A DNA stretch of 64,000 nt. Origin: Burkholderia sp. BCC0506 (lineage in GTDB: Bacteria; Pseudomonadota; Gammaproteobacteria; Burkholderiales; Burkholderiaceae). The position numbers and the translations under genes were made by a program. The DNA lies in contig NZ_CADFEN010000002.1 of the NCBI RefSeq assembly GCF_902833145.1, forward strand, positions 372,001 through 436,000, given 5' to 3'. Position 1 is the stretch's first letter, and each line of letters begins with the position of its first letter. The notes beneath the pieces are model-generated. The model did not search any database. It had not been told where the DNA came from and was given only the letters and a program-made list of their open reading frames with translations. Shown here piece after piece: positions 1 to 64,000 of this stretch.

Positions 1-42
1 GAACGTGCGGAAATCCTGCGTCGCCTCGCCGCCACCAAGTAA
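1..42 (+). CDS. 3' end of an unidentified gene (partial)
   Basis: Frame 1 is open from the window edge and ends at a TAA at 40-42, coding for the last 13 residues of a protein (ending LRRLAATK). The gene starts outside the window, so its product cannot be identified. It converges on the LysR gene, whose stop lies 4 nt further on. The tail is charged and looks like ordinary coding sequence. Confidence 0.55.
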   Translation, partial: ERAEILRRLAATK

Positions 43-46
43 CGCG

Positions 47-1018
47 CTATCGCTGCGCGTCCCCGTAAGTCTCCTTGCACACCGCGCGTAGCGCGTCGAC
101 GAGCCGATCGCGTGCGGGCGAGCGCGAATCGGCGGCGCGCGTGAACAGCGCGATGGGCGGCAGCGTCCACACCAGCGAATACGGCACGATCGCCACGCCG
201 GCGATCCGCACCAGCTCCTCCGCGATATCGGCCGGCACGATCGACACGGCTTCGTCGCTCGACGCGATCATTTCGCCGATCAGCTTCGACGAATAGCTTT
301 CGACGATCGGCACGGGCGGCGCGATGCCGGCCGACAGGAACAGGTCGGTCACCTGCTCGCGCATCGGCGTATGCGGCGCGCCGAGAATCCAGTCGAGCGC
401 GTGCAGCTTGTGCCAGTCGAGCGGCGTGCGCGCGAGCTTGGCCGCCAGACGCCGGCTCGCGATCATGCGCGGCTGCTGCTGGTACAGCACTTCGAACGAG
501 ACCTGCCCGAGATCGATCGCCGACGACGCACGCCCGATCACGATGTCGACGCTGTGATCCCGGAGTTGCAGCAGCAACTGATCGCTGGTGCCTTCGTGAA
601 TCGTCACGGTCAGGCGCCGCTCCATGCTCGCTTGCAGCCGCTTCAGCGCGGCCGACAGCATGTGGCCGGAGATGAACGGAATCACGCCGATGTGCAGATG
701 GGCCGCATGACCGGCGGCGACGGCCTCCATCTCCCGGGCGAGGTGGTCGAGATCCTGGATCATCGCCTTCGCCCGCTCGAGCACCACCGCGCCGAGCGCC
801 GTGGGCCGCATGCCGCGCGACGAGCGCTCGAACAGCGGCGTGCCGAACATGCTCTCCAGTTCGGACAGCGCGTTCGTCACGGCCGGCTGGCTGCTGGCCA
901 TGTGCTCGGCGACGCGCGTCAGCGAGCCGTGCTGCTGGATCTGCAGCAACAGCACCAGATGCCGAATCTTCAGACGCGCGCCGAGCCGCCTGACCACGTC
1001 GTTCGCGTCAAAATTCAT
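47..1018 (-). CDS. LysR family transcriptional regulator
   Basis: A 323-residue LysR-type regulator. The winged helix-turn-helix lies at about residues 15-75 (LTRVAEHMASSQPAVTNALS, then FGTPLFERSSRGMRPT), followed by a periplasmic-binding-protein-like effector domain. Its overall pattern, with a long N-terminal lead before the helix-turn-helix, is like the GbpR/CbL-type regulators of sugar or aromatic catabolism. It is divergent from the malic enzyme gene across 135 nt, which suggests control of that gene or of itself. The effector is unknown. Length is normal for the family and no domain is missing. Confidence 0.9.
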   Translation of the reverse strand: MNFDANDVVRRLGARLKIRHLVLLLQIQQHGSLTRVAEHMASSQPAVTNALSELESMFGTPLFERSSRGMRPTALGAVVLERAKAMIQDLDHLAREMEAVAAGHAAHLHIGVIPFISGHMLSAALKRLQASMERRLTVTIHEGTSDQLLLQLRDHSVDIVIGRASSAIDLGQVSFEVLYQQQPRMIASRRLAAKLARTPLDWHKLHALDWILGAPHTPMREQVTDLFLSAGIAPPVPIVESYSSKLIGEMIASSDEAVSIVPADIAEELVRIAGVAIVPYSLVWTLPPIALFTRAADSRSPARDRLVDALRAVCKETYGDAQR

Positions 1019-1027
1019 TGACTGGTC

Positions 1028-1037
1028 ATGTATACAT
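1028..1037. promoter_or_regulatory. Perfect 10-bp palindrome between LysR gene and malic enzyme gene
   Basis: ATGTATACAT is a perfect palindrome 10 nt upstream of the LysR start codon, in an AT-richer 60-nt patch of the divergent intergenic region. LysR proteins usually bind dyad sequences near their own start, so this is a candidate autoregulatory operator. Only position and symmetry support it. Confidence 0.35.
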
Positions 1038-1153
1038 CAGAAAAAAGTGATGGGCCGATATTAAAACAGAATCATCACGTTATGGCGGATCCCTAGAATC
1101 CCCTTCATGGATCGCGCCGGGACTGGCCCGGCGCCCACGCCGAGACCCAAAAC

Positions 1154-3454
1154 ATGAAACAGACAGAGACACAGCAGCAGGCCGCGTTCGACTATCACGA
1201 GTTTCCGACCCCGGGGAAAATCTCGGTCGTCGCGAGCAAGCCGCTGGTGACCCAGCGCGATCTGGCGCTGGCTTATACGCCCGGTGTGGCGAGCGTGTGC
1301 GAGTCGATCGCCGCCGATCCGCTGCAGGCGCACCGCTTCACGAGCCGCGGCAACCTGGTCGGCGTGATCACGAACGGCACCGCCGTGCTCGGCCTGGGCA
1401 ACATCGGCCCGCTCGCGTCGAAGCCGGTGATGGAAGGCAAGGCCGTCCTGTTCAAGAAGTTCGCCGGGATCGACGTGTTCGACATCGAGATCAACGAGAC
1501 CGACCCGGACAAGCTGGTCGACATCATCGCGGGCCTCGAACCCACGTTCGGCGGCATCAACCTCGAGGACATCAAGGCGCCGGAATGCTTCACGGTCGAG
1601 CAGAAGCTGCGCGAGCGCATGAAGATTCCCGTCTTCCACGACGATCAGCACGGCACGGCCATTACCGTTTCCGCCGCGTTCATCAACGGGCTGAAGGTGG
1701 TCGGGAAGTCCATCAAGGAGGTGAAGGTCGTGACGTCGGGCGCCGGGGCGGCCGCGCTCGCGTGCCTGGACCTGCTGGTCGACCTCGGGCTGCCGGTCGA
1801 AAACATCTGGGTGACCGACATCGAGGGCGTCGTCTATCGCGGCCGTACCGTGCTGATGGACCCGGCCAAGTCGCGCTTCGCGCAGGAAACCGACGCGCGC
1901 AAGCTCGCCGACGTGATCGGCGGCGCGGACGTGTTCCTGGGGCTGTCGGTGGGCGGCATTCTCACCGCGGAGATGCTCAAGCAGATGGCGGCGCGCCCGC
2001 TGATTCTCGCGCTGGCCAACCCGACGCCGGAGATTTTCCCGGAACTGGCGCATGAGACGCGCGACGACGTCGTCATCGCGACGGGCCGCTCGGACTACCC
2101 GAACCAGGTCAACAACGTGCTGTGCTTCCCGTACATTTTCCGCGGCGCGCTGGACGTGGGCGCGACGACGATCACGCGCGAGATGGAAATCGCCGCGGTG
2201 CATGCGATCGCGGGGCTGGCCGAGGAAGAACAGAACGAAGTCGTCGCGGCGGCCTACGGTGCATACGACGTGTCGTTCGGCGCGCAATACCTGATCCCGA
2301 AGCCGTTCGACCCGCGCCTGATTGTGCGGATCGCGCCGGCGGTGGCGAAGGCGGCGATGGAAGGCGGCGTGGCGACGCGTCCGCTCGCGAATCTCGATGC
2401 GTACGTCGAGCAGTTGCAGCAGTTCGTCTACCACTCGGGTGCGTTCATGAAGCCGCTGTTCGCGACTGCGCGTCAGCTCGTGCGCGACGGCGGCAAGGCG
2501 CGAATCGTGTTCACCGAGGGCGAGGACGAGCGCGTGCTGCGTGCGGTGCAGGTGATCGTCGACGAGAAGCTCGCGCGGCCGATTCTGGTCGGGCGCCCGG
2601 AGGTGTTGCTGGCGCGCATCGAGCGGTTCGGCCTGCGCCTGCGGCTTGGTCAGGACGTCGAAGTGACCAATCCGGAATACGACGAACGCTTCCCGCAGTA
2701 CTGGACGAAGTATTGGGAAATGCGCTGCCGCGACGGCATTTCGAAGGAAATGGCGCGTGTGGAAATGCGCCGCCGCCTGACGCTGATCGGCGCGATGATG
2801 GTGCAGCTCGGCGATGCGGACGGGATGATCTGCGGGACGGTGGGCGAGTATCACAATCACCTGCGGTTCGTGGACGAAGTGATCGGCAAGAAGCCGGGCG
2901 CGTCGACCTACGCGGCGATGAACATCCTGCTGCTCGATCAGCGGACGGTGGCGCTGGTCGATACGCACGTGAACGACAACCCCGACGCGGAGCAGATCGC
3001 GGAATTTACGATCGCGGCGGCGCGGCAGATGGAATGGCTGAACCTCACGCCGAAGGTGGCGTTGCTGTCGCGGTCGAATTTCGGGTCGGGGAGTGCGGCT
3101 TCGGGTGTGAAGATGCGCCGGGCGCTGGAAATCATGCGCGAGCGGGCGCCGGATATCGAGGCCGATGGCGAGATGCATGGCGACTGTGCGCTGGATGAAG
3201 GGCTGCGCGCGAAGCTGCTGCCGATGTCACCGTTGAAGGGGGCCGCGAATTTGCTGGTTTGTCCGAATGTGGATGCGGGGAATATTGCGTACAACCTGCT
3301 CAAGACTGAAGCCGGGAGCAATGTGGCGGTGGGGCCGTTCTTGTTGGGCGTCAACGCTCCGGTGAACATCCTGACTTCGAGCGCGACCGTGCGGCGGATC
3401 GTGAATATGGCCGCGCTGACGGTGATCGAGGCGAATCGGGGTGTGGGTGGTTGA
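1154..3454 (+). CDS. maeB: NADP-dependent malic enzyme with phosphotransacetylase-like domain
   Basis: A 766-residue, two-domain malic enzyme of the MaeB type, which oxidatively decarboxylates malate to pyruvate with NADP+. The N-terminal malic domain carries the YTPGVA segment (about residue 38), [12 protein letters not shown] and [13 protein letters not shown] (about 120-145). A Rossmann domain (about 160-420) contains [11 protein letters not shown]. From about residue 430 to the end it is homologous to phosphate acetyltransferase ([22 protein letters not shown]); in MaeB this part is regulatory rather than catalytic. Length matches the family (about 760). It stands alone, with a strong terminator 10 nt after the stop. 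It is cytosolic and links the TCA cycle to gluconeogenesis and NADPH supply. Confidence 0.95.
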
Positions 3455-3464
3455 TCGATGGGCG

Positions 3465-3491
3465 AAGGGGCGGCTACTGCCGCCCCTTGGT
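3465..3491 (+). terminator. Rho-independent terminator after maeB
   Basis: A perfect 10-bp stem (AAGGGGCGGC / GCCGCCCCTT) with a TACT loop lies at 3465-3488, 10 nt after the maeB stop codon. The T-run is short, so termination may be partial. Confidence 0.75.
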
Positions 3492-3916
3492 TGTCGGCAA
3501 TCGGCCGGAATGCGCCCCCGGTCGACTGCTTCTCGTTGTCCGGTCGTCCGTCGGAGACGGACAATAGCCGCATCGAGATTCTCAGGTATCGGGATGACTG
3601 ACTGGATAGCTGAACTCGCGTGCTATCCAATCGCACCAAGATCGGCAAAACTGATTGTTCTCGCACGGCAGCCTTCCGTGAATTCGGGATCGTGACTCGA
3701 AAAGAACACCACCCGGTCTGGCGCATTCGGGGTTCGAGGCACTCGCCTGGACGACTTGAATCGCTCGATCTCCGGACGGCCATTGACGGCCACTTCGTGG
3801 CACGGCAATATGGTTCGCATGAACTTCAACGCGCTCAAATCCATGATGTGCACCATGACCGCCTATGGCGAGTCGTGGGAGACGTGACGTTCATCCATCG
3901 CACACACATGTCCGCT

Positions 3917-3950
3917 ACGGCCCCGCCATCATGACGGGGCCGTGTCTTTT
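3917..3950 (+). terminator. Orphan rho-independent terminator
   Basis: A perfect 9-bp stem (ACGGCCCCG at 3917-3925, CGGGGCCGT at 3935-3943) has a 9-nt loop and is followed by GTCTTTT. No convincing gene lies immediately upstream on this strand, so its transcript is unidentified. Confidence 0.7.
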
Positions 3951-4071
3951 CAGGCGCTCCGGATTGCATTGGCTAAAACAGGAGTGATTGCATGCATGAC
4001 AGAGTAAGTGTTTCCGTCCCGCGAGCCTTTGCCGGCGTATCGACGCGATCGCTCGAACCGGGGAGCGTGAC

Positions 4072-4545
4072 ATGCTGACGATACGAAAGGCGGGGCGCGA
4101 TGACGCCGTCGACGCATGGGATATACGCAAAGCCTCAGTGCATGCTGCATGCGCCGGTTATTATTCGGAGGCCGCCCTTTCGGGGTGGGTCGATGGGATG
4201 CCCACCAATAAATGGGCGAGCGTCGTCGAACGTGACTTCTACGTTGCCATCGATGCAGGACGGATTGTTGGCACCGGCATGCTGACAGTCGAGAGCGGGC
4301 AGGTCGACGCAATCTTCGTCCGTCCATCGCACATGGGACGTGGCATTGGCCGCAAGGTGCTGTGCTTTCTCGAAGCGTTGGCCGCCGAACATGGCCTGGT
4401 CGAAATGCGCCTCGATGCCACGCTCAACGCCGCGCCGTTCTATCGTAGGTGCGGTTGGACGGGCGATTCGATTTCGGCCTATCGGACTTCACGTGGATTG
4501 GAATTGGCGTGCGTACCGATGAGCAAGTACATCGCCCTCGCGTAG
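4072..4545 (+). CDS. GNAT family N-acetyltransferase
   Basis: A 157-residue single-domain GNAT protein. The acetyl-CoA pyrophosphate-binding loop is visible as VRPSHMGRGIGRKVL at about residues 82-96, preceded by the central strand (VGTGMLTVESGQVDAIFV) and followed by the FYRRCGW element typical of strand beta-6. It is expected to be a cytosolic enzyme transferring acetyl from acetyl-CoA to an amine. The substrate cannot be told. The next gene on the same strand starts 62 nt later and may be co-transcribed. Confidence 0.88.
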   Translation: MLTIRKAGRDDAVDAWDIRKASVHAACAGYYSEAALSGWVDGMPTNKWASVVERDFYVAIDAGRIVGTGMLTVESGQVDAIFVRPSHMGRGIGRKVLCFLEALAAEHGLVEMRLDATLNAAPFYRRCGWTGDSISAYRTSRGLELACVPMSKYIALA

Positions 4546-4607
4546 GTAACATTTCATGCGGCTTGCGCTTGCGGGCAGGAGCAGGTGACCGTTCCTGAGC
4601 GCTGTCG

Positions 4608-5111
4608 ATGGCCATGGACCTGTCGAATACGAAGCGTTTCCGATGCATTATGAGCGCGACATCCGATCATCCGTGTCATGAGCCCGTTGAACGTGCGATC
4701 TTCGTCGCCGCGCCCATCGAGATCCTGGCGGCCAGCCTTGCCGATCCCGCGCGGATGGCCCAGTGGATGGGCGACGAAGCCATGCCCGTCTCTGTCGAGC
4801 ATGAGGGGCGCGCCGGCGGCTCGATCGTTGTACGCGGGCGACAGCACGTACCGTTCGAGAACCGTGGACGCATTTTGCGCTGGGATCCGCCGCGGCGCTT
4901 CAGCTGGACGCACCTGAGCACACTGTCGAACCTGCCGGACGAGCCAGCCAGCTACACGACGCTGGATTTCGCGCTGGAGCCCACTCGCGGCGGAACGATG
5001 CTCTCGTTCACGATGCACGGCTTTCCGACGCTGGTCATCCGCAAGCATCTGGTGCTCTACTGGCGCGTGACGCTGGATGTCATCCGGTGCCAGGCGGAGG
5101 CCGACGTTTGA
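4608..5111 (+). CDS. SRPBCC (AHSA1-like) domain protein
   Basis: A protein of up to 167 residues in the START/SRPBCC ligand-binding superfamily, AHSA1/polyketide-cyclase-like. Its typical opening is VERAIFVAAPIEILAASLADPARMAQWMG, with the middle turn GRILRWDPPRRFSWTH and a C-terminal long helix. Members bind small hydrophobic ligands or act in stress responses. No specific function can be assigned. No start has a clear ribosome site: ATG 4608, ATG 4614 and ATG 4650 (residue 15) are all possible, and the conserved domain begins about residue 28. The C-terminus is short compared with relatives, ending just as the last helix finishes. Confidence 0.72.
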   Translation: MAMDLSNTKRFRCIMSATSDHPCHEPVERAIFVAAPIEILAASLADPARMAQWMGDEAMPVSVEHEGRAGGSIVVRGRQHVPFENRGRILRWDPPRRFSWTHLSTLSNLPDEPASYTTLDFALEPTRGGTMLSFTMHGFPTLVIRKHLVLYWRVTLDVIRCQAEADV

Positions 5112-5216
5112 TCTCACGCGGCCTTCACTATCCTGTCCGTCTTTGTAACGACTTGAGTGCGACAGCAGAAGCGCAGCACGTATCCATGGGCATTGCATTG
5201 CTACGAGCGTCATGCG

Positions 5217-5627
5217 TCATTGAATGCGAAGAAACATTCCCGCTTTCTCCGGAAGCACCGACGGCTGGAAGCCATAGCGCTCATAGAACTTCGGCGTCCC
5301 GTGATCCGCCATCAGACTGACATACGCGGTTGGCGGCGCATTCTCGTGAATGTATCCCATGAGCGCGCGCATGATCAGATCGCCCACGCCCTTCTTCTGA
5401 TGGGGCGGCAATACGGCAATATCCACGACCTCGAAGAAACAACCGCCGTCGCCGATTACCCTGCCGATTCCGATCGGAACGCTGCCCCAGTACGCCACTA
5501 CGCTGAAAAGGCCATTCTTCAATCCGATCGTTGCGGCCTGCTCGGATTTTCGGCTCAACCCCGCAGCAACGCGAATCTCGATATAGGTGGATACGGACGG
5601 TATTTCCTGGCGGATGATGTATTCCAT
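5217..5627 (-). CDS. GNAT family N-acetyltransferase
   Basis: A 136-residue GNAT enzyme. The acetyl-CoA binding motif is VLPPHQKKGVGDLIMRAL at about residues 73-90, followed by the FYERYGF element near the C-terminus. The fold is complete although compact. It converges with the SRPBCC gene, with 105 nt between the two stops. The substrate is unknown. It is not closely similar to the other GNAT protein at 4.1-4.5 kb, so this is not a recent duplication. Confidence 0.88.
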   Translation of the reverse strand: MEYIIRQEIPSVSTYIEIRVAAGLSRKSEQAATIGLKNGLFSVVAYWGSVPIGIGRVIGDGGCFFEVVDIAVLPPHQKKGVGDLIMRALMGYIHENAPPTAYVSLMADHGTPKFYERYGFQPSVLPEKAGMFLRIQ

Positions 5628-5695
5628 ATGAACCCTTCAAGGTGAACGTGCAGGGAAATGGCGATGCTCGATGGGCATCGCTGGCTCAGACCCAC

Positions 5696-6043
5696 TCAGA
5701 TGATGAACGTCAGCCGCTCTGCACCGCGCCAGATCCGGCTGTCGATGATTTCATCGACCATCTCGAGCACCGTCCGCTTCCCTTCGAGCACCGCTTGCGA
5801 ATGCGAGCGCGCCGTATTTTCACAGAGCGCCCATGTGACATAGGCGCCCCGGATCGGGCTCCACGAAATCGAATCTTTCCACAACGCGTTGCCGGCGACC
5901 GCGCAACAGGGCGTCACGGTGTCCGCGATTCCCCGTCGAGCGAGTTCCATCGACAGATGCATCGCGTCGAGTTCGAACAGGATGTCGGGTTCGAAATGGC
6001 GACGGACCATCGCGTGCTCGATGGTCGAGCGGATAACGGTGAC
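5696..6043 (-). pseudogene. Truncated LysR regulator (C-terminal part only)
   Basis: The frame read leftwards from about 6043 gives a LysR effector-domain C-terminus: VIRSTIEHAM, then FELDAMHLSMELARRGIADT (the conserved glycine-region dyad contact) and VLEMVDEI near the end. The helix-turn-helix and the first half of the effector domain are absent, and an in-frame stop occurs at 6062-6064, upstream of the homology. The 3' end is intact. The remnant abuts the head of a truncated oxidoreductase on the other strand, which is what a deletion across a divergent gene pair would leave. Confidence 0.75.
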
Positions 6044-6344
6044 GCAGGCTGCGGTCGACGACTATCTCGACGCGATACAGGCGCATCTTCCGGGCCTCGG
6101 CATCGAAAGCGTCCGCGTCGCGGATCCGCAGGATTTCGCACGCGGGCGGCATTTGTACGAAGGCGCGCTCTACGGCATTGCGCCGGGCACGACGCCCGAC
6201 AAGTTGTTCCCGCATCGCGCAGGGCTGCGCGGCCTCTATCTCGGCGGACAAACGACCTTCCCGGGGTATGGCGTAGCCACGGCCATGCTTTCCGGGATCC
6301 AGGCGGCGGAAGCGGCCGTGCACGATATGCGACGCAATGCGTAA
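6044..6344 (+). pseudogene. Truncated FAD-dependent oxidoreductase (phytoene-desaturase-like C-terminus)
   Basis: From about 6044 the plus strand reads QAAVDDYLDAIQAHLPGL, then GALYGIAPG and finally GLYLGGQTTFPGYGVATAML. These are the C-terminal signatures of the NAD(P)/FAD oxidoreductase family that includes phytoene desaturases, where the last motif contacts FAD. Only about 100 of the expected 500 residues remain, and the N-terminal dinucleotide-binding motif is missing. An ATG at 5889 gives a longer open frame, but its first 45 residues are antisense to the LysR remnant and have no homology pattern. The gene is non-functional. Confidence 0.75.
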
Positions 6345-6566
6345 CCTCGGCGGCACGCCCGAACATGCATCGCATCGGCGGTTCGTGCCGCGCCTCCCCC
6401 CATTTAATGACCAAACCGCAAGACCTAGTGCATAGATATCGTTTGCCGCGCCCTTAATGACTATCGACAATCGTGGCTCGAATTCACCGCCGCGGCGTCA
6501 GAAGCGCCTTGGCGGCCGGCACGCGACGGCTATCCCGGCCGCCCGCGCCTTCCAGCTCACGACGAC

Positions 6567-7766
6567 ATGTACGCGTTCACGCCCTCATTCCAAAACCCTG
6601 CCGGCTCGCCGATCCGCGAGTTGTTCAAGTACCTGTCCGAACCGGGCATGATTTCGTTCGCCGGCGGCTATCCGGCCAGCGACCTGTTCGACGTCGATGG
6701 CCTGAACGCCGCCGCCGAACGCGCATACGCGCAGCCCGTGCGCTGCCTGCAATACGGTCCGACCGACGGCCTCGCCGAACTGAAGCAGCAATTGATCGCG
6801 CTGATGGCGCGTCGCGGCGTCGCGTGCACGCCGGCCGAACTGCTTGTCACGACCGGCTCGCAGCAGGGCCTCGACCTGCTGCTGCGCGTGATGGTGTCGC
6901 CCGGCGATGTCGTGCTGACCGAACAGCCGGCGTACCCGGCCACGCTGCAGGCGATGCGGCTGCAACAGGCGCGCATCGTGACGATTCCCGTCGACGGCGA
7001 AGGTCTCGACGTCGATCGTCTCGGCGAACAGCTTGCGTCCGGTGCGATCGTGCAGCCGAAGCTGCTCTACACGGTCCCGACCTTCGCGAACCCGACGGGC
7101 GCGACGCTCACGCGCGAACGCCGGCTGAAGCTGCTGCGTCTCGCGGTGCGATACCGTTTCCTGATCGTCGAGGACGATCCGTACGGCGACCTGCGTTTCG
7201 CGGGCGAAGCCGTGCCGTCGATGCTCGCGCTGGCCGGCGAAGTGGACGGCGCACGTGACTGGCTCGTGCATTTCGCGAGCCTGTCGAAGATCGTCGCGCC
7301 GGGGCTGCGGGTGGGCTGGACGATCGCGCCGGACGAGATCGCGCGGCGCTGCGTGGTCGCGAAGCAGACGGTCGATCTGTGCAGCACGTCGTGGACGCAG
7401 GCCACCGCCGCCGAATACCTGGCGGACGGCGCACTCGAACGCCATCTGCCGCGCATCACGGCCGCATACCGGCGCAAATGCGATGCGATGTGCGACGCGC
7501 TGCGCGACGGGTTCGGCGACGCGATCGAATTCCATCGTCCCGAGGGCGGAATGTTCGTATGGGCGAGGCTCGGTGCGGTATCGTCGGACGCGCTGCTGCC
7601 GCAGGCGATCGCCAACAAGATCGTGTTCGTGCCCGGCAAGGCGTTCTTCGCGGACAACGTCGACGCAGCGTCGCTGCGCCTGTCGTTCGCCGCGCCGGAC
7701 GTCGATGCGATCCGGGAAGGTGTCGCACGCCTCGTGCGCGCGTATGGTGCGGCGCTGGCCGCGTGA
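6567..7766 (+). CDS. PLP-dependent aminotransferase, class I/II (LysN/MocR-like fold)
   Basis: A 399-residue fold-type I aminotransferase. Visible elements are the substrate-side FAGGYPASDLF, the phosphate-region TTGSQQGLDLL, EQPAYPATLQAM, the VPTFANPTGATL segment (Asn contacting the PLP ring), the VEDDPYGDLRF aspartate that pairs with the pyridine nitrogen, and the Schiff-base lysine in SLSKIVAPGLRVGW. The pattern is that of 2-aminoadipate/aromatic/branched aminotransferases without the GntR domain of MocR proteins. Substrate is unknown. A 63-residue protein follows 12 nt downstream and is probably co-expressed. Confidence 0.92.
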   Translation: MYAFTPSFQNPAGSPIRELFKYLSEPGMISFAGGYPASDLFDVDGLNAAAERAYAQPVRCLQYGPTDGLAELKQQLIALMARRGVACTPAELLVTTGSQQGLDLLLRVMVSPGDVVLTEQPAYPATLQAMRLQQARIVTIPVDGEGLDVDRLGEQLASGAIVQPKLLYTVPTFANPTGATLTRERRLKLLRLAVRYRFLIVEDDPYGDLRFAGEAVPSMLALAGEVDGARDWLVHFASLSKIVAPGLRVGWTIAPDEIARRCVVAKQTVDLCSTSWTQATAAEYLADGALERHLPRITAAYRRKCDAMCDALRDGFGDAIEFHRPEGGMFVWARLGAVSSDALLPQAIANKIVFVPGKAFFADNVDAASLRLSFAAPDVDAIREGVARLVRAYGAALAA

Positions 7767-7778
7767 GGAGACATCGAC

Positions 7779-7970
7779 ATGACCATCACCGTCAACGAAA
7801 CGGCATCGAAGGGCGCAGCGGCGAGCGCCGGCGACAAGCGGCCAGCGACGCATCGCTCGTCGCAGATCAGCGCCGGGCCGCAGTACGTGGCCGACGTGCT
7901 CGGCCGCTTCGGCGCGGAGCCGCCGACCGATGCCGGCGATGCGGCGCCGGTCGTGCTCGGCTACAACTGA
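7779..7970 (+). CDS. Small hypothetical protein downstream of aminotransferase
   Basis: A 63-residue, Ala/Ser-rich, probably partly disordered protein with no recognisable domain. A good ribosome site (GAGGAGA at about 7767-7773, overlapping the end of the aminotransferase gene) and a 12-nt gap indicate translational coupling. The stop is followed by a hairpin-prone sequence. I do not recognise a family. The C-terminal half (QYVADVLGRFGAEPP) has helix-forming character. It could be a short accessory peptide of the aminotransferase or a fast-evolving species-specific gene. Confidence 0.6.
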   Translation: MTITVNETASKGAAASAGDKRPATHRSSQISAGPQYVADVLGRFGAEPPTDAGDAAPVVLGYN

Positions 7971-8066
7971 CCGGCACGACGGCGGCGGTTCGCGTCACAT
8001 GCGAGCCGCCGCCGACACAAACGGTTAAGCTTGCGCGATCGAAACACCGACGATCGCCGCCGTCTC

Positions 8067-8654
8067 ATGTCCGACTCGACCTCAGAAACGCTCGCGCAAA
8101 CCTACGACCGCCTGTGGACGTGCCTCGAATCCGGCGTCGGCCCGCAGCGCTCGCCGTTCACGATGCTGCAGGCGGCCACGCTCGGCCTGGACGGTGCGCC
8201 GAAGGTTCGGACGATCGTATTGCGTCAGGTGAGCCGCGCCGACCGTGTGCTGTCGTTTCATACCGACGTGCGTTCGGAGAAGGTCGCGGAGTTGCGTCGC
8301 GATCCGCGTATCTCGATCGTGACCAACGATCTCGACGCGCTCGTGCAGATTCGCGCGGAAGGCGTGGCGACGATCTGCGACGACGAAGCGCAACGGCGCG
8401 CGATCTGGCAATCGAGCCGTCCGCATACGCTGCTGCTGTATCGCGCGCCGTTGCCGCCCGGTACGCCGGTCGCGTCGCCTGAGGCCGCGCATGTCGACAG
8501 CGCTGCCCCCTCCGGCGACGGCTACGAAAACTTCTGCCTGATCCACATGACGGTCACGCGCATCGACTGGCTCGAACTCGCGCGCACCGGCCATCGGCGA
8601 GCGGTATTCGACCTGAGCGAAAGCGGCTACGCAGCCCGCTGGATCGCCCCCTGA
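8067..8654 (+). CDS. Pyridoxamine 5'-phosphate oxidase-like FMN-binding protein
   Basis: A 195-residue protein of the PNPOx-like split-barrel superfamily (Alr4036-type). Typical elements are the N-terminal helix pair, MLQAATLGLDGAPKVRTIVL, SFHTDVRSEKVAELR (the FMN-phosphate region with the conserved Arg/Lys), and the C-terminal FCLIHMTVTRIDWLEL, like the substrate-side strand of PdxH. ATG 8067 is chosen over a TTG at 8031 because the family homology begins just after it. It lies after the PLP-enzyme gene on the same strand, so a role in vitamin B6 chemistry is tempting, but family members mostly have unknown substrates. Confidence 0.82.
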   Translation: MSDSTSETLAQTYDRLWTCLESGVGPQRSPFTMLQAATLGLDGAPKVRTIVLRQVSRADRVLSFHTDVRSEKVAELRRDPRISIVTNDLDALVQIRAEGVATICDDEAQRRAIWQSSRPHTLLLYRAPLPPGTPVASPEAAHVDSAAPSGDGYENFCLIHMTVTRIDWLELARTGHRRAVFDLSESGYAARWIAP

Positions 8655-8679
8655 CGCGGGCCTGGCGCGCGCGCGCCAC

Positions 8680-9570
8680 TCACGGCCGCCCGTCCGACGC
8701 GGCCTCGATCATCCACTCGCGCATCACCGCGATCGCATCGTCGTCGCGGCGCTCGGCCGGATACACGAGATAGAACCCCATCGACAGCGGAAGCGCGAAG
8801 TCGAACGGCTTGCACAGCCGTCCGGCCGCGATGTCGCGCTCGACGAGCGGCTCCGTCGCGAGCGCGATGCCCTGGCCGGCGACGGCCGCGTCGATCGCGA
8901 GCGACGTCTGGTTGAAGCGCAGCCCCTTGTGCGGATCGACGTCGACCGGTTCGGGCATCGCCGCGATGAACTCGGGCCACAGGTCGTGCGCGTCGTGCAG
9001 CAGCACCTGACCGGCGAGCGCGCGCGGCGAAGCCGGCGCGCTCAGCACCGACGGGCTGCATACCGCGCACACGTCGAGCGGAAACAGCGCATGGGTGGCG
9101 AGATGCTTGCCGAACGGCGGCTTGCCGTAGCGGATCGCGAGATCGACGCCGTCGTGGCGGAACGTCGCGATCTGCGGGTCGGCGATCACGCGCACGTCGT
9201 AGTCGGGGTGCGCTTCGGTGAACTGCGCGAGCCGCGGGATCAGCCACTTCGACGCGAACGACGGCGTCGTGCTGATCGTGAGCGCCGCGCGTCGCTTGAC
9301 GAGCTTGTCGGTCGCATCGGCGATCGCATGCAGCGCGCGCTGCACGTCGGAGAAATACGCGGCGCCGTCGTGCGTGAGCGCGAGGCCGCGCGGCAGGCGC
9401 TCGAACAGCTTCAGGCCGAGCACGTCCTCGAGGTGGCGCACCTGCTGCGCGACGGCGCCCTGCGTGACGCCGATCTCGTCGGCGGCGGCGCGGAAATTGA
9501 GGTGCCGCGCGGACACTTCGAACGCGCGAAGCGCATTCAGCGGCGGCAGGCGGGAAGGGCGTGGCGGCAT
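8680..9570 (-). CDS. LysR family regulator, GcvA-like
   Basis: A 296-residue LysR regulator of the GcvA subgroup. It opens with LPPLNALRAFEVSARHLNF, has the recognition helix region DEIGVTQGAVAQQVRHLED, and carries KLFERLPRGLALT before the linker helix. The effector domain has the GcvA-type signatures LIPRLAQFTEAHPDYDVRV and VDLAIRYG. It is divergent from the SDR gene with 134 nt between starts, so it probably regulates the SDR gene and the following epoxide hydrolase gene. It converges with the PNPOx-like gene, whose stop is 25 nt away. Confidence 0.92.
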   Translation of the reverse strand: MPPRPSRLPPLNALRAFEVSARHLNFRAAADEIGVTQGAVAQQVRHLEDVLGLKLFERLPRGLALTHDGAAYFSDVQRALHAIADATDKLVKRRAALTISTTPSFASKWLIPRLAQFTEAHPDYDVRVIADPQIATFRHDGVDLAIRYGKPPFGKHLATHALFPLDVCAVCSPSVLSAPASPRALAGQVLLHDAHDLWPEFIAAMPEPVDVDPHKGLRFNQTSLAIDAAVAGQGIALATEPLVERDIAAGRLCKPFDFALPLSMGFYLVYPAERRDDDAIAVMREWMIEAASDGRP

Positions 9571-9704
9571 CGTCTGGCTGTAGAAAAACTATCGGCTGTC
9601 GGCAGAAATACTGGTTCGACAGTCGGAATCGATGCGCCTACATTACCACCATGGCGCGCCGAATGGCGGCTGCGCGGCGGCACAATCGAAACGAGGAGCG
9701 GATC

Positions 9705-10409
9705 GTGACTGTAGAAAAAGTGGCGTTGATCACGGCGGCGGGCAAGGGCATGGGCGCGGCGATCGCGCGCGAACTGGCGGCGACGGGCTACCGTGTCGCA
9801 CTGATGTCGCCGTCGGGCAGCGCGGCGGCGCTCGGCGAGGAGCTGGGCGGTTTCGGCATCCAGGGCTCGGTGACGGAAGAGGCCGATATCGACCGGCTCG
9901 TGCAGGAAACGGTCGCGCGCTACGGGCGGATCGACGCGGTCGTGAACAACACCGGCCACCCGCCGAAGGGCGAGTTGCTGGCGATCACCGACGACAACTG
10001 GCACGCGGGGCTCGACCTGATCCTGCTGAACGTGGTGCGCGTGATGCGCCGCGTGACGCCGATCTTCCAGAAGCAGGGCGGCGGCGCGGTGGTGAACATC
10101 TCGAGCTTCGCGGCGGACGCGCCCGAGCAGCCGATGCCCGTGTCGTCGGCGTTGCGCGCGGCGTTGAGCGCGTGGACGCGCCTGTATGCGGAACGCTATG
10201 CGGCCGAGAACATCCGGATGAACGCGGTGCTGCCGGGCTTCATCGACAGCTGGCCGGAAACGCCGGAGATCGTCGCGCGCATTCCGGCCGGCCGTTTCGG
10301 CAAGACCGGCGAGATCGCGAAGACGGTCGCATTCCTGCTGTCCGACGGCGCGGGCTACATCACCGGGCAGAACATTCGCGTCGACGGCGCGATCGTCAAG
10401 GCGCTCTGA
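9705..10409 (+). CDS. SDR family protein with altered catalytic residues
   Basis: A 234-residue short-chain dehydrogenase/reductase. The start is GTG 9705, placed by the ribosome site ACGAGGAG at 9691-9698; the frame is open further upstream but that part is not conserved. The glycine-rich cofactor loop (TAAGKGMG) and the structural NNTG motif are present, and the catalytic-region serine lies in VVNISS. At the active site, where a classical SDR has YxxxK before AAL, this protein reads SSALRAAL, so Tyr becomes Ser and Lys becomes Arg. The C-terminal TGQNIRVDGA is normal. It may be a binding or non-classical reductase. It is divergent from a GcvA-like regulator. Confidence 0.85.
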   Translation: MTVEKVALITAAGKGMGAAIARELAATGYRVALMSPSGSAAALGEELGGFGIQGSVTEEADIDRLVQETVARYGRIDAVVNNTGHPPKGELLAITDDNWHAGLDLILLNVVRVMRRVTPIFQKQGGGAVVNISSFAADAPEQPMPVSSALRAALSAWTRLYAERYAAENIRMNAVLPGFIDSWPETPEIVARIPAGRFGKTGEIAKTVAFLLSDGAGYITGQNIRVDGAIVKAL

Positions 10410-10420
10410 GCGCCGCACGG

Positions 10421-10450
10421 GCGAGCGGCCGTACAGGCGCGGCCGTTCGC
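10421..10450 (+). terminator. Hairpin after the SDR gene
   Basis: GCGAGCGGCC and GGCCGTTCGC form a 10-bp stem with one mismatch, 12 nt after the SDR stop. There is no T-run, so it is a weak or factor-dependent terminator at best. The rest of 10451-10612 is AT-richer and should hold the promoter of the epoxide hydrolase gene. Confidence 0.4.
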
Positions 10451-10612
10451 CGCACAGCCGCTACAAACGCGTACAAATCAGACAAATCCGGGATACATCA
10501 CACCTTTCAAATGGGCGACGCCGCGTGACGAGGGCGCGCCGGATTGAAAGCCTGGGCGCGCTCCCGCGCACGGCATGTCCACTTTCCACTTCACGAAAGG
10601 AGATGCCGAACG

Positions 10613-11890
10613 ATGTCTTCCACACCGTTTTCCCCGATGCGTCGCCACCTGCTGGCCACTTCCGTGGCCGCCGGGGTGTCGGCGATGCTGCCCACCGCGC
10701 TGCATGCGGCCACCGGCGCGAGCGACATACGCCCGTTCACCGCGCACATTCCCGATGAAGCCGTGGCCGACTTGCGCCGTCGTATCGCGGCGACGCGCTG
10801 GCCGGGCCGCGAGACCGTCGCCGACGAATCGCAGGGCGTGCGGCTCGCGCGCATGCAGGCGCTGCTGCGCTACTGGGGCACCGACTACGACTGGCGCAAG
10901 GGCGAGGCGCGCCTGAACGGGTTCCCGATGTTCATCACGGAAATCGACGGGCTCGACATTCATTTCATTCACGTGCGGTCGCGGCACGAGAACGCGATGC
11001 CGATGATCATGACGCACGGCTGGCCCGGCTCGATCTTCGAGTTGCTCAAGGCGATCGGTCCGCTGACCGACCCGACCGCGCACGGCGCGAGCGCGGACGA
11101 TGCGTTCCACGTCGTCGTGCCGTCGCTGCCGGGCTTCGGCTTCTCGGGCCGGCCGACGCAGACCGGCTGGGGTTCCGACCACATCGCGCGTGCGTGGGGC
11201 GAGCTGATGGCACGGCTCGGCTATACGCGCTTCGTGTCGCAGGGCGGCGACTGCGGCTCGGTGATCTCGCACCGGATGGCGATGCAGCGCGTGCAGGGTC
11301 TGGCCGGGATTCACGTGAACATGCCGGCGACGGTGCCGCCGGATATCGCGACGCTGCTCGCGACCGATGCGCCCGCACCGGCTTCGCTGTCGCCGAAGGA
11401 GAAGGCCGCGTACGAGAAGCTCGCGACGTTCTATCGCGACAACTGCGGCTATTCGGCGATGATGGTCACGCGGCCGCAGACGGTCGGCTATGCGCTGGCG
11501 GATTCGCCGTCAGGGCAGGCTGCGTGGATGTACGACAAGATCTCGCAGTGGACGTACAGCGGCGGCGTGCCCGAACGCTCGATTCCGCGCGACGAGATCC
11601 TCGACGACATTTCGTTGTACTGGCTGACGAACACCGCGACGTCGGCCGCGCAGATCTACTGGGAGGACCACTCCAACAACTTCAATGCCGTGGATATCTC
11701 GCTGCCGGCCGCGATCACGGTGTTTCCGGGTGAAATCTACCAGGCGCCGCGCAGCTGGGCCGAGCGCAGCTATCACAACCTGATCTACTTCAACGAAGTC
11801 GACAAGGGGGGGCACTTCGCGGCATGGGAGGAGCCGGAATTGTTCGCGCGTGAAGTGCGTGCCGGGTTCCGGCCGTTGCGGCGCGTGTAA
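10613..11890 (+). CDS. Epoxide hydrolase with N-terminal EHN domain, exported
   Basis: A 425-residue alpha/beta hydrolase of the epoxide hydrolase family. ATG 10613 follows the ribosome site AAAGGAG at 10597-10603. A twin-arginine-like signal (MRRHLLATSVAAGV, cleavage after LHAA) points to export. The EHN domain (about 45-150) includes RPFTAHIPDEAVADLRRRI. The hydrolase core has the oxyanion HGWPGS, the nucleophile Asp in SQGGDCGS (relatives usually have GGDWG), and the catalytic His in DKGGHFAAWEEPE. It hydrolyses an epoxide to a diol; the substrate is unknown. A strong terminator follows. Confidence 0.9.
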   Translation: MSSTPFSPMRRHLLATSVAAGVSAMLPTALHAATGASDIRPFTAHIPDEAVADLRRRIAATRWPGRETVADESQGVRLARMQALLRYWGTDYDWRKGEARLNGFPMFITEIDGLDIHFIHVRSRHENAMPMIMTHGWPGSIFELLKAIGPLTDPTAHGASADDAFHVVVPSLPGFGFSGRPTQTGWGSDHIARAWGELMARLGYTRFVSQGGDCGSVISHRMAMQRVQGLAGIHVNMPATVPPDIATLLATDAPAPASLSPKEKAAYEKLATFYRDNCGYSAMMVTRPQTVGYALADSPSGQAAWMYDKISQWTYSGGVPERSIPRDEILDDISLYWLTNTATSAAQIYWEDHSNNFNAVDISLPAAITVFPGEIYQAPRSWAERSYHNLIYFNEVDKGGHFAAWEEPELFAREVRAGFRPLRRV

Positions 11891-11904
11891 GCGGGGTTGC
11901 AGGG

Positions 11905-11945
11905 CGAACACGGGCCGGCCTGTTGCGCGGCCCGTGTTCGTTTCT
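11905..11945 (+). terminator. Rho-independent terminator after epoxide hydrolase
   Basis: A perfect 13-bp stem (11905-11917 with 11928-11940, starting CGAACACGGGCC) has a 10-nt loop and is followed by TTTCT. It lies 14 nt after the stop codon. Confidence 0.8.
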
Positions 11946-12097
11946 ACGCAACCGCTTGCATCGCTTCGCATGGGGCTATTACGTCGCGGTGCTCAGCGTG
12001 CCCGCGATCGCCGGGCTGTTCTGACGCACCGGCGCACGGGGCCGCGAGCGCCGCGCGGTTGCTCCGAAGCGTCGTTTTTCTCGCGATTTTTGAATCG

Positions 12098-12120
12098 CTG
12101 TGTGTCGTATTCGCACACAG
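12098..12120. promoter_or_regulatory. CTGTGTG-N9-CACACAG inverted repeat upstream of Tat hydrolase
   Basis: A perfect 7-bp inverted repeat with a 9-nt spacer sits 160 nt upstream of the hydrolase start at 12281, within an AT-richer part of the 390-nt gap 11891-12280. The spacing suits a dimeric regulator such as a TetR, GntR or LysR protein. The rest of the gap shows TATAAA at about 12155 as a possible -10 element, and nothing that looks like a gene. Confidence 0.4.
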
Positions 12121-12280
12121 ATACGTTGAGATACAAAGCCGCCGGATGGTTCGGATATAAAACCGGTGAAGCGATTCACGCGACGGCGCGGTGCCACGCG
12201 CTGCCGCTGCGAACGGCGACACCCGATTGCCCGCACGTGCCGCGGGCCCTTCCTTAGCGATCGACACTGGAGAACGAATC

Positions 12281-13324
12281 ATGCCTGATACCGTGAACAC
12301 CCGCCGCCGCCTGATCCTGGGCTCGACGCTGGCGAGCCTGAGCCTGGCCGACCTTGGCTTCAGCGCGCTCGCGCAGGCGCAGTCGGCGCCCGATGCCTCT
12401 GCGACGAAGCGCCCGGCCGGCGTCGCGTCGCTGGGCACGATCCACCAGATCGACGCGGGCGTGCTCAACGTCGGGTACGCGGATCTCGGCCCGAAGAACG
12501 GCCCGGCCGTGTTCCTGCTGCACGGCTGGCCGTACGACATCTACAGCTATGCGGAAGTCGCGCCGCTGCTCGTCGCGGCCGGCTATCGCGTGATCGTGCC
12601 GTACCTGCGCGGCTACGGCTCGACGACGTTCCGCTCGGCCGACACGGTGCGCAACGGCCAGCAGGCGGTGACGGCCGTCGACATCGTCGCGCTGATGGAT
12701 GCGTTGAAGATCGACCGCGCGGTGTTCGGCGGCTACGACTGGGGTGCTCGCACGGCCGACGTCATCGCGGCGCTGTGGCCGCAGCGCGTGAAGGCGCTGG
12801 TGTCGGTGAGCGGCTACCTGATCGGCAGCCAGGCGGCGAATGCCAAGCCGCTGCCGCCGCAGGCCGAACTCCAGTGGTGGTATCAGTTCTACTTCACGAC
12901 CGAGCGCGGCGAACTCGGCTACGCGCAGAACCGCGATGCGTTCAACAAGCTGATCTGGCAACTTGCGTCGCCGAAGTGGCAGTTCTCCGACGAGACGTAT
13001 GCGCGCTCGGCCGCGTCGTTCCGGAATCCCGACCACGTGGCTGTCGTGATCCACAACTATCGCTGGCGTCTCGGGCTCGCGAAGGGCGAAGCGCAATACG
13101 ACGACATCGAGCGGCGTCTCGCGGCCGGGCCCGCGATCGCCGTCCCGACGATCACGATGGAAGGCGACGCGAACGGCGCGCCGCATCCGGAGCCGGCCGC
13201 CTACGCGAAGAAGTTCACCGGCAAGTACCAGCACCGCACGATCACCGGCGGCATCGGCCACAACCTGCCGCAGGAAGCGCCGCAGGCATTCGCCGATGCG
13301 ATCCTGCAAGTGGAGCATCTGTGA
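12281..13324 (+). CDS. Tat-exported alpha/beta hydrolase (haloalkane dehalogenase/epoxide hydrolase-like)
   Basis: A 347-residue alpha/beta hydrolase. The N-terminus carries a twin-arginine signal (TRRRLILGSTLASLSL, ending about residue 32 at AQAQ), so the enzyme should be folded before export to the periplasm. The core shows the oxyanion segment LLHGWPYD, the nucleophile elbow GGYDWGAR with Asp as nucleophile (as in epoxide hydrolases and dehalogenases), and the catalytic His in GGIGHNLPQEAP. ATG 12281 was chosen because the Tat motif starts there; an upstream frame extension has no homology. Its stop overlaps the cytochrome P460 start (TGATG), so the two are translationally coupled. Confidence 0.88.
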   Translation: MPDTVNTRRRLILGSTLASLSLADLGFSALAQAQSAPDASATKRPAGVASLGTIHQIDAGVLNVGYADLGPKNGPAVFLLHGWPYDIYSYAEVAPLLVAAGYRVIVPYLRGYGSTTFRSADTVRNGQQAVTAVDIVALMDALKIDRAVFGGYDWGARTADVIAALWPQRVKALVSVSGYLIGSQAANAKPLPPQAELQWWYQFYFTTERGELGYAQNRDAFNKLIWQLASPKWQFSDETYARSAASFRNPDHVAVVIHNYRWRLGLAKGEAQYDDIERRLAAGPAIAVPTITMEGDANGAPHPEPAAYAKKFTGKYQHRTITGGIGHNLPQEAPQAFADAILQVEHL

Positions 13325-13866
13325 TGCGGGCCCGCGTGGGGGTGTGGCGGCGCGGTGCACGCCGTGTGCTCGTCGCGGGCGCGCTGCTGGCCGGTGCGTG
13401 GTCGGCGAGCGGCCCGGCCGCGTTCGCGGAGCAGCCGAAGCCGGCCGCGGCCGCGTCGCCGATCTACGGCGTGACGATCCCGCCGGGCTACCGGAAGTGG
13501 GAAATGGTTGCGCCGGCCGAAGAGGCCGCGCCGCTCAACGAACTGCGCGTGGTGCTCGGCAACCCGGTCGCGATCCGCGCGCTCGAGCGAGCGACGCTGC
13601 CGTTCCCGGACGGCACGATCCTCGTGAAGCTCGCGTACAAGCGCAAGCAGTCCGACGAGTTCGCGCCCGCGACGGTGCCCGGGCAGGCGACGACCGTGCA
13701 GGTGATGGTGAAGGATTCGCGTCGTTACGCATCGACGGGCGGCTGGGGGTTCGGGCGCTTCATCAACGGCGTGCCGGCCGACATCGGACAGCATCAGACG
13801 TGCTTTGCGTGCCATCAGGCGCGGGTCAAGAACCACGATTACGTGTTTACGCGGCTCGCGCCGTGA
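13324..13866 (+). CDS. Cytochrome P460 family protein
   Basis: A 180-residue periplasmic c-type haem protein of the cytochrome P460 family. It has an Arg-rich start and signal peptide (about 1-35, ending AAFA), the family opening IPPGYRKWEMV, a central ILVKLAYKR strand, GGWGFGRF, and one haem c motif CFACH near the C-terminus (about residue 160). P460 proteins oxidise small nitrogen compounds such as hydroxylamine, or act as c'-beta cytochromes; which applies here is unknown. Its start overlaps the stop of the Tat hydrolase, so the pair is an operon acting in the periplasm. A terminator follows. Confidence 0.85.
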   Translation: MRARVGVWRRGARRVLVAGALLAGAWSASGPAAFAEQPKPAAAASPIYGVTIPPGYRKWEMVAPAEEAAPLNELRVVLGNPVAIRALERATLPFPDGTILVKLAYKRKQSDEFAPATVPGQATTVQVMVKDSRRYASTGGWGFGRFINGVPADIGQHQTCFACHQARVKNHDYVFTRLAP

Positions 13867-13894
13867 TGTGACACGGCGGCGTGAAGTGGATCGA

Positions 13895-13924
13895 AAGGCG
13901 TGCCTTGCGAGGCACGCCTTTTTT
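13895..13924 (+). terminator. Rho-independent terminator after cytochrome P460
   Basis: A perfect 10-bp stem (AAGGCGTGCC / GGCACGCCTT) with the loop TTGCGA is followed by a run of four more T. It starts 29 nt after the stop codon. Confidence 0.88.
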
Positions 13925-13943
13925 CGTGGTGCGCGGGGTTAGA

Positions 13944-13995
13944 CGAACCGAATCGAACCGAATCGAACCGAATCGAACCGAATCGAACCGAATCG
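13944..13995. repeat. Five tandem copies of a 10-bp unit
   Basis: CGAACCGAAT is repeated five times without any mismatch (13944-13993), followed by a partial CG. It lies in the 318-nt gap between the cytochrome P460 terminator and the DUF4148 gene, 190 nt upstream of the latter. Perfect short tandem repeats of this kind can gain or lose units by slippage, so copy number is likely to differ between strains. The rest of the gap shows no gene. Confidence 0.95.
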
Positions 13996-14184
13996 GCAAG
14001 CGAGTTTGTATCGCACTGTATCCGCGGCCGTTCCTGAAAAACTGGCATGCAGAAAGCCCGGTTTCGGAAACATGCCGGATACGTGCGCGGGTTCTACTGT
14101 CGACATGCAGAAAACGTTCGGTGCCAGACGTTCACACCGGATGACAAGTGATCGACACCCCAACTTCCTTCAAGGAGAAATCTC

Positions 14185-14532
14185 ATGAAAGCCGCTCGAA
14201 TCCTCGCCGTTGCCGTCCTCGCCGTCGCGCCTGCCCTGTCGTTCGCCGATACCGGCCACGGCCTCACGCGCGCCGAAGTGCGCGCCGATCTCATCCGTCT
14301 CGAGAAGGCCGGCTACAACCCGGCCGGCAGCGAAGCGCATTACCCGGACGACATCGCTGCCGCGGAGAACGCCGTCGCGGCCGCCGAGCAGGTCGCGCGT
14401 TCCGACCAGAACGGCCCGTCGAAGTCGCAAGGCGACAGCGTCGCCGATGCGTCGACGTCGGCCGGCCATCGCGATGCCGCGCAATCGCGTGCCGCACGCA
14501 ATGCAGCCGACGACCTGTACGCCCATTCGTGA
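14185..14532 (+). CDS. DUF4148 domain-containing exported protein
   Basis: A 115-residue small exported protein. A signal peptide (about 1-21, ending LSFA|D) precedes the DUF4148 motif LTRAEVRADLIRLEKAGYNP, which is common in many paralogues in Burkholderia and relatives. The remainder is Ala-rich and hydrophilic, with SDQNGPSKSQGDSVADA. Ribosome site AAGGAGA at about 14171. Function of the family is unknown; members are periplasmic and often stress- or biofilm-associated. It is followed 78 nt later by an exported hydrolase gene on the same strand. Confidence 0.9.
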   Translation: MKAARILAVAVLAVAPALSFADTGHGLTRAEVRADLIRLEKAGYNPAGSEAHYPDDIAAAENAVAAAEQVARSDQNGPSKSQGDSVADASTSAGHRDAAQSRAARNAADDLYAHS

Positions 14533-14610
14533 TCCGGTGCCGCGCCTGCCGCATGCAGGCGCAGCCGCTCACGCAGCATTTCACTTCGACGACACGACAA
14601 GAATAGGAGC

Positions 14611-15408
14611 ATGACGATGGCCGGTTTGATGAAACGCGTTCTCGTATCCGCCGCGGTAATCGGCGGACTGTTCGGTGCGGTGGCGGCGCAGGCCGCGCCG
14701 AAGGAAGACCTGAAGGGGACCAACGTCGTGCTCGTGCACGGCGCGTTCGCCGACGGGTCGAGCTGGAACCGCGTGATTCCGCTGCTCGAGGCGCGCGGGC
14801 TGCACGTGGTGTCGGTGCAGAACCCGCTGAGCTCGCTCGCCGACGATACCGCTGCGGCAAAGCGCACGATCGATGAGCAGAAGGGGCCGGTCGTGCTGGT
14901 CGGCCATTCGTGGGCCGGCGTCGTGATCAGCGACGCGGGCAACGACGACAAGGTGAAGTCGCTCGTGTACGTCGCGGCGTTCGCGCCCGACAACGGCCAG
15001 TCGATCGCCGACGTCACGCAGGGCCTGCCGGCACCGTCATGGGCCGGCGAACTGCGCAAGGATGCGGGCGGGTTCGCCCGGCTGTCGGACAAGGCGATCG
15101 CGCAGGATTTCGCGCCGGATTTGCCGCCCGCGCAGCAGCGCATCGTTGCGGCCACTCAGGGGCCGTGGTATAGCGGGTGCATCTCGGAGAAGGTCGCGCA
15201 GGCCGCGTGGCATGCGAAGCCGTCGACGTTCGTCGTCGCGACGCAGGACCGGATGATCGATCCGGCGCTGCAGGAAGCGATGGCGAAGCGGATCGGCGCG
15301 ACGGTCGCGCGCGTGAACGCCAGCCATGTCGCGATGCTGAGCCAGCCGAAGGCCGTGGCCGACGCGATCATCGCGGCTGCCGAGCGCGCGAAGCAGGATA
15401 CGCAGTGA
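14611..15408 (+). CDS. Exported alpha/beta hydrolase (EstC-like)
   Basis: A 265-residue alpha/beta hydrolase with a signal peptide (about 1-29, ending AAQA|A). The ribosome site is AGGAG directly upstream of ATG 14611. The fold's first strand gives VVLVHGAFADGSSW, the nucleophile elbow is VGHSWAG (Ser), an acid lies in VATQDRMI, and the catalytic His is in NASHVAML. This is the EstC/salicylate-esterase-like group (methylesterase/acetone-cyanohydrin lyase-like) often found in Burkholderia. Substrate unknown. A long hairpin follows the stop. Confidence 0.9.
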   Translation: MTMAGLMKRVLVSAAVIGGLFGAVAAQAAPKEDLKGTNVVLVHGAFADGSSWNRVIPLLEARGLHVVSVQNPLSSLADDTAAAKRTIDEQKGPVVLVGHSWAGVVISDAGNDDKVKSLVYVAAFAPDNGQSIADVTQGLPAPSWAGELRKDAGGFARLSDKAIAQDFAPDLPPAQQRIVAATQGPWYSGCISEKVAQAAWHAKPSTFVVATQDRMIDPALQEAMAKRIGATVARVNASHVAMLSQPKAVADAIIAAAERAKQDTQ

Positions 15409-15416
15409 GCGGATGC

Positions 15417-15448
15417 GGCGCCGCGCGTTCGTGAGGACGCGCGGCGCC
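15417..15448 (+). terminator. Hairpin after EstC-like hydrolase
   Basis: A perfect 12-bp GC stem (GGCGCCGCGCGT at 15417-15428, ACGCGCGGCGCC at 15437-15448) with an 8-nt loop lies just after the stop codon. No T-run follows, so it may act as a weak terminator or as an RNA-stabilising hairpin ahead of the amidase gene. Confidence 0.55.
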
Positions 15449-15484
15449 GTAAGCGATTGTGATGTCTTTTCATCAGGAGAAGCC

Positions 15485-16885
15485 ATGACCGAACTCTGGC
15501 AACTGTCGGCAACCGAACTTGCGAAACGTGTGCGGCAGCGTGACGTGTCCGCGCGCGAAGTGGCGCAATCCGTGCTCGATCGGCTCGACGCCGTGAATCC
15601 GGCGATCAACGCGGTGGTCGAGCATCGCCCCGACGACGTGCGGCGGCAGGCCGACGAAGTCGATCGTGCAATCGCGCGCGGCGACGATCCGGGGCCGCTC
15701 GCGGGCGTGCCCGTCACCGTGAAGATCAACGTCGATCAGGCCGGCTTTGCGACGACCAACGGCACGCGCCTGCAGGACAACCTGATCGCGCAAGCCGACA
15801 GCCCGGTGGTCGCGAACATCCGCAAGGCGGGCGGGGTGCTGCTCGGCCGCACCAATTCCCCGACGTTCGCGTTGCGCTGGTTCACGTCGAATCGCGTGCA
15901 CGGCCACACGCGCAATCCGCGCAATGCGTCGCTGACGCCGGGTGGATCGAGCGGCGGCGCGGCGGCGGCCGTAGCTGCCGGGATCGGCCCGCTCGCGGTC
16001 GGCACCGATATCGGCGGCTCGGTGCGCTACCCGGCCTATGCGTGCGGCGTACACGGGATCCGGCCGTCGCTGGGGCGCGTGCCGGCGTTCAACGCGTCGT
16101 CGCCCGAGCGCGCGATCGGCGCGCAACTGATGTCGACGGCCGGGCCGATCGCGCGCACGGTCGACGATCTGTCGCTCGCGTTGCGCGCGTTCTCCGCGCC
16201 GGACCCGCGCGATCCGTGGCACGTCGCGGTGCCGTTCGACGGGCGCGAGGTGCCGAAGCGCGCGGCGCTGTGCGTGAGGCCGCGCGGCCTGGAAGTCGTG
16301 CCCGAAGTGGAGGCCGCGTTGCGCGATGCCGCGCGCCGGCTCGTCGATGCCGGCTGGACCGTCGACGAGATCGACGATACGCCGCCGATGCGCGAGGCGG
16401 CGCTGCTGCAGGAGCAGCTGTGGCTCGGCGACGGATTCGACGCGCTGGCGAATGCGGTGGAGAGAGACGGCGATCCGGGGGCGGCCGCAGTGATCGCCGC
16501 CGTGCGCGGCAAAGTGCGGGATCTGCCGGCCGACGTGATCAGCCGCGCGCTGGTTCGACGCACGACGTTGACGCGAGAGTGGCGGCTGTTTCTCGATGAG
16601 TATGCGGTATTGCTGCTGCCTGTTTCAGCGGAGCTGCCGTTCCCCGACGATCTCGACCGGCAAGGGCCGGACGGGTTCGAGCGCGTGTGGGAGGCGCAGC
16701 TCACGTTGCGCGCGCTGCCCGCGATGGGGCTGCCGGGGCTGGCTGTTACGACGTCGATCGTGAGTGGCGTGCCGGTGGGCGTGCAGGTGGTCGCGACGCA
16801 TCATCGCGAGGATCTGTGCCTGCTTGCGGGGCGCGATATCGAGGCGCGTGGGGTGCCGGTTGTGCCGGTCGATCCGGTGGTGTGA
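15485..16885 (+). CDS. Amidase (amidase signature family)
   Basis: A 466-residue amidase-signature enzyme, hydrolysing a carboxamide to acid and ammonia (or an aryl/peptide amide). The Ser-cisSer-Lys triad is visible: Lys in VTVKINVDQAGF (about residue 80), the cis-Ser in the glycine-rich TPGGSSGGAAAAVA (about 158), and the nucleophile Ser in GTDIGGSVRYPAYA (about 182). Length is normal. ATG 15485 has the ribosome site CAGGAG upstream. There is no signal peptide, so it is cytosolic. It is not the GatA subunit: there are no gatB/gatC neighbours. Confidence 0.92.
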   Translation: MTELWQLSATELAKRVRQRDVSAREVAQSVLDRLDAVNPAINAVVEHRPDDVRRQADEVDRAIARGDDPGPLAGVPVTVKINVDQAGFATTNGTRLQDNLIAQADSPVVANIRKAGGVLLGRTNSPTFALRWFTSNRVHGHTRNPRNASLTPGGSSGGAAAAVAAGIGPLAVGTDIGGSVRYPAYACGVHGIRPSLGRVPAFNASSPERAIGAQLMSTAGPIARTVDDLSLALRAFSAPDPRDPWHVAVPFDGREVPKRAALCVRPRGLEVVPEVEAALRDAARRLVDAGWTVDEIDDTPPMREAALLQEQLWLGDGFDALANAVERDGDPGAAAVIAAVRGKVRDLPADVISRALVRRTTLTREWRLFLDEYAVLLLPVSAELPFPDDLDRQGPDGFERVWEAQLTLRALPAMGLPGLAVTTSIVSGVPVGVQVVATHHREDLCLLAGRDIEARGVPVVPVDPVV

Positions 16886-16901
16886 GGTACTGGCAGCGCG
16901 T

Positions 16902-16935
16902 GCATCGGCGATGCCTCGGGGCATCGTGCCGATGC
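16902..16935 (+). terminator. Bulged hairpin after amidase gene
   Basis: GCATCGGC GATGCC (16902-16915) pairs with GGCATC (16920-16925) and GCCGATGC (16928-16935) around a TCGG tetraloop, with a GT bulge. The tail is only moderately T-rich. A second perfect 8-bp hairpin (GGCCACGC / GCGTGGCC) follows at 16996-17017. Together they probably insulate the amidase gene from the CDI locus. Confidence 0.6.
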
Positions 16936-17351
16936 GTTGCGATGGTTGATCCTGCTCGTACTGTCCACTTTGGAATTCACCACTGACCATGCATCGGCCA
17001 CGCGGATCAGCGTGGCCGTGTGGAGCGAGGGATTCCAGTGATCTCCGACGGAAGCGAGGCGGCGCGGAAATTCAACCGCGCAGTGGTTGTCCCTGGCCGC
17101 CATCGAGGCAGCATAAGTTTAAAAGTATCTCGCATATGCAGCGCATATTGGGCCTCGTCATTCCGCGACGATATTTTGAGATATTGAGTGAGCGTTGATG
17201 AAAATACTGTTGTAACCCATGCCATTCCTCTTTGCGACTGACAGAATAGAGCGACTGGTCTTCGAATCGCGATTGTCGGTCGACATACTGAGTGCTGGTA
17301 CGGATACGAAAGAGATTCCATGAGCACTGGTACTCGTCACATATTGACTGC

Positions 17352-17369
17352 GGTTAACAATTGTTGACC
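17352..17369. promoter_or_regulatory. 18-bp near-perfect palindrome upstream of bcpA
   Basis: GGTTAACAATTGTTGACC matches its own reverse complement in 8 of 9 positions per arm. It sits 75 nt upstream of the bcpA start codon, in the AT-rich last 340 nt of the 558-nt gap 16886-17443, where the promoter of the CDI operon must lie. It is a good candidate operator for the regulator of this operon. The regulator is not encoded next to it. Confidence 0.5.
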
Positions 17370-17443
17370 CTGCTCGATCAGGTTTCGTGCGATGTTCGTG
17401 ATCCGTGAGAGCGGATCAGACGAATCGCGAGTAGACCAGGATC

Positions 17444-20400
17444 ATGAATAAAAACCAATATCGGCTGGTATTCAGCCGCGTGCGGGGTATGTTGGTTGCG
17501 GTGGAAGAAACCGCAAGTGCATCAGGTAACGCAGGACGTGGCGAAGTTGGTGTTGCCATTCGCTTGCCGTACGCATTCGCAAGGTTCGCGCTTCGTCATG
17601 TGGCACTCGCGGTACTGGTTGTGGCCGGCGTGATGCCGATATGGGCCAATGCCCAGGTTGTTGCGGGCGGCGCACACGCCCCGTCTGTGATCAATGCCCC
17701 AAACGGCATCCAACAGGTGAACATCAACCGCCCCGGCTCGTCGGGCGTGTCGATGAATACCTATAACCAGTTCGACGTACCCAAGTCCGGCGTTATCCTC
17801 AACAACTCCCCGATTAACGTCCAGACCCAACTGGGCGGCATTATCGGCGGCAACCCGAATTTCCAGGCCGGCGACGCGGCGCGTCTGATCGTCAACCAGG
17901 TCAACAGCAACAACCCGAGCTTTATTCGCGGCAAAGTCGAGATTGGAGGCGCAGCCGCACAGCTCGTGATCGCGAATCAGTCTGGCTTGGTCGTGGACGG
18001 CGGCGGCTTCCTGAATACGAGCAGAGCCACGCTGACAACCGGCAATCCGAACTTCGGGCCTGACGGCTCGCTCACGGGTTTCAACGTCAACCAGGGCTTG
18101 ATTTCAGTTGTCGGCGCGGGGCTCGACACGGCTAATGTCGATCAGGTCGACTTGTTGGCTCGCGCCGTGCAGATCAACGCGAAGGCTTATGCGAAGACCG
18201 CGCTAAACGTCGTCGCTGGATCGAACCAGGTCGACTATCCCACCCTGAACGCTACGCCGATCGCGGGCAACGGCCCCGCGCCCACCATCGCGATCGATGT
18301 CAGCCAGCTCGGTGGTATGTATGCGAACAGAGTCTTTCTCGTGTCCTCCGAGAATGGGGTTGGTGTTGCGAACGCGGGCGACATCGCGGCTCAGGCGGGC
18401 GATCTGACGCTGCAAGCGAACGGTCGTCTCGTGCTGTCAGGACAGACCAATGCGGCCGGCAACATGTCGCTGTCGGCCGCGGGCGGCATCCAGAACAGCG
18501 GCGTCACGTATGGCAAACAGTCGGTCACGATCAACACGGGCGCGGACCTGACCAACAGCGGCGCGTTGACCGCGCAGCAGAATTTGACCGCCAACGTCGG
18601 TAGCCTCAACTCGATGGGCACCCTTGGCGCGGGCATTAACGCCGACAGCACGGTCGGCACGAGTGGCGATCTGAGCGTCACGAGCAGCGGCCAGTTGACC
18701 GCGACGGGAACCAACAGCGCGGCCGGCAACGCGACGTTGACCGGCAGCGGCGTCGATCTGTCGAACAGCGCGACAGCCGCCAACGGCAACCTCGCGTTGA
18801 CGGCGACGGCGGGCGATGTGAACCTGACCGGCTCGACCGCCAGCGCCAAGAGCTCCGTGAACGCGCAGGCGAGCGGCACGGTCATCAACGACCGGGGTAA
18901 TCTGTCCAGCGGCGCGGGCATGACGCTCGGCGGCGGCAACCTGTCGAACCAGGGTGGCCGTGCCAATTCGCAAGGCCCGCTGTCGGTGCAGATGGCCGGC
19001 ACCGTGTCGAACCAGAACGGCATGCTGAGTTCCCAAAGCACAGCCGACGTTCACGGGAGTGCGATCCAGAACAATGCCGGGCTGATTCAGAGCGCGGGTA
19101 AGCAAACGATTGCTGGCGCATCGATCGATAATAGTGCCGGCCGGCTGATTTCCCTGAATGCGGACGGCCTGTCGGTGACGGCAACCGGTGCACTCACCAA
19201 CGCGGCCGGCGCGAACGTGAGCGGCGATCCGGGCGGCGTCATCGGCGGCAAGGGTGATGTGACCGTACAGGGCAACACGGTCACGAACAGCGGCTCGATA
19301 TCGGCCGACGCGAACCTGCACGTGATCGGCCAGAGCGTCGACAACGGTAACGGTATCCTGCACGCCGGGCAGACCGCGACGGTCGACGCCGGCAATCATT
19401 TTGCGAACGTCAACGGCCGGGTTGAGGGCCAAAGCACCGTGTTGAACGGCGCGACGCTCGACAACAGCCTCGGTAGCGTCAATGCCACCCAGGTTTCGCT
19501 GACTGGTTCGACTTTGCTGAACCACGGCGGGACGGTCACGCAGACCGGCACTGGCCCGATGACGGTTGCGATTACCGACACGCTCGACAACTCGAACAAC
19601 GGCCTGATCCAGACGCGCAGCACGGATCTGTCGCTCACGCCCGCTGCCCTGATCAACGACAACGGCGGCACGATCACGCACGTCGGCACGGGCACGCTGA
19701 CGGTTGGCAACGCTTCGGGTACGCTCAGCAACAAAGCGGGCTCCGTCGCCAGCAACGGCCGAACCGTCCTGCAAGGCACGACGATCGATAACTCGGCCGG
19801 TTCGGTGTCCGGCCAGACGGGCCTGAGCGTCGATGCGGCCGACTCGATCACGAATATGAGCGGCAAGCTCACGTCGAACGCCAATGTCGACGTGACCGCA
19901 GGCGGTGCGCTGGTCAACGACGGTGGTGAACTCGGTTCGAAAACGGCCACGACGACGATTCGTAGCGGCTCGCTGTCGAACCTCGGCGGCAAGGTCGTCT
20001 CTCCGAGCCTGACGGCCAACGTTGCCGGCCTGATCGATAACAGCCAGGCCGGCGACATCGAAGGCAATCAGCTTTCGCTGACGGCCGCGAACCTGAAAAA
20101 CCAGGGTGGCCGCATTTCGCAATGGCAGAGCGGGCCGACCACGCTCGCCATTTCCGGCACGCTCGACAATTCGAACGGCGGCGTCATCCAGACCAACAGC
20201 ACGGACCTGACGCTCGCGCCGGCCAGCCTGGACAACTCCAAGGGCACCATCACGCACGGCGGAACCGGCACACTGACGCTTACGCCCGGCAATGGCACGG
20301 GGGCTTTGCAAAATATCGGCGGCACGATCGGTACCAACGGGCAGGCCATCGTGAAGGCCGGCAGTCTGGACAACGGTAGCGGCGTCATCGCGGCGAAACT

Positions 20401-23400
20401 GGGTCTGGCGGCCACGATCGCCGGCGCGATGAACAACGCTCAGGGCCTGATGCGCTCGAACGCGGCGCTGTCGATCATCAGTAACGGGGCGCTGTCGAAC
20501 CAGCAAGGGCACATCGAGGCGGGCACGGCGGGCGACACGAGCACGCTGTCGATTCAGGCCGCGTCGATCGACAACACCGATGGCGCGGTGCACGACTTCG
20601 GCAACGGCGCGATGAACGTGCAAGGCGGCAGCCAGATCGTGAACAGCCATGCGGGCGGCGTCACCGGCATGGGCCAGATGACGGGGCAAGGCGATGTGAC
20701 GATCGGCGCGCGTTCGATCTCGAACACGCAGGGCGCCCAGTTGATGGGCGGGTCGCTCCACGTCAAAGGCGATACGGTCGACAATTCCGGCGGGCAATTG
20801 GGCAACGTCGCGAACTCGACCGGCGACGTGGATGTCACGACGACGGGCGCGATCTCGAACGCCAGTGGTTCGATCAGCTCGACACGCGACCTGAAGGTGG
20901 CGGCCTCGACGTTGCTTGGCGGCGGCGCATACAGTGCGGCGCACGACGCGACGATCAACCTGCAAGGCGACTTCACGACCACGCCGCAAACGCAGTTCAA
21001 CATCGGTCACGACCTGACCTTCACGTTGCCGGGCACGTTCACGAACAGCGCGAACCTGCAATCGGTCAACAACCTGACGGTCAACGCCGGCAACATCGTC
21101 AACACGGGGGCGATCACGGCCGGTAGCCTGCTGAGTACGCATTCGGGCGACCTGACGAACTATGGCGCGATGGTCGGCGGCAGCGTCGCGATTCAGGCCG
21201 GCGGCACGGTGTCGAACCTCGGCCCGGTCGCGCTGATCGGCGCATCGGATACGTCGGGTCTGCTGGAAATTCTCGCGCGCGACATCGAGAACCGCGACGA
21301 CACGACGTTGGGCGATTCGATGCCGACCACGACGATCTTCGGGCTCGGCAAAGTGGCTTTGGCGGGCGGCAAGGATGCGAACGGCAACTACACGAACGCG
21401 GCGTTGATCAACAATTCGTCGGCAGCGATCCAATCGGGCGCTTCGATGGCGTTGCATGCCGACAAGGTCACGAATACCCGGCGCGTGATGCAGACCTCGG
21501 GCAACACGAGTCAGGTCGATCCGGCACTACTGCAACAACTCGGCATCAGCATGTCGGGGTGCGCCGCTTATTTCATGGCAGCCTGTAGCGGTCAAGACGT
21601 TCACTGGGTCAACATCTTTCACGACCCGAACGATCCCAGCTACGATCCCGCGCCGATCATCGCCGCGCTCAAGGCGCAGCCGGGCGGCGTCTTCACGGTA
21701 CCGCCGAACGGCGGCCAGTGGAACAGCGGCTATCAGTACACGACCTACGAGGGCAAAGCGGTTGCCAACACGGTGACGAAGCTGAGCCCGGGCGCGCAGA
21801 TCGCGTCGGGCGGCGATCTCGACGCATCGGCGGTCAAGACGTTCCAGAACTACTGGAGCAGCGTGACGGCGGCCGGCAACATCAAGCAGCCCGGGAGCCT
21901 CGACATGGACGGCTGGGGCGCGACGGGCCAGCAAGCACCGGGCGTGACGGTCGCGTATTCCGGCTATTACCACTACAACAACTACGACAACACGGAGCAC
22001 AACTGGACCTTGCCGTTCGGCGACAAGCCGTTCGTCGGCGGGCCGGGCGGATATACGCAGGCAGCGCCGGCCGACGTGCGGCAATACAGCTTGCCCGACT
22101 ATCGCTCGACGTGGGGCGCGAACGGCACGATCTCGGGCAACGGCGTGAGCGTGAACAACACGGCGGCCAACGCGACCATTCCGTCGCTCGGCCTGCTGCC
22201 CGGTCAAGCCGTGCCGGGGCTGACGATCGGGACGGTCAGCGGCAACGCGAGCGGCACGCAATCGGGAGCCGCCGCGATCAAGGGCGGTACGCCCACCTGG
22301 GTCGATCCGGTCATCGCGAGCGCGACCGCCGTGAACGTGCTGAACAACCTGACGATTCCGCAAGGCGGGCTGTACCGGCCGAACCCGGCTCCGAACCCGA
22401 CGTACCTGATCGAGACGAACCCCGCGTTCACGCGGATGAACAATTTCCTGTCGAGCGACTATTACCTGAACCAGATCGGCGTGAATCCGCTGACGACCGA
22501 AAAGCGCCTTGGTGACGGGTTCTACGAGCAGCAGCTCGTGCGCAACCAGGTCACGCAACTGACGGGCAAGGCGGTATTGGGGCCGTATACGGACCTTCAG
22601 GGCATGTATCAGTCGCTGATGCTCGCGGGCGCTGAGTTGTCGAAGTCGCTGAACTTGCCGCTCGGCATGAGCCTGTCGGCGCAGCAGGTGGCCGCGCTCA
22701 CGACGAACGTGATCATCATGCAGACCGAGACGGTCGGCGGCCAGCAGGTATTGGTACCGGTCGTGTATCTGGCGAAGGCGGACCAGCAAAACGCGAACGG
22801 TCCGCTGATTACGGCCGGCAATATCGATTTGAAGAACACGCAGGTCTTCACGAACAGCGGCACCGTGAAGGCGGATACGACGCTCGCGCTTCAGGGCAAG
22901 CAGATCGACAACGCGTTCGGTGCGCTGCAAAGCGGCGGGCTGATGTCGCTCGACACGACGGGCAACGTGGATCTCACCTCGGCCAACGTGAAGGCCGGCA
23001 GCCTCGACCTGAATGCAGGCAACAAGCTGATTCTGGATACCGCGACGCAGACGACGCACCTGGTCAGCCGCGACGGCGCGACGAGCGACAAGACGACGCT
23101 CGGGCCGGCGGCCAACCTGAACGTGGCCGGCGACGCGTCGATCAAGACCGGCGGCGACTTCCAGCAGAACGCGGGCAACCTGAACGTCGGCGGGAACCTG
23201 AACGCCAATATCGGCGGGAACTGGAATCTCGGCACGCAGCAGACCGGCGAACACAAGGTCGTGCAGCGCGCGAACGGGGTGTCGGATACGGACCTCAACA
23301 GCGCGACCGGCAGCACCGTGAACGTCGGCGGCAAGTCGGCCATCGGTGTGGGCGGCGACCTGACGGCGCAGGGTGCGCAACTCAACTTCGGTCAAGGCGG

Positions 23401-26400
23401 CACGGTTGCGGCCAAGGGCAACGTGACCTTCGGGGCGGCGAGCACCACGTCGACCATCAACGCCAATAGCTCGGGCGATCAAGGGAATCGCAGCTATGCG
23501 GAAACCCGGCATGGGTCGGACCAGGCGCTGACGGGCACGACCGTCAAGGGTGGCGATACGCTCAATGTGGTGTCGGGCAAGGACATCAATGTCATCGGCA
23601 GCACGATCGACCTGAAGAAAGGCGATGCGAACCTGCTGGCGGCCGGCGACGTGAACGTCGGGGCCGCGACCGAAACGCATGTGTACAACTCACGCGAGAC
23701 GCATAGCCGCAGCGGCGTCGTGAGCGGTACGAAGATCGCCAGCAGCCAGGACGCGACCAGCACCGTCGCGAACGGCAGCCTGATTTCGGCGGACGGCGTG
23801 TCGATCGGCAGCGGCAAGGACATCAACGTCCAGGGTAGTACGGTCGTCGGGACGCACGATGTCACGCTCAATGCGGCGCACGACGTGAACATCACGACGT
23901 CGCAGGACACCAGCCAGTCGTCGACCACCTATCAGGAACAGCACTCGGGCCTGATGTCGGGCGGCGGCCTGTCGTTCTCGGTCGGCAACAGCAAGCTCGC
24001 GCAGCAGAATCAATCGTCCAGCGTGACGAACAACGCCAGCACGGTCGGGTCGGTGGACGGCAATCTGTCGGTCAACGCGGGCAATACGTTGCACGTGAAA
24101 GGCAGCGATCTGGTCGCAGGCAAGGACGTGACCGGCACGGCCGCGAACATCGTGATCGATTCGGCCACCGATACTTCGCATCAGGCGCAACAGCAGCAGA
24201 CGAGCAAGAGCGGGCTGACGGTCGGCCTGTCGGGCTCGGTGGGCGATGCGATCAACAATGCGATCAGCGAGACGCAGGCCGCGCGCGAATCCGCGAAGGA
24301 CAGCAACGGTCGCGCGTCGGCGCTGCATAGCATCGCGGCGGCCGGCGACGTGGCATTCGGCGGTATGGGGGCCAAGGCCCTGCTGGACGGCGCGAAGGGG
24401 CCGCAGGCTCCGAGCATCGGCGTGCAGGTCAGCGTCGGTTCGAGCCATAGTTCGATGCAGTCGTCCGAAGACCAGACGATTCAGCGCGGTTCCAGCATCA
24501 ATGCGGGCGGCAATGCGAAGCTGATCGCGACGGGCAACGGTACGCCGAAGGACGGCAACATCACGATCGCGGGCTCGAACGTGAACGCGGCCAACGTGGC
24601 GTTGGTCGCGAACAACCAGGTCAATCTCGTCAACACGACCGATACGGACAAGACGCAGAGTTCGAACTCGTCGTCGGGGTCGAGCGTCGGCGTATCGATC
24701 GGTACGAACGGCATCGGCGTGTCCGCGTCGATGCAGCGTGCGCACGGCGACGGCAATTCGGATGCGGCGATCCAGAACAACACGCACATCAACGCCAGCC
24801 AGACCGCGACCATCGTGAGCGGCGGCGACACGAACGTGATCGGCGCGAACGTGAACGCGAACAAGGTTGTGGCTGATGTGGGCGGCAACCTGAACGTGGC
24901 GAGCGTTCAGGATACGACCGTGAGCGCCGCGCATCAGTCGAGCGTGGGCGGCGGCTTCTCGATCAGCCAGACCGGCGGCGGAGCGAGCTTCAGTGCGCAG
25001 AACGGCCATGCGGACGGCAACTATGCGGGCGTGAACGAACAGGCGGGCATCCAGGCCGGCTCGGGCGGGTTCGATGTGACCGTGAAGGGCAACACCGACC
25101 TGAAGGGTGCGTACATCGGCAGCACGGCCGATGCGTCGAAGAACAGCCTGACGACTGGCACGTTGACGACGAGCGACATCGAGAACCACTCGCACTACAG
25201 CGCGAACAGCGCGGGCTTCAGCGCAGGCGCGTCGGTCGGGGTGAGCACCAAGGCGGTCGGTCCGTCGTCGGTGTCGGGCGCGGGCGGCGTCACGCCGATG
25301 GTGTTCCAGAACGACAGCGGCGATCAGAGCGCGACGACGAAGAGCGCGGTAAGCGCCGGCACGATCAACATCACGAAGCCGGGCGAGCAGACGCAGGACG
25401 TCGCGAGCCTGAACCGCGACACGACGAATCTGAACGGGACCGTTTCGAAGACGCCCGACGTTCAGAAAACGCTGTCGCAGCAGGCCGATACGATGAATGC
25501 GGCGCAGGCGGCCGGGCAGACGGTGTCGCAGGCCATTGGCCTGTATGCGGACAACAAGCGAGATGCGGCGCTGAAAACGGCCCAAGCGGCGTATGACAGC
25601 GGAGACCTCGCCGGCGCGCAGGCCGCGTTGAACGAGGCCAAGGGCTGGATGGAAGGCGGGGCGTCGCGGGCCGAATTGCAGGGCGTGGGCGGTGCACTGA
25701 TTGGCGGGCTCGGTGGGGGCAGTGCACTCACGGCGTTCGGCGGCGCAGCGGGTGCCGGCGCGTCGTCGCTCTTGGCCGGACAGGCCGAGAAGATCAGCAA
25801 GTCGATGGGCGATACGACCGGCTCGTCGCTGGTCGGCAACATCGCTGCGAACGTGGCGGCAACCGTTGGCGGCGCGCTGGTTGGCGGTAGCGCGGGCGCG
25901 TCGATGGCGTCGAATGTGCAGCTTTACAATGCGGGTAACGACTCGGGCAACCAACAGTCAAACGACGTTTTCTCATCGTTATCGAAGAAGGTCGCCCAAG
26001 CCATCGTCATGACGGCAGATGCCAAGGCCGGTGTCTGGAACGGGATGGTCAACATCGCTGGCGCGATCGTTAATCTTCCGAACGGCGGGCCATTCGCGTC
26101 GTCTGGCGATCCGGGATACGTTTCGCTCGATGGGTTGAAGAAGCCGTATAAGTCTGGAACATCGGCCGGGCCTGACGCGGAGTTGCTGACGCCTATCTTG
26201 GCGACGCTGGGTCTTGGCGGAAAAGCGGCAGTCGGAACTGATGCGGCAACAACATCGGCGGATGTTGCCGCGGTTGGAAACGGTGCGCTCAAAACTGCAA
26301 GTGGCGACTTGAACGCGGCCGGCAATGCGGCAAGAACGCAACCGTATGGCAATGGCGCAAGCGCGTCGCCCTCGCCGGGAACGGCCACGGCGGGGAGTTC

Positions 26401-26827
26401 TGGGGGGAATGTACATTATCCAGTTTCTAATAGCGCATCTGGTGCTATAAACGCGCCGTCTGCGATCCAACAGACCACAAACCTTTTCTCGTCGAATGTA
26501 CCCGGAACACTGAACATTGGGGGCACGACGTTTACCGAGTTGCCAAACACGGGTAACGCGGCAATGTTCACCGGTGCCACTGACGCGCAAGTTCAACAGT
26601 TTTTCATGGAGCTTACTGGGACAACGAAGCTGCCTGTTGCCAGAACGATTCCAGGAAAAGGAACCGTGTACGTCGTGAATACTCCCAACGGAAATTTTGC
26701 TTTAAGAGATTTTTCAACTTCATCGGGACAAACCGGCGCTGCCTGGACCATTGATGTACCTAAAGCTGCAGTAGGAACTACGTATAATCCTGAGATAAAA
26801 TTCGTTAAAGGTGGAGGTTCGCATTGA
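17444..26827 (+). CDS. bcpA: Contact-dependent inhibition exoprotein BcpA/CdiA (TpsA)
   Basis: A 3127-residue two-partner-secretion exoprotein. It begins with an extended signal peptide region (MNKNQYRLVFSRVRG, then the hydrophobic core, cleavage near residue 70, WANA|Q). The TPS secretion domain follows (about 71-320; NTYNQFDV, ANQSGLVVDGGG). Next come haemagglutinin beta-helix repeats (about 320-1360), a less repetitive middle with the SSDYYLNQIGVNPLTTEKR segment (about 1360-1800), and more repeats. The Burkholderia junction motif NVQLYN lies at residues 2824-2829. The remaining 298 residues are the variable toxin part, and the last 110 (TLNIGGTTFTELPN onward) form the likely toxin domain, AT-richer than the rest. 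Toxin activity is not recognised. The protein is secreted by BcpB and neutralised by the overlapping immunity gene. Confidence 0.95.
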   Translation: MNKNQYRLVFSRVRGMLVAVEETASASGNAGRGEVGVAIRLPYAFARFALRHVALAVLVVAGVMPIWANAQVVAGGAHAPSVINAPNGIQQVNINRPGSSGVSMNTYNQFDVPKSGVILNNSPINVQTQLGGIIGGNPNFQAGDAARLIVNQVNSNNPSFIRGKVEIGGAAAQLVIANQSGLVVDGGGFLNTSRATLTTGNPNFGPDGSLTGFNVNQGLISVVGAGLDTANVDQVDLLARAVQINAKAYAKTALNVVAGSNQVDYPTLNATPIAGNGPAPTIAIDVSQLGGMYANRVFLVSSENGVGVANAGDIAAQAGDLTLQANGRLVLSGQTNAAGNMSLSAAGGIQNSGVTYGKQSVTINTGADLTNSGALTAQQNLTANVGSLNSMGTLGAGINADSTVGTSGDLSVTSSGQLTATGTNSAAGNATLTGSGVDLSNSATAANGNLALTATAGDVNLTGSTASAKSSVNAQASGTVINDRGNLSSGAGMTLGGGNLSNQGGRANSQGPLSVQMAGTVSNQNGMLSSQSTADVHGSAIQNNAGLIQSAGKQTIAGASIDNSAGRLISLNADGLSVTATGALTNAAGANVSGDPGGVIGGKGDVTVQGNTVTNSGSISADANLHVIGQSVDNGNGILHAGQTATVDAGNHFANVNGRVEGQSTVLNGATLDNSLGSVNATQVSLTGSTLLNHGGTVTQTGTGPMTVAITDTLDNSNNGLIQTRSTDLSLTPAALINDNGGTITHVGTGTLTVGNASGTLSNKAGSVASNGRTVLQGTTIDNSAGSVSGQTGLSVDAADSITNMSGKLTSNANVDVTAGGALVNDGGELGSKTATTTIRSGSLSNLGGKVVSPSLTANVAGLIDNSQAGDIEGNQLSLTAANLKNQGGRISQWQSGPTTLAISGTLDNSNGGVIQTNSTDLTLAPASLDNSKGTITHGGTGTLTLTPGNGTGALQNIGGTIGTNGQAIVKAGSLDNGSGVIAAKLGLAATIAGAMNNAQGLMRSNAALSIISNGALSNQQGHIEAGTAGDTSTLSIQAASIDNTDGAVHDFGNGAMNVQGGSQIVNSHAGGVTGMGQMTGQGDVTIGARSISNTQGAQLMGGSLHVKGDTVDNSGGQLGNVANSTGDVDVTTTGAISNASGSISSTRDLKVAASTLLGGGAYSAAHDATINLQGDFTTTPQTQFNIGHDLTFTLPGTFTNSANLQSVNNLTVNAGNIVNTGAITAGSLLSTHSGDLTNYGAMVGGSVAIQAGGTVSNLGPVALIGASDTSGLLEILARDIENRDDTTLGDSMPTTTIFGLGKVALAGGKDANGNYTNAALINNSSAAIQSGASMALHADKVTNTRRVMQTSGNTSQVDPALLQQLGISMSGCAAYFMAACSGQDVHWVNIFHDPNDPSYDPAPIIAALKAQPGGVFTVPPNGGQWNSGYQYTTYEGKAVANTVTKLSPGAQIASGGDLDASAVKTFQNYWSSVTAAGNIKQPGSLDMDGWGATGQQAPGVTVAYSGYYHYNNYDNTEHNWTLPFGDKPFVGGPGGYTQAAPADVRQYSLPDYRSTWGANGTISGNGVSVNNTAANATIPSLGLLPGQAVPGLTIGTVSGNASGTQSGAAAIKGGTPTWVDPVIASATAVNVLNNLTIPQGGLYRPNPAPNPTYLIETNPAFTRMNNFLSSDYYLNQIGVNPLTTEKRLGDGFYEQQLVRNQVTQLTGKAVLGPYTDLQGMYQSLMLAGAELSKSLNLPLGMSLSAQQVAALTTNVIIMQTETVGGQQVLVPVVYLAKADQQNANGPLITAGNIDLKNTQVFTNSGTVKADTTLALQGKQIDNAFGALQSGGLMSLDTTGNVDLTSANVKAGSLDLNAGNKLILDTATQTTHLVSRDGATSDKTTLGPAANLNVAGDASIKTGGDFQQNAGNLNVGGNLNANIGGNWNLGTQQTGEHKVVQRANGVSDTDLNSATGSTVNVGGKSAIGVGGDLTAQGAQLNFGQGGTVAAKGNVTFGAASTTSTINANSSGDQGNRSYAETRHGSDQALTGTTVKGGDTLNVVSGKDINVIGSTIDLKKGDANLLAAGDVNVGAATETHVYNSRETHSRSGVVSGTKIASSQDATSTVANGSLISADGVSIGSGKDINVQGSTVVGTHDVTLNAAHDVNITTSQDTSQSSTTYQEQHSGLMSGGGLSFSVGNSKLAQQNQSSSVTNNASTVGSVDGNLSVNAGNTLHVKGSDLVAGKDVTGTAANIVIDSATDTSHQAQQQQTSKSGLTVGLSGSVGDAINNAISETQAARESAKDSNGRASALHSIAAAGDVAFGGMGAKALLDGAKGPQAPSIGVQVSVGSSHSSMQSSEDQTIQRGSSINAGGNAKLIATGNGTPKDGNITIAGSNVNAANVALVANNQVNLVNTTDTDKTQSSNSSSGSSVGVSIGTNGIGVSASMQRAHGDGNSDAAIQNNTHINASQTATIVSGGDTNVIGANVNANKVVADVGGNLNVASVQDTTVSAAHQSSVGGGFSISQTGGGASFSAQNGHADGNYAGVNEQAGIQAGSGGFDVTVKGNTDLKGAYIGSTADASKNSLTTGTLTTSDIENHSHYSANSAGFSAGASVGVSTKAVGPSSVSGAGGVTPMVFQNDSGDQSATTKSAVSAGTINITKPGEQTQDVASLNRDTTNLNGTVSKTPDVQKTLSQQADTMNAAQAAGQTVSQAIGLYADNKRDAALKTAQAAYDSGDLAGAQAALNEAKGWMEGGASRAELQGVGGALIGGLGGGSALTAFGGAAGAGASSLLAGQAEKISKSMGDTTGSSLVGNIAANVAATVGGALVGGSAGASMASNVQLYNAGNDSGNQQSNDVFSSLSKKVAQAIVMTADAKAGVWNGMVNIAGAIVNLPNGGPFASSGDPGYVSLDGLKKPYKSGTSAGPDAELLTPILATLGLGGKAAVGTDAATTSADVAAVGNGALKTASGDLNAAGNAARTQPYGNGASASPSPGTATAGSSGGNVHYPVSNSASGAINAPSAIQQTTNLFSSNVPGTLNIGGTTFTELPNTGNAAMFTGATDAQVQQFFMELTGTTKLPVARTIPGKGTVYVVNTPNGNFALRDFSTSSGQTGAAWTIDVPKAAVGTTYNPEIKFVKGGGSH
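25931..26827 (+). other. Variable C-terminal toxin region of BcpA (after NVQLYN)
   Basis: Residues 2830-3127 of BcpA. The first part (FSSLSKKVAQAIVMTADAKAG..NLPNGG) is a helical/linker entry domain. The terminal 110 residues are separated from it by a Ser/Gly/Asn-rich linker and contain VYVVNTPNGNFALRDFS and a final beta-strand-rich stretch. G+C falls visibly after about 26400, as expected for a toxin cassette that has been exchanged. No known nuclease or pore motif was recognised, so the activity is left open. Confidence 0.75.
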
Positions 26828-27225
26828 AATCGGTAGAGCACGTTGATGAGATCGTCAGGGACTCGTTCGGGCTGTGGGTTTCTGGACTGTTCAGTGCGAT
26901 CGGCTCTTGGAATCCAACATTCTCATTTGATGAGCATAAAAATGCTTTTTTCTGGGTGATTGATAGATTGCTCCGAGATGGGAAAATTAAGTTTGTCGCT
27001 CCAGGGGCGGATTGTTATGCGTCGCCTGAAAATCCCAATCCGCGATATACGATTTACGATAAGGAGGCACATTGGTCCGATGTGCCGGAGGTAATTGTTG
27101 AGAGTCTCCGCTCCCAGTGGCCGGAGGGCGCACACGATGAAAATGATCTGGATTTGATGACTTATTTCTACAGCATCCCTGGGATAATCTGGGTTGGAGA
27201 TGATGGGTCACTCGTCGCATCATAG
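26824..27225 (+). CDS. bcpI: CDI immunity protein BcpI, DUF596-like
   Basis: A 133-residue cytosolic immunity protein. It starts at TTG 26824, which overlaps the bcpA stop by 4 nt (TTGA), with GGAGG at 26812-26816 as ribosome site. Gene order, overlap and low G+C fit the cognate immunity gene for the BcpA toxin domain. The pattern resembles DUF596: an N-terminal helix ending in LWVSGLF, then FFWVIDRLLRDGKIKFV, a WPEG segment, and the end YFYSIPGIIWVGDDG. DUF596 proteins are known next to CDI-type toxins. The assignment is by eye; the position alone makes immunity function very likely. Confidence 0.85.
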   Translation: MKSVEHVDEIVRDSFGLWVSGLFSAIGSWNPTFSFDEHKNAFFWVIDRLLRDGKIKFVAPGADCYASPENPNPRYTIYDKEAHWSDVPEVIVESLRSQWPEGAHDENDLDLMTYFYSIPGIIWVGDDGSLVAS

Positions 27226-27365
27226 GACGGTTTTCGAATCTGTCGCCCTCGTCAGCGAAACCGAACATTTCGTATTCCACAACCAGCATGCAGGACGACT
27301 TTGAATCGAAGCTCACGCCGGGTGGCATGTCTATCGGTAATGGACATCTGAATATCACATCATGA
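27204..27365 (+). pseudogene. Displaced BcpA toxin tail 1
   Basis: A frame open from 27204 to a TGA at 27363-27365 encodes SNLSPSSAKPNISYSTTS, then MQDDFESKLTPGG, ending GHLNITS. It has no start codon context of its own and its stop overlaps the ATG of the Imm8 pseudogene (ATGA), the arrangement of a toxin 3' end with its immunity gene. It is read as the leftover end of an earlier bcpA-CT cassette. Its toxin family is not recognised. Confidence 0.55.
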
Positions 27366-27722
27366 AAGCCGAAATCAAGTCGCTGCATTCCCTGCAGCTG
27401 GAAGAACGCCGATTAACTGCCTGCCGGATGATGTATCGAACTTCGATACTTGGATTCGAGCCTATATTGGTCCGCAAGGCAAGGTGGGTTCGGAGGCATT
27501 CGACATCGAGGTCTGCGCACCAGAGTGGCTTAAATCGCGATGTGCTATCGAGGGGCAATATGGGAGAGGCACATTCTGATTGTCGAAGCCTACGATTGCG
27601 AGGTCATCAAAGCGGTCATTGAACGCTACGTCGCAACTTGCCATAGCGAAGATTGGGCTGTGATCGTGGCCAAGTTGAATCGAATGGGTGCATGGGAGTT
27701 TGAAGATTATCAGGACCGATAG
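27362..27722 (+). pseudogene. Frameshifted Imm8-family immunity gene (copy 1)
   Basis: This copy aligns with the intact Imm8 gene at 28278-28640 throughout its length but carries two single-base deletions: one at about 27408 (after LQLEE) and one at about 27554 (in a G-run, GAGGGG against GAGGGGG). Reading frame 1, then 2, then 3 restores the complete Imm8 protein with the end GAWEFEDYQDR. It is therefore a dead immunity gene, paired with toxin tail 1. Confidence 0.88.
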
Positions 27723-27853
27723 CACTCCCCGAGCAAGCGATGGTTGTTTGTTGAAACAGCAGCAGAATTTCGAACGTCATGGCTAATATGCGACCGCTCC
27801 GAAGCTTGCCGACGATCTTGTTGCGAGCACGTCGAAGCCAATGGTGATGGATG
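27362..27853 (+). repeat. Direct repeat, copy 1 (492 nt)
   Basis: This segment (dead Imm8 gene, 60 nt of spacer and the start of toxin tail 2) is about 90% identical by eye to 28278-28770. Homology ends precisely after GTGATGGATG, inside the SKPMV codons of the toxin tail. The intervening immunity gene (27890-28219) is not repeated. Confidence 0.9.
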
Positions 27854-27900
27854 CGAAGCTCGGTGGACTGATGGATGATCTCTATCGCGATGAATATTGA
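27787..27900 (+). pseudogene. Displaced BcpA toxin tail 2
   Basis: An open frame after a TAA at 27784-27786 encodes TAPKLADDLVASTSKPM and ends GGLMDDLYRDEY. The KLADDLVASTSKPMV-type end resembles the C-termini of several polymorphic (Rhs/CDI) toxins that finish in SMSKP plus a short helix. Its stop overlaps the start of the next immunity gene by 11 nt (ATG at 27890). There is no start codon for a whole protein, so it is a relic cassette end. Confidence 0.6.
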
Positions 27901-28219
27901 TCTCCAACGACGCTACGATTCGTCGGATGATTTTTTCTTACTCGGTGGAAGCGTTGTGATGAAGCTATCTGCCGATGCAGCAATTGCAGTTTGTGAACGG
28001 GCGGGGCAGCACGGTTTGATTGTTGCTCGGATCGAGGGAGGTATTTGGCATTTTCCTGGATTCGAAGCGAGGCTCGATTGCATTTGGGATGGAGTCGATC
28101 CGCCCGTTGACGCTGGTGTTGCGGAACAAAACAATCTAGCCGCAGCTGAGTTCGTTCGTTCAGAGAGTCAAGAGCACGATGTTTTTGTTGTGACTGCCAC
28201 ACAGATAACAGGCTGGTGA
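27890..28219 (+). CDS. Orphan immunity-type protein, unassigned family
   Basis: A 109-residue acidic protein starting at ATG 27890, which overlaps the end of toxin tail 2. Visible features are DDFFLLGGSVVMKLSADAAI near the start, GLIVARIEGGIWHFPGFEAR and WDGVDPPVDAG in the middle, and a C-terminal VFVVTATQITGW. It is intact, AT-richer than the chromosome and lies between two Imm8 copies, so an orphan immunity role is inferred from position. I do not recognise a named immunity family. An upstream ATG at 27875 is possible, but the overlap arrangement favours 27890. Confidence 0.75.
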   Translation: MNIDLQRRYDSSDDFFLLGGSVVMKLSADAAIAVCERAGQHGLIVARIEGGIWHFPGFEARLDCIWDGVDPPVDAGVAEQNNLAAAEFVRSESQEHDVFVVTATQITGW

Positions 28220-28281
28220 GTTGGGCGAAGAGCATCCTGACCAACGTCGGCGCCATTGATTTGTTGCCACCAACACCATGA
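28220..28281 (+). pseudogene. Displaced BcpA toxin tail 3
   Basis: The frame ending in the TGA at 28279-28281 reads WAKSILTNVGAIDLLPP and overlaps the ATG of the intact Imm8 gene by ATGA. It has no start and differs from tail 1, although both precede an Imm8 gene. It is read as the end of a different toxin cassette; short length makes this tentative. Confidence 0.45.
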
Positions 28282-28640
28282 AAGCTGAAATCAAATCGCT
28301 GTATTCCTTGCAGCTGGAAGACACGCTGATTAACTACCTGCCGGATGATGTATCGAACTTCGGTACTTGGATTCGTGCCTATATTGGTCCGCAAGGCGAG
28401 GAGGGTTCGGAGGCGTTCGACATCGAGGTCTGCACACCAGAGTGGCTTAAATCGCGATGTACTATCGAGGGGGCAATGTGGGGGAGGCACATGCTGATTG
28501 TCGGAGCCTACGATTACGAGGCAATCAAAGCGTTCATTGAACGCTACGTCGCAACTTGCCATGGCGATGATTGGGCTGCGATCGCGACCAAGTTGAGTCG
28601 AATGGGCGCATGGGAGTTTGAAGATTATCGGAACCGATAG
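28278..28640 (+). CDS. Orphan immunity protein, Imm8 family
   Basis: A 120-residue protein with the full Imm8 pattern: an N-terminal strand-helix, YLPDDVSNFGTWIRAYIGP, EAFDIEVCTPEWLK (the CTPxWL signature), HMLIVGAYDYEAIKAFIERY and the C-terminal GAWEFEDYRNR. Imm8 proteins neutralise nuclease-type polymorphic toxins and are cytosolic. No intact cognate toxin is adjacent; the upstream 60 nt hold only a toxin tail. It therefore looks like an orphan immunity gene that would protect against toxins delivered by neighbouring strains. A frameshifted copy lies 0.9 kb upstream. Confidence 0.92.
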   Translation: MKAEIKSLYSLQLEDTLINYLPDDVSNFGTWIRAYIGPQGEEGSEAFDIEVCTPEWLKSRCTIEGAMWGRHMLIVGAYDYEAIKAFIERYVATCHGDDWAAIATKLSRMGAWEFEDYRNR

Positions 28641-28770
28641 TACTCCTCGAGCAAGCGATGGTGGTTGCTGAAACAGCAGCGGAATTTCGAACATCTTGTC
28701 TAATATGCGACCGCTCCGAAGCTTGCCGACGATCTTGCCGCGAGCATGTCGAAGCCAATGGTGGTGGATG
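28278..28770 (+). repeat. Direct repeat, copy 2 (493 nt)
   Basis: Second copy of the duplicated segment, carrying the intact Imm8 gene, the same spacer and the start of toxin tail 4. Downstream of 28770 the sequence differs completely from that after copy 1. Such repeats would allow recombination that deletes or swaps the immunity gene between them. Confidence 0.9.
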
Positions 28771-29201
28771 GGTCACGGAAGGCGCAAAGGCTACTGCGCG
28801 CCGCTAAGCTCAATATCGTTGTGGCAAAAGCTATGAATGCATGGAAAGATTTTGTTGCCGATTTAACGAAAATCGAATCTCTTCGGCTGGCTAGAGATGA
28901 AGCTATCGAGGATTGGGGGGTAGACATTCCGACTACGCTCCTCTTCGGAAAGTTAGGAAAGAGTGTCGCAGCAAGATTCGATGAATATTCACCCGAAGAC
29001 CGGACATATATCTTCGAGACTATCGAGCGCGGCATGACGGCAGAGAACGTCGATCTGAAGACCTTTTTTGCAACGGGTCTATTGGAGTCTCTATACACGC
29101 AAGCACACCGAGATGGCGCACTTCTGACGCGTCTGGAAATGCAACTTGGGGATATGTCTAGAGCGTACTTAAAAGATTGGGGAATGTGGCATCAATCATG
29201 A
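28746..29201 (+). CDS. Orphan immunity-type protein (DUF7674-like), possibly with a chimeric N-terminus
   Basis: The open frame has 151 codons from ATG 28746. The first nine residues (MSKPMVVDG) are the in-frame end of the duplicated toxin tail, so this start may be an artefact. The conserved-looking part begins later, and ATG 28833 (residue 30, MNAWKDFVADL) is an alternative start. The body shows a helical protein with DRTYIFETIERGMTAEN, TFFATGLLESLYTQAHR and a final LGDMSRAYLKDW, which resembles the DUF7674-type proteins found beside polymorphic toxins; confidence in that family is moderate. Its stop overlaps the bcpB start by ATGA, so it is co-translated with bcpB. Confidence 0.75.
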   Translation: MSKPMVVDGSRKAQRLLRAAKLNIVVAKAMNAWKDFVADLTKIESLRLARDEAIEDWGVDIPTTLLFGKLGKSVAARFDEYSPEDRTYIFETIERGMTAENVDLKTFFATGLLESLYTQAHRDGALLTRLEMQLGDMSRAYLKDWGMWHQS

Positions 29202-30955
29202 CTATTAAGCGGTTGTTGATCTTGCAATTGTCCGCGTTGGTTACGCTCTCTGCGCAGGCACAACAGGCCCCCACTCCGAACGACCAGGCCGCCGCCGCCC
29301 GCGCGAATGCCGAGCAGAATCAGCAGGTGCAACAGCGCCGTGACGCGCAGCAGCGCGACGCCACCGTGCAAGCGCCGGGCATGCGTTCAGACGTGCCGCG
29401 CCCGGAAGCCTATCCGGTACTGCCGACCGAAACACCGTGCTTTCGAATCGACCATTTCGCGCTCGACGTGCCCGACTCGTTACCGCCCGCTTCAAAGGCG
29501 CAAGGCGCATCCGCCTTACCGATGGATCGCTTCGCCTTTGCCCGCGACTGGCTCGCTCACTACGCCGGCCAGTGCGTCGGTAAGCAAGCTGTCGACCTGA
29601 TCGTCAAGGGGCTGTCGCAGGCCATCCTCGCACGCGGCTACATCACGACCCGCGTACTCGTGCCCGAGCAGGATTTGTCCACCGGCACATTGAAGCTTGC
29701 CCTGATTCCGGGTGTCATCCGGCACGTGCGTTTCGAGGACGAGAAGTTGCGCGGAACGTGGAAGACTGCGTTCCCGACTCGCGACGGCGACGTGTTGAAC
29801 CTGCGCGATATCGAGCAAGGGCTTGAGCAAATGAAGCGCGTCTCAAGTCAAGACGTGTCGATGCGGATCGCACCGGGCGACATGCCCGGCGAAAGCGATG
29901 TCGTGCTCGACGTGAAGCGCGGCAAGCCATGGACCGTTGTGGCGTCCATTGACAATTCCGGCACGCGCGCGACCGGCAAGCTGCAAGGCAACGTATCGCT
30001 TGGCATCGACAACCCGCTAGGCCTGAACGACATCTTCAACGTCGGCTTCAACCAAGACCTGGAATTCGGCGACAAGCGCTTCGGCTCGCACGGCTGGAAC
30101 GCGTTCTACTCGGTTCCGTGGGGTTACTGGACCGGCACCCTGTCGGCCTATACCAGCACGTACTTTCAACCGCTCGCGGCCGTGAATCAGACGTTCGTTG
30201 CGAGCGGCAACATGAAGACGGTCGACTTCAAGCTCAATCGTGTGCTGACGCGCAGCCGCAACGATGTGTTCGGTGTGCAGGTTCGCCTGACGCGCCGCTT
30301 TGGCGACAGCTACATCGAAGGCACGACGATACCGTCGTCGCACCAGAACGCGACCTTTCTTGAATTCGGGCTGAACGACCGGCACTATTTCGGTTCGTCG
30401 CAGTTCGACGGCTCGCTTGCCTATCGTCAGGGGCTCGGCTGGCTCGGCTCGACAGACAGCATGTTCGCGGCAGAGGGAGGGCAGACGTACCGATTCAAGA
30501 TGGTCGTGCTCGATGCGAATCTGTCGACACCGTTCGTCATCGGTACGCAGCCGTTCAAGTATGTGACGACCTTTCACGGCCAGTACACGGGCAACACGGT
30601 TTCATACCTTGACAGTGTCACGATCGGCAGCCGTTATACCGTGCGGGGATTCGACGGCGAAAGGTTGCTGGCGGCATCACGCGGGTTCTACTGGCGCAAC
30701 GAATTGCAGGTCCCGATCGCGCAGACCGGGCTCGCGGCCTATGCCGGTCTCGACTATGGTCGCGTCTGGGGACCTGAGCCGGTGGCGCTGGTCGGCACGC
30801 AGCTCGCGGGCGCCGTGATCGGCGTGAAGGGCAGCGTCGCCACGCGCTTCGGCTCATATGCGTACGATCTCTTTGCGGGCACCCCGGTGTACAAGCCTTC
30901 CGGATTCGAGACCGCACGCGTAACACTTGGATTTCAGCTTACGGCGCAATTCTGA
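29198..30955 (+). CDS. bcpB: Two-partner secretion transporter BcpB/CdiB (TpsB)
   Basis: A 585-residue outer-membrane transporter of the Omp85/TpsB family that exports BcpA. Signal peptide at about 1-22 (ending SAQA|Q). A Gln/Arg-rich helix follows (QQVQQRRDAQQRDA, the pore plug region), then two POTRA domains (about 70-240) and a 16-strand barrel. The conserved L6-loop motif VRGFDGERLL lies near residue 480. ATG 29198 overlaps the stop of the last orphan immunity gene. The order bcpA-bcpI-(orphans)-bcpB is the Burkholderia order, with the immunity genes between the two secretion genes. No bcpO lipoprotein gene is present in its usual place. Confidence 0.95.
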   Translation: MTIKRLLILQLSALVTLSAQAQQAPTPNDQAAAARANAEQNQQVQQRRDAQQRDATVQAPGMRSDVPRPEAYPVLPTETPCFRIDHFALDVPDSLPPASKAQGASALPMDRFAFARDWLAHYAGQCVGKQAVDLIVKGLSQAILARGYITTRVLVPEQDLSTGTLKLALIPGVIRHVRFEDEKLRGTWKTAFPTRDGDVLNLRDIEQGLEQMKRVSSQDVSMRIAPGDMPGESDVVLDVKRGKPWTVVASIDNSGTRATGKLQGNVSLGIDNPLGLNDIFNVGFNQDLEFGDKRFGSHGWNAFYSVPWGYWTGTLSAYTSTYFQPLAAVNQTFVASGNMKTVDFKLNRVLTRSRNDVFGVQVRLTRRFGDSYIEGTTIPSSHQNATFLEFGLNDRHYFGSSQFDGSLAYRQGLGWLGSTDSMFAAEGGQTYRFKMVVLDANLSTPFVIGTQPFKYVTTFHGQYTGNTVSYLDSVTIGSRYTVRGFDGERLLAASRGFYWRNELQVPIAQTGLAAYAGLDYGRVWGPEPVALVGTQLAGAVIGVKGSVATRFGSYAYDLFAGTPVYKPSGFETARVTLGFQLTAQF

Positions 30956-31094
30956 GCGAGGCATGTAGAAGCAAAAAGCCATGTGCGTGGGAGCCCCCGT
31001 CATGCATATCGAGCAGTCGGTCGAAATGTATTAGCCGGTGCGATGCAAAAGGCAGCTCGGGGGGAGTCGTCAGTTGCCGATCATGGAGATTTCA

Positions 31095-31397
31095 ATGCTG
31101 AAGAATGCGTGGGCCGGAAATGAGCCTCTTTGGAAGGTCTGGTGGGGACTCGGTATTCCCACAGGAGCGGCCATGTTTCTGAGCAACGTATGTGTGAGGC
31201 ACGTGGTCCATCTGTCGACGCCGATTATCTACGTGGTACCGCTGCTCTTTCTGCAACTCGTATTGATCGCCGCGTGGGTACGAATTGCCTGGATTTGTGC
31301 TCCGAATGTGAAGCATTATTTGTGGATGTATCTTGCGCGAATCTGGCTTGTGTTCTGGCTGCTTTCACAGGTTCGGCAGGCGTTGCAGTACGGGTAG
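31095..31397 (+). CDS. Small inner-membrane protein downstream of bcpB
   Basis: A 100-residue protein with three hydrophobic stretches (about 15-35, 40-65 and 75-95) and Trp/Arg-rich loops, most likely an inner-membrane protein. ATG 31095 is chosen because GGAG sits 6 nt upstream (31085-31088). It follows bcpB by 139 nt on the same strand, so it may belong to the CDI operon. No family was recognised. BcpO of other loci is a lipoprotein, and this protein has no lipobox, so it is not BcpO. Confidence 0.6.
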   Translation: MLKNAWAGNEPLWKVWWGLGIPTGAAMFLSNVCVRHVVHLSTPIIYVVPLLFLQLVLIAAWVRIAWICAPNVKHYLWMYLARIWLVFWLLSQVRQALQYG

Positions 31398-31745
31398 GCA
31401 ATCGCCGTTCTGCGTGGCGTTACAGCGCCGGCCAGCCCGCCTTGATTTATCTGGGACCGAGATTGCTGTCGGCCCATGAGCGTCCGCTTTCACCACACCC
31501 CCTTCGATGCACGACATCGAACGGCCCTCGTCCTCCATTTCCCACCCGCCAGCGACGCGCGCACCAATAGCGCGCGTCCGCTATTGCATTCCCCGCGGCG
31601 CTGATTAGGAAATGAATTTTTATTGGTTCTGCTTCCCCGACCGCACTCGCATAGTGGCGCTGACGGCTATAGACAGCACGCAAGCTGCAACGGCCGCATT
31701 CCCGGTGTTTTTGTTCATACGAATCTGCGAAAACGAGGAAGTGTG
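31398..31745. other. 348-nt intergenic region before the encapsulin operon
   Basis: No gene was found. The region contains a perfect 8-bp hairpin, CAATAGCG / CGCTATTG at 31565-31586 (loop CGCGTC), which may end the upstream transcript, and the motif CTGACGGCTATAG at 31660-31672, which is repeated upstream of the encapsulin gene. AT-richer sequence at 31610-31740 is the likely promoter area of the rhodanese gene. Confidence 0.6.
31660..31672 (+). promoter_or_regulatory. Shared promoter element CTGACGGCTATAG, copy 1
   Basis: The 13-mer lies 74 nt upstream of the rhodanese start codon. An identical 13-mer lies 88 nt upstream of the encapsulin start. CTATAG could be a -10 hexamer or the element a regulator binding site; the XRE gene between them encodes a candidate regulator. 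Confidence 0.5.
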
Positions 31746-32216
31746 ATGACGGTTGAACTGGAAGAACGAACCGCTGCGCAGCAGGCGCTCGACGGCGCGC
31801 GCGCGGCAGCCGTGGCGGCCGGCACGCCGTACGCGGGCGGCGTCGCGCCGGAAGCCGCGTGGGCGCTGTTTTCAGCGGGCGACGCATTGCTGGTGGACGT
31901 GCGCACGGCCGAGGAACGGAAATTCGTCGGTTACGTGCCCGAGTCGCTGCACGTGCCGTGGGCGACCGGTACCAGCCTGACGCGCAACCCGCGCTTCGTG
32001 CGCGAGCTGGAAGCGAAGACCGGCAAGGACGCGGTCGTGCTGTTGTTGTGCCGCAGCGGCAACCGCTCGGCGCAGGCGGCCGAGGCCGCAACGAAGGCAG
32101 GTTTCACGCAGGTATTCAATGTGCTCGAAGGCTTCGAGGGCGACCTCGACGAGCGGCAGCATCGCGGCGGCCACAACGGCTGGCGCTTTCGCGGCCTGCC
32201 GTGGGCGCAGGATTGA
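31746..32216 (+). CDS. Rhodanese-like sulfurtransferase
   Basis: A 156-residue single rhodanese domain. The active-site loop is LLLCRSGNRSAQAA at about residues 100-113, with the persulfide-carrying Cys; the upstream DVRTAEERKFVGYVPESLHVPW is the conserved CH2A-like strand-turn. It is cytosolic (no signal peptide) and carries or transfers sulfane sulfur. It is the first gene of the sulfur-metabolism cluster that holds serine acetyltransferase, the encapsulin shell and cysteine desulfurase, and it may accept sulfur released by the encapsulated desulfurase. Confidence 0.92.
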   Translation: MTVELEERTAAQQALDGARAAAVAAGTPYAGGVAPEAAWALFSAGDALLVDVRTAEERKFVGYVPESLHVPWATGTSLTRNPRFVRELEAKTGKDAVVLLLCRSGNRSAQAAEAATKAGFTQVFNVLEGFEGDLDERQHRGGHNGWRFRGLPWAQD

Positions 32217-32244
32217 TTCACGGCCGTTACGGGGAGAAAGCAGC

Positions 32245-33183
32245 ATGGCCGCATTCGACATCGACGACATCGTTCAATCGTTGCAAACGGTGCGCCGCGC
32301 CTGGCGCGAAAAGCAGCGGCGCTCGCTCGAACCGGGCGGGCGCGATTTGCCGGCGCGCGAGGCGCTTGCGCAGATCGTCGGCGCGCTGAAGGGCGTGCTG
32401 TTCCCGATGCGGCTCGGGCCGCCCGACCTGCGGCAGGAAAGCGAAAACTTCCACGTGGCCCATGCGCTCGACGCGGCGCTGAATGCGCTGCTCGCGCAGG
32501 TGACGCTCGAATTGCGCTACACGGCGCGTCAGCGCAATGCCGACGGGCCAATCGAGAACCTCGACGAAGTCGCGTCGAAGGCCGTGCAGGCATTCGCCGC
32601 GCGCTTGCCGGAGATTCGCCGGCTGCTCGACAGCGACGTGCTGGCGGCTTTTCACGGCGATCCGGCGGCCGGCAGCGTCGACGAGGTGCTGCTGTGCTAT
32701 CCGGGCATCCTCGCGATGATCCATCACCGGCTTGCGCACGAGCTGTACGGGCTCGGCCTGCCGCTGCTCGCGCGGATCATCGCCGAGCAGGCGCATGCGG
32801 AAACGGGCATCGACATTCATCCGGGCGCGCGCATCGGCGCGGGCTTCTTCATCGACCACGGCACGGGCGTCGTGATCGGCGAGACGGCGATCATCGGCGA
32901 GCGCGTGCGCGTGTACCAGGCGGTCACGCTCGGCGCGAAGCGCTTTCCGCGCGATGCGGCCGGCCATCTGGAGAAAGGGCTCGCGCGCCATCCGATCGTC
33001 GAGGACGACGTGGTGATCTATGCGGGCGCAACGATCCTCGGGCGCGTGACGATCGGGCGCGGCGCGGTGATCGGCGGCAACGTGTGGCTCACGCAGGACG
33101 TGCCGCCCGGCGAAAACGTCACGCAGGCCGTGCTGCGCAGCGAAGCGAACGCCGCGCCGCGCACGGCGGCGCGCGTCGCCTAG
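32245..33183 (+). CDS. epsC: Serine O-acetyltransferase (EpsC-type)
   Basis: A 312-residue serine acetyltransferase making O-acetylserine from serine and acetyl-CoA, the precursor of cysteine. The long N-terminal helical region (about 1-190) is followed by the left-handed beta-helix hexapeptide domain: IDIHPGARIGAGFFIDHGTG holds the catalytic His-Asp pair, then GETAIIGERVRVYQAVTLGA and YAGATILGRVTIGRGAVIGG. The EpsC-type is longer than CysE and is typically next to cysteine-desulfurase or cysteine-synthase genes. It starts 28 nt after the rhodanese gene with GGGGAG as ribosome site, and the XRE gene starts 8 nt after its stop. Confidence 0.92.
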   Translation: MAAFDIDDIVQSLQTVRRAWREKQRRSLEPGGRDLPAREALAQIVGALKGVLFPMRLGPPDLRQESENFHVAHALDAALNALLAQVTLELRYTARQRNADGPIENLDEVASKAVQAFAARLPEIRRLLDSDVLAAFHGDPAAGSVDEVLLCYPGILAMIHHRLAHELYGLGLPLLARIIAEQAHAETGIDIHPGARIGAGFFIDHGTGVVIGETAIIGERVRVYQAVTLGAKRFPRDAAGHLEKGLARHPIVEDDVVIYAGATILGRVTIGRGAVIGGNVWLTQDVPPGENVTQAVLRSEANAAPRTAARVA

Positions 33184-33191
33184 GAGGCGCG

Positions 33192-33413
33192 ATGAGCGAC
33201 CTCATCCATCACTTCGGCGCCAACGTGCGCAAGCTGCGCGAAGCGCGCACGTGGTCGCAGGAGCAACTGGCCGAGCATGCGGGGCTGAACCGCTCGTACG
33301 TCGGCGAGATCGAGCGCGGCGAGGCGATCGCGTCGATCGTCACGGCCGACAAGATCGCGCGCGCGTTCGACGTGTCGATCTCGACGCTGCTGCCGGGCGC
33401 GTACGTCACCTGA
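33192..33413 (+). CDS. XRE family transcriptional regulator
   Basis: A 73-residue single-domain helix-turn-helix protein of the Cro/CI (XRE) type: FGANVRKLREARTWSQEQLA, the recognition helix GLNRSYVGEIERG, then KIARAFDVSISTLLPG. It has no effector domain, so it may be a DNA-binding switch that responds to abundance or oligomeric state. It lies in the middle of the sulfur operon, 8 nt after epsC, with AGGAGG as ribosome site, and 137 nt before the shell gene. It is the obvious candidate regulator of the two repeated CTGACGGCTATAG sites. Confidence 0.9.
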   Translation: MSDLIHHFGANVRKLREARTWSQEQLAEHAGLNRSYVGEIERGEAIASIVTADKIARAFDVSISTLLPGAYVT

Positions 33414-33450
33414 GGTCGCGCCGCATCGTTTCCCCTTTCGGGTGCACGAC

Positions 33451-33463
33451 CTGACGGCTATAG
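33451..33463 (+). promoter_or_regulatory. Shared promoter element CTGACGGCTATAG, copy 2
   Basis: Identical to the element at 31660-31672. It is in the 137-nt gap between the XRE gene and the encapsulin gene and suggests a second promoter that allows the shell and cargo to be expressed more strongly than the first genes. Confidence 0.5.
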
Positions 33464-33550
33464 CATGTTGAGCCGGCAGGGGCGTGCTTCCGATAATCAC
33501 CGAGCGTCATAAGCAATCCCGTTTTTCATCTTAAGAACCCGGAGCCACAC

Positions 33551-34483
33551 ATGTCGACCGTTGCAAGCGGCACGGCCGCGCTGAGCGATCACGCCGCCCG
33601 CCAACTAGCGAACGCTACCAAGACCGTCCCCCAGCTTTCCACGATCACGCCGCGCTGGCTGACCCATCTGCTGCAATGGGTACCGGTCGAGGCCGGCATC
33701 TATCGCCTGAACCAGGTGAAGAACCCGGAAGCCGTGCGCGCCGCGTGCACGCAGCTCGAGGACGAAAGCGTGCTGCCGCAGACCTTCGTGCCGTACGAGG
33801 AACAGCCGCGCGAGTACTTCCTGAACGCGGTGAGCACGGTGCTCGACGTGCATACGCGGATCTCCGATCTCTACAGCAGTCCTCATGACCAGATCAAGGA
33901 ACAGCTGCGCCTGACGATCGAGACGATCAAGGAGCTGCAGGAAAGCCAGCTGATCAACAACCCGGACTACGGGCTGCTCGCGAACGTGACAGACGAACAG
34001 CGGATCTTCCCGCTGACGGGCGCGCCGACGCCGGACGATCTCGACGAGCTGCTGACGAAGGTGTGGAAGGAGCCGGCGTTCTTCCTCACGCATCCGCTCG
34101 CGATCGCCGCGTTCGGCCGCGAATGCACGCGGCGCGGCGTGCCGCCGCCGACGGTCAGCCTGTTCGGCTCGCAGTTCCTCACGTGGCGCGGCATTCCGCT
34201 GATTCCGTCGGACAAGGTGCCGGTCGCGGACGGCAAGACCAAGATCCTGCTGCTGCGCGTCGGCGACAAGCGCCAGGGCGTCGTCGGCCTGTATCAGCCG
34301 GGCGTCGCGGGCGAGCAGGGGCCGGGCCTGTCGGTGCGCTTCATGGGGATCAACAACCAGGCGATCGCGTCGTACCTGATCTCGCTGTATTGCTCGCTCG
34401 CGGTCCATTCGCCGGATGCGCTGGCTGTCCTCGATGACGTCGAAATCGCCAAGTTCCATGACTATCCCGACACCTACCGTTAA
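33551..34483 (+). CDS. Family 2A encapsulin shell protein (SrpI-like)
   Basis: A 310-residue shell protein of the sulfur-linked encapsulins, related in fold to the HK97 phage capsid. It starts with a Ser/Thr/Ala-rich arm (about 1-35), then TPRWLTHLLQWVPVEAGIYR (start of the folded part), the helix LYSSPHDQIKEQLRLTIETI and PTVSLFGSQFLTWRGIPLIP. SrpI-type shells self-assemble into hollow cages and package cysteine desulfurase. The cargo gene overlaps its 3' end by 26 nt. No protein-processing enzyme or phage neighbour is present, which rules out a prophage capsid. Identification is by family pattern and gene context. Confidence 0.9.
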   Translation: MSTVASGTAALSDHAARQLANATKTVPQLSTITPRWLTHLLQWVPVEAGIYRLNQVKNPEAVRAACTQLEDESVLPQTFVPYEEQPREYFLNAVSTVLDVHTRISDLYSSPHDQIKEQLRLTIETIKELQESQLINNPDYGLLANVTDEQRIFPLTGAPTPDDLDELLTKVWKEPAFFLTHPLAIAAFGRECTRRGVPPPTVSLFGSQFLTWRGIPLIPSDKVPVADGKTKILLLRVGDKRQGVVGLYQPGVAGEQGPGLSVRFMGINNQAIASYLISLYCSLAVHSPDALAVLDDVEIAKFHDYPDTYR

Positions 34484-36458
34484 TCCCGGCCCGGCCGGCG
34501 GCGACGCGCACGCGTTGCCGCATGCGCCGCTGCCGGCCGGGTTGCCCGATCCGGCGACGCTCGCGCGGCTCGCGTCCGAGTTCTTCGCGACGCCGCCCGG
34601 GCAGGCCACCGCACCCGGCTTGTCGGCGGGCAGCGGCGCGGTCGGCGGCGTGCCGTCGGCCTTGCCTGCGGCGGCGCCGATTCTCGCGTCGGTGAGCAAC
34701 CCGGTGCCGGGCGGTTCGCCGCTCGCGGGCCCGGGCGGGGCGGGCACCGGCGTGCCGGGCCTCGCGCTGCCGCAAGGCAAGGTACCGGGCGCGAACCTCG
34801 CGCCGTCCGCGCCGACGCACGTGCTGTCGCTCGGCAACCGCGCACCCGCGCTCGCGCCGCATGCGGCCGCGCAGAACGGGCTGCCCGACAACGTCGTATC
34901 GATCGCGCCCGCGCTGGAGCCGCGCGTCGGCGGCGCGGCGCTCGGCGTGCCGCAGGTGAATGCACCGGCACCGGAAGGCGCGGCGAAGGCGTCGCCGTAC
35001 TACTTCACCGACGGTTCGCTGCAGGGCTGGCAAGGGACGCCGCAGGACATCGTCGTGCCGTCGAACGGCCTCGCGTCGCCGGAAGCGTTCGGGTTGCCGG
35101 GCGACGACACGCTGCGCGAACTGCTCGCCGTGCATCGTGACGTGCCGGCTTCGCGTGCATCGGGCGCTGACGTGCCGCGTTACTTCATCGACGACGCGCA
35201 CGCAGCCGAGCCGCAAGGCCAGTTGCATGGCGGCGCCCACCCGCCGTTCGACGTGAACGCGATTCGCCGCGATTTCCCGATCCTGCAGGAGCGCGTGAAC
35301 GGCAAGCAGCTCGTCTGGTTCGACAACGCGGCGACGACGCACAAGCCGCAGGCCGTGATCGATCGCCTCGCGTACTTCTACGCACACGAGAACTCGAACA
35401 TCCACCGCGCGGCGCACGCGCTGGCCGGCCGCGCGACGGATGCGTACGAGCATGCACGGGAAACGGTGCAGCGCTTCATCGGCGCATCGTCGCCGGACGA
35501 GATCGTGTTCGTGCGCGGCACGACCGAGGCGATCAACCTGATCGCGAAGACGTGGGGCGTGCAGAACGTCGGCGAAGGCGACGAGATCGTCGTGTCGCAT
35601 CTCGAGCATCACGCGAACATCGTGCCGTGGCAGCAGCTTGCCGCGCTCAAGGGCGCGACGCTGCGCGTGATTCCGGTCGACGATTCGGGCCAGGTATTGC
35701 TCGACGAATACCGGAAGCTGCTCAACGATCGCACGAAAATCGTGTCCGTCACGCAGGTGTCGAACGCGCTCGGCACGGTCGTGCCGGTGAAGGAAATCGT
35801 CGAGCTCGCGCATCGCGCGGGTGCGAAGGCGCTGGTCGACGGTGCGCAGTCGATCTCGCACATGCGTGTCGACGTGCAGGCGCTCGATGCGGATTTCTTC
35901 GTGTTCTCCGGGCACAAGATCTACGGGCCGACCGGGATCGGCGTCGTGTACGGCAAGCGCGCGATCCTCGACGACATGCCGCCGTGGCAGGGCGGCGGCA
36001 ACATGATCGCGGACGTGACGTTCGAGCGCACGGTGTTCCAGCCGCCGCCGAACCGTTTCGAAGCCGGCACCGGCAACATCGCGGATGCGGTGGGGCTCGG
36101 CGCGGCGCTCGACTACGTGAACCGCATCGGCATCGAGAACATCGCGCGCTACGAGCACGATCTGCTCGCGTATGCGACGAGCGTGCTCGCGCCGGTGCCG
36201 GGCGTGCGGCTCGTCGGCACCGCGCGCGACAAGGCGAGCGTGCTGTCGTTCGTGCTGAAGGGCTATGAAACCGAGGAAGTCGGGCAGGCGTTGAACGAAG
36301 AGGGCATCGCGGTGCGCTCGGGGCACCACTGCGCGCAACCGATCCTGCGACGTTTCGGGCTCGAAGCCACGGTGCGGCCGTCGCTCGCGTTCTACAACAC
36401 GTGCGACGAAGTCGATGCGCTGGTGAGCGTCGTCAGGAGACTGGCGGCGCGACGCTGA
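34458..36458 (+). CDS. Cysteine desulfurase with disordered N-terminal encapsulin-targeting domain
   Basis: A 666-residue protein. Residues 1 to about 260 are Pro/Ala/Gly-rich and probably disordered, with islands such as PATLARLASEFFATPP, NVVSIAPALEP and SPYYFTDGS; this is the targeting domain of family 2A cargo. From about residue 264 (FDVNAIRRDFPIL) it is a group II (SufS/CsdA-type) desulfurase: WFDNAATTHKP, HANIVPW, PLP Lys487 in FSGHKIYGPTG, and catalytic Cys625 in RSGHHCAQPIL. It converts cysteine to alanine and an enzyme persulfide. ATG 34458 lies inside the shell gene (26-nt overlap), so translation is coupled to the shell. A perfect terminator follows. Confidence 0.93.
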   Translation: MTIPTPTVNPGPAGGDAHALPHAPLPAGLPDPATLARLASEFFATPPGQATAPGLSAGSGAVGGVPSALPAAAPILASVSNPVPGGSPLAGPGGAGTGVPGLALPQGKVPGANLAPSAPTHVLSLGNRAPALAPHAAAQNGLPDNVVSIAPALEPRVGGAALGVPQVNAPAPEGAAKASPYYFTDGSLQGWQGTPQDIVVPSNGLASPEAFGLPGDDTLRELLAVHRDVPASRASGADVPRYFIDDAHAAEPQGQLHGGAHPPFDVNAIRRDFPILQERVNGKQLVWFDNAATTHKPQAVIDRLAYFYAHENSNIHRAAHALAGRATDAYEHARETVQRFIGASSPDEIVFVRGTTEAINLIAKTWGVQNVGEGDEIVVSHLEHHANIVPWQQLAALKGATLRVIPVDDSGQVLLDEYRKLLNDRTKIVSVTQVSNALGTVVPVKEIVELAHRAGAKALVDGAQSISHMRVDVQALDADFFVFSGHKIYGPTGIGVVYGKRAILDDMPPWQGGGNMIADVTFERTVFQPPPNRFEAGTGNIADAVGLGAALDYVNRIGIENIARYEHDLLAYATSVLAPVPGVRLVGTARDKASVLSFVLKGYETEEVGQALNEEGIAVRSGHHCAQPILRRFGLEATVRPSLAFYNTCDEVDALVSVVRRLAARR

Positions 36459-36490
36459 CGTCGACGTTGTCGTCGTGTCGATGTTGTCCC

Positions 36491-36526
36491 CTTGCGGCGG
36501 CCTTTGCGGGCCGCCGCAAGCGTTTT
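36491..36526. terminator. Bidirectional terminator after the desulfurase gene
   Basis: A perfect 12-bp stem (CTTGCGGCGGCC / GGCCGCCGCAAG) with loop TTTGCG is followed by CGTTTT. It lies between the stops of the convergent desulfurase and ArgB-like genes. On the minus strand its tail is GGGACAAC, so it acts mainly on the plus strand. Confidence 0.82.
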
Positions 36527-36537
36527 GATGCTACCGA

Positions 36538-37422
36538 TCAGAAACGTACGACCGGCTTCTTCTCGACGCTGAACCCGTCGCGCAGCACGCACGACGAATC
36601 GGCGAAGTAGCGGCGGATTTCCGACAGCAGATCGGTGTTGCCGCGCCGGCAGAACACCACGCCCGAACCTTCGTCCGTCAACAGTTCGTCGATCAGCGAG
36701 TCGGGTTGCCCGATATCGGCGAGGTGGACGTTCTGCACGCCGTGCGCGAGCGCATCGAGCGCGTCCCGCACGCACGGCGCCGCGTCGGCGGCAGGATGTT
36801 CGGCGAGCCATTGCTCGAGTTCCGTGATGCCGTACAACCCGGCCAGCTCGCCGAGTTCGCGCAGCAACGCACCGTCGACCATCATCACCAACGACACGGC
36901 GCACGTGTGTTGCGCGAGCACGCTGCCGAGCCGTTCAGGGCGCAGCAGGCAGTCGCGGCCCGCGTCGTCTGGTGCGATCGGCATCACGACGGGCACCAGT
37001 CCATTGTCGAGAAACGCATTCAATGCGGTGACGTCGAACCGCGCGACCTCGCTCGTGTTCGCGTGGCCGGATTCGGCGCTGGCGACGAGCAGGCCGCCGT
37101 CGTGACCGTCGACGCCGATTGCCCGCGCGCCGTGGCTGCCGATCAGGCGCACCAGTTCATGGTTGACGCCGGCCATGGCGGCGTGTGTCGCGTGGACCGA
37201 TTGCGCGACGGACGCAGTCGGAATGCTTTGGATCACGATCGGATGGATGCCGGTGAGCGCGAGCAGCGCGACATCCTGCGCGAAGGCCGAGCGCGTGTGG
37301 ACGTCGCTGGCGGCACCACCGTCGACGATGACGACGGTCTGTCCGTGCAGCGCCTGCATGAACGGCAGTGAGCGGGCCAAGCCGGCCACGCGTCGAGTGG
37401 GAGTGTCAGGGTCTGGGAACAT
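36538..37422 (-). CDS. Acetylglutamate-kinase-like protein with degenerate active site
   Basis: A 294-residue member of the amino acid kinase family, ArgB-like. The fold signatures are LTGIHPIVI (here IHPIVIQSI), a central DGHDGGLLVA, a VDGALLRELGEL strand and C-terminal HLADIGQPDSLIDELLTDEG. The phosphate-loop lysine is lost: where NAG kinase has a K before YGG, this protein reads VIVDGGAAS. The PK motif near the end is also missing. It therefore looks like a regulatory or binding relative rather than a working kinase. It lies 48 nt downstream of a PTS IIA gene on the same strand and probably shares its transcript. Confidence 0.75.
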   Translation of the reverse strand: MFPDPDTPTRRVAGLARSLPFMQALHGQTVVIVDGGAASDVHTRSAFAQDVALLALTGIHPIVIQSIPTASVAQSVHATHAAMAGVNHELVRLIGSHGARAIGVDGHDGGLLVASAESGHANTSEVARFDVTALNAFLDNGLVPVVMPIAPDDAGRDCLLRPERLGSVLAQHTCAVSLVMMVDGALLRELGELAGLYGITELEQWLAEHPAADAAPCVRDALDALAHGVQNVHLADIGQPDSLIDELLTDEGSGVVFCRRGNTDLLSEIRRYFADSSCVLRDGFSVEKKPVVRF

Positions 37423-37470
37423 GGGCGTTCGAAAGGATGAAGGGGATACCTGTCGTTGCGCGACGCTGGA

Positions 37471-37992
37471 TCAAACGGTGCGTTGCATGAGTCGGCGAAT
37501 CTCGTCGGGTGTTTGTGCGTCGCGTGACGCTTGCCGGATCGCGCGTTCGCTGAACCATCGCGCGGCGTCGGCGAGCAGTTCGAGGTGTACACGGTCGTCC
37601 GCGTGCGGCAGAACCAGCACGACGAATTCGCGCACGGGCTTGCGGTCGGGCGCGTTGAACGTGAACGGGTATCGCGCGCGGACGAACAGCGCGACGGCCG
37701 AGCCGATCCCGTCGACGCGCGCGTGCGGAATCGCGACGCCCTGGCCGAGGCCGGTCGAGCCGAGTCGTTCGCGCTTGATCAGTTCGGCCCGGATCCGTTC
37801 CGCGGATACGCCGCTGTCGCGTGCGACATGGTGAGCGACGAGATCGAACAACTGGATCGCGCTTTCCACTGGCACGTCGAGCAGGATGTTGTCCGGCGGA
37901 CAGGCGTCGGCGAGCCGGGGCGCGAACGGCGTGCCGCCGTGTCGGCGAAGGAGGTCGGGTTGGCCGCCGGCGGCGGCCTGCTGCGTTTGCAT
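37471..37992 (-). CDS. PTS IIA (PtsN/fructose-type) domain protein
   Basis: A 173-residue cytosolic PTS EIIA domain. The phosphorylated His is in GLGQGVAIPHARVDG (about residue 99), and the C-terminal half has FVVLVLPHADDRVHLELL and IRQASRDAQTPDEIRRLM. ATG 37992 is chosen because GGAG lies 9 nt upstream; a longer start at 38034 is also open. The first 40 residues are an unusual low-complexity lead (QTQQAAAGGQPD). No PTS permease is near, so a regulatory role like that of PtsN (nitrogen PTS) is more likely. It precedes the ArgB-like gene in the same direction. Confidence 0.88.
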   Translation of the reverse strand: MQTQQAAAGGQPDLLRRHGGTPFAPRLADACPPDNILLDVPVESAIQLFDLVAHHVARDSGVSAERIRAELIKRERLGSTGLGQGVAIPHARVDGIGSAVALFVRARYPFTFNAPDRKPVREFVVLVLPHADDRVHLELLADAARWFSERAIRQASRDAQTPDEIRRLMQRTV

Positions 37993-38125
37993 GCGGATTG
38001 CTCCGTGTCGGGATGACAGGGAAATCCTAGACAACCGCGTGTAAAGACGGTGTCAGATACGCGGGGGCCGGGCATTAAAATTTCGTATCGAGCGGCGTTG
38101 GAGCCGTACCCGCTACGAAAAAACC

Positions 38126-38347
38126 TCAAGTGCCCGACAGCACGAACGGCAGCGTCGTCAGCACAAACACCGAAATGCCGATGACCGGCGCACCGAACGC
38201 GATTGCCGCGAACGCCACGATGGCGCTCGCCAGCACGAGCGTTCTCGACACCCGGCGGTGTCGGCCGTGCGCCGTCGTCCGGTCCTCGCGGATAGCAGGG
38301 GAGCGCGCGCCGATCACGTGTTTCCAGAACGTCAAGCCCAGCATCAT
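38126..38347 (-). CDS. Small two-helix membrane protein
   Basis: A 73-residue protein with a cytosolic basic start (KHVIGARSPAIREDR) and two hydrophobic segments in the C-terminal half (about 34-52 and 55-71), probably an inner-membrane hairpin. Ribosome site CAGGAG, 9 nt before ATG 38347. No family recognised. It is isolated: 134 nt from the PTS IIA gene's start and no gene for 600 nt upstream. Confidence 0.55.
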   Translation of the reverse strand: MMLGLTFWKHVIGARSPAIREDRTTAHGRHRRVSRTLVLASAIVAFAAIAFGAPVIGISVFVLTTLPFVLSGT

Positions 38348-38948
38348 TCCATGGCTCCTGTATGAAAGATGATCGAGACGGGGGCGACGCGCCGGAAGCG
38401 GAAATCCCCGTGCACGAAATCAGTGATGCAAAATAAGTGGATCGGATCGGCGGACCGATAGCGCGTCGTTACGCGGAACGTGTCGCACGCACGTGTGCGA
38501 ACGCATGCATTGCGATGCGGGACGACGCATCGATGTCGTGTTCAAGCGTGCACGGGAAGGACTACGGCGCGCATCGTCCGCCTGTCGGCGGGACGGTGGC
38601 TCGGGAAGGAGACGCAGGCGTCCTGCCTGTCAGGCGGAGAAGCAACTCGGAGGACGAGGACTTCGGATGCGCATGGCGCGTGTTCGGTAGTGGCTGGCGA
38701 ACCCATTCTAGTGAACGGATGAGCGGGCGCAAGTAAAAAGGTCGTAAAGGTGCACGAATCGCTCGTTACGTATACCGCGCACTGATGTGCGCTGGTGTGG
38801 CATGGCGCGTACCGGAACGTGCGGTTCGCGCTAACGGCTCCGCAAACGGTCGAATCCAAAAAAACGCGTGACGATTTTCGTCGTCACGCGTTTCCCGTTT
38901 CTGCATGACGGCGCGCACGCCGGCGAGCCGGCGCACGCTGCCGTGTCG
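38348..38948. other. 601-nt region without a convincing gene
   Basis: The region between the small membrane protein and groL has frames open on both strands (for example 38542-38859 minus), but none has a credible ribosome site or recognisable family. It holds the groL terminator at its right end. Mixed G+C and many short direct repeats of CGCAT/GTGCG type make it look like non-coding or decayed sequence. Confidence 0.5.
38855..38893 (-). terminator. Rho-independent terminator of groESL
   Basis: A perfect 13-bp stem (AAACGCGTGACGA / TCGTCACGCGTTT) with loop TTTTCG ends, on the minus strand, in a long T-run (TTTTTTGG). It lies 56 nt after the groL stop. Confidence 0.9.
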
Positions 38949-40601
<1,653 letters not shown>

Positions 40602-40892
40602 TTATTGATTGACGACCGCGACGATGTCTTCTTCGCGCAGCACGAGAAACTCGTTGCCGTCCACCTTGACGGCTTGCCCCGCGTACTTGCCGAACAGCAC
40701 GCGCTCGCCGACCTGCAGGTCGGGCACGATGCGCTGGCCGTCCGTGTCCTTGCGGCCGGGGCCCACGGCGATCACTTCGCCCTGGTCGGGTTTTTCGGCG
40801 GCGCTGTCGGGGATCACGATGCCCGACGCGGTGGTGGTTTCCTGATCGAGTCGCTTCACGATCACGCGATCGTGCAAGGGGCGTAGGCTCAT
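40602..40892 (-). CDS. groES: Co-chaperonin GroES
   Basis: A 96-residue GroES. It starts [15 protein letters not shown], carries the mobile loop with [20 protein letters not shown] that binds GroEL, and ends in [16 protein letters not shown]. The start at 40892 has AGGA about 9 nt upstream on the minus strand; the frame is open further upstream but that part overlaps the promoter and is not coding. It is the first gene of the groES-groL operon. Confidence 0.97.
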
Positions 40893-40924
40893 TTTTTCGT
40901 CCTGTACGGTTCTGTCGAAGTTGG

Positions 40925-40951
40925 CTGGCACTCTTTGGCAGAGAGTGCTGA
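40925..40951. promoter_or_regulatory. CIRCE element (HrcA operator) of groESL
   Basis: CTGGCACTC-N9-GAGTGCTGA (40925-40933 and 40943-40951) matches the CIRCE consensus TTAGCACTC-N9-GAGTGCTAA with changes only at the outer ends. It lies 33 nt upstream of the groES start, over the transcription start region, so HrcA repression relieved by heat stress is expected. Confidence 0.92.
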
Positions 40952-40953
40952 CG

Positions 40954-40983
40954 AGTATAAAAATGGGCGGCGGCGCGATCCAA
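40954..40983 (-). promoter_or_regulatory. Sigma-70-type promoter of groESL
   Basis: On the minus strand, TTGGAT (40983-40978) and TATACT (40959-40954) are spaced by 18 nt and precede the CIRCE element directly. The arrangement of promoter then CIRCE is the one expected for HrcA control. Confidence 0.6.
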
Positions 40984-41034
40984 TAACGGATTTGCACAAG
41001 CATTCGCGCCGTCGTGCAAAGCGCGGTGAACCGG

Positions 41035-42318
41035 CTATTGCGACACGGCCGGCTGCGCGGCAGGCGAGCAGACCGGGCGGATCGTCTCGCCGGCCAGCAC
41101 GCGTTTCACGAACGGAATCGAATCGGCGAGCGACGCGTTCACGGTGCCGTTGTGCTCGCGGCCCGCATACAGGTGTGCTTCGACCGTCGTGCCGGCCGCG
41201 CACGCGTCCCGGGCGAGCGCGAGTTCGAGCGGCGCGAGCCCGTCGTCCGCGCCCGCACCGATGAAAACGGGCGTCGCGATCTTCAATGACGGGTATTTCA
41301 GGTAGTCGTCCCACCACGCCTTCAGCCGCGCATCGCCGCCCGGCTTCACGGTGTTCGCGTGCGTGAGGTGCGCGAGCGCCGCATCGTCCTCGAGCGATGC
41401 GAGGCAACCGATGCGCGCCTGTTCGAGAATCGGCAGCGCGGTGTCGGTCAGTACCTCGTCGGCCCGCAGCGACGGATCGATCTGCTGTGCGGACAGCACC
41501 GAGTAGAACTGGTACGCGAGCGTCGGATCGACGCGGTCGGGATCGCGCCGGTACGCCGTCTCGAACTTCGGCAGCGCCGCGAGCGTGGCGTGCGACGCGT
41601 TGTAGATCGTGCCCGTCGCGACGGTCGCGCGGATCGCCAGTTCGGGCGCATAGGCCGGCGCGTAGCCGGCTGCCGCGATCACGGCCGAGCCGCCTTGCGA
41701 CTGGCCGACCAGCACGACCTCGTTCGCGAGGCCTGGCACGCCGCCGAGCACCGCGCGCACGCTGTCGAGCAGCGTGTAGCTGTTCGAACGGTTGTTGAGC
41801 TGCGGATTCGGGCCGGGCGTGCCGAGCCCCTGATAGTCGGTGGCGACCACCGCGAACCCTTGCTGAAGCCAGGCGTTCAGGTAGCGCACGTCGCGATACG
41901 AGCGGCCGAACCACGACGGCGCGCAGATGTCGGCCATCCCGAACGTGCCGTGCGCCCACGCGACGATCGGCCAGCCGCCGGCCGGCGGCGTGCCGCGCGG
42001 CACGAACAGCGCGCCCGACACGGCGATCGGCGTATGGCCGCCGACGCCGTCGGTCGACGCGTACAGGATGCGCAATTGTCGCGCGGCGCTCGCGAGCCCG
42101 ACCGTCGCGGGCAGCGGCTCGGTGCGCAGCAGCACGCCGGGCTTGGCCGGAATGTCGCGGTCCCACGTGTAGAACGCGGATACGCGGCCGTCGCCCTGCA
42201 ACGGGTCAGGAGCGGGGGCGCGGCCGGGCGAAGCGGCGAGCGAAACGATGGAAGGCACGGCGAGTGCCGATACAAGCAGCGTGCGCGCGGCGACGCCGCG
42301 CAGGGAAAGAAGCGTCAT
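41035..42318 (-). CDS. Exported lipase-like alpha/beta hydrolase
   Basis: A 427-residue secreted alpha/beta hydrolase related to secretory (LIP-type) lipases. Signal peptide at about 1-30 (ending SLAA). The core has [25 protein letters not shown], the nucleophile elbow VGQSQGGSA (Ser) and, near the end, [12 protein letters not shown] (acid region) and [10 protein letters not shown] (His). ATG 42318 follows a sigma-54-type promoter at 42380-42395 on the minus strand. It is transcribed away from the aldolase-like gene from a shared control region. Its part in organosulfur use is unclear; it could release a substrate from an ester. Confidence 0.82.
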
Positions 42319-42379
42319 GGTCGGATGAAGGTCGATGAGAGCGGATGCGTCGGGCCATGCCGGCGCGAGCCGAGTGCGA

Positions 42380-42395
42380 TGCAAGTTTCGAACCA
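42380..42395 (-). promoter_or_regulatory. Sigma-54 promoter of the lipase gene
   Basis: The minus-strand sequence TGGTTCGAAACTTGCA has the invariant GG and GC spaced by 10 nt. It lies 63 nt upstream of the lipase start, and the palindrome at 42505-42520 is 110 nt further upstream. Confidence 0.7.
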
Positions 42396-42504
42396 GAAAG
42401 GTCGTTGCGTACGCAACGCGCGGCGCGGCGGACGATCGGTCGATGCCGCGCGTGTCGCACGCATGCACCGACTGCGTGTCGTGCAGCAATCCCGGCCGGC
42501 ACGG

Positions 42505-42520
42505 TGTTGCTTCCGCAACA
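42505..42520. promoter_or_regulatory. Activator site TGTTGC-N4-GCAACA (site 1)
   Basis: A perfect palindrome with TTCC as spacer, between the divergent sigma-54 promoters of the lipase and aldolase-like genes (about 110 nt and 90 nt away). Its position suits an upstream activator sequence for a sigma-54 activator. Confidence 0.7.
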
Positions 42521-42608
42521 AAACGCGCATGCGCGGGCTGCACGGCGCAACGCTGGCATCGCGTGCCTGCGCCACGCCGGCCGGCCCTCGATACGCAAAT
42601 CGCAGCGC

Positions 42609-42624
42609 TGGCACGATTGCTGCT
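42609..42624 (+). promoter_or_regulatory. Sigma-54 promoter of the aldolase-like gene
   Basis: TGGCACGATTGCTGCT fits the TGGCACG-N4-TTGCW consensus with GG and GC 10 nt apart. The start codon of the downstream gene is at 42703. Confidence 0.75.
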
Positions 42625-42702
42625 GATCCGTTGACCGTGCGTCGCGGCGTGGCGACGCGAGCCCTTCCGTTCAACCGTTCAACCGATCAAGGAAACGCCC
42701 TC

Positions 42703-43383
42703 ATGTCCGTCACCCAAGCCATCGACAGCGGCGAACTCGTGGCCTTCGTCGAGCGCGCTACGCGCGAATTCGCGCAAGCCGCGCGCGTGCTGAAGGAAAC
42801 GCGCACGCTCAGCGCCACCAACACGTTCCAGGCATTCCAGCGCGTGCCGGGCACGGAGCTCGTCGTCGCGCTGTCGGCGCCCAGCCCGTGGGCCGCGTCG
42901 CAGGAGATCCAGCCGGTCGTCGTGACGCTCGACGGCGACGTGCTGCACGGCGACGCACGCGCCGGCGGCAACGGCCCGCGCTACGCAGGCGTATTCCGCG
43001 AGGCGCCGGAAGTCGACGTGGTGATTCATGTCCACGGCGCGTATCTCGGCGCATGGGCGAGCGCGCATCGTCCGCTGCCGATCCGTTACGCGCCAGCCGC
43101 GCGCTATACGCGGGCACGCGAAATCCCCGTCTACGTCGATCGCCGCCCCGGCGAGCCGCGCTTCATCGTCGACACGATCCGGCGCGATCCCGACGTACCG
43201 GCGATCATCGAGGCGAACGGCGGCGCGACGTTCTGGGGCAAGTCGATCCTCGACGTGTCGAAGTACATCCTGATCCTCGAGGAAGCCGCGTACTTCCAGG
43301 CGCTCGCGGAACCGCTCGGCGGCTCGCTCGAATTCGGGCCGGGCGCGCTCGAACAGCAATGGAAGATGACCGGTCTCGCATGA
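42703..43383 (+). CDS. Class II aldolase/adducin-like protein
   Basis: A 226-residue protein of the class II aldolase/adducin N-terminal family. Features are SATNTFQAFQRVPGTELVVA, DVVIHVHGAYLGAWA (HxH zinc ligands in the family) and a C-terminal LILEEAAYFQALA helix. Such proteins cleave or isomerise sugar-phosphate-like substrates with Zn2+; here the substrate is unknown. ATG 42703 follows CAAGGAAA. It lies downstream of a good sigma-54 promoter and upstream of the sigma-54 activator gene, so it belongs to the same regulon. Confidence 0.8.
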   Translation: MSVTQAIDSGELVAFVERATREFAQAARVLKETRTLSATNTFQAFQRVPGTELVVALSAPSPWAASQEIQPVVVTLDGDVLHGDARAGGNGPRYAGVFREAPEVDVVIHVHGAYLGAWASAHRPLPIRYAPAARYTRAREIPVYVDRRPGEPRFIVDTIRRDPDVPAIIEANGGATFWGKSILDVSKYILILEEAAYFQALAEPLGGSLEFGPGALEQQWKMTGLA

Positions 43384-43390
43384 TGCGGCG

Positions 43391-43416
43391 CGGCGGCCGG
43401 CGCAATCCGGCCGCCG
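43391..43416 (+). terminator. Hairpin between aldolase-like gene and sigma-54 activator gene
   Basis: CGGCGGCCGG and CCGGCCGCCG form a perfect 10-bp stem with loop CGCAAT, 7 nt after the aldolase-like stop. The tail is not T-rich. It would lower read-through into the regulator gene rather than abolish it. Confidence 0.5.
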
Positions 43417-43503
43417 TCATACCGATAGCTCGATGAATTGGTTCGTGGCCGGCGTGCGCGTTGCTATCGTCGAACCTTCCCCGTTCAACACGCCGGTCGT
43501 GCC

Positions 43504-44628
43504 ATGGCCATCTTCAGCTTGCCGGACCCGACTTCGCATGCGATCACGATTCGCGCGAAGGCACTGACGTTCGACGATCCCAAATCGCGGGTGCTGCTCG
43601 AACGCATCCAGCTCGTCGCACCGAGCGATGCGACGGTGCTCGTCACCGGCGAGAGCGGCACGGGCAAGGAGCTGATCGCGCGCCTCGTGCATTCGCTGAG
43701 CGAGCGTCACGACGGGCCGTTCGTCGCGGTCAACTGCGGGGCTTTTTCGGAAACGCTGATCGAAAGCGAGCTGTTCGGCCACGAGCGCGGCGCGTTCACC
43801 GGCGCGATCAACAGCCAGCCCGGCTGGTTCGAATCCGCGAATCGCGGCACGCTGTTTCTCGATGAAGTGGGCGACCTGCCGCTGTCCGCGCAGGTCAAGC
43901 TGCTGCGTGTGCTGCAGGAGCGCGAGGTGACGCCGGTCGGCTCGCGCAAGACCGTGAAGATCGACGTGCGGCTCGTCGCGGCGACCAACGTGAATCTCGA
44001 AGCCGCGGTGCGCGCGGGCAATTTCCGCGAGGATCTGTACTACCGGCTCAACGTCGTGAAGCTGAGCCTGTTGCCGCTGCGCGAGCGGCCCGGCGATATC
44101 GCGCCGCTGATCGAACACTTCATCGACACCTACGCGAAGCGGCTGCGCGTGGCCGCGCCGACGCTGACCGACGCTGCGCGCGCGCGGCTGCATGCGCATG
44201 CATGGCCCGGCAACATCCGCGAACTGGAGAACGTGATTCACCACGCGGTGCTGATCTGCGCAGGCGGGGCGATCGACGTCGGCGACCTGCAATTCTCCGC
44301 GCTGTCACTCGCACCCGACCCGGCCGACGCACCAGGCACGGCCGCCGCGCCGCCGCGCCGCGCGCGCGACGTGGCCGAAGCGACCGACGCACTGCGCCAC
44401 GCGGTGATCGAACTGCTGGATCTCGGCACGCCGGCGCTGTGGCAGCACATCGAGGACACCGTGTACCGCAGCGTGTTCGACTACAGCGAGCACAACCAGT
44501 TGCGGATGTCGCGCCTGCTCGACCAGTCGCGCAACATCGTGCGTGCCCGGCTCGCGCAGCTCGGCATCCTGAAGCCGCGCGACGCAGGCGACGGCGACGC
44601 CGACGCGCGGCTGCGCCGTCAGGCGTGA
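43504..44628 (+). CDS. Sigma-54-dependent transcriptional activator, SfnR-like
   Basis: A 374-residue AAA+ activator that remodels sigma-54 RNA polymerase. Walker A is GESGTGKE (about residue 50), the sigma-54 contact loop is ERGAFTGA (about 100), Walker B is GTLFLDEVGD, and the C-terminal Fis-type helix-turn-helix is SEHNQLRMSRLLDQSRNIVR. It has no N-terminal sensor domain, as in SfnR, the regulator of dimethylsulfone use in Pseudomonas, so it may be always active when made and controlled by its own expression. It is embedded in the cluster next to the predicted target promoters. Its weak upstream GG-N10-GC match (43451-43464) could be autoregulatory. Confidence 0.9.
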   Translation: MAIFSLPDPTSHAITIRAKALTFDDPKSRVLLERIQLVAPSDATVLVTGESGTGKELIARLVHSLSERHDGPFVAVNCGAFSETLIESELFGHERGAFTGAINSQPGWFESANRGTLFLDEVGDLPLSAQVKLLRVLQEREVTPVGSRKTVKIDVRLVAATNVNLEAAVRAGNFREDLYYRLNVVKLSLLPLRERPGDIAPLIEHFIDTYAKRLRVAAPTLTDAARARLHAHAWPGNIRELENVIHHAVLICAGGAIDVGDLQFSALSLAPDPADAPGTAAAPPRRARDVAEATDALRHAVIELLDLGTPALWQHIEDTVYRSVFDYSEHNQLRMSRLLDQSRNIVRARLAQLGILKPRDAGDGDADARLRRQA

Positions 44629-45407
44629 TCGCGCCAGCGCAGCGCGCGCCGCGCGATCCGCTCGCATGACGCGCTCATGCCGACGGCCAGCGCCGTCACG
44701 CCCAGCACGCACACCAGCAGCACGTCGGCGCGCGCGCCGGCCTGCGCGTTCTGCATCAGACTACCGACGCCGGCGCCCGTGTTGAACAGCAACTCGCTGC
44801 TGGTCGCGGTGATCCACGCGAACGGCACGGCCTGCAGCACGCCCGCGAACAGGTCGGGCAACGCGCCGGGGATCAGCACGTCGCGCCACAGGCCGATGCG
44901 GGTCAGGCGATACGACTGCGCGAGCTCCACATAGCGCGGATCGACGCGGCGCAACCCGTCGAAGCTGGCGGTGGTCATCGGGTAGAACGCGGCCAGCGCG
45001 ATGGTGAACACCTTCGCGAATTCGCCGGTGCCGGCCCACAGGCTCAGCAGCGGAATCAGGCCGAGCAGCGGTACGTAGCGCAGCGCCTGGAACGCCGGCT
45101 CGCCGAGCTTGCGCGCGAGCGGCGAGCGCGCCATCGCCGCGCCGAACACGAGCCCGAACGCGACGCCGAAGCCGAGCCCGAGCGTCGTGCGGCGCAGGCT
45201 CGCGCCGAGATCGGTCGCGAGTTCGCCGCTGCGCGCAAGTTCGACGAGCGCGGCGCCGACCTGCTGCAGCGGCACGAACGCATATTGATGGGCTGCGTCG
45301 CCGGACGAGGCGGTTTGCCAGGCGGCCAGCAGCAGCGCCGGTACGACGAGGCCGCGCGCGCGGCGGCGCAGCGGGGCGAGCGAGGCAACGCGGGTAACGA
45401 AGGTCAT
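44619..45407 (-). CDS. ABC transporter permease (SsuC/TauC-like)
   Basis: A 262-residue inner-membrane permease with about six helices. The ABC contact loop is seen as ELAQSYRLTRIGLWRDVLIPGALPDLF near residue 175. The family is that of nitrate, sulfonate and taurine importers. Its 3' end overlaps the end of the convergent activator gene by 10 nt. It lies at the end of an operon that runs from a DszB-like gene (48459) through a solute-binding protein and another permease. ATG 45407 is inferred because an upstream frame extension is not conserved. Confidence 0.92.
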   Translation of the reverse strand: MTFVTRVASLAPLRRRARGLVVPALLLAAWQTASSGDAAHQYAFVPLQQVGAALVELARSGELATDLGASLRRTTLGLGFGVAFGLVFGAAMARSPLARKLGEPAFQALRYVPLLGLIPLLSLWAGTGEFAKVFTIALAAFYPMTTASFDGLRRVDPRYVELAQSYRLTRIGLWRDVLIPGALPDLFAGVLQAVPFAWITATSSELLFNTGAGVGSLMQNAQAGARADVLLVCVLGVTALAVGMSASCERIARRALRWRDHA

Positions 45408-45429
45408 GCCGAGGCGGTTCCGGTCAGGG

Positions 45430-46245
45430 TCAGCGCGCAGGCGTCTGCCAGCGCAACGCATAACGTTGGACGAGTGCGATCGAGCGGTCGAGCGCGAAGC
45501 CGATCAGCCCGATTACCGCGACGTCGACGAGCACCACGTCGAGCCGCAGCATCTGCCGGGCGAGTTCCATCATCTGGCCGATGCCGCTGTCCGCGCTGAG
45601 CAGCTCGACCGCGACGAGCGCGAGCCACGCACGCGCGAGCGCGATCCGCACGCCGGTGAGCAGCGGCGGCAGCGCGGCCGGCAGCAGTACGTCGCGCAGC
45701 AGCGCGAAGCGGCCGAGCCCGTAGTGGCGCGCCATCTCGACGAGATCGCGCGGCGCGTCGTGCACGCCCGTGTATGCGGCCAGTGCGACCGGGAAGAACA
45801 CGGCCTTGCCGACCACGACGAGCTTCAACGGTTCGTCGACGCCGATCAGCAGGATCAGCAGCGGAATCAATGTGAGCGTGGGCAATTGCCGCAACAGGTC
45901 GAAGGTCGGCCGCAGGTAGTCGGCGAACAGCCGGCTGCGTGCGAGCAGGATGCCGAATGCGGCGCCGCTGGTCGCGCCGATCGCGAACCCGAGCACGAGG
46001 CGGTGCAGCGTGATCGACAGGTTGTCGCGCAGTTCGCCGGTGTCGAGCAGCGTGCGCAGCGTCACCGCGAGGCGCTCGGGCGGCACGACGAGCTGCGGCG
46101 GAAACCAGCGCTGCGCGCTCGCGAGCCACCACAGCGCGGCGAACGCGACGGGCGTGATCCACCACAGCGCATGCTCGCCGAGCTGCGCGACGCTCGGCAC
46201 GCGAATCGCGCGCAAGCCGTTCGGCGCGAGGGCGCGGATCGCCAT
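45430..46245 (-). CDS. ABC transporter permease (SsuC/TauC-like)
   Basis: A 271-residue permease of the same family as its neighbour, with helices beginning at WWITPVAFAALWWLA and the EAA-like loop EMARHYGLGRFALLRDVLLPAALPPLL. The start ATG 46245 overlaps the stop of the solute-binding-protein gene by one base, so they are coupled. The two permeases probably form a heterodimer. The window has no ATP-binding subunit gene next to them. Confidence 0.92.
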   Translation of the reverse strand: MAIRALAPNGLRAIRVPSVAQLGEHALWWITPVAFAALWWLASAQRWFPPQLVVPPERLAVTLRTLLDTGELRDNLSITLHRLVLGFAIGATSGAAFGILLARSRLFADYLRPTFDLLRQLPTLTLIPLLILLIGVDEPLKLVVVGKAVFFPVALAAYTGVHDAPRDLVEMARHYGLGRFALLRDVLLPAALPPLLTGVRIALARAWLALVAVELLSADSGIGQMMELARQMLRLDVVLVDVAVIGLIGFALDRSIALVQRYALRWQTPAR

Positions 46246-47351
46246 CAGCGGCTCGCGACGCGCGGGGCGTCGGCGCGCCAGTAGCCGTCGAGGCCGAGCT
46301 GCTTGAGCGCGGTCGACACGAAGGTCGGCGCGAGCAGCGCGTTCACGTCGACCGGCGCGGACGTCAGCCCGGCCTGGCGGCTGTACGCGACGACATCGCG
46401 GTAATGGCCGGTCAACGCCGGCGTGAAGAGCGGCGTCCATTGCTCCTTCCACGGCGTCGCTTCGTCCGCGTATTCGCGGCGCACGACGCTTTCCGGCTGG
46501 CCGGACGCGCTCAGGATCTTCACGTACGCGTCGCGGTTCTGCGGCTGCGAGATCCAGTGCGCGGCCCGGACGTAGGCAGTCGCGACGATCTGCGTGATGT
46601 CGGGGTAGCGCCGCACGAAATCGTCGGATGCCCACAGTTCCGCGCGCATCTTCCAGTCGTCGGGCGCGCGCTTGGTCGACCAGATGATCTTGCCGACGTT
46701 CTTGTCGACGAGCGAATACGCGTCGGACAGCGTGAAGAAGCCGTCGACGCGGCCGGCCGCGACGGCTGCCGCGCCGGCCTGCGGATCGAGGTTGTAGATC
46801 CTGAAGTCGGACAGCTTCAGCCCGTTCTCGGCGAGCAGCTTGCTGAACGGCACTTCCCACGGCCGGCCGCGATTGAGGGCGATGCGCTTGCCCTTGAGGT
46901 CGACGATCGACTTCGCGCTCGAGCCGGCCGGCACGACCAGATAGGTATTGCTGCCGACGCCGCCCGGCACGATCAGGCGCGTATGCGTGCCCGACGCGTT
47001 GACGACCACCGACGGCAGGTCGCCGTAGCCGGCGAAATCGATGCTGCCGTTCGTGAATGCCTCGTTGACGAGCGTGCCGACCGCGGCGGTCGACACCGGC
47101 ACCCATTGCAGCGTCACGTGCCGCGCGGCGAGTGCTTTTTCGAGCGACTTGTCGGCGTCGATCAATGCGGAGGCGCCCGCGTATTGCGTCTTGCCGCCGC
47201 TCGAATACGCGACGACGGCGATCCGCACGACCTTGGGCGGGTCTTCCGCGTGCGCGGCAGGGGCGGTGAGCGATGCGGCGGCCAACGGCAGCGCGGCGAG
47301 CAGCGCGCGCAGCGGGCGGCGCAGCGAGGCAAGGCAGAGCGTGTGTTTCAT
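46245..47351 (-). CDS. ABC transporter solute-binding protein (SsuA/TauA family)
   Basis: A 368-residue periplasmic binding protein with a true signal peptide (about 1-35, ending PAAHA|E). Family signatures are VVRIAVVAYSSGGKTQYAG, LPSVVVNASGTHTRLIV, DLKGKRIALNRGRPWEV and a C-terminal ADEATPWKEQW. The substrate is likely a sulfonate or related anion; this follows from family and context. Unlike the three DszB-like proteins in the cluster, this one is clearly exported. It begins 31 nt after the stop of the upstream DszB-like gene. Confidence 0.92.
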   Translation of the reverse strand: MKHTLCLASLRRPLRALLAALPLAAASLTAPAAHAEDPPKVVRIAVVAYSSGGKTQYAGASALIDADKSLEKALAARHVTLQWVPVSTAAVGTLVNEAFTNGSIDFAGYGDLPSVVVNASGTHTRLIVPGGVGSNTYLVVPAGSSAKSIVDLKGKRIALNRGRPWEVPFSKLLAENGLKLSDFRIYNLDPQAGAAAVAAGRVDGFFTLSDAYSLVDKNVGKIIWSTKRAPDDWKMRAELWASDDFVRRYPDITQIVATAYVRAAHWISQPQNRDAYVKILSASGQPESVVRREYADEATPWKEQWTPLFTPALTGHYRDVVAYSRQAGLTSAPVDVNALLAPTFVSTALKQLGLDGYWRADAPRVASR

Positions 47352-47382
47352 GATGGTCCCGAACAGTGAACGGTAAAGGGGC

Positions 47383-48459
47383 TCACGCACGTTTTTGCAG
47401 CGAGGGCTGCAGCACGTCGGCGAGCGGGCGCGGATCGATCCAGTCGGCGACGTCGAAATCGGCTTCCAGAAAACCGTGGTCGTGCAGGAAGGTCTTGAAC
47501 TCGCCGAGCGCGGCGACCGATTCGTCGTCGAGATTGATGCCGAGATGCCGGTGCAACTGGTTGCCGTACGCGGCGCGCACCCAGTCGATCGACGACGCGG
47601 TTTCGCCGGCCACGTAGTGCGCGGTTTCGTCGGGATGCGTGCCGGCCCATTCGCCGGCGGCGACCACGAGTTTGAGGAAGCCGGCGACGATGTCGGGATG
47701 GTTCGCGAGCACGTCCGCGTTGACGGTCAGCGGTCGCGGCGTGCCGTTGTTGTTGCGGATCGAGCGCTCCGGATGAAAGCCGATGTCGATCACGACGTGC
47801 GCGCCGATCAGTTGCGCGATTTCGAGGCCCGTCGAACCCTTCACGTAGATCGCGTCGACTTCGCCGCGCAGCAGCGCGCCGGCTTCGGCCGCATACAGCG
47901 CGCGGCTCGAAAAGCCGTGCGGCGACGCGAACAGGTTCGCCGCCCGCGCCGGCCCGACGGCTTGCAGCGTGCGGGCGCGCACGTCGACGCGTTCGACGTC
48001 GCCGAGCGTCAGCCCGTCGAGGCTCAGTGCGTTGACGAAGCCGCGCAGCGCCGATGCGCGAAAGATGTCGATGCGATCGTCGGGGCGGCTCGGAATCGCG
48101 ATCCGGCGCCCGCGCAACGCCTTCACGGACCGGATGCCCGACTCGGGGCGCGCGAGAATCAACTGCGACTCGTCGACCCACGACAGCCCGATCACGCGCG
48201 TATGCGCGTCGTTCGAGCGCGCCCACATCGCGGGGATGCTGCCGCCCTGGCGAAACGATTGCGCGAGCGTGTGATCGCTGATCGACGACACGTCGTGCCG
48301 CGTGGCGCCGCGCGGCGAGCGGATCGCGACGCCGTCGGCCGAGGTCTCGCCGTTGAGCCAGCCGAGGTGCACGGCGATGCCGAGCGGCGTCGGCACCGGC
48401 GATCGGGCGTACCAGAACGTCTGCTGCTTGTCCGATGACGAATCGGGCCTGTCTGTCAT
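47383..48459 (-). CDS. DszB-like protein lacking catalytic Cys and His
   Basis: A 358-residue cytosolic protein related to DszB (2'-hydroxybiphenyl-2-sulfinate desulfinase), a member of the periplasmic-binding-protein fold. There is no signal peptide. Aligned by the CPVP region, the catalytic Cys is Ser20 here (YARSPVPT), the position of the catalytic His (DszB His60) is Ile60, and only the Arg equivalent to DszB Arg70 is kept (SFRQGGSIP). It should not cleave sulfinates as DszB does; it may bind the substrate or regulate. It is the first gene of the ABC operon, 70 nt downstream of a minus-strand sigma-54 promoter. Confidence 0.8.
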   Translation of the reverse strand: MTDRPDSSSDKQQTFWYARSPVPTPLGIAVHLGWLNGETSADGVAIRSPRGATRHDVSSISDHTLAQSFRQGGSIPAMWARSNDAHTRVIGLSWVDESQLILARPESGIRSVKALRGRRIAIPSRPDDRIDIFRASALRGFVNALSLDGLTLGDVERVDVRARTLQAVGPARAANLFASPHGFSSRALYAAEAGALLRGEVDAIYVKGSTGLEIAQLIGAHVVIDIGFHPERSIRNNNGTPRPLTVNADVLANHPDIVAGFLKLVVAAGEWAGTHPDETAHYVAGETASSIDWVRAAYGNQLHRHLGINLDDESVAALGEFKTFLHDHGFLEADFDVADWIDPRPLADVLQPSLQKRA

Positions 48460-48527
48460 GTGTGAGATTCCCCTGTCTGGGTAAGCGTGGTCGAGGCGCG
48501 GTGTCGCCCGCGCGGGCCGTTCCACGT

Positions 48528-48543
48528 TGCAAGTTCCGGGCCA
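48528..48543 (-). promoter_or_regulatory. Sigma-54 promoter of the DszB-like/ABC operon
   Basis: The minus-strand sequence TGGCCCGGAACTTGCA has GG and GC 10 nt apart and the TTGCA box of the consensus. It lies 70 nt upstream of the start at 48459. Confidence 0.75.
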
Positions 48544-48620
48544 CAGTGAACGGCAACCGCCGTGCGGCCGCTGCCGCGGGCCGCGCGGGCGATGCGCGGC
48601 ATGGCGGCAGTCCCCTGCGT

Positions 48621-48636
48621 TGTTGCGTGAGCAACA
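48621..48636. promoter_or_regulatory. Activator site TGTTGC-N4-GCAACA (site 2)
   Basis: A perfect palindrome with spacer GTGA in the shared control region of the two divergent operons. Confidence 0.75.
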
Positions 48637-48650
48637 GTCGCATCGGGCGC

Positions 48651-48666
48651 TGTTGCGCGCGCAGCA
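48651..48666. promoter_or_regulatory. Activator site TGTTGC-N4-GCAGCA (site 3)
   Basis: One change from the perfect palindrome (GCAGCA for GCAACA) with spacer GCGC. Its centre is 30 nt from that of site 2, about three helical turns, so both would face the same side of DNA. Confidence 0.65.
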
Positions 48667-48815
48667 CCGGTGCGGCGGATGCAGCAGCGGCGCGTGTGCG
48701 TGTCGCGACGGGTTCGGCGGCAATCGGCGCACGTGATTCGACCGCCGCCTACGCCCGGCCCGCAAGGCGCAGCGCGCGTTCATCGGCGCCGCCGCGCGCG
48801 GCGCGGCGAGCCCGT

Positions 48816-48831
48816 TGGCACACCGCGTGCT
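48816..48831 (+). promoter_or_regulatory. Sigma-54 promoter of the monooxygenase operon
   Basis: TGGCACACCGCGTGCT has GG and GC spaced by 10 nt. The downstream start codon is at 48902. Confidence 0.7.
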
Positions 48832-48901
48832 TTACAGCGCTGCACACGCGCGGCACGCCGGTGCCGCACGCAATCCGAACGGGCCGACAAGGAGAATCCC
48901 G

Positions 48902-50074
48902 ATGGCTGTTGAATTTCTGTGGCGCCTGCCGATGCACGGCGACGGCCGGCGCGCACACGATCTGCATACGCGCGGCGAATGGAATCGCCAGCGCGCGTCG
49001 CGCGTCGCGCCGAAAGTCGACGACGACGCGTTCGGCTACATCGACTATCTGTCGCAGGTCGCGCGTGCGGCCGACATCGCCGGTTTCCACGGCGCGCTGA
49101 TTCCGATCTTCCGTTTCACCGAGGAGCCGTGGGTCGTGGCGGCCGCGCTGGCGCGCGAGACGCGCCGGTTGCGCTTGCTGATCGCGCTGCAGCCGCATTT
49201 CGTGCATCCGGTCTATGCGGCGCAAATGGCCGCGAGCCTGCAGCGGATCAGCCGCGGCCGCGTCGAGTGGAACGTCGTCACGGGTGGCGGCGGCCCTGAC
49301 CAGCGCGCGTACGGCGATTTCATCGATCACGACAGCCGCTATGCGCGCACCGACGAATTCCTCGACGTCGTGAAAGGCGTCGCAGCCGGCGCGCCGTTCA
49401 CGTTCGACGGCCGCTTCTATCGCGTCGAGGAGGGCGGCCTGCTGCCGCCGCTGAGCGGCCAGAAACCGCCGCGGATCTATCTGGCCGGCGCGAGCGACGC
49501 GGCGCTCGCGGTCGCCGCGAAGCACGGCGACGTGCACCTGAGCTGGGGCGAGCCGCTCGCGAAGCAGAAGGAAGTGATCGATGCGGCCCGTCGCGCGCTC
49601 GACCGGCAGAACGCCGAGCGCGACCTGCGCTTCGGCATGCGCATCGACATCCTGGCGCGCGAGACCGAGGAGCAGGCGTGGGCCGAGCTGCGGCAGATGT
49701 TCGCGACGGTGGGCGACACGACGCGCAACGGATTCGGCGGGCGCGGCGAAGCGTCGGAGTCGGTCGGCGCGAAACGCCAGTTCGCCTTGCACCAGGGCAA
49801 CACGCAACACTTCGACGACCTGATCGTCGGCCCGAACCTGTGGGCCGGGATGTCGCAGATTCGCGGCGGCCCCGGCTGCGTGATCGTCGGCAGCCACGAG
49901 CAGGTGGCCGAGCGGCTCGCGGAGTACGTCGAGATCGGCGTGTCGACGTTCATCCTCGCGAGCAACCCGCATCTCGAAGAAGCGTACCGCGTGGGCGAGG
50001 AAGTGCTGCCGCTCGTCGACGGCGCGCTGAACGCGCGCGGCACGCAGGCGGCGCTGCCCGTGGCCGGCGCCTGA
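48902..50074 (+). CDS. Flavin-dependent (FMNH2) monooxygenase, SsuD/SfnG-like
   Basis: A 390-residue LLM-class (bacterial-luciferase-like) monooxygenase of the alkanesulfonate/sulfone group. The start is VEFLWRLPMHGDGR, followed by the TIM-barrel landmarks LLIALQPHFVHP, SRGRVEWNVVTGGGGPDQ, YLAGASDAALAVAAKHGD and LRFGMRIDILARETEEQAW. SsuD, which releases sulfite from alkanesulfonates, is the closest known pattern; SfnG cleaves dimethylsulfone in the same class. It needs FMNH2 from a separate reductase; none is next to it. Ribosome site AAGGAGA 10 nt upstream of ATG 48902. It heads the plus-strand operon under a sigma-54 promoter. Confidence 0.92.
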   Translation: MAVEFLWRLPMHGDGRRAHDLHTRGEWNRQRASRVAPKVDDDAFGYIDYLSQVARAADIAGFHGALIPIFRFTEEPWVVAAALARETRRLRLLIALQPHFVHPVYAAQMAASLQRISRGRVEWNVVTGGGGPDQRAYGDFIDHDSRYARTDEFLDVVKGVAAGAPFTFDGRFYRVEEGGLLPPLSGQKPPRIYLAGASDAALAVAAKHGDVHLSWGEPLAKQKEVIDAARRALDRQNAERDLRFGMRIDILARETEEQAWAELRQMFATVGDTTRNGFGGRGEASESVGAKRQFALHQGNTQHFDDLIVGPNLWAGMSQIRGGPGCVIVGSHEQVAERLAEYVEIGVSTFILASNPHLEEAYRVGEEVLPLVDGALNARGTQAALPVAGA

Positions 50075-50124
50075 GCGCGGCGGCCCGCCGCCACGCACCC
50101 ATGACAACGACAAGGACACTCACC

Positions 50125-51171
50125 ATGACGACACTCGCTGCGCAGGCCACGGCTTGCGACGCACTCTGGTACACGCGCTGCCCGGTGCCGACCGCGCTCG
50201 GCATCGCCGTGCATCGCGGCTGGTTCGACGAGGAGTTCGGGCCGGACGGCATCGCACTCCATTCGCTGCAGGAGACGGCCGACGCCGACAAGCGCGAATC
50301 GCACTTCGATCACAGCCTGCGGCACTCGTTCCGGCAGGGCGGCAACATTCCCGCGCTGTGGGCGCGGGCCCGCGGCGCCGATACGCGCGTGATCGGCCTG
50401 TCGTGGACCAACGAATTCCAGGCGATCGTCACGCTGCCCGAGCGCGACATCCGCACCGCGCGCGACCTGCGCGGCCGGCGGCTCGGCTTGCCGCGCCATC
50501 CGATCAGCATCGACTTCTGGCGCGCGGCCGCGCTGAAGGGGTTCCTGAGCGCACTCGAACTGGAAGGGCTCGGCCACGGCGACGCCGAATGGGTCGACCT
50601 GCCCGACACGCGCGAGCGCCACACCGGGCCCGCGTCGTTCACGCGCGGCCCGCACGAATACGGGCTCGAAATCGCGGCGCTCGTGCGCGGCGACGTCGAT
50701 GCGGTGTTCGTGAAGGGCGTGGCCGGGCTGGAAACCGTGCATCTGATCGACGCGCAGATCGTCATCGATCTCGGCGCGCATCCCGATCCGCTGGTGCGGA
50801 TCGGCAACGGCACGCCGCGCACGCTGACCGTCGATCGCGCGCTGATCGACGCGCGCCCCGATCTCGTGAGCCGCTTCCTGTCGGTCGTGGTCGGCGCGGG
50901 TGACTGGGCCGCGCGCCATCCGGCGGAGACGGTCGCCTATATCGGCCGCGAAACGCGTGCATCCGACGAGTGGGTGCGCTACGCGTATGGCGCGGACGTG
51001 CATCGCCATCTCGAGACCGGGCTCGCGCCGACGTCGATCGACGGGCTGGTCGCGTTCAAGGATTTTCTCGTCGAGTGGGGCTTTCTCGAACACGATTTCG
51101 ACGCGCGCGCGTGGATCGATCCGGCGCCGTTCACGCAGATCGACCGGCACCGCCATGCGTGGGTCGCGTAG
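50125..51171 (+). CDS. DszB-like putative sulfinate desulfinase (paralogue 1)
   Basis: A 348-residue cytosolic protein without signal peptide. It matches DszB in the N-terminal half: YTRCPVPTALGIAV (Cys19 aligned with DszB Cys27), SHFDHSLRHSFRQGGNIP (His60 and Arg70, spaced exactly 10 as in DszB), and LRGRRLGLPRHP. It continues with DVDAVFVKGVAGLETVHL and FLSVVVGAGDWAARH. DszB cleaves an aryl sulfinate to phenol and sulfite; the substrate here is unknown. Automated annotation often calls such proteins substrate-binding proteins because of the fold. It follows the monooxygenase gene by 50 nt; ATG 50125 is favoured by AAGGAC upstream. Confidence 0.85.
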   Translation: MTTLAAQATACDALWYTRCPVPTALGIAVHRGWFDEEFGPDGIALHSLQETADADKRESHFDHSLRHSFRQGGNIPALWARARGADTRVIGLSWTNEFQAIVTLPERDIRTARDLRGRRLGLPRHPISIDFWRAAALKGFLSALELEGLGHGDAEWVDLPDTRERHTGPASFTRGPHEYGLEIAALVRGDVDAVFVKGVAGLETVHLIDAQIVIDLGAHPDPLVRIGNGTPRTLTVDRALIDARPDLVSRFLSVVVGAGDWAARHPAETVAYIGRETRASDEWVRYAYGADVHRHLETGLAPTSIDGLVAFKDFLVEWGFLEHDFDARAWIDPAPFTQIDRHRHAWVA

Positions 51172-51204
51172 CACGCCGCGGCGTGTCATTGCAAGGAGTC
51201 GAAC

Positions 51205-52017
51205 ATGACAGGGCTGACGATCGAATACGGCGTGCCGCCCGCACGCCGGCATGCGGCGCGTGCCGCGCCGCGCACGGTGAGCGTGACGGCGGCGACCCGG
51301 GCGCGACCGCCGTCGGTCGTACCGTCCGCGCAGGCGGACACGCGACCGGCGCAGGCGAGCGGATGGCGCGGCGCGGCCGCGATCGCGCTGGCTGTCGCGG
51401 CACTGCATGCGGGCGTTGCGCTGCTGACCGCGCGCGTGCCTGCCGCACCGCCCGCGCAGCCGCCCCGGCCGTTGCCGATGACGGTCGAATTGACGCGGCC
51501 GCCCGAACCGCTGCCGCAGGCCGCGCATCCGCCGCCGCCGGTCGTGCCGCCGAAGCCGTTGAAGCAGGCGCCGACCCCGCCGAAGCCGCGCGCGGCCGTA
51601 CCGCGTCCGGCGCTGGCGGCCACGCCGCAGGCGACGCGCGAAGCCGCACCTGCACCCGTGACGGCGACGCCGGCCGTCGCCGCGCCCGCTGCCCCGATTC
51701 AGGCGCCTGCGCCCGCACCCGCCGTACCCGTGCGCGAAACCGCGCCGATCGGCGACGCGGCGTACCTGCGCAACCCGGTGCCCGACTATCCGGCGTTCGC
51801 GCAGGACCAGGGCTGGGAAGGGCGCGTCGTGCTGCGCGTGCACGTGCTCGCGAACGGCACGCCCGATTCGGTCGAGGTCCGCACGAGCAGCGGCCGCCGC
51901 CTGCTCGACAGCGCGGCGGTGGCCGCCGTGAAGCGCTGGACCTTCGTGCCCGCGAAGCGCGGCGACGAAGCGGTCGACGGCTGGGTCAACGTGCCGATCG
52001 ATTTCAAGCTGGGCTGA
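51205..52017 (+). CDS. TonB energy-transducing protein
   Basis: A 270-residue TonB. A membrane anchor (about 54-75, GAAAIALAVAALHAGVALL) is preceded by an unusually long basic N-terminal cytosolic part. The Pro/Ala/Lys-rich periplasmic spacer (PPPPVVPPKPLKQAPTPPKP) follows, and the C-terminal TonB domain contains NPVPDYPAFAQDQGWEGRVVLRVHVL and SSGRRLLDSAAVAAVKRWTF. Ribosome site AAGGAG. It joins with ExbB and ExbD, encoded directly after it, to energise the TonB-dependent receptor at 55.7 kb. It lies inside the monooxygenase operon. Confidence 0.93.
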   Translation: MTGLTIEYGVPPARRHAARAAPRTVSVTAATRARPPSVVPSAQADTRPAQASGWRGAAAIALAVAALHAGVALLTARVPAAPPAQPPRPLPMTVELTRPPEPLPQAAHPPPPVVPPKPLKQAPTPPKPRAAVPRPALAATPQATREAAPAPVTATPAVAAPAAPIQAPAPAPAVPVRETAPIGDAAYLRNPVPDYPAFAQDQGWEGRVVLRVHVLANGTPDSVEVRTSSGRRLLDSAAVAAVKRWTFVPAKRGDEAVDGWVNVPIDFKLG

Positions 52018-52057
52018 CCCGCCGGGCCGCCCGCACATTTTTCAAGGAACTCACATC

Positions 52058-52774
52058 ATGAACGCTATCCCGACTACCTTCATCGTCCAGGGCGCGCTCT
52101 GGCTGCTCGTCGTCTTCTCCGTCGTCACATGGACGCTGATCGTCGTGAAGGCGATCCAGAGCCTGCGTTCGAGCGCGCGCAACCGGCGCTACGTCAGCGC
52201 ATTCTGGGCCGCGAACAGTTTCCACGACGCGGCCGCGCTCGACGGCGCGAACAGCCCGGTGGGCGAACTCGCCGCGACGGGCTTCGACGCATTGCGACGC
52301 GCCGACGAGAGCAGCGCGCACGATCTCGAACACAGTTGGAGCCGTCACGACCTGCTCGAACGCCATCTGCGCCAGCAGATCCACAACGCGCGCCGGCGCG
52401 AGGAAGCGGGGCTCGCGGTGCTCGCGTCGATCGGCAGCACCGCGCCGTTCGTCGGGCTGTTCGGTACGGTGTTCGGCATCATCCATGCGCTGACCGCGAT
52501 CACGCACAGCGCGTCGGCGAGCATCGACGTCGTGGCCGGTCCGATCGGCGAGGCGCTGGTCGCGACCGGGATCGGCATCGCGGTCGCGGTGCCGGCCGTG
52601 CTCGCGTACAACTTCTTCGTGCGCCGCGTGAAGGCTGCGTCGGCCGATCTCGACGCGTTCGCGACCGACTTCGTCACGCTCGCGCAGAAGGCCGGCTTCC
52701 GCGTGCCGGCCGCCGCGCCCGCGGCCGCCCCGGCGCGCCGTTCCGACGACACCCGCCAGGAGGCGTTCGCATAA
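52058..52774 (+). CDS. exbB: ExbB proton-channel subunit (MotA/TolQ/ExbB family)
   Basis: A 238-residue inner-membrane protein. The first helix is FIVQGALWLLVVFSVVTW, and the pore helices follow LASIGSTAPFVGLFGTVFGI and GEALVATGIGIAVAVPAVLAYNFF. The invariant polar residues of the ExbB pore are in the GTVFGI segment. The long cytoplasmic loop (about 40-125) is helical. It assembles with ExbD to convert the proton gradient to work on TonB. Its stop overlaps the exbD start by one base. Confidence 0.94.
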   Translation: MNAIPTTFIVQGALWLLVVFSVVTWTLIVVKAIQSLRSSARNRRYVSAFWAANSFHDAAALDGANSPVGELAATGFDALRRADESSAHDLEHSWSRHDLLERHLRQQIHNARRREEAGLAVLASIGSTAPFVGLFGTVFGIIHALTAITHSASASIDVVAGPIGEALVATGIGIAVAVPAVLAYNFFVRRVKAASADLDAFATDFVTLAQKAGFRVPAAAPAAAPARRSDDTRQEAFA

Positions 52775-53184
52775 TGGCCTTCTCGTCCTCCTCCGACAAC
52801 GACGACGTGCTCAGCGAAATCAACATCACGCCGCTCGTCGACGTGATGCTCGTGCTGCTGGTCGCGTTCATCGTCACCGCGCCGCTGCTGAACAACGCGG
52901 TGCACGTGAATCTGCCGAACACCGTCGCCACCGCGCCGGCCGACCGCAAGCCGAACGTCACCGTGAGCGTCGACGGCAAGGGCGTCGTGTATCTCGACAA
53001 GCGCGCGGTCGCGCTCGACACGGTGCCGGCCGAGCTGGCCGCGCTGAAGGCCGGCCGGCCCGACGTCGCGCTCGACCTGCAGGCCGACGAGCACGTGCCG
53101 TACGGCACCGTCGCGAAGCTGATGGCGGCGATCGAGCACGCGGGCATCACGCGACTGTCGGTGCTCACCGCGCCGCGCGGCTGA
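52774..53184 (+). CDS. exbD: ExbD proton-channel subunit
   Basis: A 136-residue ExbD/TolR protein. The single transmembrane helix has the essential Asp in INITPLVDVMLVLLVAFI (about residue 25). The periplasmic domain contains VTVSVDGKGVVYLDK and ALDLQADEHVPYGTVAKLM, both conserved in the family. Start ATG 52774 shares one base with the exbB stop (TAATG). It completes the TonB-ExbB-ExbD set encoded in the operon. Confidence 0.94.
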   Translation: MAFSSSSDNDDVLSEINITPLVDVMLVLLVAFIVTAPLLNNAVHVNLPNTVATAPADRKPNVTVSVDGKGVVYLDKRAVALDTVPAELAALKAGRPDVALDLQADEHVPYGTVAKLMAAIEHAGITRLSVLTAPRG

Positions 53185-53219
53185 CGCGCCCTTCACGACT
53201 CCTTTCTGCGAACGCATTC

Positions 53220-54284
53220 ATGAGCACCACGGCTTCACACAACGTCCAGTCGATCTGGTACACGCGCTGTCCGGTGCCGACACCGCTCGGTATCGCCGCG
53301 CATCTCGGCTGGCTGGATCACGAATTCGCCGGCGACGGCATCACCGTGCGCGCGCTGCAGGAAAGCCAGCACGCGGCACTGCATCACGCGCACGTCGACC
53401 ATTCGCTCGACAACGCGTTCCGCCAGGGCGGCAGCATTCCGGCGCTGTGGGCACGCGCGTCCGGTGCCGACACGCGCGTGATCGCGCTGACCTGGGTCGA
53501 CGAGGCGCAGGCGATCGTCGCGTTGCCGGAAGCCGGCCTCGCGCGACCGAAGGATCTGCGCGGGCGCCGCATCGGCCTGCCGCGCCGCGACGGCGAGCGG
53601 ATCGACATCTTCCGCGCGGCGGCACTGCGCGGCTTCGTGAGCGCGCTGTCGCTCGACGGGCTTGGCCCCGGCGACGTCGAATGGGTCGACGTACCGGCAT
53701 CGAACCTGCGCGCGCCGGTGGCGACGCCCGCGACTCGCGACGCGGCGTTCAGTCATCCGGCGAGCCTGTCGAGCCGGCGGCTCTATGCGGCCGAGGCGGC
53801 CGCGCTGGTGCGCGGCGACGTCGACGCGATCTACGTGAAGGGTTCGCTCGGGCTCGAAACCGCGCACCTGATCGGCGCGCAGCCGGTGGTCGACATCGGC
53901 TTTCATCCCGATCCGCAGATCCGCATCAACAACGGCTCGCCGCGCCCGCTGACCGTCAATGCGTCGACGCTGGAGCGCCACCCCGATATCGTCAGCCGCT
54001 TTCTCGCGCGCGTGACCGACGTCGAAGGGTGGGCGCGCGAGCACGAGCACGAAGTGCTCGGCTATCTCGGCCGCGAGACGGGCTCGGGCCACGACTGGCT
54101 GCGGCTCGCATACGGCGCGGACGTCCACCGGCGGCTGCGCACGGATCTCGACGAAGCGTCGATCGCCGCGCTCGACGATTTCAAGCGCTTCCTGGTCGAC
54201 TGGCGGTTCCTGCCCGCCGACTTCGACGTGCGCGCATGGATCGACCGGCGCGCGCTCGACGGCATCGCGACGCTGTCGCGGTGA
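53220..54284 (+). CDS. DszB-like putative sulfinate desulfinase (paralogue 2)
   Basis: A 354-residue cytosolic protein, close to paralogue 1. It keeps the DszB catalytic set: Cys17 in YTRCPVPTPLGIAA, His58 and Arg68 in HVDHSLDNAFRQGGSIP (10 residues apart as in DszB), and LRGRRIGLPRRDG. The middle has DVDAIYVKGSLGLETAHL. No signal peptide or membrane segment is present. It follows exbD by 35 nt, and its stop overlaps the MFS start (GTGA), so it is translated with the transporter. The presence of two full-set paralogues in one operon suggests two substrates or two steps. Confidence 0.85.
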   Translation: MSTTASHNVQSIWYTRCPVPTPLGIAAHLGWLDHEFAGDGITVRALQESQHAALHHAHVDHSLDNAFRQGGSIPALWARASGADTRVIALTWVDEAQAIVALPEAGLARPKDLRGRRIGLPRRDGERIDIFRAAALRGFVSALSLDGLGPGDVEWVDVPASNLRAPVATPATRDAAFSHPASLSSRRLYAAEAAALVRGDVDAIYVKGSLGLETAHLIGAQPVVDIGFHPDPQIRINNGSPRPLTVNASTLERHPDIVSRFLARVTDVEGWAREHEHEVLGYLGRETGSGHDWLRLAYGADVHRRLRTDLDEASIAALDDFKRFLVDWRFLPADFDVRAWIDRRALDGIATLSR

Positions 54285-55498
54285 GCACGCCGGCACGCGT
54301 CGCCGACGCATGGCGGCGCGAGCGCTTTACCGGCGGCTTCATGCTGCTCGCGCTCGCGAGCGGCACGACGATCAGCATGGCGCAGCTCGCGACGACGCTG
54401 TATGCGCTGGCGCTCGGCGTCGACGACGCACGGCTCGGCATCATCGCCGCGATGGAGCCGCTCGGCATCGCGCTGATGACATTGCCGGCCGGGCTGCTGG
54501 TCGCGCGCTACGGTGCACGGCGCGTGTACTTCGCCGCGAGCATGGGGCCGATGCTGCTCAATCTCGTCGTGCCGTTCACCGGCGCATGGCCGCTGATCGC
54601 ACTCACGCAGGGGCTGATCGGGCTGTGCATCCCGTTCCGGATCGTGTCGATCAACGGCGTGTTTCTCGCGCGGCTCGCGCAGATCGGCCTCGCCCGCGCG
54701 GGCTGGTATCGCGCGGCGATGTCGGTCGGAACGGGGATGGCCGGGCCGTGGCTGGCGAGCTGGCTGATCGGCACGCACGGTGCGGCCGCGACGTTCTGCG
54801 CGGCATCGGCGAGTTTCGCGGGCATGGCGCTGTTCAGCCGCGTGTTGCTCGGCGAGGCGGCACCACCGTCGCGCGGCGCGTCACGTCGAACCGGCGGCCT
54901 GCGCGCGCTGTTCGCGCTCGCGTGGAGCCGCGACATCCGCGAGCAGCTCGTCGTGGAAGCGGTGAACAGCGCGACGCGCGCGCTCGTCGGCACCTATACG
55001 GTGGTGCTCGCGATCCAGTCGCTCGGCCTCACGCAGACGCGTGCCGTCGCACTGCTGACGTTGCAGGGCGCGGTCGCGGTGATCGCGCTGTTCGGGCTCG
55101 GGCACGTCGCGCAGCGAATGACGGAACGCCGTTGCCATGCACTGAGCGTCGCGGGCGGCGTGACCGGGCTGCTCGCGCTCGGCCTCGGGCGCGATGCTTG
55201 GATCGTCGGCGCGGGGCTCGCCGCGCTGTGCGCCGGCTCGTCGCTGCTGCATCTCGTCAACATGCAGCATCTCGGCCGTCATCCGGCCGACAAGAGCCAG
55301 GTATCGAGCCTCTACAACCTCGCGTCGATGACCGGCGCGTTCTGCGGCCCGCTGGTCGGCAGCGCGCTCGCGCCGCTCGTCGGGTTGCGGGCCGTGTTTC
55401 TGTGCTGGCTGCCGGTCGTCGTGCTGGTCGCGCTCGCGCTGCGGCTCGCACACGGGCGTCGCGGCGCGACGCAAGCGCTGCCTGCGAAGCCATCCTGA
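54281..55498 (+). CDS. MFS transporter
   Basis: A 405-residue major facilitator protein with about 12 hydrophobic helices (for example FMLLALASGTTISMAQLATT, GIALMTLPAGLLVARYGARR with the MFS loop motif, and FCGPLVGSALAPLVGL). GTG 54281 overlaps the stop of the DszB-like gene by 4 nt and is the only start compatible with the homology. It could import the organosulfur substrate or export a product. No drug-resistance signature is evident. It is the last gene of the operon that starts at 48902. Confidence 0.88.
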   Translation: MSTPARVADAWRRERFTGGFMLLALASGTTISMAQLATTLYALALGVDDARLGIIAAMEPLGIALMTLPAGLLVARYGARRVYFAASMGPMLLNLVVPFTGAWPLIALTQGLIGLCIPFRIVSINGVFLARLAQIGLARAGWYRAAMSVGTGMAGPWLASWLIGTHGAAATFCAASASFAGMALFSRVLLGEAAPPSRGASRRTGGLRALFALAWSRDIREQLVVEAVNSATRALVGTYTVVLAIQSLGLTQTRAVALLTLQGAVAVIALFGLGHVAQRMTERRCHALSVAGGVTGLLALGLGRDAWIVGAGLAALCAGSSLLHLVNMQHLGRHPADKSQVSSLYNLASMTGAFCGPLVGSALAPLVGLRAVFLCWLPVVVLVALALRLAHGRRGATQALPAKPS

Positions 55499-55517
55499 CG
55501 AATTCGGCATCGTGCGG

Positions 55518-55533
55518 TGTTGCGTGACCAGCA
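55518..55533. promoter_or_regulatory. Activator site, degenerate (site 4)
   Basis: TGTTGC-GTGA-CCAGCA matches site 2 at 14 of 16 positions, with the left arm and spacer identical. It lies about 85 nt upstream of the sigma-54 promoter of the receptor gene. Confidence 0.6.
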
Positions 55534-55616
55534 ATTTTCCGCTTACACAGATGCGCATGCAGCAACACGGGCGCAGCAGGCCCGCCGCGAGCCCCGTGCG
55601 ACGGGCCTGTCGATGC

Positions 55617-55632
55617 TGGCATCCGAATTGCA
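55617..55632 (+). promoter_or_regulatory. Sigma-54 promoter of the TonB-dependent receptor gene
   Basis: TGGCATCCGAATTGCA has GG and GC 10 nt apart and a perfect TTGCA box. The receptor start codon is at 55694. Confidence 0.78.
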
Positions 55633-55693
55633 TGAGAGAACCCGTGCGTCGCGCACGCACTGCGTTCAACCGATCAAACAGGATGACTCATCG

Positions 55694-58009
55694 ATGTTCA
55701 GGAAAAAACTAATCGTCACCGCGCTGGGGGGACTGCTGACGGGCGGCGCCGTATCGTTGCCCGCATGGGCAGAAGATGGCGCGGCGACGGCGGGGGCGCC
55801 GGACGCGAAGCCGGCGCAACAGGCATCGGACGACGCGGCCGCGGCCGCACCGAAGGCGGTGCGTGCGAACCGCGGCACGGCGGTACGCGAAACGAATCTC
55901 GGCACGGTGACCGTGACGGCGCGCCGGCGCAAGGAACGCATCCAGGACGTGCCGGTCGCGGTCAGCGCGCTGAGCGGCGATGCGATCAAGAACAACGAGC
56001 TGCGCGTGATCAACGACGTGACGAAGTACGTGCCGAACTTCACCGGACAATCGACCGAGGGCCGCGAGCGGCCGCGCTGGTTCCTGCGCGGCGTCGGCAG
56101 CAACGATCCGTCGGACCTGTCGCTGAGCCCGATCGGCGTGTACTTCGACGACGTGTACATCAACAGCGTGTTCGGGCAGGGCTTTCCGCTGTTCGACCTC
56201 GACCACATCGAAGTGCTGCGCGGGCCGCAGGGCACGCTGTGGGGCAAGAATACGGTCGGCGGCGCGCTCAACATCACGTCCCAGAAGCCGACGTTCGACG
56301 TGAGCGGTTACGGCAAGCTCGGCTTCGGTCAGTACAACAGCCGGCTCGCGGAAGCGGCGATCGGCGGGCCGATCGGCAAGAACGACGTGCTGGCCGCGCG
56401 CGTGTCGGTGTATCACGAGAATGCCGACAGCTTCTACACGAACACGGTGCAGCAGGGGCGCTTCGGCGGCTTCCACGACAACGCGGTGCGCTTCCAGGTG
56501 CTCGCCGTGCCCACGGCGGACACCGATTTCCTGTTCAACATCCATGGCCGCAACTACACGGGCGGCGGCAACGCATGGCACGCGGAAGGTGCGGGGCGCG
56601 GTGGCACGAACCAGTTCGGCTTCGTCGGGTCGAGCGATCCGTATACGGTGTCGCTCAATGCGCCGTCGAGCGATCACATCTCGACGTGGGGCACGTCGCT
56701 GACTGCGCACTGGCGCATCAACCCGGCGGTGTCGCTGACGTCGATCACCGCGTTCGAAGGGCTGCACCGCTGGTACCAGGACGACGAGGACTATTCGCCG
56801 GTCGATGCGGCGCGCTCGCACGATCGCCTGTCGAGCCGGCAGTTTTCGCAGGAATTCCGGCTCGAATCGCCGCAGAACGACCGGCTGAGCTGGATCGTCG
56901 GCACGCACCTGTTCACCGAGCAACTGGCCGAGCAGGGCGCCGGCGGCGGGCTGCCGGGCTCGCCGTCGCCCGCGTACTACCATCTGACCGATCTCACGCA
57001 GCACACGCAGAGCGCGGCAATCTTCGGCAGCGTCAAGTACCGCTTCACCGACCGCTTCAACGTGACGGGCGGGCTGCGTTACACGATCGAGCGCAAGACC
57101 ATCAACCTGACCGGGCTGCAGGATACCGGCAACGTGACGTTCAGCGATCCGAACAGCTGGTGGTCGCCGTCGTCGGTGTCGTCGCCGCTCGCGGTCAGCG
57201 CGCGGCAGAACCAGGCCAACACCTGGCGCGCGCCGACCTGGGACCTCACGCCCGAATATGCGCTCAGCAGCAATGTGCGCGCGTATTTCCGCTATGCGCG
57301 CGGCTTCCGTTCGGGCGGCTACAACGGCAACGCCTATACGCAGAGCACGGTGTCGACCGTGTCGCCGGAGTACCTGACCGATTACGAGGTCGGCATCAAG
57401 AGCGAGTGGTTCGACAAGCGGCTGATCGTCAACGCGAGCGTGTTCCACTACGACTATCGCGACATCCAGGTGTTCGCGCTGGCGCCGAACCCGTTCGGCG
57501 GGCCGCCGGTGTCGACGCTGTCGAATGCCGGGCAGGGGCGCGCGGACGGTTTCGAGCTGGAGCTGAAGGCGCAGCCGGTCAACAGCCTGTACCTGTTCGC
57601 GAACCTCGGGATGCTGAACACGCGCTACACGGAATTCCGCAACGTGCCGACGGCCGTTGGCAACTCGTTCGCGCGTTCGCCGCATACGACGCTGAACGCG
57701 GGCTTCGACTATCGCGTGCCGGTGTCGTTCGGCACGCTGACGGCGGGCGGCGACGTGAACTACCGCAGCCGCGAGTACTTCAGCGCGACGCGGCAGACGA
57801 TGCCGCAGCTCTGGCAGGGCGGCTATACGGTGCTGAACGCGCATGTGTCGTACACGACGCCGAACCAGAAGTACATCGTGACCGGCTACGTGACGAACCT
57901 GACGAACAAGGTCTACAAGAAACTCGAGTTGTTGCCGTCGTATGGCGCGTATCCGGTGCTGTATGGCGATCCGCGCACGGTCGGGATCACGCTGACCGCG
58001 AAGATCTGA
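55694..58009 (+). CDS. TonB-dependent outer-membrane receptor
   Basis: A 771-residue outer-membrane receptor. Signal peptide at about 1-26 (ending AWAE), then a long Ala-rich linker with the TonB box LGTVTVTARRR (about 74-84). The plug domain follows (IQDVPVAVSALSG, RGVGSNDPS, VLRGPQGTLWGKNTVGGALN), then a 22-strand barrel. The C-terminus ends GITLTAKI with no terminal aromatic, which differs from most barrels. The pattern is of the broad group that imports organic ligands rather than ferric siderophores; the substrate is probably an organosulfur compound given its sigma-54 promoter and neighbours. Start ATG 55694 is placed by the signal peptide; an earlier open frame has no homology. Confidence 0.92.
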   Translation: MFRKKLIVTALGGLLTGGAVSLPAWAEDGAATAGAPDAKPAQQASDDAAAAAPKAVRANRGTAVRETNLGTVTVTARRRKERIQDVPVAVSALSGDAIKNNELRVINDVTKYVPNFTGQSTEGRERPRWFLRGVGSNDPSDLSLSPIGVYFDDVYINSVFGQGFPLFDLDHIEVLRGPQGTLWGKNTVGGALNITSQKPTFDVSGYGKLGFGQYNSRLAEAAIGGPIGKNDVLAARVSVYHENADSFYTNTVQQGRFGGFHDNAVRFQVLAVPTADTDFLFNIHGRNYTGGGNAWHAEGAGRGGTNQFGFVGSSDPYTVSLNAPSSDHISTWGTSLTAHWRINPAVSLTSITAFEGLHRWYQDDEDYSPVDAARSHDRLSSRQFSQEFRLESPQNDRLSWIVGTHLFTEQLAEQGAGGGLPGSPSPAYYHLTDLTQHTQSAAIFGSVKYRFTDRFNVTGGLRYTIERKTINLTGLQDTGNVTFSDPNSWWSPSSVSSPLAVSARQNQANTWRAPTWDLTPEYALSSNVRAYFRYARGFRSGGYNGNAYTQSTVSTVSPEYLTDYEVGIKSEWFDKRLIVNASVFHYDYRDIQVFALAPNPFGGPPVSTLSNAGQGRADGFELELKAQPVNSLYLFANLGMLNTRYTEFRNVPTAVGNSFARSPHTTLNAGFDYRVPVSFGTLTAGGDVNYRSREYFSATRQTMPQLWQGGYTVLNAHVSYTTPNQKYIVTGYVTNLTNKVYKKLELLPSYGAYPVLYGDPRTVGITLTAKI

Positions 58010-58021
58010 CGGCGATGCCTG

Positions 58022-58055
58022 CCGCGGCGCCGGCGCGTCGAGCGCCGGCCCGCGG
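58022..58055. terminator. Convergent terminator between receptor and dehydrogenase genes
   Basis: GCCGGCGC pairs with GCGCCGGC (58029-58036 with 58042-58049), extended by CCGCGG arms at 58022-58027 and 58050-58055 around a bulged C. It lies 12 nt after the receptor stop and serves both convergent genes. There is no T-run. Confidence 0.6.
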
Positions 58056-58074
58056 CGGGCGGTCCTTGCACGCG

Positions 58075-59094
58075 TCACGACGCGACGCGAATCACCACCT
58101 TGCCGAAGTGCTGCCCCGATTGCAGGTACGCGTACGCTTGCGGCGCTTCGTCGAAGCCGAACACGCGATCGACCACCGGCTTGATCCGTTTCGCGTCGAC
58201 GAGCCGCACGACGTCGTCGAGCATCGCGCGGCTGCCCACCATGAAGCCGTGCAGCCGGCGGAAGCCGCCGATCAACGGCAGCAGCGCGAGTTCCGGCCCG
58301 CCGAAGCTGCTGAGGCCGCCGATGATCGATACGATGCCGCCGATCTTCGTCGCGGCGACCGAGCGCGGCAGCGTATCGCGGCCGCCGACTTCGACGACCA
58401 GATCCGCGCCCGCACCGCCGGTGAGCCGCAGTACCTCGTGTTGCCATTCGGGCGTCGCCCGATAGTTGATCGTTGCGTCCGCACCGAGTGCGCGCGCGCG
58501 TTCGAGCTTCGCGTCGCTCGACGACGTGACGATCATGCGCAATCCGGCGGCCTGCGCGAGCTGCAGCGCGACGATCGACACACCGCCGGTGCCGAGCAGC
58601 ACGACGGTCGCGCCCGGCTCCAGTCCGCCGTCGACGAACAGCGCGTTCCACGCGGTGATGCCCGCGCACGACAGCGTCGCCGCTTCGTCGTAGTCGAGAT
58701 GCGCGGGAATCGCGACCAGCGCGGTTTCGTCGGACACGAAGCGTTCGGCGAGCACGCCGTCGAATTGCGCGCCGGGCGACCCCGCGACTTTCTGCGGCGT
58801 CGGCGGCCCGTCGATCCAGCGCGGGAAGTAGGTGTTGATCACACGATCGCCCGGCTTGAAGCGCGTGACGTCGCGGCCGGTCTCGACGACTTCGCCGGCG
58901 CCGTCGGCGACCGGGATCAGCGCGTCCTTGCCGATGCCGAGATAGTCGCCGCGCGCGAACATCAGGTCGCGATAGTTCAGCGCGGCGGAGTGGATCCTGA
59001 CGACGACGTCGGTCGGCCCGACCGGGCGCAGCGTTGCGTCGATGCGCCGGAGCTCGGTAATGCCGTCCCCCGGTTTGATTTGCCATGCATGCAT
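58075..59094 (-). CDS. NAD(P)-dependent quinone-oxidoreductase/alcohol-dehydrogenase family protein
   Basis: A 339-residue medium-chain dehydrogenase/reductase of the zinc-free quinone oxidoreductase group. Features are VRIHSAALNYRDLM (GroES-like domain), VADGAGEVVETG, the Rossmann loop VLLGTGGVSIVALQLAQAAG and VVEVGGRDTLP. Zinc ligands of alcohol dehydrogenases are not present. The substrate is unknown. It is divergent from the LysR gene starting at 59231, which probably regulates it. The intervening 136 nt hold an AT-rich patch (ACTATCATAGTG at about 59121) that may be an operator. Confidence 0.9.
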   Translation of the reverse strand: MHAWQIKPGDGITELRRIDATLRPVGPTDVVVRIHSAALNYRDLMFARGDYLGIGKDALIPVADGAGEVVETGRDVTRFKPGDRVINTYFPRWIDGPPTPQKVAGSPGAQFDGVLAERFVSDETALVAIPAHLDYDEAATLSCAGITAWNALFVDGGLEPGATVVLLGTGGVSIVALQLAQAAGLRMIVTSSSDAKLERARALGADATINYRATPEWQHEVLRLTGGAGADLVVEVGGRDTLPRSVAATKIGGIVSIIGGLSSFGGPELALLPLIGGFRRLHGFMVGSRAMLDDVVRLVDAKRIKPVVDRVFGFDEAPQAYAYLQSGQHFGKVVIRVAS

Positions 59095-59230
59095 GTCGAC
59101 TCCTTTTCGAGATAGTCAGGACTATCATAGTGTCGCGCACGGGGACGCATTGGTGAGAATTCGGCCAACGATTGTCGCCGGTATGGAAACAAATCGGTCA
59201 TCTCATTGCATCGGAGCGGAGCGGAACGGC

Positions 59231-60160
59231 ATGGACGAACGGCTGAGAGGCGTCGCCGAATTTGTCGACGTGGTGGAATCGGGCAGCTTCGCCGCGGCGG
59301 CGCTGCGCCTCGGCATGACGCGCTCGGCCGTCGCGAAGATCGTCGCGCGGCTCGAACAGCGTCTCGGCGCGCGGCTGCTGCAACGCACGACACGCCAGCT
59401 CGGCCTGACCGACGAAGGGCTCGTCTATTACGAGCAGTGCCGGCGGCTGCTGGCCGAACTCGGCGAGACGGAGGCCGCGCTCGACGCGGGCCGCCGCGAG
59501 CCGGCCGGGCGCGTGCGCATCAGCGTGCCCGTGCTGTTCGGGCGGCAGTGCGTGGCGCCCGTCGTGCGGCGTCTCGTCGAGCGCCATCCGCGGCTCGAAA
59601 TCGACATATCGTTCAGCGATCGCGTGGCCGATCTCGTCAACGACGGTTTCGACCTGGCGGTGCGCATCGGCGAGCTGGCCGACACGCACGCGCTGGTCGG
59701 CCGGAAGTTGGGCGTGCAGCGCATGGGCATCTGCGCGTCGCCCGCGTATCTCGCGCGGCACGGCCGGCCGTCGGGGCTCGACGAGCTCGCGTCGCACGTC
59801 GGCATCGCGTATTCGCGCGGCGGACAGCCGACGCCGTGGCGGGTCATCGGCGCCGACGGCGCGGTGCACGACCATCGCGCGGCCGGCCGCCTGCGGTTCG
59901 ACGACCTGCAGGCGATCGCCGACGCGGCCGCCGCCGGCGCGGGCCTCGCATGGCTGCCGTGCTGGCTGATGGCGCCGTACGTGCGCGACGGCCGCCTCGC
60001 GCTCGTGATGGACAGCGACAGCGTGTCGGGCGCCGAGGTGTTCGCGGTGCGGCCGGCGGCGCGTCACGTGCCGTCGAAGGTGCGTGTGGTCGTCGATGCG
60101 CTGGTCGACGAGATTCCGCACTTGCTGGCGTCGGACGACGCGAACGGCGAGCGCGGATGA
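59231..60160 (+). CDS. LysR family regulator (CrgA/aromatic-type)
   Basis: A 309-residue LysR regulator. The helix-turn-helix is in AALRLGMTRSAVAKIVARLE, followed by LLQRTTRQLGLTDEG. The effector domain shows DISFSDRVADLVNDGFDLAV, the classical pattern of the large CrgA/YafC subgroup that controls adjacent oxidoreductases. ATG 59231 is preceded by GGAGCGGA; an earlier ATG at 59183 is open, but the family homology starts at residue 3 of the chosen version. Divergent from the dehydrogenase gene. Confidence 0.92.
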   Translation: MDERLRGVAEFVDVVESGSFAAAALRLGMTRSAVAKIVARLEQRLGARLLQRTTRQLGLTDEGLVYYEQCRRLLAELGETEAALDAGRREPAGRVRISVPVLFGRQCVAPVVRRLVERHPRLEIDISFSDRVADLVNDGFDLAVRIGELADTHALVGRKLGVQRMGICASPAYLARHGRPSGLDELASHVGIAYSRGGQPTPWRVIGADGAVHDHRAAGRLRFDDLQAIADAAAAGAGLAWLPCWLMAPYVRDGRLALVMDSDSVSGAEVFAVRPAARHVPSKVRVVVDALVDEIPHLLASDDANGERG

Positions 60161-60331
60161 CGGCGACCGATTCTCCGATGACGACGCCATGACCCGGCTA
60201 CCTGCGCATCGCGCCCGAGCGCGTCTCACATATCGAGAAGGCATCCCGGTAATTGACGCGAATTTCACGCGGCTCCTAGACTGGCCTGCATGACGCCGCG
60301 CCTTGCGCGAGACGATCCGGGAGACATGCCG

Positions 60332-61639
60332 ATGACCGCCACCGCCCCGCAGTTGCATGCCGCGACGATGCGGCGCCTGAACCTGCGCCTGATTCCGTTC
60401 CTGATGCTGCTGTACCTCGTTGCGTACATCGACCGCTCGAACATCTCGGTCGCGGCACTGCAGATGAATGCCGACCTCGGCCTCAGCGCCGAGATGTACG
60501 GCCTCGGCGCGGGGCTGTTCTACGTGACCTACATCCTGTTCGAAGTGCCGAGCAACCTGTTCCTCGCGCGCGTCGGTGCACGCCGCTGGATCGCGCGGAT
60601 CATGATCACGTGGGGCATCGTCGCGGCCGCGATGAGCGCGGTGCAGACGCCGGGCCAGCTCTATGCGATGCGCCTGCTGCTCGGCGCGGCCGAAGCCGGC
60701 TTCACGCCGGGCATCATCTACTACCTGTCCGCGTGGTATCCGCAGAGCGATCGGGCGCGTGCGATGTCGTTCTTCTATATCGGTGCGACGCTCGCGTCGG
60801 TGATCGGGTTGCCGCTGTCCGGTGCGCTGCTGAACCTGAACGGCGTGCTCGGCGTCGAAGGCTGGCGCTGGCTGTTCCTGCTCGAAGGCGTGCCCGCGCT
60901 GCTGCTCGGGTTCGTCGTGCTGCGCCGCCTGCCCGATACGCCGGCGCACGCGCGCTGGCTGCCGGCCGACGAGCGGGCGTGGCTCGAAGCGACGCTGCGC
61001 GAGGGTGCGCCGCGCGAGCATCTGTCGCACGGCGTCGCATTGCGGCGTGCGTTCGGCGACGGCAAGGTCTGGGCGCTCGCCGCATTCTGGCTGCTGCAGG
61101 CGTTCGGCACGATCGGCCTCACGTTGTTTCTGCCGCTGCTCGTGAAGAGCCTGTCGGGGCAGTCGAGCTTCGCGGTCGGCAGCTTGTCCGCGCTGCCGTT
61201 CCTGTTCGCATGCGTTGCGATGTACCTGAACGGCCGGCATTCGGATCTCGGCGGCGAACGCGCGTTGCATCTCGGCGTGCCGATGCTGCTGGCCGGTGCG
61301 TTGCTGGTTGCGGCGATCTATACGCCGGTGCGGCCTGTCGCGTACGCGCTGCTGGTGCTCGCGGTCGGCTTCAACTGGGCTGCGACGCCGGTGTTCTGGG
61401 CCGTGACGACCGAGTACGTGTCGGGGCTCACGGCGGCCGCGTCGATCGCGCTGATCAACGCGGTCGCGAACATCGCGGGGCTCGCGCTGCCGCCGGTGAT
61501 GGGGCGGATCAAGGACGTCACGCATTCGTACGATCTCGCGCTGCTGCTCGTCGCGGCCGCGTTGCTGGCGGGCGGCGTGCTTGCGTTGCGGATCGCGTCG
61601 CGGCGCGCGATGCCGGTGGCGGCGGGGCGGGTGGGGTGA
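60332..61639 (+). CDS. MFS transporter, anion:cation symporter family
   Basis: A 435-residue transporter with 12 helices, of the ACS family (phthalate, tartrate, glucarate and related acids). Signatures are LRLIPFLMLLYLVAYIDRSN, GLGAGLFYVTYILFEVPSN, GAAEAGFTPGIIYYLSAWYP and VLFLPLL-like helices in the second half. ATG 60332 has GGGAG 9 nt upstream; starts at 60290 and 60326 are also in frame. It follows the LysR gene on the same strand by 171 nt. The substrate is probably a carboxylic acid, inferred from the family only. Confidence 0.88.
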   Translation: MTATAPQLHAATMRRLNLRLIPFLMLLYLVAYIDRSNISVAALQMNADLGLSAEMYGLGAGLFYVTYILFEVPSNLFLARVGARRWIARIMITWGIVAAAMSAVQTPGQLYAMRLLLGAAEAGFTPGIIYYLSAWYPQSDRARAMSFFYIGATLASVIGLPLSGALLNLNGVLGVEGWRWLFLLEGVPALLLGFVVLRRLPDTPAHARWLPADERAWLEATLREGAPREHLSHGVALRRAFGDGKVWALAAFWLLQAFGTIGLTLFLPLLVKSLSGQSSFAVGSLSALPFLFACVAMYLNGRHSDLGGERALHLGVPMLLAGALLVAAIYTPVRPVAYALLVLAVGFNWAATPVFWAVTTEYVSGLTAAASIALINAVANIAGLALPPVMGRIKDVTHSYDLALLLVAAALLAGGVLALRIASRRAMPVAAGRVG

Positions 61640-61800
61640 GCGACTGGCGAGCGTGAGGGTGACGCATCGAACGCGACGAGAAGGCATCGACCGTACGCGT
61701 TTCTCATCGCTGCGGCACAATCGGGCGGAGCACGCGCGCGCCGGGTGACCACAAGGCGCGTTGCGCCATTTCCTCCGGATTCCTTCCCAAGGGCACGCCT

Positions 61801-62520
61801 ATGTCATCCCGCACTTATCTCGTCACCGGCGCGTCGCGCGGCATCGGCCTCGCGATCAGCACCACGCTTGCCCGACGCGGCCATCGCGTCGTCGGTCTCG
61901 CGCGAAATGCGCAAGGCATCGACTTTCCCGGCGAATTGCTCGCGTGCGATCTCGCCGATCTCGACCAGATCGCCGCGACGCTCGCGCGGATCGGCGAACG
62001 TCACGCCGTCGACGGCATCGTCAACAACGCGGGCATCGCGCTGCCGCAACCGCTCGGCAAGATCGATTTCCGGTCGCTGCAGGCCGTGTTCGACCTCAAC
62101 GTGCGAGCCGCGATCCAGGTCACGCAGCACTTCGCCGATGCGATGAAGGCGCGCGGCTACGGGCGCATCGTCAACATCTGCAGCCGCGCGATCTTCGGCA
62201 GCCTCGATCGCACCGCGTATTCCGCCGCGAAGAGTGCGCTGGTCGGCTGCACGCGCACGTGGGCGCTCGAACTCGCCGAATACGGCGTGACCGTCAATGC
62301 GGTGGCGCCGGGCCCGATCGAGACGGAACTGTTCCGCCAGACGCGGCCGGTCGGCAGCGAAGCCGAGCGCAAGGTGCTCGCTACGATTCCCGCGCGCCGG
62401 CTCGGCACGGCCGACGACGTCGCGGCCGCGACCGCGTTCTTCCTGTCCGACGAAGCCGGGTTCGTCACCGGGCAGGTGCTGTCGGTGGACGGCGGCGGCA
62501 GCCTCGGCGGGCGAAGCTGA
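61801..62520 (+). CDS. SDR family oxidoreductase
   Basis: A 239-residue classical short-chain dehydrogenase. The cofactor loop is TGASRGIGLAI, followed by NNAGIA, the catalytic Ser in VNICSRA and the complete YSAAK active site, and the end VTGQVLSVDGGGS. NADP or NAD preference is not clear; the Arg after the second strand (LARNAQG) fits NADP. It is of the FabG-like type but stands alone. ATG 61801 lies 11 nt after the purine-rich AAGGGC. Confidence 0.92.
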   Translation: MSSRTYLVTGASRGIGLAISTTLARRGHRVVGLARNAQGIDFPGELLACDLADLDQIAATLARIGERHAVDGIVNNAGIALPQPLGKIDFRSLQAVFDLNVRAAIQVTQHFADAMKARGYGRIVNICSRAIFGSLDRTAYSAAKSALVGCTRTWALELAEYGVTVNAVAPGPIETELFRQTRPVGSEAERKVLATIPARRLGTADDVAAATAFFLSDEAGFVTGQVLSVDGGGSLGGRS

Positions 62521-62656
62521 TGCATCGCGGCGCGGTGCGTGGCGGACGGCGCGCACCGCATATTCCCCCACCCCGTTAGCATGTGACGAATCCGACTTTG
62601 GGCGCTGCGCGCGCGACGCTAAGATCGCCGATCCCGTAGATCGAGCGTCAACAATA

Positions 62657-64000
62657 ATGGAAAAGTCCGCTTCGCCGTTGCATGCCTTTCGTTTCCGTGT
62701 CGTCTGCGCCGCGATTGCCGGTGCGGTGTCGCTCGCGTCGTGCGGCGGCGTCGACAGCGATCCGCCGCCCCAGGCCAGCGCGACGCCCTCGGTCAAGCGC
62801 CCGAACATCCTGTACATCATGGCCGACGATCTCGGCTATTCCGACATCCATGCGTTCGGCGGCGAGATCAACACGCCGAACCTCGACGCGCTCGTCGCAT
62901 CGGGCCGCATCCTGTCGAACCACCACACGGGCACCGTCTGCGCGATCACGCGCGCGATGCTGGTGTCCGGCACCGATCATCATCTGGTCGGCGAAGGCAC
63001 GATGGGCGTGCCGACCGACGAACGGCGCGGGCTGCCCGGCTACGAGGGTTACCTGAACGATCGCGCGCTGTCGTTCGCGCAACTGCTGAAGGACGCCGGT
63101 TATCACACGTATATCGCCGGCAAGTGGCACATCGGCTCGGGGATCGTCGGCAGCGCGACGGGCAGCGGGCAGACGCCCGATCAGTGGGGCTTCGAGCGCA
63201 GCTACGTGCTGCTCGGCGGCGCGGCGACGAACCACTTCGCGCACGAGCCGGCCGGCTCGTCGAACTACACGGAAGACGGCCGCTACGTGCAGCCGGGCCA
63301 GCCCGGGCAGCCGGGCGGTGCGGGCGGCAGCCCCGCGGTGTTCTATTCGACCGATTTCTATACGCAGAAGCTGATCTCGTACATCGATGCGAACAAGCAG
63401 GACGGCAAGCCGTTCTTCGCATACGCGGCGTACACGTCGCCGCACTGGCCGCTGCAGGTGCCGGACCCATGGCTGCACAAATACGCGGGCGTGTACGACG
63501 CCGGCTATGACGCGATCCGCAATGCGCGCATCGCGCGGCAGAAGGCGCTCGGCCTGATTCCCGCCGACTTCAAGCCGTTCGACGGTCTGCCGGAAACGAC
63601 GTCGGCATCGCCCGCGACGGCCAACAACGGTACCGCCGACGCGAAGTACATCAGCGCGGTGCATTCGGCCGCGGACGGCTACAGCGACTACGGCCCCGGC
63701 AAGGTCGACAAGCTGTGGGCCAGCCTGAGCCCGGCCGAGCGCAAGGCCCAGGCGCGCTACATGGAGATCTACGCGGGGATGGTCGAGAACCTCGACTACA
63801 ACATCGGACGCCTGATCCAGCACCTGAAGGACATCGGCGAATACGACAACACGTTCATCATGTTCCAGTCGGACAACGGCGCGGAAGGCTGGCCGATCGA
63901 TTCCGGCGCCGACCCGACCGCGACCGACACCGCGAATGCACAGGAGCCGACCTATTCGGCGCTCGGCACCGACAACGGCAAGCAGAATGCGCAGCGCCTG
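62657..64000 (+). CDS. Arylsulfatase, lipoprotein type (partial, 3' end missing)
   Basis: A type I sulfatase of the alkaline phosphatase superfamily; at least 448 residues are present and the gene runs off the window. It has a lipoprotein signal with the lipobox LASC (Cys about 29). The catalytic domain begins RPNILYIMADDLGYSD, with the metal-binding Asp pair. The residue converted to formylglycine should be Cys in TVCAITRAMLVSG. The canonical motif is C-x-[P/A/S]-x-R, but here position 3 is Ile. Later motifs are normal: YIAGKWHIG, AYTSPHWPLQVP and IMFQSDNGAEGWP. It would release sulfate from an aryl or alkyl ester in the periplasm. Downstream maturase not seen. Confidence 0.88.
   Translation, partial: MEKSASPLHAFRFRVVCAAIAGAVSLASCGGVDSDPPPQASATPSVKRPNILYIMADDLGYSDIHAFGGEINTPNLDALVASGRILSNHHTGTVCAITRAMLVSGTDHHLVGEGTMGVPTDERRGLPGYEGYLNDRALSFAQLLKDAGYHTYIAGKWHIGSGIVGSATGSGQTPDQWGFERSYVLLGGAATNHFAHEPAGSSNYTEDGRYVQPGQPGQPGGAGGSPAVFYSTDFYTQKLISYIDANKQDGKPFFAYAAYTSPHWPLQVPDPWLHKYAGVYDAGYDAIRNARIARQKALGLIPADFKPFDGLPETTSASPATANNGTADAKYISAVHSAADGYSDYGPGKVDKLWASLSPAERKAQARYMEIYAGMVENLDYNIGRLIQHLKDIGEYDNTFIMFQSDNGAEGWPIDSGADPTATDTANAQEPTYSALGTDNGKQNAQRL

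Follow-up and report, generated by a model that had tools for sequence, protein, structure and literature searches.

The cluster analysed here lies in a window of 64,000 nucleotides from the genome of Burkholderia sp. BCC0506 and contains three paralogous genes, P1, P2 and P3, whose products belong to the NMT1/SsuA fold family (PF09084), and the question arises whether they encode substrate-binding proteins or enzymes. A preliminary description of the locus had read them as DszB-type cytosolic desulfinases, one of them catalytically degenerate, and not as binding proteins. At the level of sequence this reading holds, and P1 and P2 are most likely sulfur-removing enzymes that are transporter-like by name. 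All three open reading frames were found at the claimed positions; the location of P3 on the minus strand had not been mentioned (Table 1).

Table 1. Features of the cluster, in positions of the window.
Feature	Position	Strand	Remarks
Enhancer-like palindrome TGTTGCTTCCGCAACA	42505-42520		ca. 100 bp upstream of -24/-12 site
Sigma-54 -24/-12 site TGGCACGATTGCTGCT, aldolase-like/regulator operon	42609-42624	+	1 mismatch to consensus
Class II aldolase/adducin-like protein	42703-43383	+	PF00596; EANGGA
Sigma-54 activator	43504-44628	+	PF00158; no sensor domain found
ABC permease 2	44619-45461	-	PF00528
ABC permease 1	45430-46242	-	PF00528
Periplasmic solute-binding protein (SBP)	46245-47351	-	signal-peptide-like N terminus; no Cys/His/Arg
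P3, degenerate DszB paralogue	47383-48459	-	S20, I60, R70; Ala at Ser25 position; purifying selection
Sigma-54 -24/-12 site TGGCCCGGAACTTGCA, P3-SBP-permease operon	48528-48543	-	aligned in 10/10 loci, window included
Enhancer-like palindrome TGTTGCGTGAGCAACA	48621-48636		common to divergent operons
Second enhancer-like palindrome TGTTGCGCGCGCAGCA	48651-48666		30 bp further
Sigma-54 -24/-12 site TGGCACACCGCGTGCT, monooxygenase operon	48816-48831	+	
Luciferase-like monooxygenase, desulfinase-linked clade	48902-50074	+	T,Q,R,D,R,N signature
P1, candidate DszB/BdsA-type desulfinase	50125-51171	+	full C19/H60/R70
TonB	51205-52017	+	PF03544
ExbB	52058-52774	+	PF01618
ExbD	52771-53184	+	PF02472
P2, candidate DszB/BdsA-type desulfinase	53220-54284	+	full C17/H58/R68
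MFS transporter	54281-55498	+	PF07690
Enhancer-like site TGTTGCGTGACCAGCA	55518-55533		one mismatch
Sigma-54 -24/-12 site TGGCATCCGAATTGCA, before receptor gene	55617-55632	+	
TonB-dependent outer-membrane receptor	55694-58009	+	scanned as 55517-58009

Kinship of P1–P3 with DszB

DszB is the top PDB match of all three proteins (E-values of 2e-16 for P2, 2.4e-12 for P1 and 8.4e-11 for P3) and the sole clear PDB relative of the family, whose profile scores 134 bits with DszB as compared to 24 bits with SsuA and 21 bits with a nitrate-binding protein. A placement of all three inside SsuA/TauA without DszB would have refuted the preliminary description; in the calculated tree they instead join DszB, the split between DszB plus 94 DszB-like rows and 17 binding-protein rows having an SH-aLRT support of 99, where the binding proteins of the tree stem from the sampled loci only, SsuA and the nitrate-binding protein were covered by the profile search and TauA stood outside the comparison. 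P1–P3 share the fold family with SsuA, TauA and NrtA but score 71–83 bits with TIGR01728 (cut-off 163.5), lie outside the binding-protein group of the tree, have no signal-like N terminus and, in the case of P1 and P2, carry the DszB triad. Their identity to the solute-binding protein of the same cluster is 16–18%. Tree, profile, N terminus and residues together speak against an assignment of P1–P3 as substrate-binding proteins. Wherever a match coincides with an annotated gene, the latter is named an ABC transporter substrate-binding protein; this applies to 6 of the 40 rows listed, while 34 lack an annotation at that place. Against the desulfinase reading count the identity to DszB of only 25–29% and the tree position of DszB, which is sister to the P1–P3 family and not nested within it.

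The homology to DszB of the Rhodococcus 4S pathway extends over the full length and, as previously claimed, includes the catalytic residues. The alignment places the Cys/His/Arg set of P1 and P2 onto Cys27, His60 and Arg70 of DszB, with the same His–Arg spacing of 10, and leaves P3 with the Arg alone. In the substrate loop of DszB, His60 and Arg70 are followed by Gly72-Gly73, a pair likewise kept in P1 and P2; His60, Arg70 and the following GG, which include sulfinate contacts of DszB, rank among the best conserved positions. In contrast, Ser25 of DszB is replaced by Thr (by Ala in P3), Tyr63 is His in most members, and Trp155, presumably a pocket-lining residue, is not retained, although the alignment is gappy at that position. 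The comparison with the DszB structures 2DE2 and 2DE3 was made by sequence alignment. The full triad spans Actinomycetota to Pseudomonadota. Of 97 aligned rows, among which two are DszB itself and many are close kin, 84 have it, versus 0 of 18 substrate-binding-protein rows (two being one same protein), and it is therefore not due to chance; 10 of the 13 rows without it are P3 orthologues, themselves under purifying selection.

Concerning the N termini, the best 12-residue Kyte-Doolittle mean within the first 45 residues is 1.0–1.3 for P1–P3 and 2.1 for the solute-binding protein, which agrees with the claimed absence and presence of a signal peptide, respectively; on this crude measure of hydrophobicity, DszB of pMyong1 itself reads 1.8. 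The conserved core Trp-Tyr of P1–P3 is found at residues 13–17 and thus leaves no space upstream for an export signal. P1 and P2 are predicted to be cytosolic; DszB also has no signal peptide, and flavin monooxygenase genes adjoin in both cases. The cluster differs from the 4S system by its SsuD-like partner, the three copies, the sigma-54-like control sites and the TonB genes, and a full 4S operon is excluded, no ORF of the window having DszA or DszC as top reference match.

The monooxygenase and the proposed pathway

The monooxygenase of the cluster had been described as SsuD/SfnG-type. Its scores (268 bits with MsuD, 245 with SsuD, 108 with SfnG and 50 with DszA) uphold the SsuD part of this assignment but not the SfnG part, and the SfnG-type dimethyl sulfone pathway is dismissed as a direct parallel on the same values. 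Even the likeness to SsuD is limited: the enzyme belongs to a clade separate from SsuD/MsuD and found, among the rows sampled, solely in DszB-like clusters, it scores 312–315 bits with the curated SsuD equivalog, below the cut-off of 518, and four of six compared SsuD positions are changed (C54T, R78Q, H228D, Y331N), R226 and R297 being kept. At these six sites, identical residues are found in 12 of 12 actinobacterial enzymes sampled from the BdsC position. A canonical SsuD is encoded elsewhere in the genome (626 bits, above the cut-off). Orthologues of the monooxygenase occur in 21 of 150 genomes, each of which belongs to the 25 that possess DszB-like genes. A luciferase-like monooxygenase is located within 5 kb of a DszB-like gene in 55 of 57 loci, the density of such monooxygenases being 97 in 624 kb near versus 8 in 562 kb far from such genes. 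Counting against the pathway proposed below, the monooxygenases beside the DszB-like genes of L037 and L090 group with canonical SsuD/MsuD.

On the basis of these sequence comparisons, we consider it probable that the cluster serves organosulfur scavenging by the monooxygenase and the desulfinases P1 and P2, with P3 being non-catalytic. The TonB-driven receptor and the ABC-type permease system would import an oxidised sulfur compound that is bulky and probably aromatic. The monooxygenase, taken as FMNH2-dependent, would act on a sulfone (or on a cyclic sulfinate ester), cutting a C-S bond and so forming a sulfinate. In the cytosol, P1 and P2 would then strip off the sulfinate group, held by the Arg and the GG loop, by proton donation from the Cys, its thiolate being stabilised by the His, to a ring or vinyl carbon, and the released SO2/sulfite would enter assimilation. 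From the route suggested earlier, sulfone or sulfonate to sulfinate to sulfite, the sulfone leg persists, a sulfone (or alternatively a cyclic sulfinate ester) being the only chemically sensible precursor of the sulfinate, whereas the sulfonate leg is rejected because it would be a reduction, which is not expected of such a monooxygenase. The protonation of an aromatic carbon described for DszB (PMC6100217) also argues against small alkyl sulfinates as substrates. The proposal is weakened by two gaps: no ABC ATPase was found within the window, and the cluster lacks an enzyme of the DszC/BdsB type that could carry out the initial oxidations. The MFS transporter gene is absent from Paraburkholderia L011–L013 and from L014.

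A related system is bdsABC of Gordonia terrae C-6, E. coli extracts of which convert benzothiophene to o-hydroxystyrene according to the accessible text of PMC3868597. The Gordonia locus L045 repeats the published gene order of GTC6_01585-01620 across eight genes; its DszB-like protein is 37–40% identical to P1–P3 and its monooxygenase shares the T,Q,R,D,R,N signature. The window thereby contains a bdsABC-type pair of a desulfinase and a same-clade monooxygenase, the likeness to BdsA and BdsC being drawn solely through the gene order of L045, with the BdsA sequence itself outside the comparison. Unlike bdsABC, the cluster has one luciferase-like monooxygenase, a second one in the BdsB position not being found, and additional TonB, receptor and sigma-54 genes. 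The published BdsA cloning primers matched none of the sampled loci, the forward primer having at least 7 mismatches everywhere and the reverse primer at least 6 in Gordonia loci and 4 at best elsewhere, and thus provide no support for BdsA identity. In the accessible part of PMC3868597 we found no assay of BdsA alone. The corresponding part of PMC8557817 reports IGTS8_peg4802, named 'SsuA/DszB', as upregulated on dibenzothiophene.

Three other explanations have to be weighed. An unlikely one is that the monooxygenase acts as a sulfonate monooxygenase which already releases sulfite, the desulfinases mopping up sulfinate side products. Its nearest PDB chains are indeed MsuD and SsuD, and due to the retention of both sulfonate-holding Arg (SsuD R226, R297) it may itself release sulfite from a sulfonate; however, the four altered positions, the identical six letters of the BdsC-position enzymes, the canonical SsuD elsewhere and the co-inheritance with desulfinases argue against it, although the H228 change alone says little, since mutation of the SsuD counterpart was reported to have little effect (PMC8234197). 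It appears very improbable that P1 and P2 are Cys-dependent enzymes whose target is neither an aryl nor a vinyl sulfinate. Cyclic sulfinate esters, thiosulfonates or some other C-X protonolysis would be examples; the low identity to DszB and the deviations at Trp155 and Tyr63 would fit, whereas the conserved His60, Arg70 and GG, the sulfur-type partner and the match of the Gordonia gene order with a benzothiophene desulfurization operon do not. Equally little credit is given to P1–P3 as non-enzymatic cytoplasmic binding/sensor proteins or leaderless substrate-binding proteins, with an inherited triad put to other use, as suggested by the fold family, the annotation and the persistence of P3 and one Sphingobium paralogue without full triad, but opposed by the triad kept from Actinomycetota to Pseudomonadota, the associated flavin monooxygenases, the adjoining signal-bearing solute-binding protein and DszB as sole clear PDB relative.

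Probable sigma-54 control and possible role of P3

Judged from its sequence elements, the cluster seems to form a sigma-54 regulon of its own, a finding new here: four transcription units are preceded by -24/-12 sites, and enhancer palindromes and an activator gene are also present; between 42505 and 58009 it would form a sigma-54-controlled organosulfur-scavenging regulon, in which the activator may act on the palindromes. The promoter- and enhancer-like sequences are conserved between loci, in favour of the proposal. The regulator, whose layout we take to be SfnR-like, is 51% identical to that of Sphingobium L075, with orthologues of 82–98% identity in L001, L004, L006–L008, L011–L014 and L076. 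In Pseudomonas putida, the dimethyl sulfone system sfnFG is under SfnR control. Both systems combine a sigma-54 activator with sulfone-related monooxygenase genes, a likeness set by description with the SfnR sequence outside the comparison, but the cluster differs by its non-SfnG-like monooxygenase and the added desulfinases. Across the genome of 7.29 Mb, perfect TGTTGCN4GCAACA is confined to two places, which both lie within the cluster, the pattern having been derived from this region before counting there. The -24/-12 pair at TGGCACGATTGCTGCT is repeated in L014 and L076, which also possess the aldolase-like gene; its product is 42% identical to the L075 homologue with the same EANGGA, the Gly of which presumably occupies the third zinc-ligand position. 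Against the regulon count 18 sigma-54 consensus sites with up to 2 mismatches in the window versus 22 expected, i.e. no enrichment and uninformative alone, and 9 genome-wide strand matches of the enhancer pattern versus 7 of the reversed control. No sigma-54 sites or enhancers were found in Sphingomonas L015/L016, and L075 has a lone -24/-12 site only.

P3 no longer has the Cys, the His or the dyad Ser/Thr while keeping the Arg and the homology; it may therefore bind but should not turn over. The C27S mutant of DszB is inactive according to the accessible part of PMC6100217. A decaying pseudogene is excluded by dN/dS values of 0.12–0.21, close to those of P1 and P2, and by identical S/I/R residues in 10 of 10 P3 sequences including that of the window. 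The best reading of P3 is a retained pseudoenzyme, likely with a non-catalytic role as sensor, carrier or partner. A specific version, which we consider quite unlikely and put forward tentatively, is a pseudo-desulfinase turned cytosolic sensor, whose Arg would hold the sulfinate without cleavage and which would inform the sensor-less activator of the presence of pathway substrate (or of free sulfinate), or gate the P1/P2/monooxygenase step. It would explain why, judged from coordinates, a divergent DszB-like gene (P3 by position) adjoins the monooxygenase gene in 21 of 21 genomes having the latter, even in L014 where P2 is missing, and why the regulator gene of Sphingobium L075 has as its immediate neighbour a separately derived paralogue that lacks the His.

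Implications

To our knowledge, very few PLP-independent desulfinases are known, essentially DszB and its kin of fuel biodesulfurization, which agrees with PMC6100217. A literature search, judged from listings, abstract beginnings and selected passages, with subscription journals mostly outside its scope and with Polaromonas plasmids and sigma-54 regulons also taken in, yielded no report of DszB-type desulfinases in Burkholderia; in the passages on Burkholderia consulted, 'desulfinase' means cysteine sulfinate desulfinase. The DszB-like family reaches much further, from Burkholderia and Paraburkholderia to rhizobia, sphingomonads and actinobacteria. Some of its members bear transport-protein annotations and are therefore missed in metabolic reconstruction. 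If confirmed, the proposal would provide new desulfinases for a step described in PMC6100217 as too low in activity for industrial use, and a Gram-negative route for aromatic sulfone scavenging. Being natural variants, the Cys-to-Ser paralogues would then allow the Cys-proton mechanism to be tested, and the six-residue signature of the monooxygenase would be a marker for further such pathways. For the bacterium, such a switchable cluster is probably of help when sulfate is scarce.

DszB-like proteins and their catalytic residues

The three genes singled out in the preliminary description as DszB-like were all borne out (see table), and their products, here termed P1, P2 and P3, are 46–56% identical to each other. 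In Pfam they match NMT1 (PF09084) only, and against the NCBIfam model SsuA_fam they score 71–83 bits, far under the cut-off of 163.5; these matches explain why such genes are named "substrate-binding protein". By sequence, the closest solved relative is DszB (2de2/2de3), the desulfinase of the Rhodococcus 4S pathway, with E values of 2.4e-12 for P1, 2e-16 for P2 and 8.4e-11 for P3. A profile built on 23 family members scores DszB with 134 bits (E 4.6e-38), SsuA with 24 and a nitrate-binding protein with 21. The expected grouping with DszB, apart from substrate-binding proteins (SBPs), was recovered in a quick maximum-likelihood tree of 113 rows (short search, SH-aLRT only, SBP rows drawn from the loci), where a branch with a support of 99 divides 94 DszB-like and two DszB rows from 17 SBP rows; long-branch warnings apply to the SBPs and the Sphingobium rows, and the midpoint root serves the drawing only. 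Excluded beforehand were L064 (split frame), L067–L069 (the window again), L076 and a weak SBP row of L062. DszB, 25–29% identical to P1–P3, is sister to the remaining family. An N-terminal hydrophobic stretch is absent from P1, P2 and P3 and present in the adjoining SBP, by a measure which is crude because a DszB falls between the two.

The residue alignment comprised 103 family and 18 SBP rows, the former reduced to 97 after removal of L067–L069 and L076. Cys, His and Arg are found at the DszB positions in 84 of the 97 rows, including both DszB rows, and Ser, Ile and Arg in 10, namely P3 of Burkholderia and Paraburkholderia with the window's own; many rows are close kin and the counts are therefore not independent. 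Single exceptions are Ser/His/Arg (L018), Cys/Asp/Arg (L075 5432-6523) and the broken frame of L064. The Arg is followed by Gly-Gly in 96 of 97 family rows. Of the 18 SBP rows, two of which are a single protein, not one carries Cys, His or Arg at the corresponding position. According to excerpts of PMC6100217, the C27S variant of DszB is inactive, Cys27 is thought to donate a proton to the ring carbon, its thiolate being stabilised by a His60–Ser25 dyad, and the sulfinate is contacted by His60, Arg70 and Gly73. P1 and P2 are, in all likelihood, desulfinases of the DszB/BdsA type, a predicted activity. In P3, Cys is replaced by Ser, His by Ile and the residue at the Ser25 position by Ala; P3 should therefore not turn over and, as its catalytic residues were checked and found missing, it is kept out of the desulfinase class. 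Nei-Gojobori dN/dS values are 0.12–0.21 for P3 (five relatives), 0.09–0.16 for P1 (five) and 0.08–0.17 for P2 (four), and the value for P3 rules out a decaying gene. Elsewhere, the DszB-like gene at L064 9998-11051 on one Prescottella defluvii chromosome is split across two frames by a true frameshift or a sequencing error.

Features of the cluster and of other parts of the window
Position	Strand	Feature
17444-26827	plus	open frame, 3127 residues
27749		palindrome match (at most one mismatch)
38949-40589	minus	frame resembling GroEL by eye, near the cluster
42505		perfect palindrome
42609		single-mismatch -24/-12 match
42703-43383		class II aldolase-like protein
43504-44628		regulator
44619-47351		SBP and two permeases
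47383-48459	minus	P3
48528	minus	-24/-12 site, divergent from 48816, between P3 and monooxygenase
48621		TGTTGCN4GCARCA palindrome (perfect), flanked by 48528 and 48816
48651		TGTTGCN4GCARCA palindrome, flanked by 48528 and 48816
48816	plus	-24/-12 site, divergent from 48528, between P3 and monooxygenase
48902-50074		luciferase-like monooxygenase
50125-51171	plus	P1
53220-54284	plus	P2
55617		single-mismatch -24/-12 match

The partner monooxygenase and characterized counterparts

The luciferase-like monooxygenase of the cluster scores 268 bits against MsuD, 245 against SsuD, 108 against SfnG and 50 against DszA; a canonical SsuD (626 bits, above cut-off) is encoded elsewhere in the genome. In a quick tree of 56 rows from a chosen subset of loci, with long-branch warnings, it falls into a clade (support 99) apart from canonical SsuD/MsuD, of which all sampled members come from DszB-like clusters. 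Counter to a simple rule, the monooxygenase adjoining the DszB-like gene in L037 and in L090 groups with SsuD/MsuD, and those of rhizobia belong to DszA-like or other groups. SsuD residues C54, R78, R226, H228, R297 and Y331 correspond to T, Q, R, D, R and N, a set also present in 12/12 sampled actinobacterial enzymes at the BdsC position; one of the six residues differs in Sphingomonas L016 and four differ in Pseudoduganella L017. With numbering mapped here, parts of PMC8234197 assign the MsuD counterparts of R226 and R297 to the sulfonate site and that of R78 to the vicinity of the flavin, and report little effect in SsuD of altering the H228 counterpart. Retention of the Arg pair amid altered surroundings thus hints at, and does not prove, a different substrate.

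An experimentally studied counterpart is the benzothiophene operon bdsABC of Gordonia terrae C-6. As given in excerpts of PMC3868597, GTC6_01585-01620 encode in order an SBP, a hypothetical protein, an SsuD-like protein, a monooxygenase, a desulfinase, an ATPase, a permease and an SBP; all eight genes were 29- to 54-fold upregulated on benzothiophene (RT-qPCR), and extracts of E. coli with bdsABC formed o-hydroxystyrene from benzothiophene with FMN, NADH and flavin reductase. Gordonia L045 displays this order reversed (SBP 7211-8278, permease, ATPase, DszB-like protein, two luciferase-like monooxygenases, a frame without family match, SBP 14146-15120); both SBPs and the permease also occur in L059, and the layouts of L054 and L056 were resolved in part. 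No match to these loci was obtained with the published primers, so that the BdsA identity of the Gordonia genes depends on gene order. PMC8557817 lists peg4802, a chromosomal "SsuA/DszB" amid Ssu proteins in Rhodococcus qingshengii IGTS8, as upregulated on dibenzothiophene; the layout of Rhodococcus L049–L053 and L057 corresponds as far as resolved.

Distribution and variation of the gene set

One scan of genome contigs yielded 66 loci from Burkholderia, Paraburkholderia, sphingomonads, Pseudoduganella, rhizobia, Rhodococcus, Nocardia, Gordonia, Amycolatopsis and others. A distance of at most 5 kb separates the DszB-like gene from a luciferase-like monooxygenase in 55 of the 57 loci considered (L064 and loci below 15 kb left aside); in L015 and L016 it is 6.3 and 6.0 kb. 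The family is present at E<=1e-20 in 25 of 150 genomes (the window genome and relatives), 23 of these 25 in the genus with three matches in 20, two in one and one in two; in G031 (1100 contigs, one of the 20) the third match is of a different type and P1 was not seen. Besides P1–P3, the window genome has two weak partial matches (39 and 27 bits), both aligning as ordinary SBPs. An orthologue of the monooxygenase (E<=1e-120) is encoded by 21 of these 150 genomes, all within the 25, and by 0/125 others; because the genomes are related, these are not 21 independent events. A divergent DszB-like gene adjoins it in 21/21 by coordinates, with residues read in 10 P3 sequences. Of 369 genomes sampled from the class, 5 carry the family (E<=1e-30), the window's own included. 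The window-type monooxygenase gave no match at E<=1e-40 in four genomes of this wider search; the DszB-like genes L112–L115 lie in genomes of the wider class (G298, G504, G447) without such a match.

L014 holds the regulator, aldolase-like protein, both permeases, SBP, P3, monooxygenase, P1 and receptor; its fetched stretch contains no P2, TonB, ExbB, ExbD or MFS gene, and the 57% "P2" match listed for it stems from one of the two other copies there. The MFS gene is missing in Paraburkholderia L011–L013. The SBP and two permeases come without an ABC ATPase, as no SsuB match was found among the window ORFs, nor in L001–L014 and L076 at >=55% identity. The Sphingobium TomTYG65 plasmid (L075 5471-12314) has three DszB-like paralogues of its own, separate from P1–P3 in the tree and one lacking the His (His60 to Asp), adjoining the gene of a sigma-54 activator similar to the regulator here; an aldolase-like protein and an Ssu transporter are also present. 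The aldolase-like proteins of L075 and the window share EANGGA, whose Gly presumably replaces His at the third zinc-ligand position, and the window protein is perhaps not an aldolase.

In other layouts (L116 and L117 of the genus, L118, with two copies, and L119 of the family, and rhizobia), DszB-like genes stand beside DszA-like and/or acyl-CoA-dehydrogenase-like flavin enzymes, in several cases with Opp-type transporters. These come close to a full 4S-type set, the names being best reference matches, often at 25–30% identity. In L073 7714-15180 and L074 (Ensifer, S. meliloti pSymA), two DszB-like genes are accompanied by an acyl-CoA-dehydrogenase-like enzyme and an NtaA/DmoA monooxygenase, possibly a 4S-type set; PMC3868597 mentions a Sinorhizobium, KT55, that desulfurizes benzothiophene. 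L072 437-4118, carried by a plasmid of Mycobacterium intracellulare subsp. yongonense, is a dszABC-like operon with transposase genes downstream and a DszB 66% identical to the solved one.

Putative sigma-54-like control and the proposed route

Both divergent -24/-12 sites and both intervening palindromes align in 10/10 Burkholderia and Paraburkholderia loci compared, the window counted. The paired sites recur in relatives from both genera and were not found in Sphingomonas L015/L016; in Sphingobium L075 a single -24/-12 site stands without a palindrome. TGTTGCN4GCARCA is found at seven places in the 7.29 Mb genome, three within the cluster, and the perfect TGTTGCN4GCAACA at two, both in the cluster; counted by strand there are nine matches versus seven for the reversed control pattern, so that the clustering and not the genome-wide number is telling. 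With at most one mismatch, the window contains eight strand matches (seven in the cluster) versus 0.63 expected, reached in 0/100 shuffles, for a pattern derived from the cluster region before counting there and with perfect palindromes counted twice. The window contains five -24/-12 matches with a single mismatch, four of which (42609, 48528, 48816 and 55617) precede cluster transcription units; when as many as two mismatches are allowed, the window shows no excess (18 seen versus 22 expected).

The regulator, 51% identical to that of L075, comprises an AAA+ domain and no sensor domain in Pfam, and is likely the activator which would bind and activate the cluster sites. This putative sigma-54-like control of the cluster is a new observation. 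With the substrate as its weakest link, the best explanation of the cluster is probably a full scheme in which a sulfone would be converted to a sulfinate, and the sulfinate to sulfite, under sigma-54 control.
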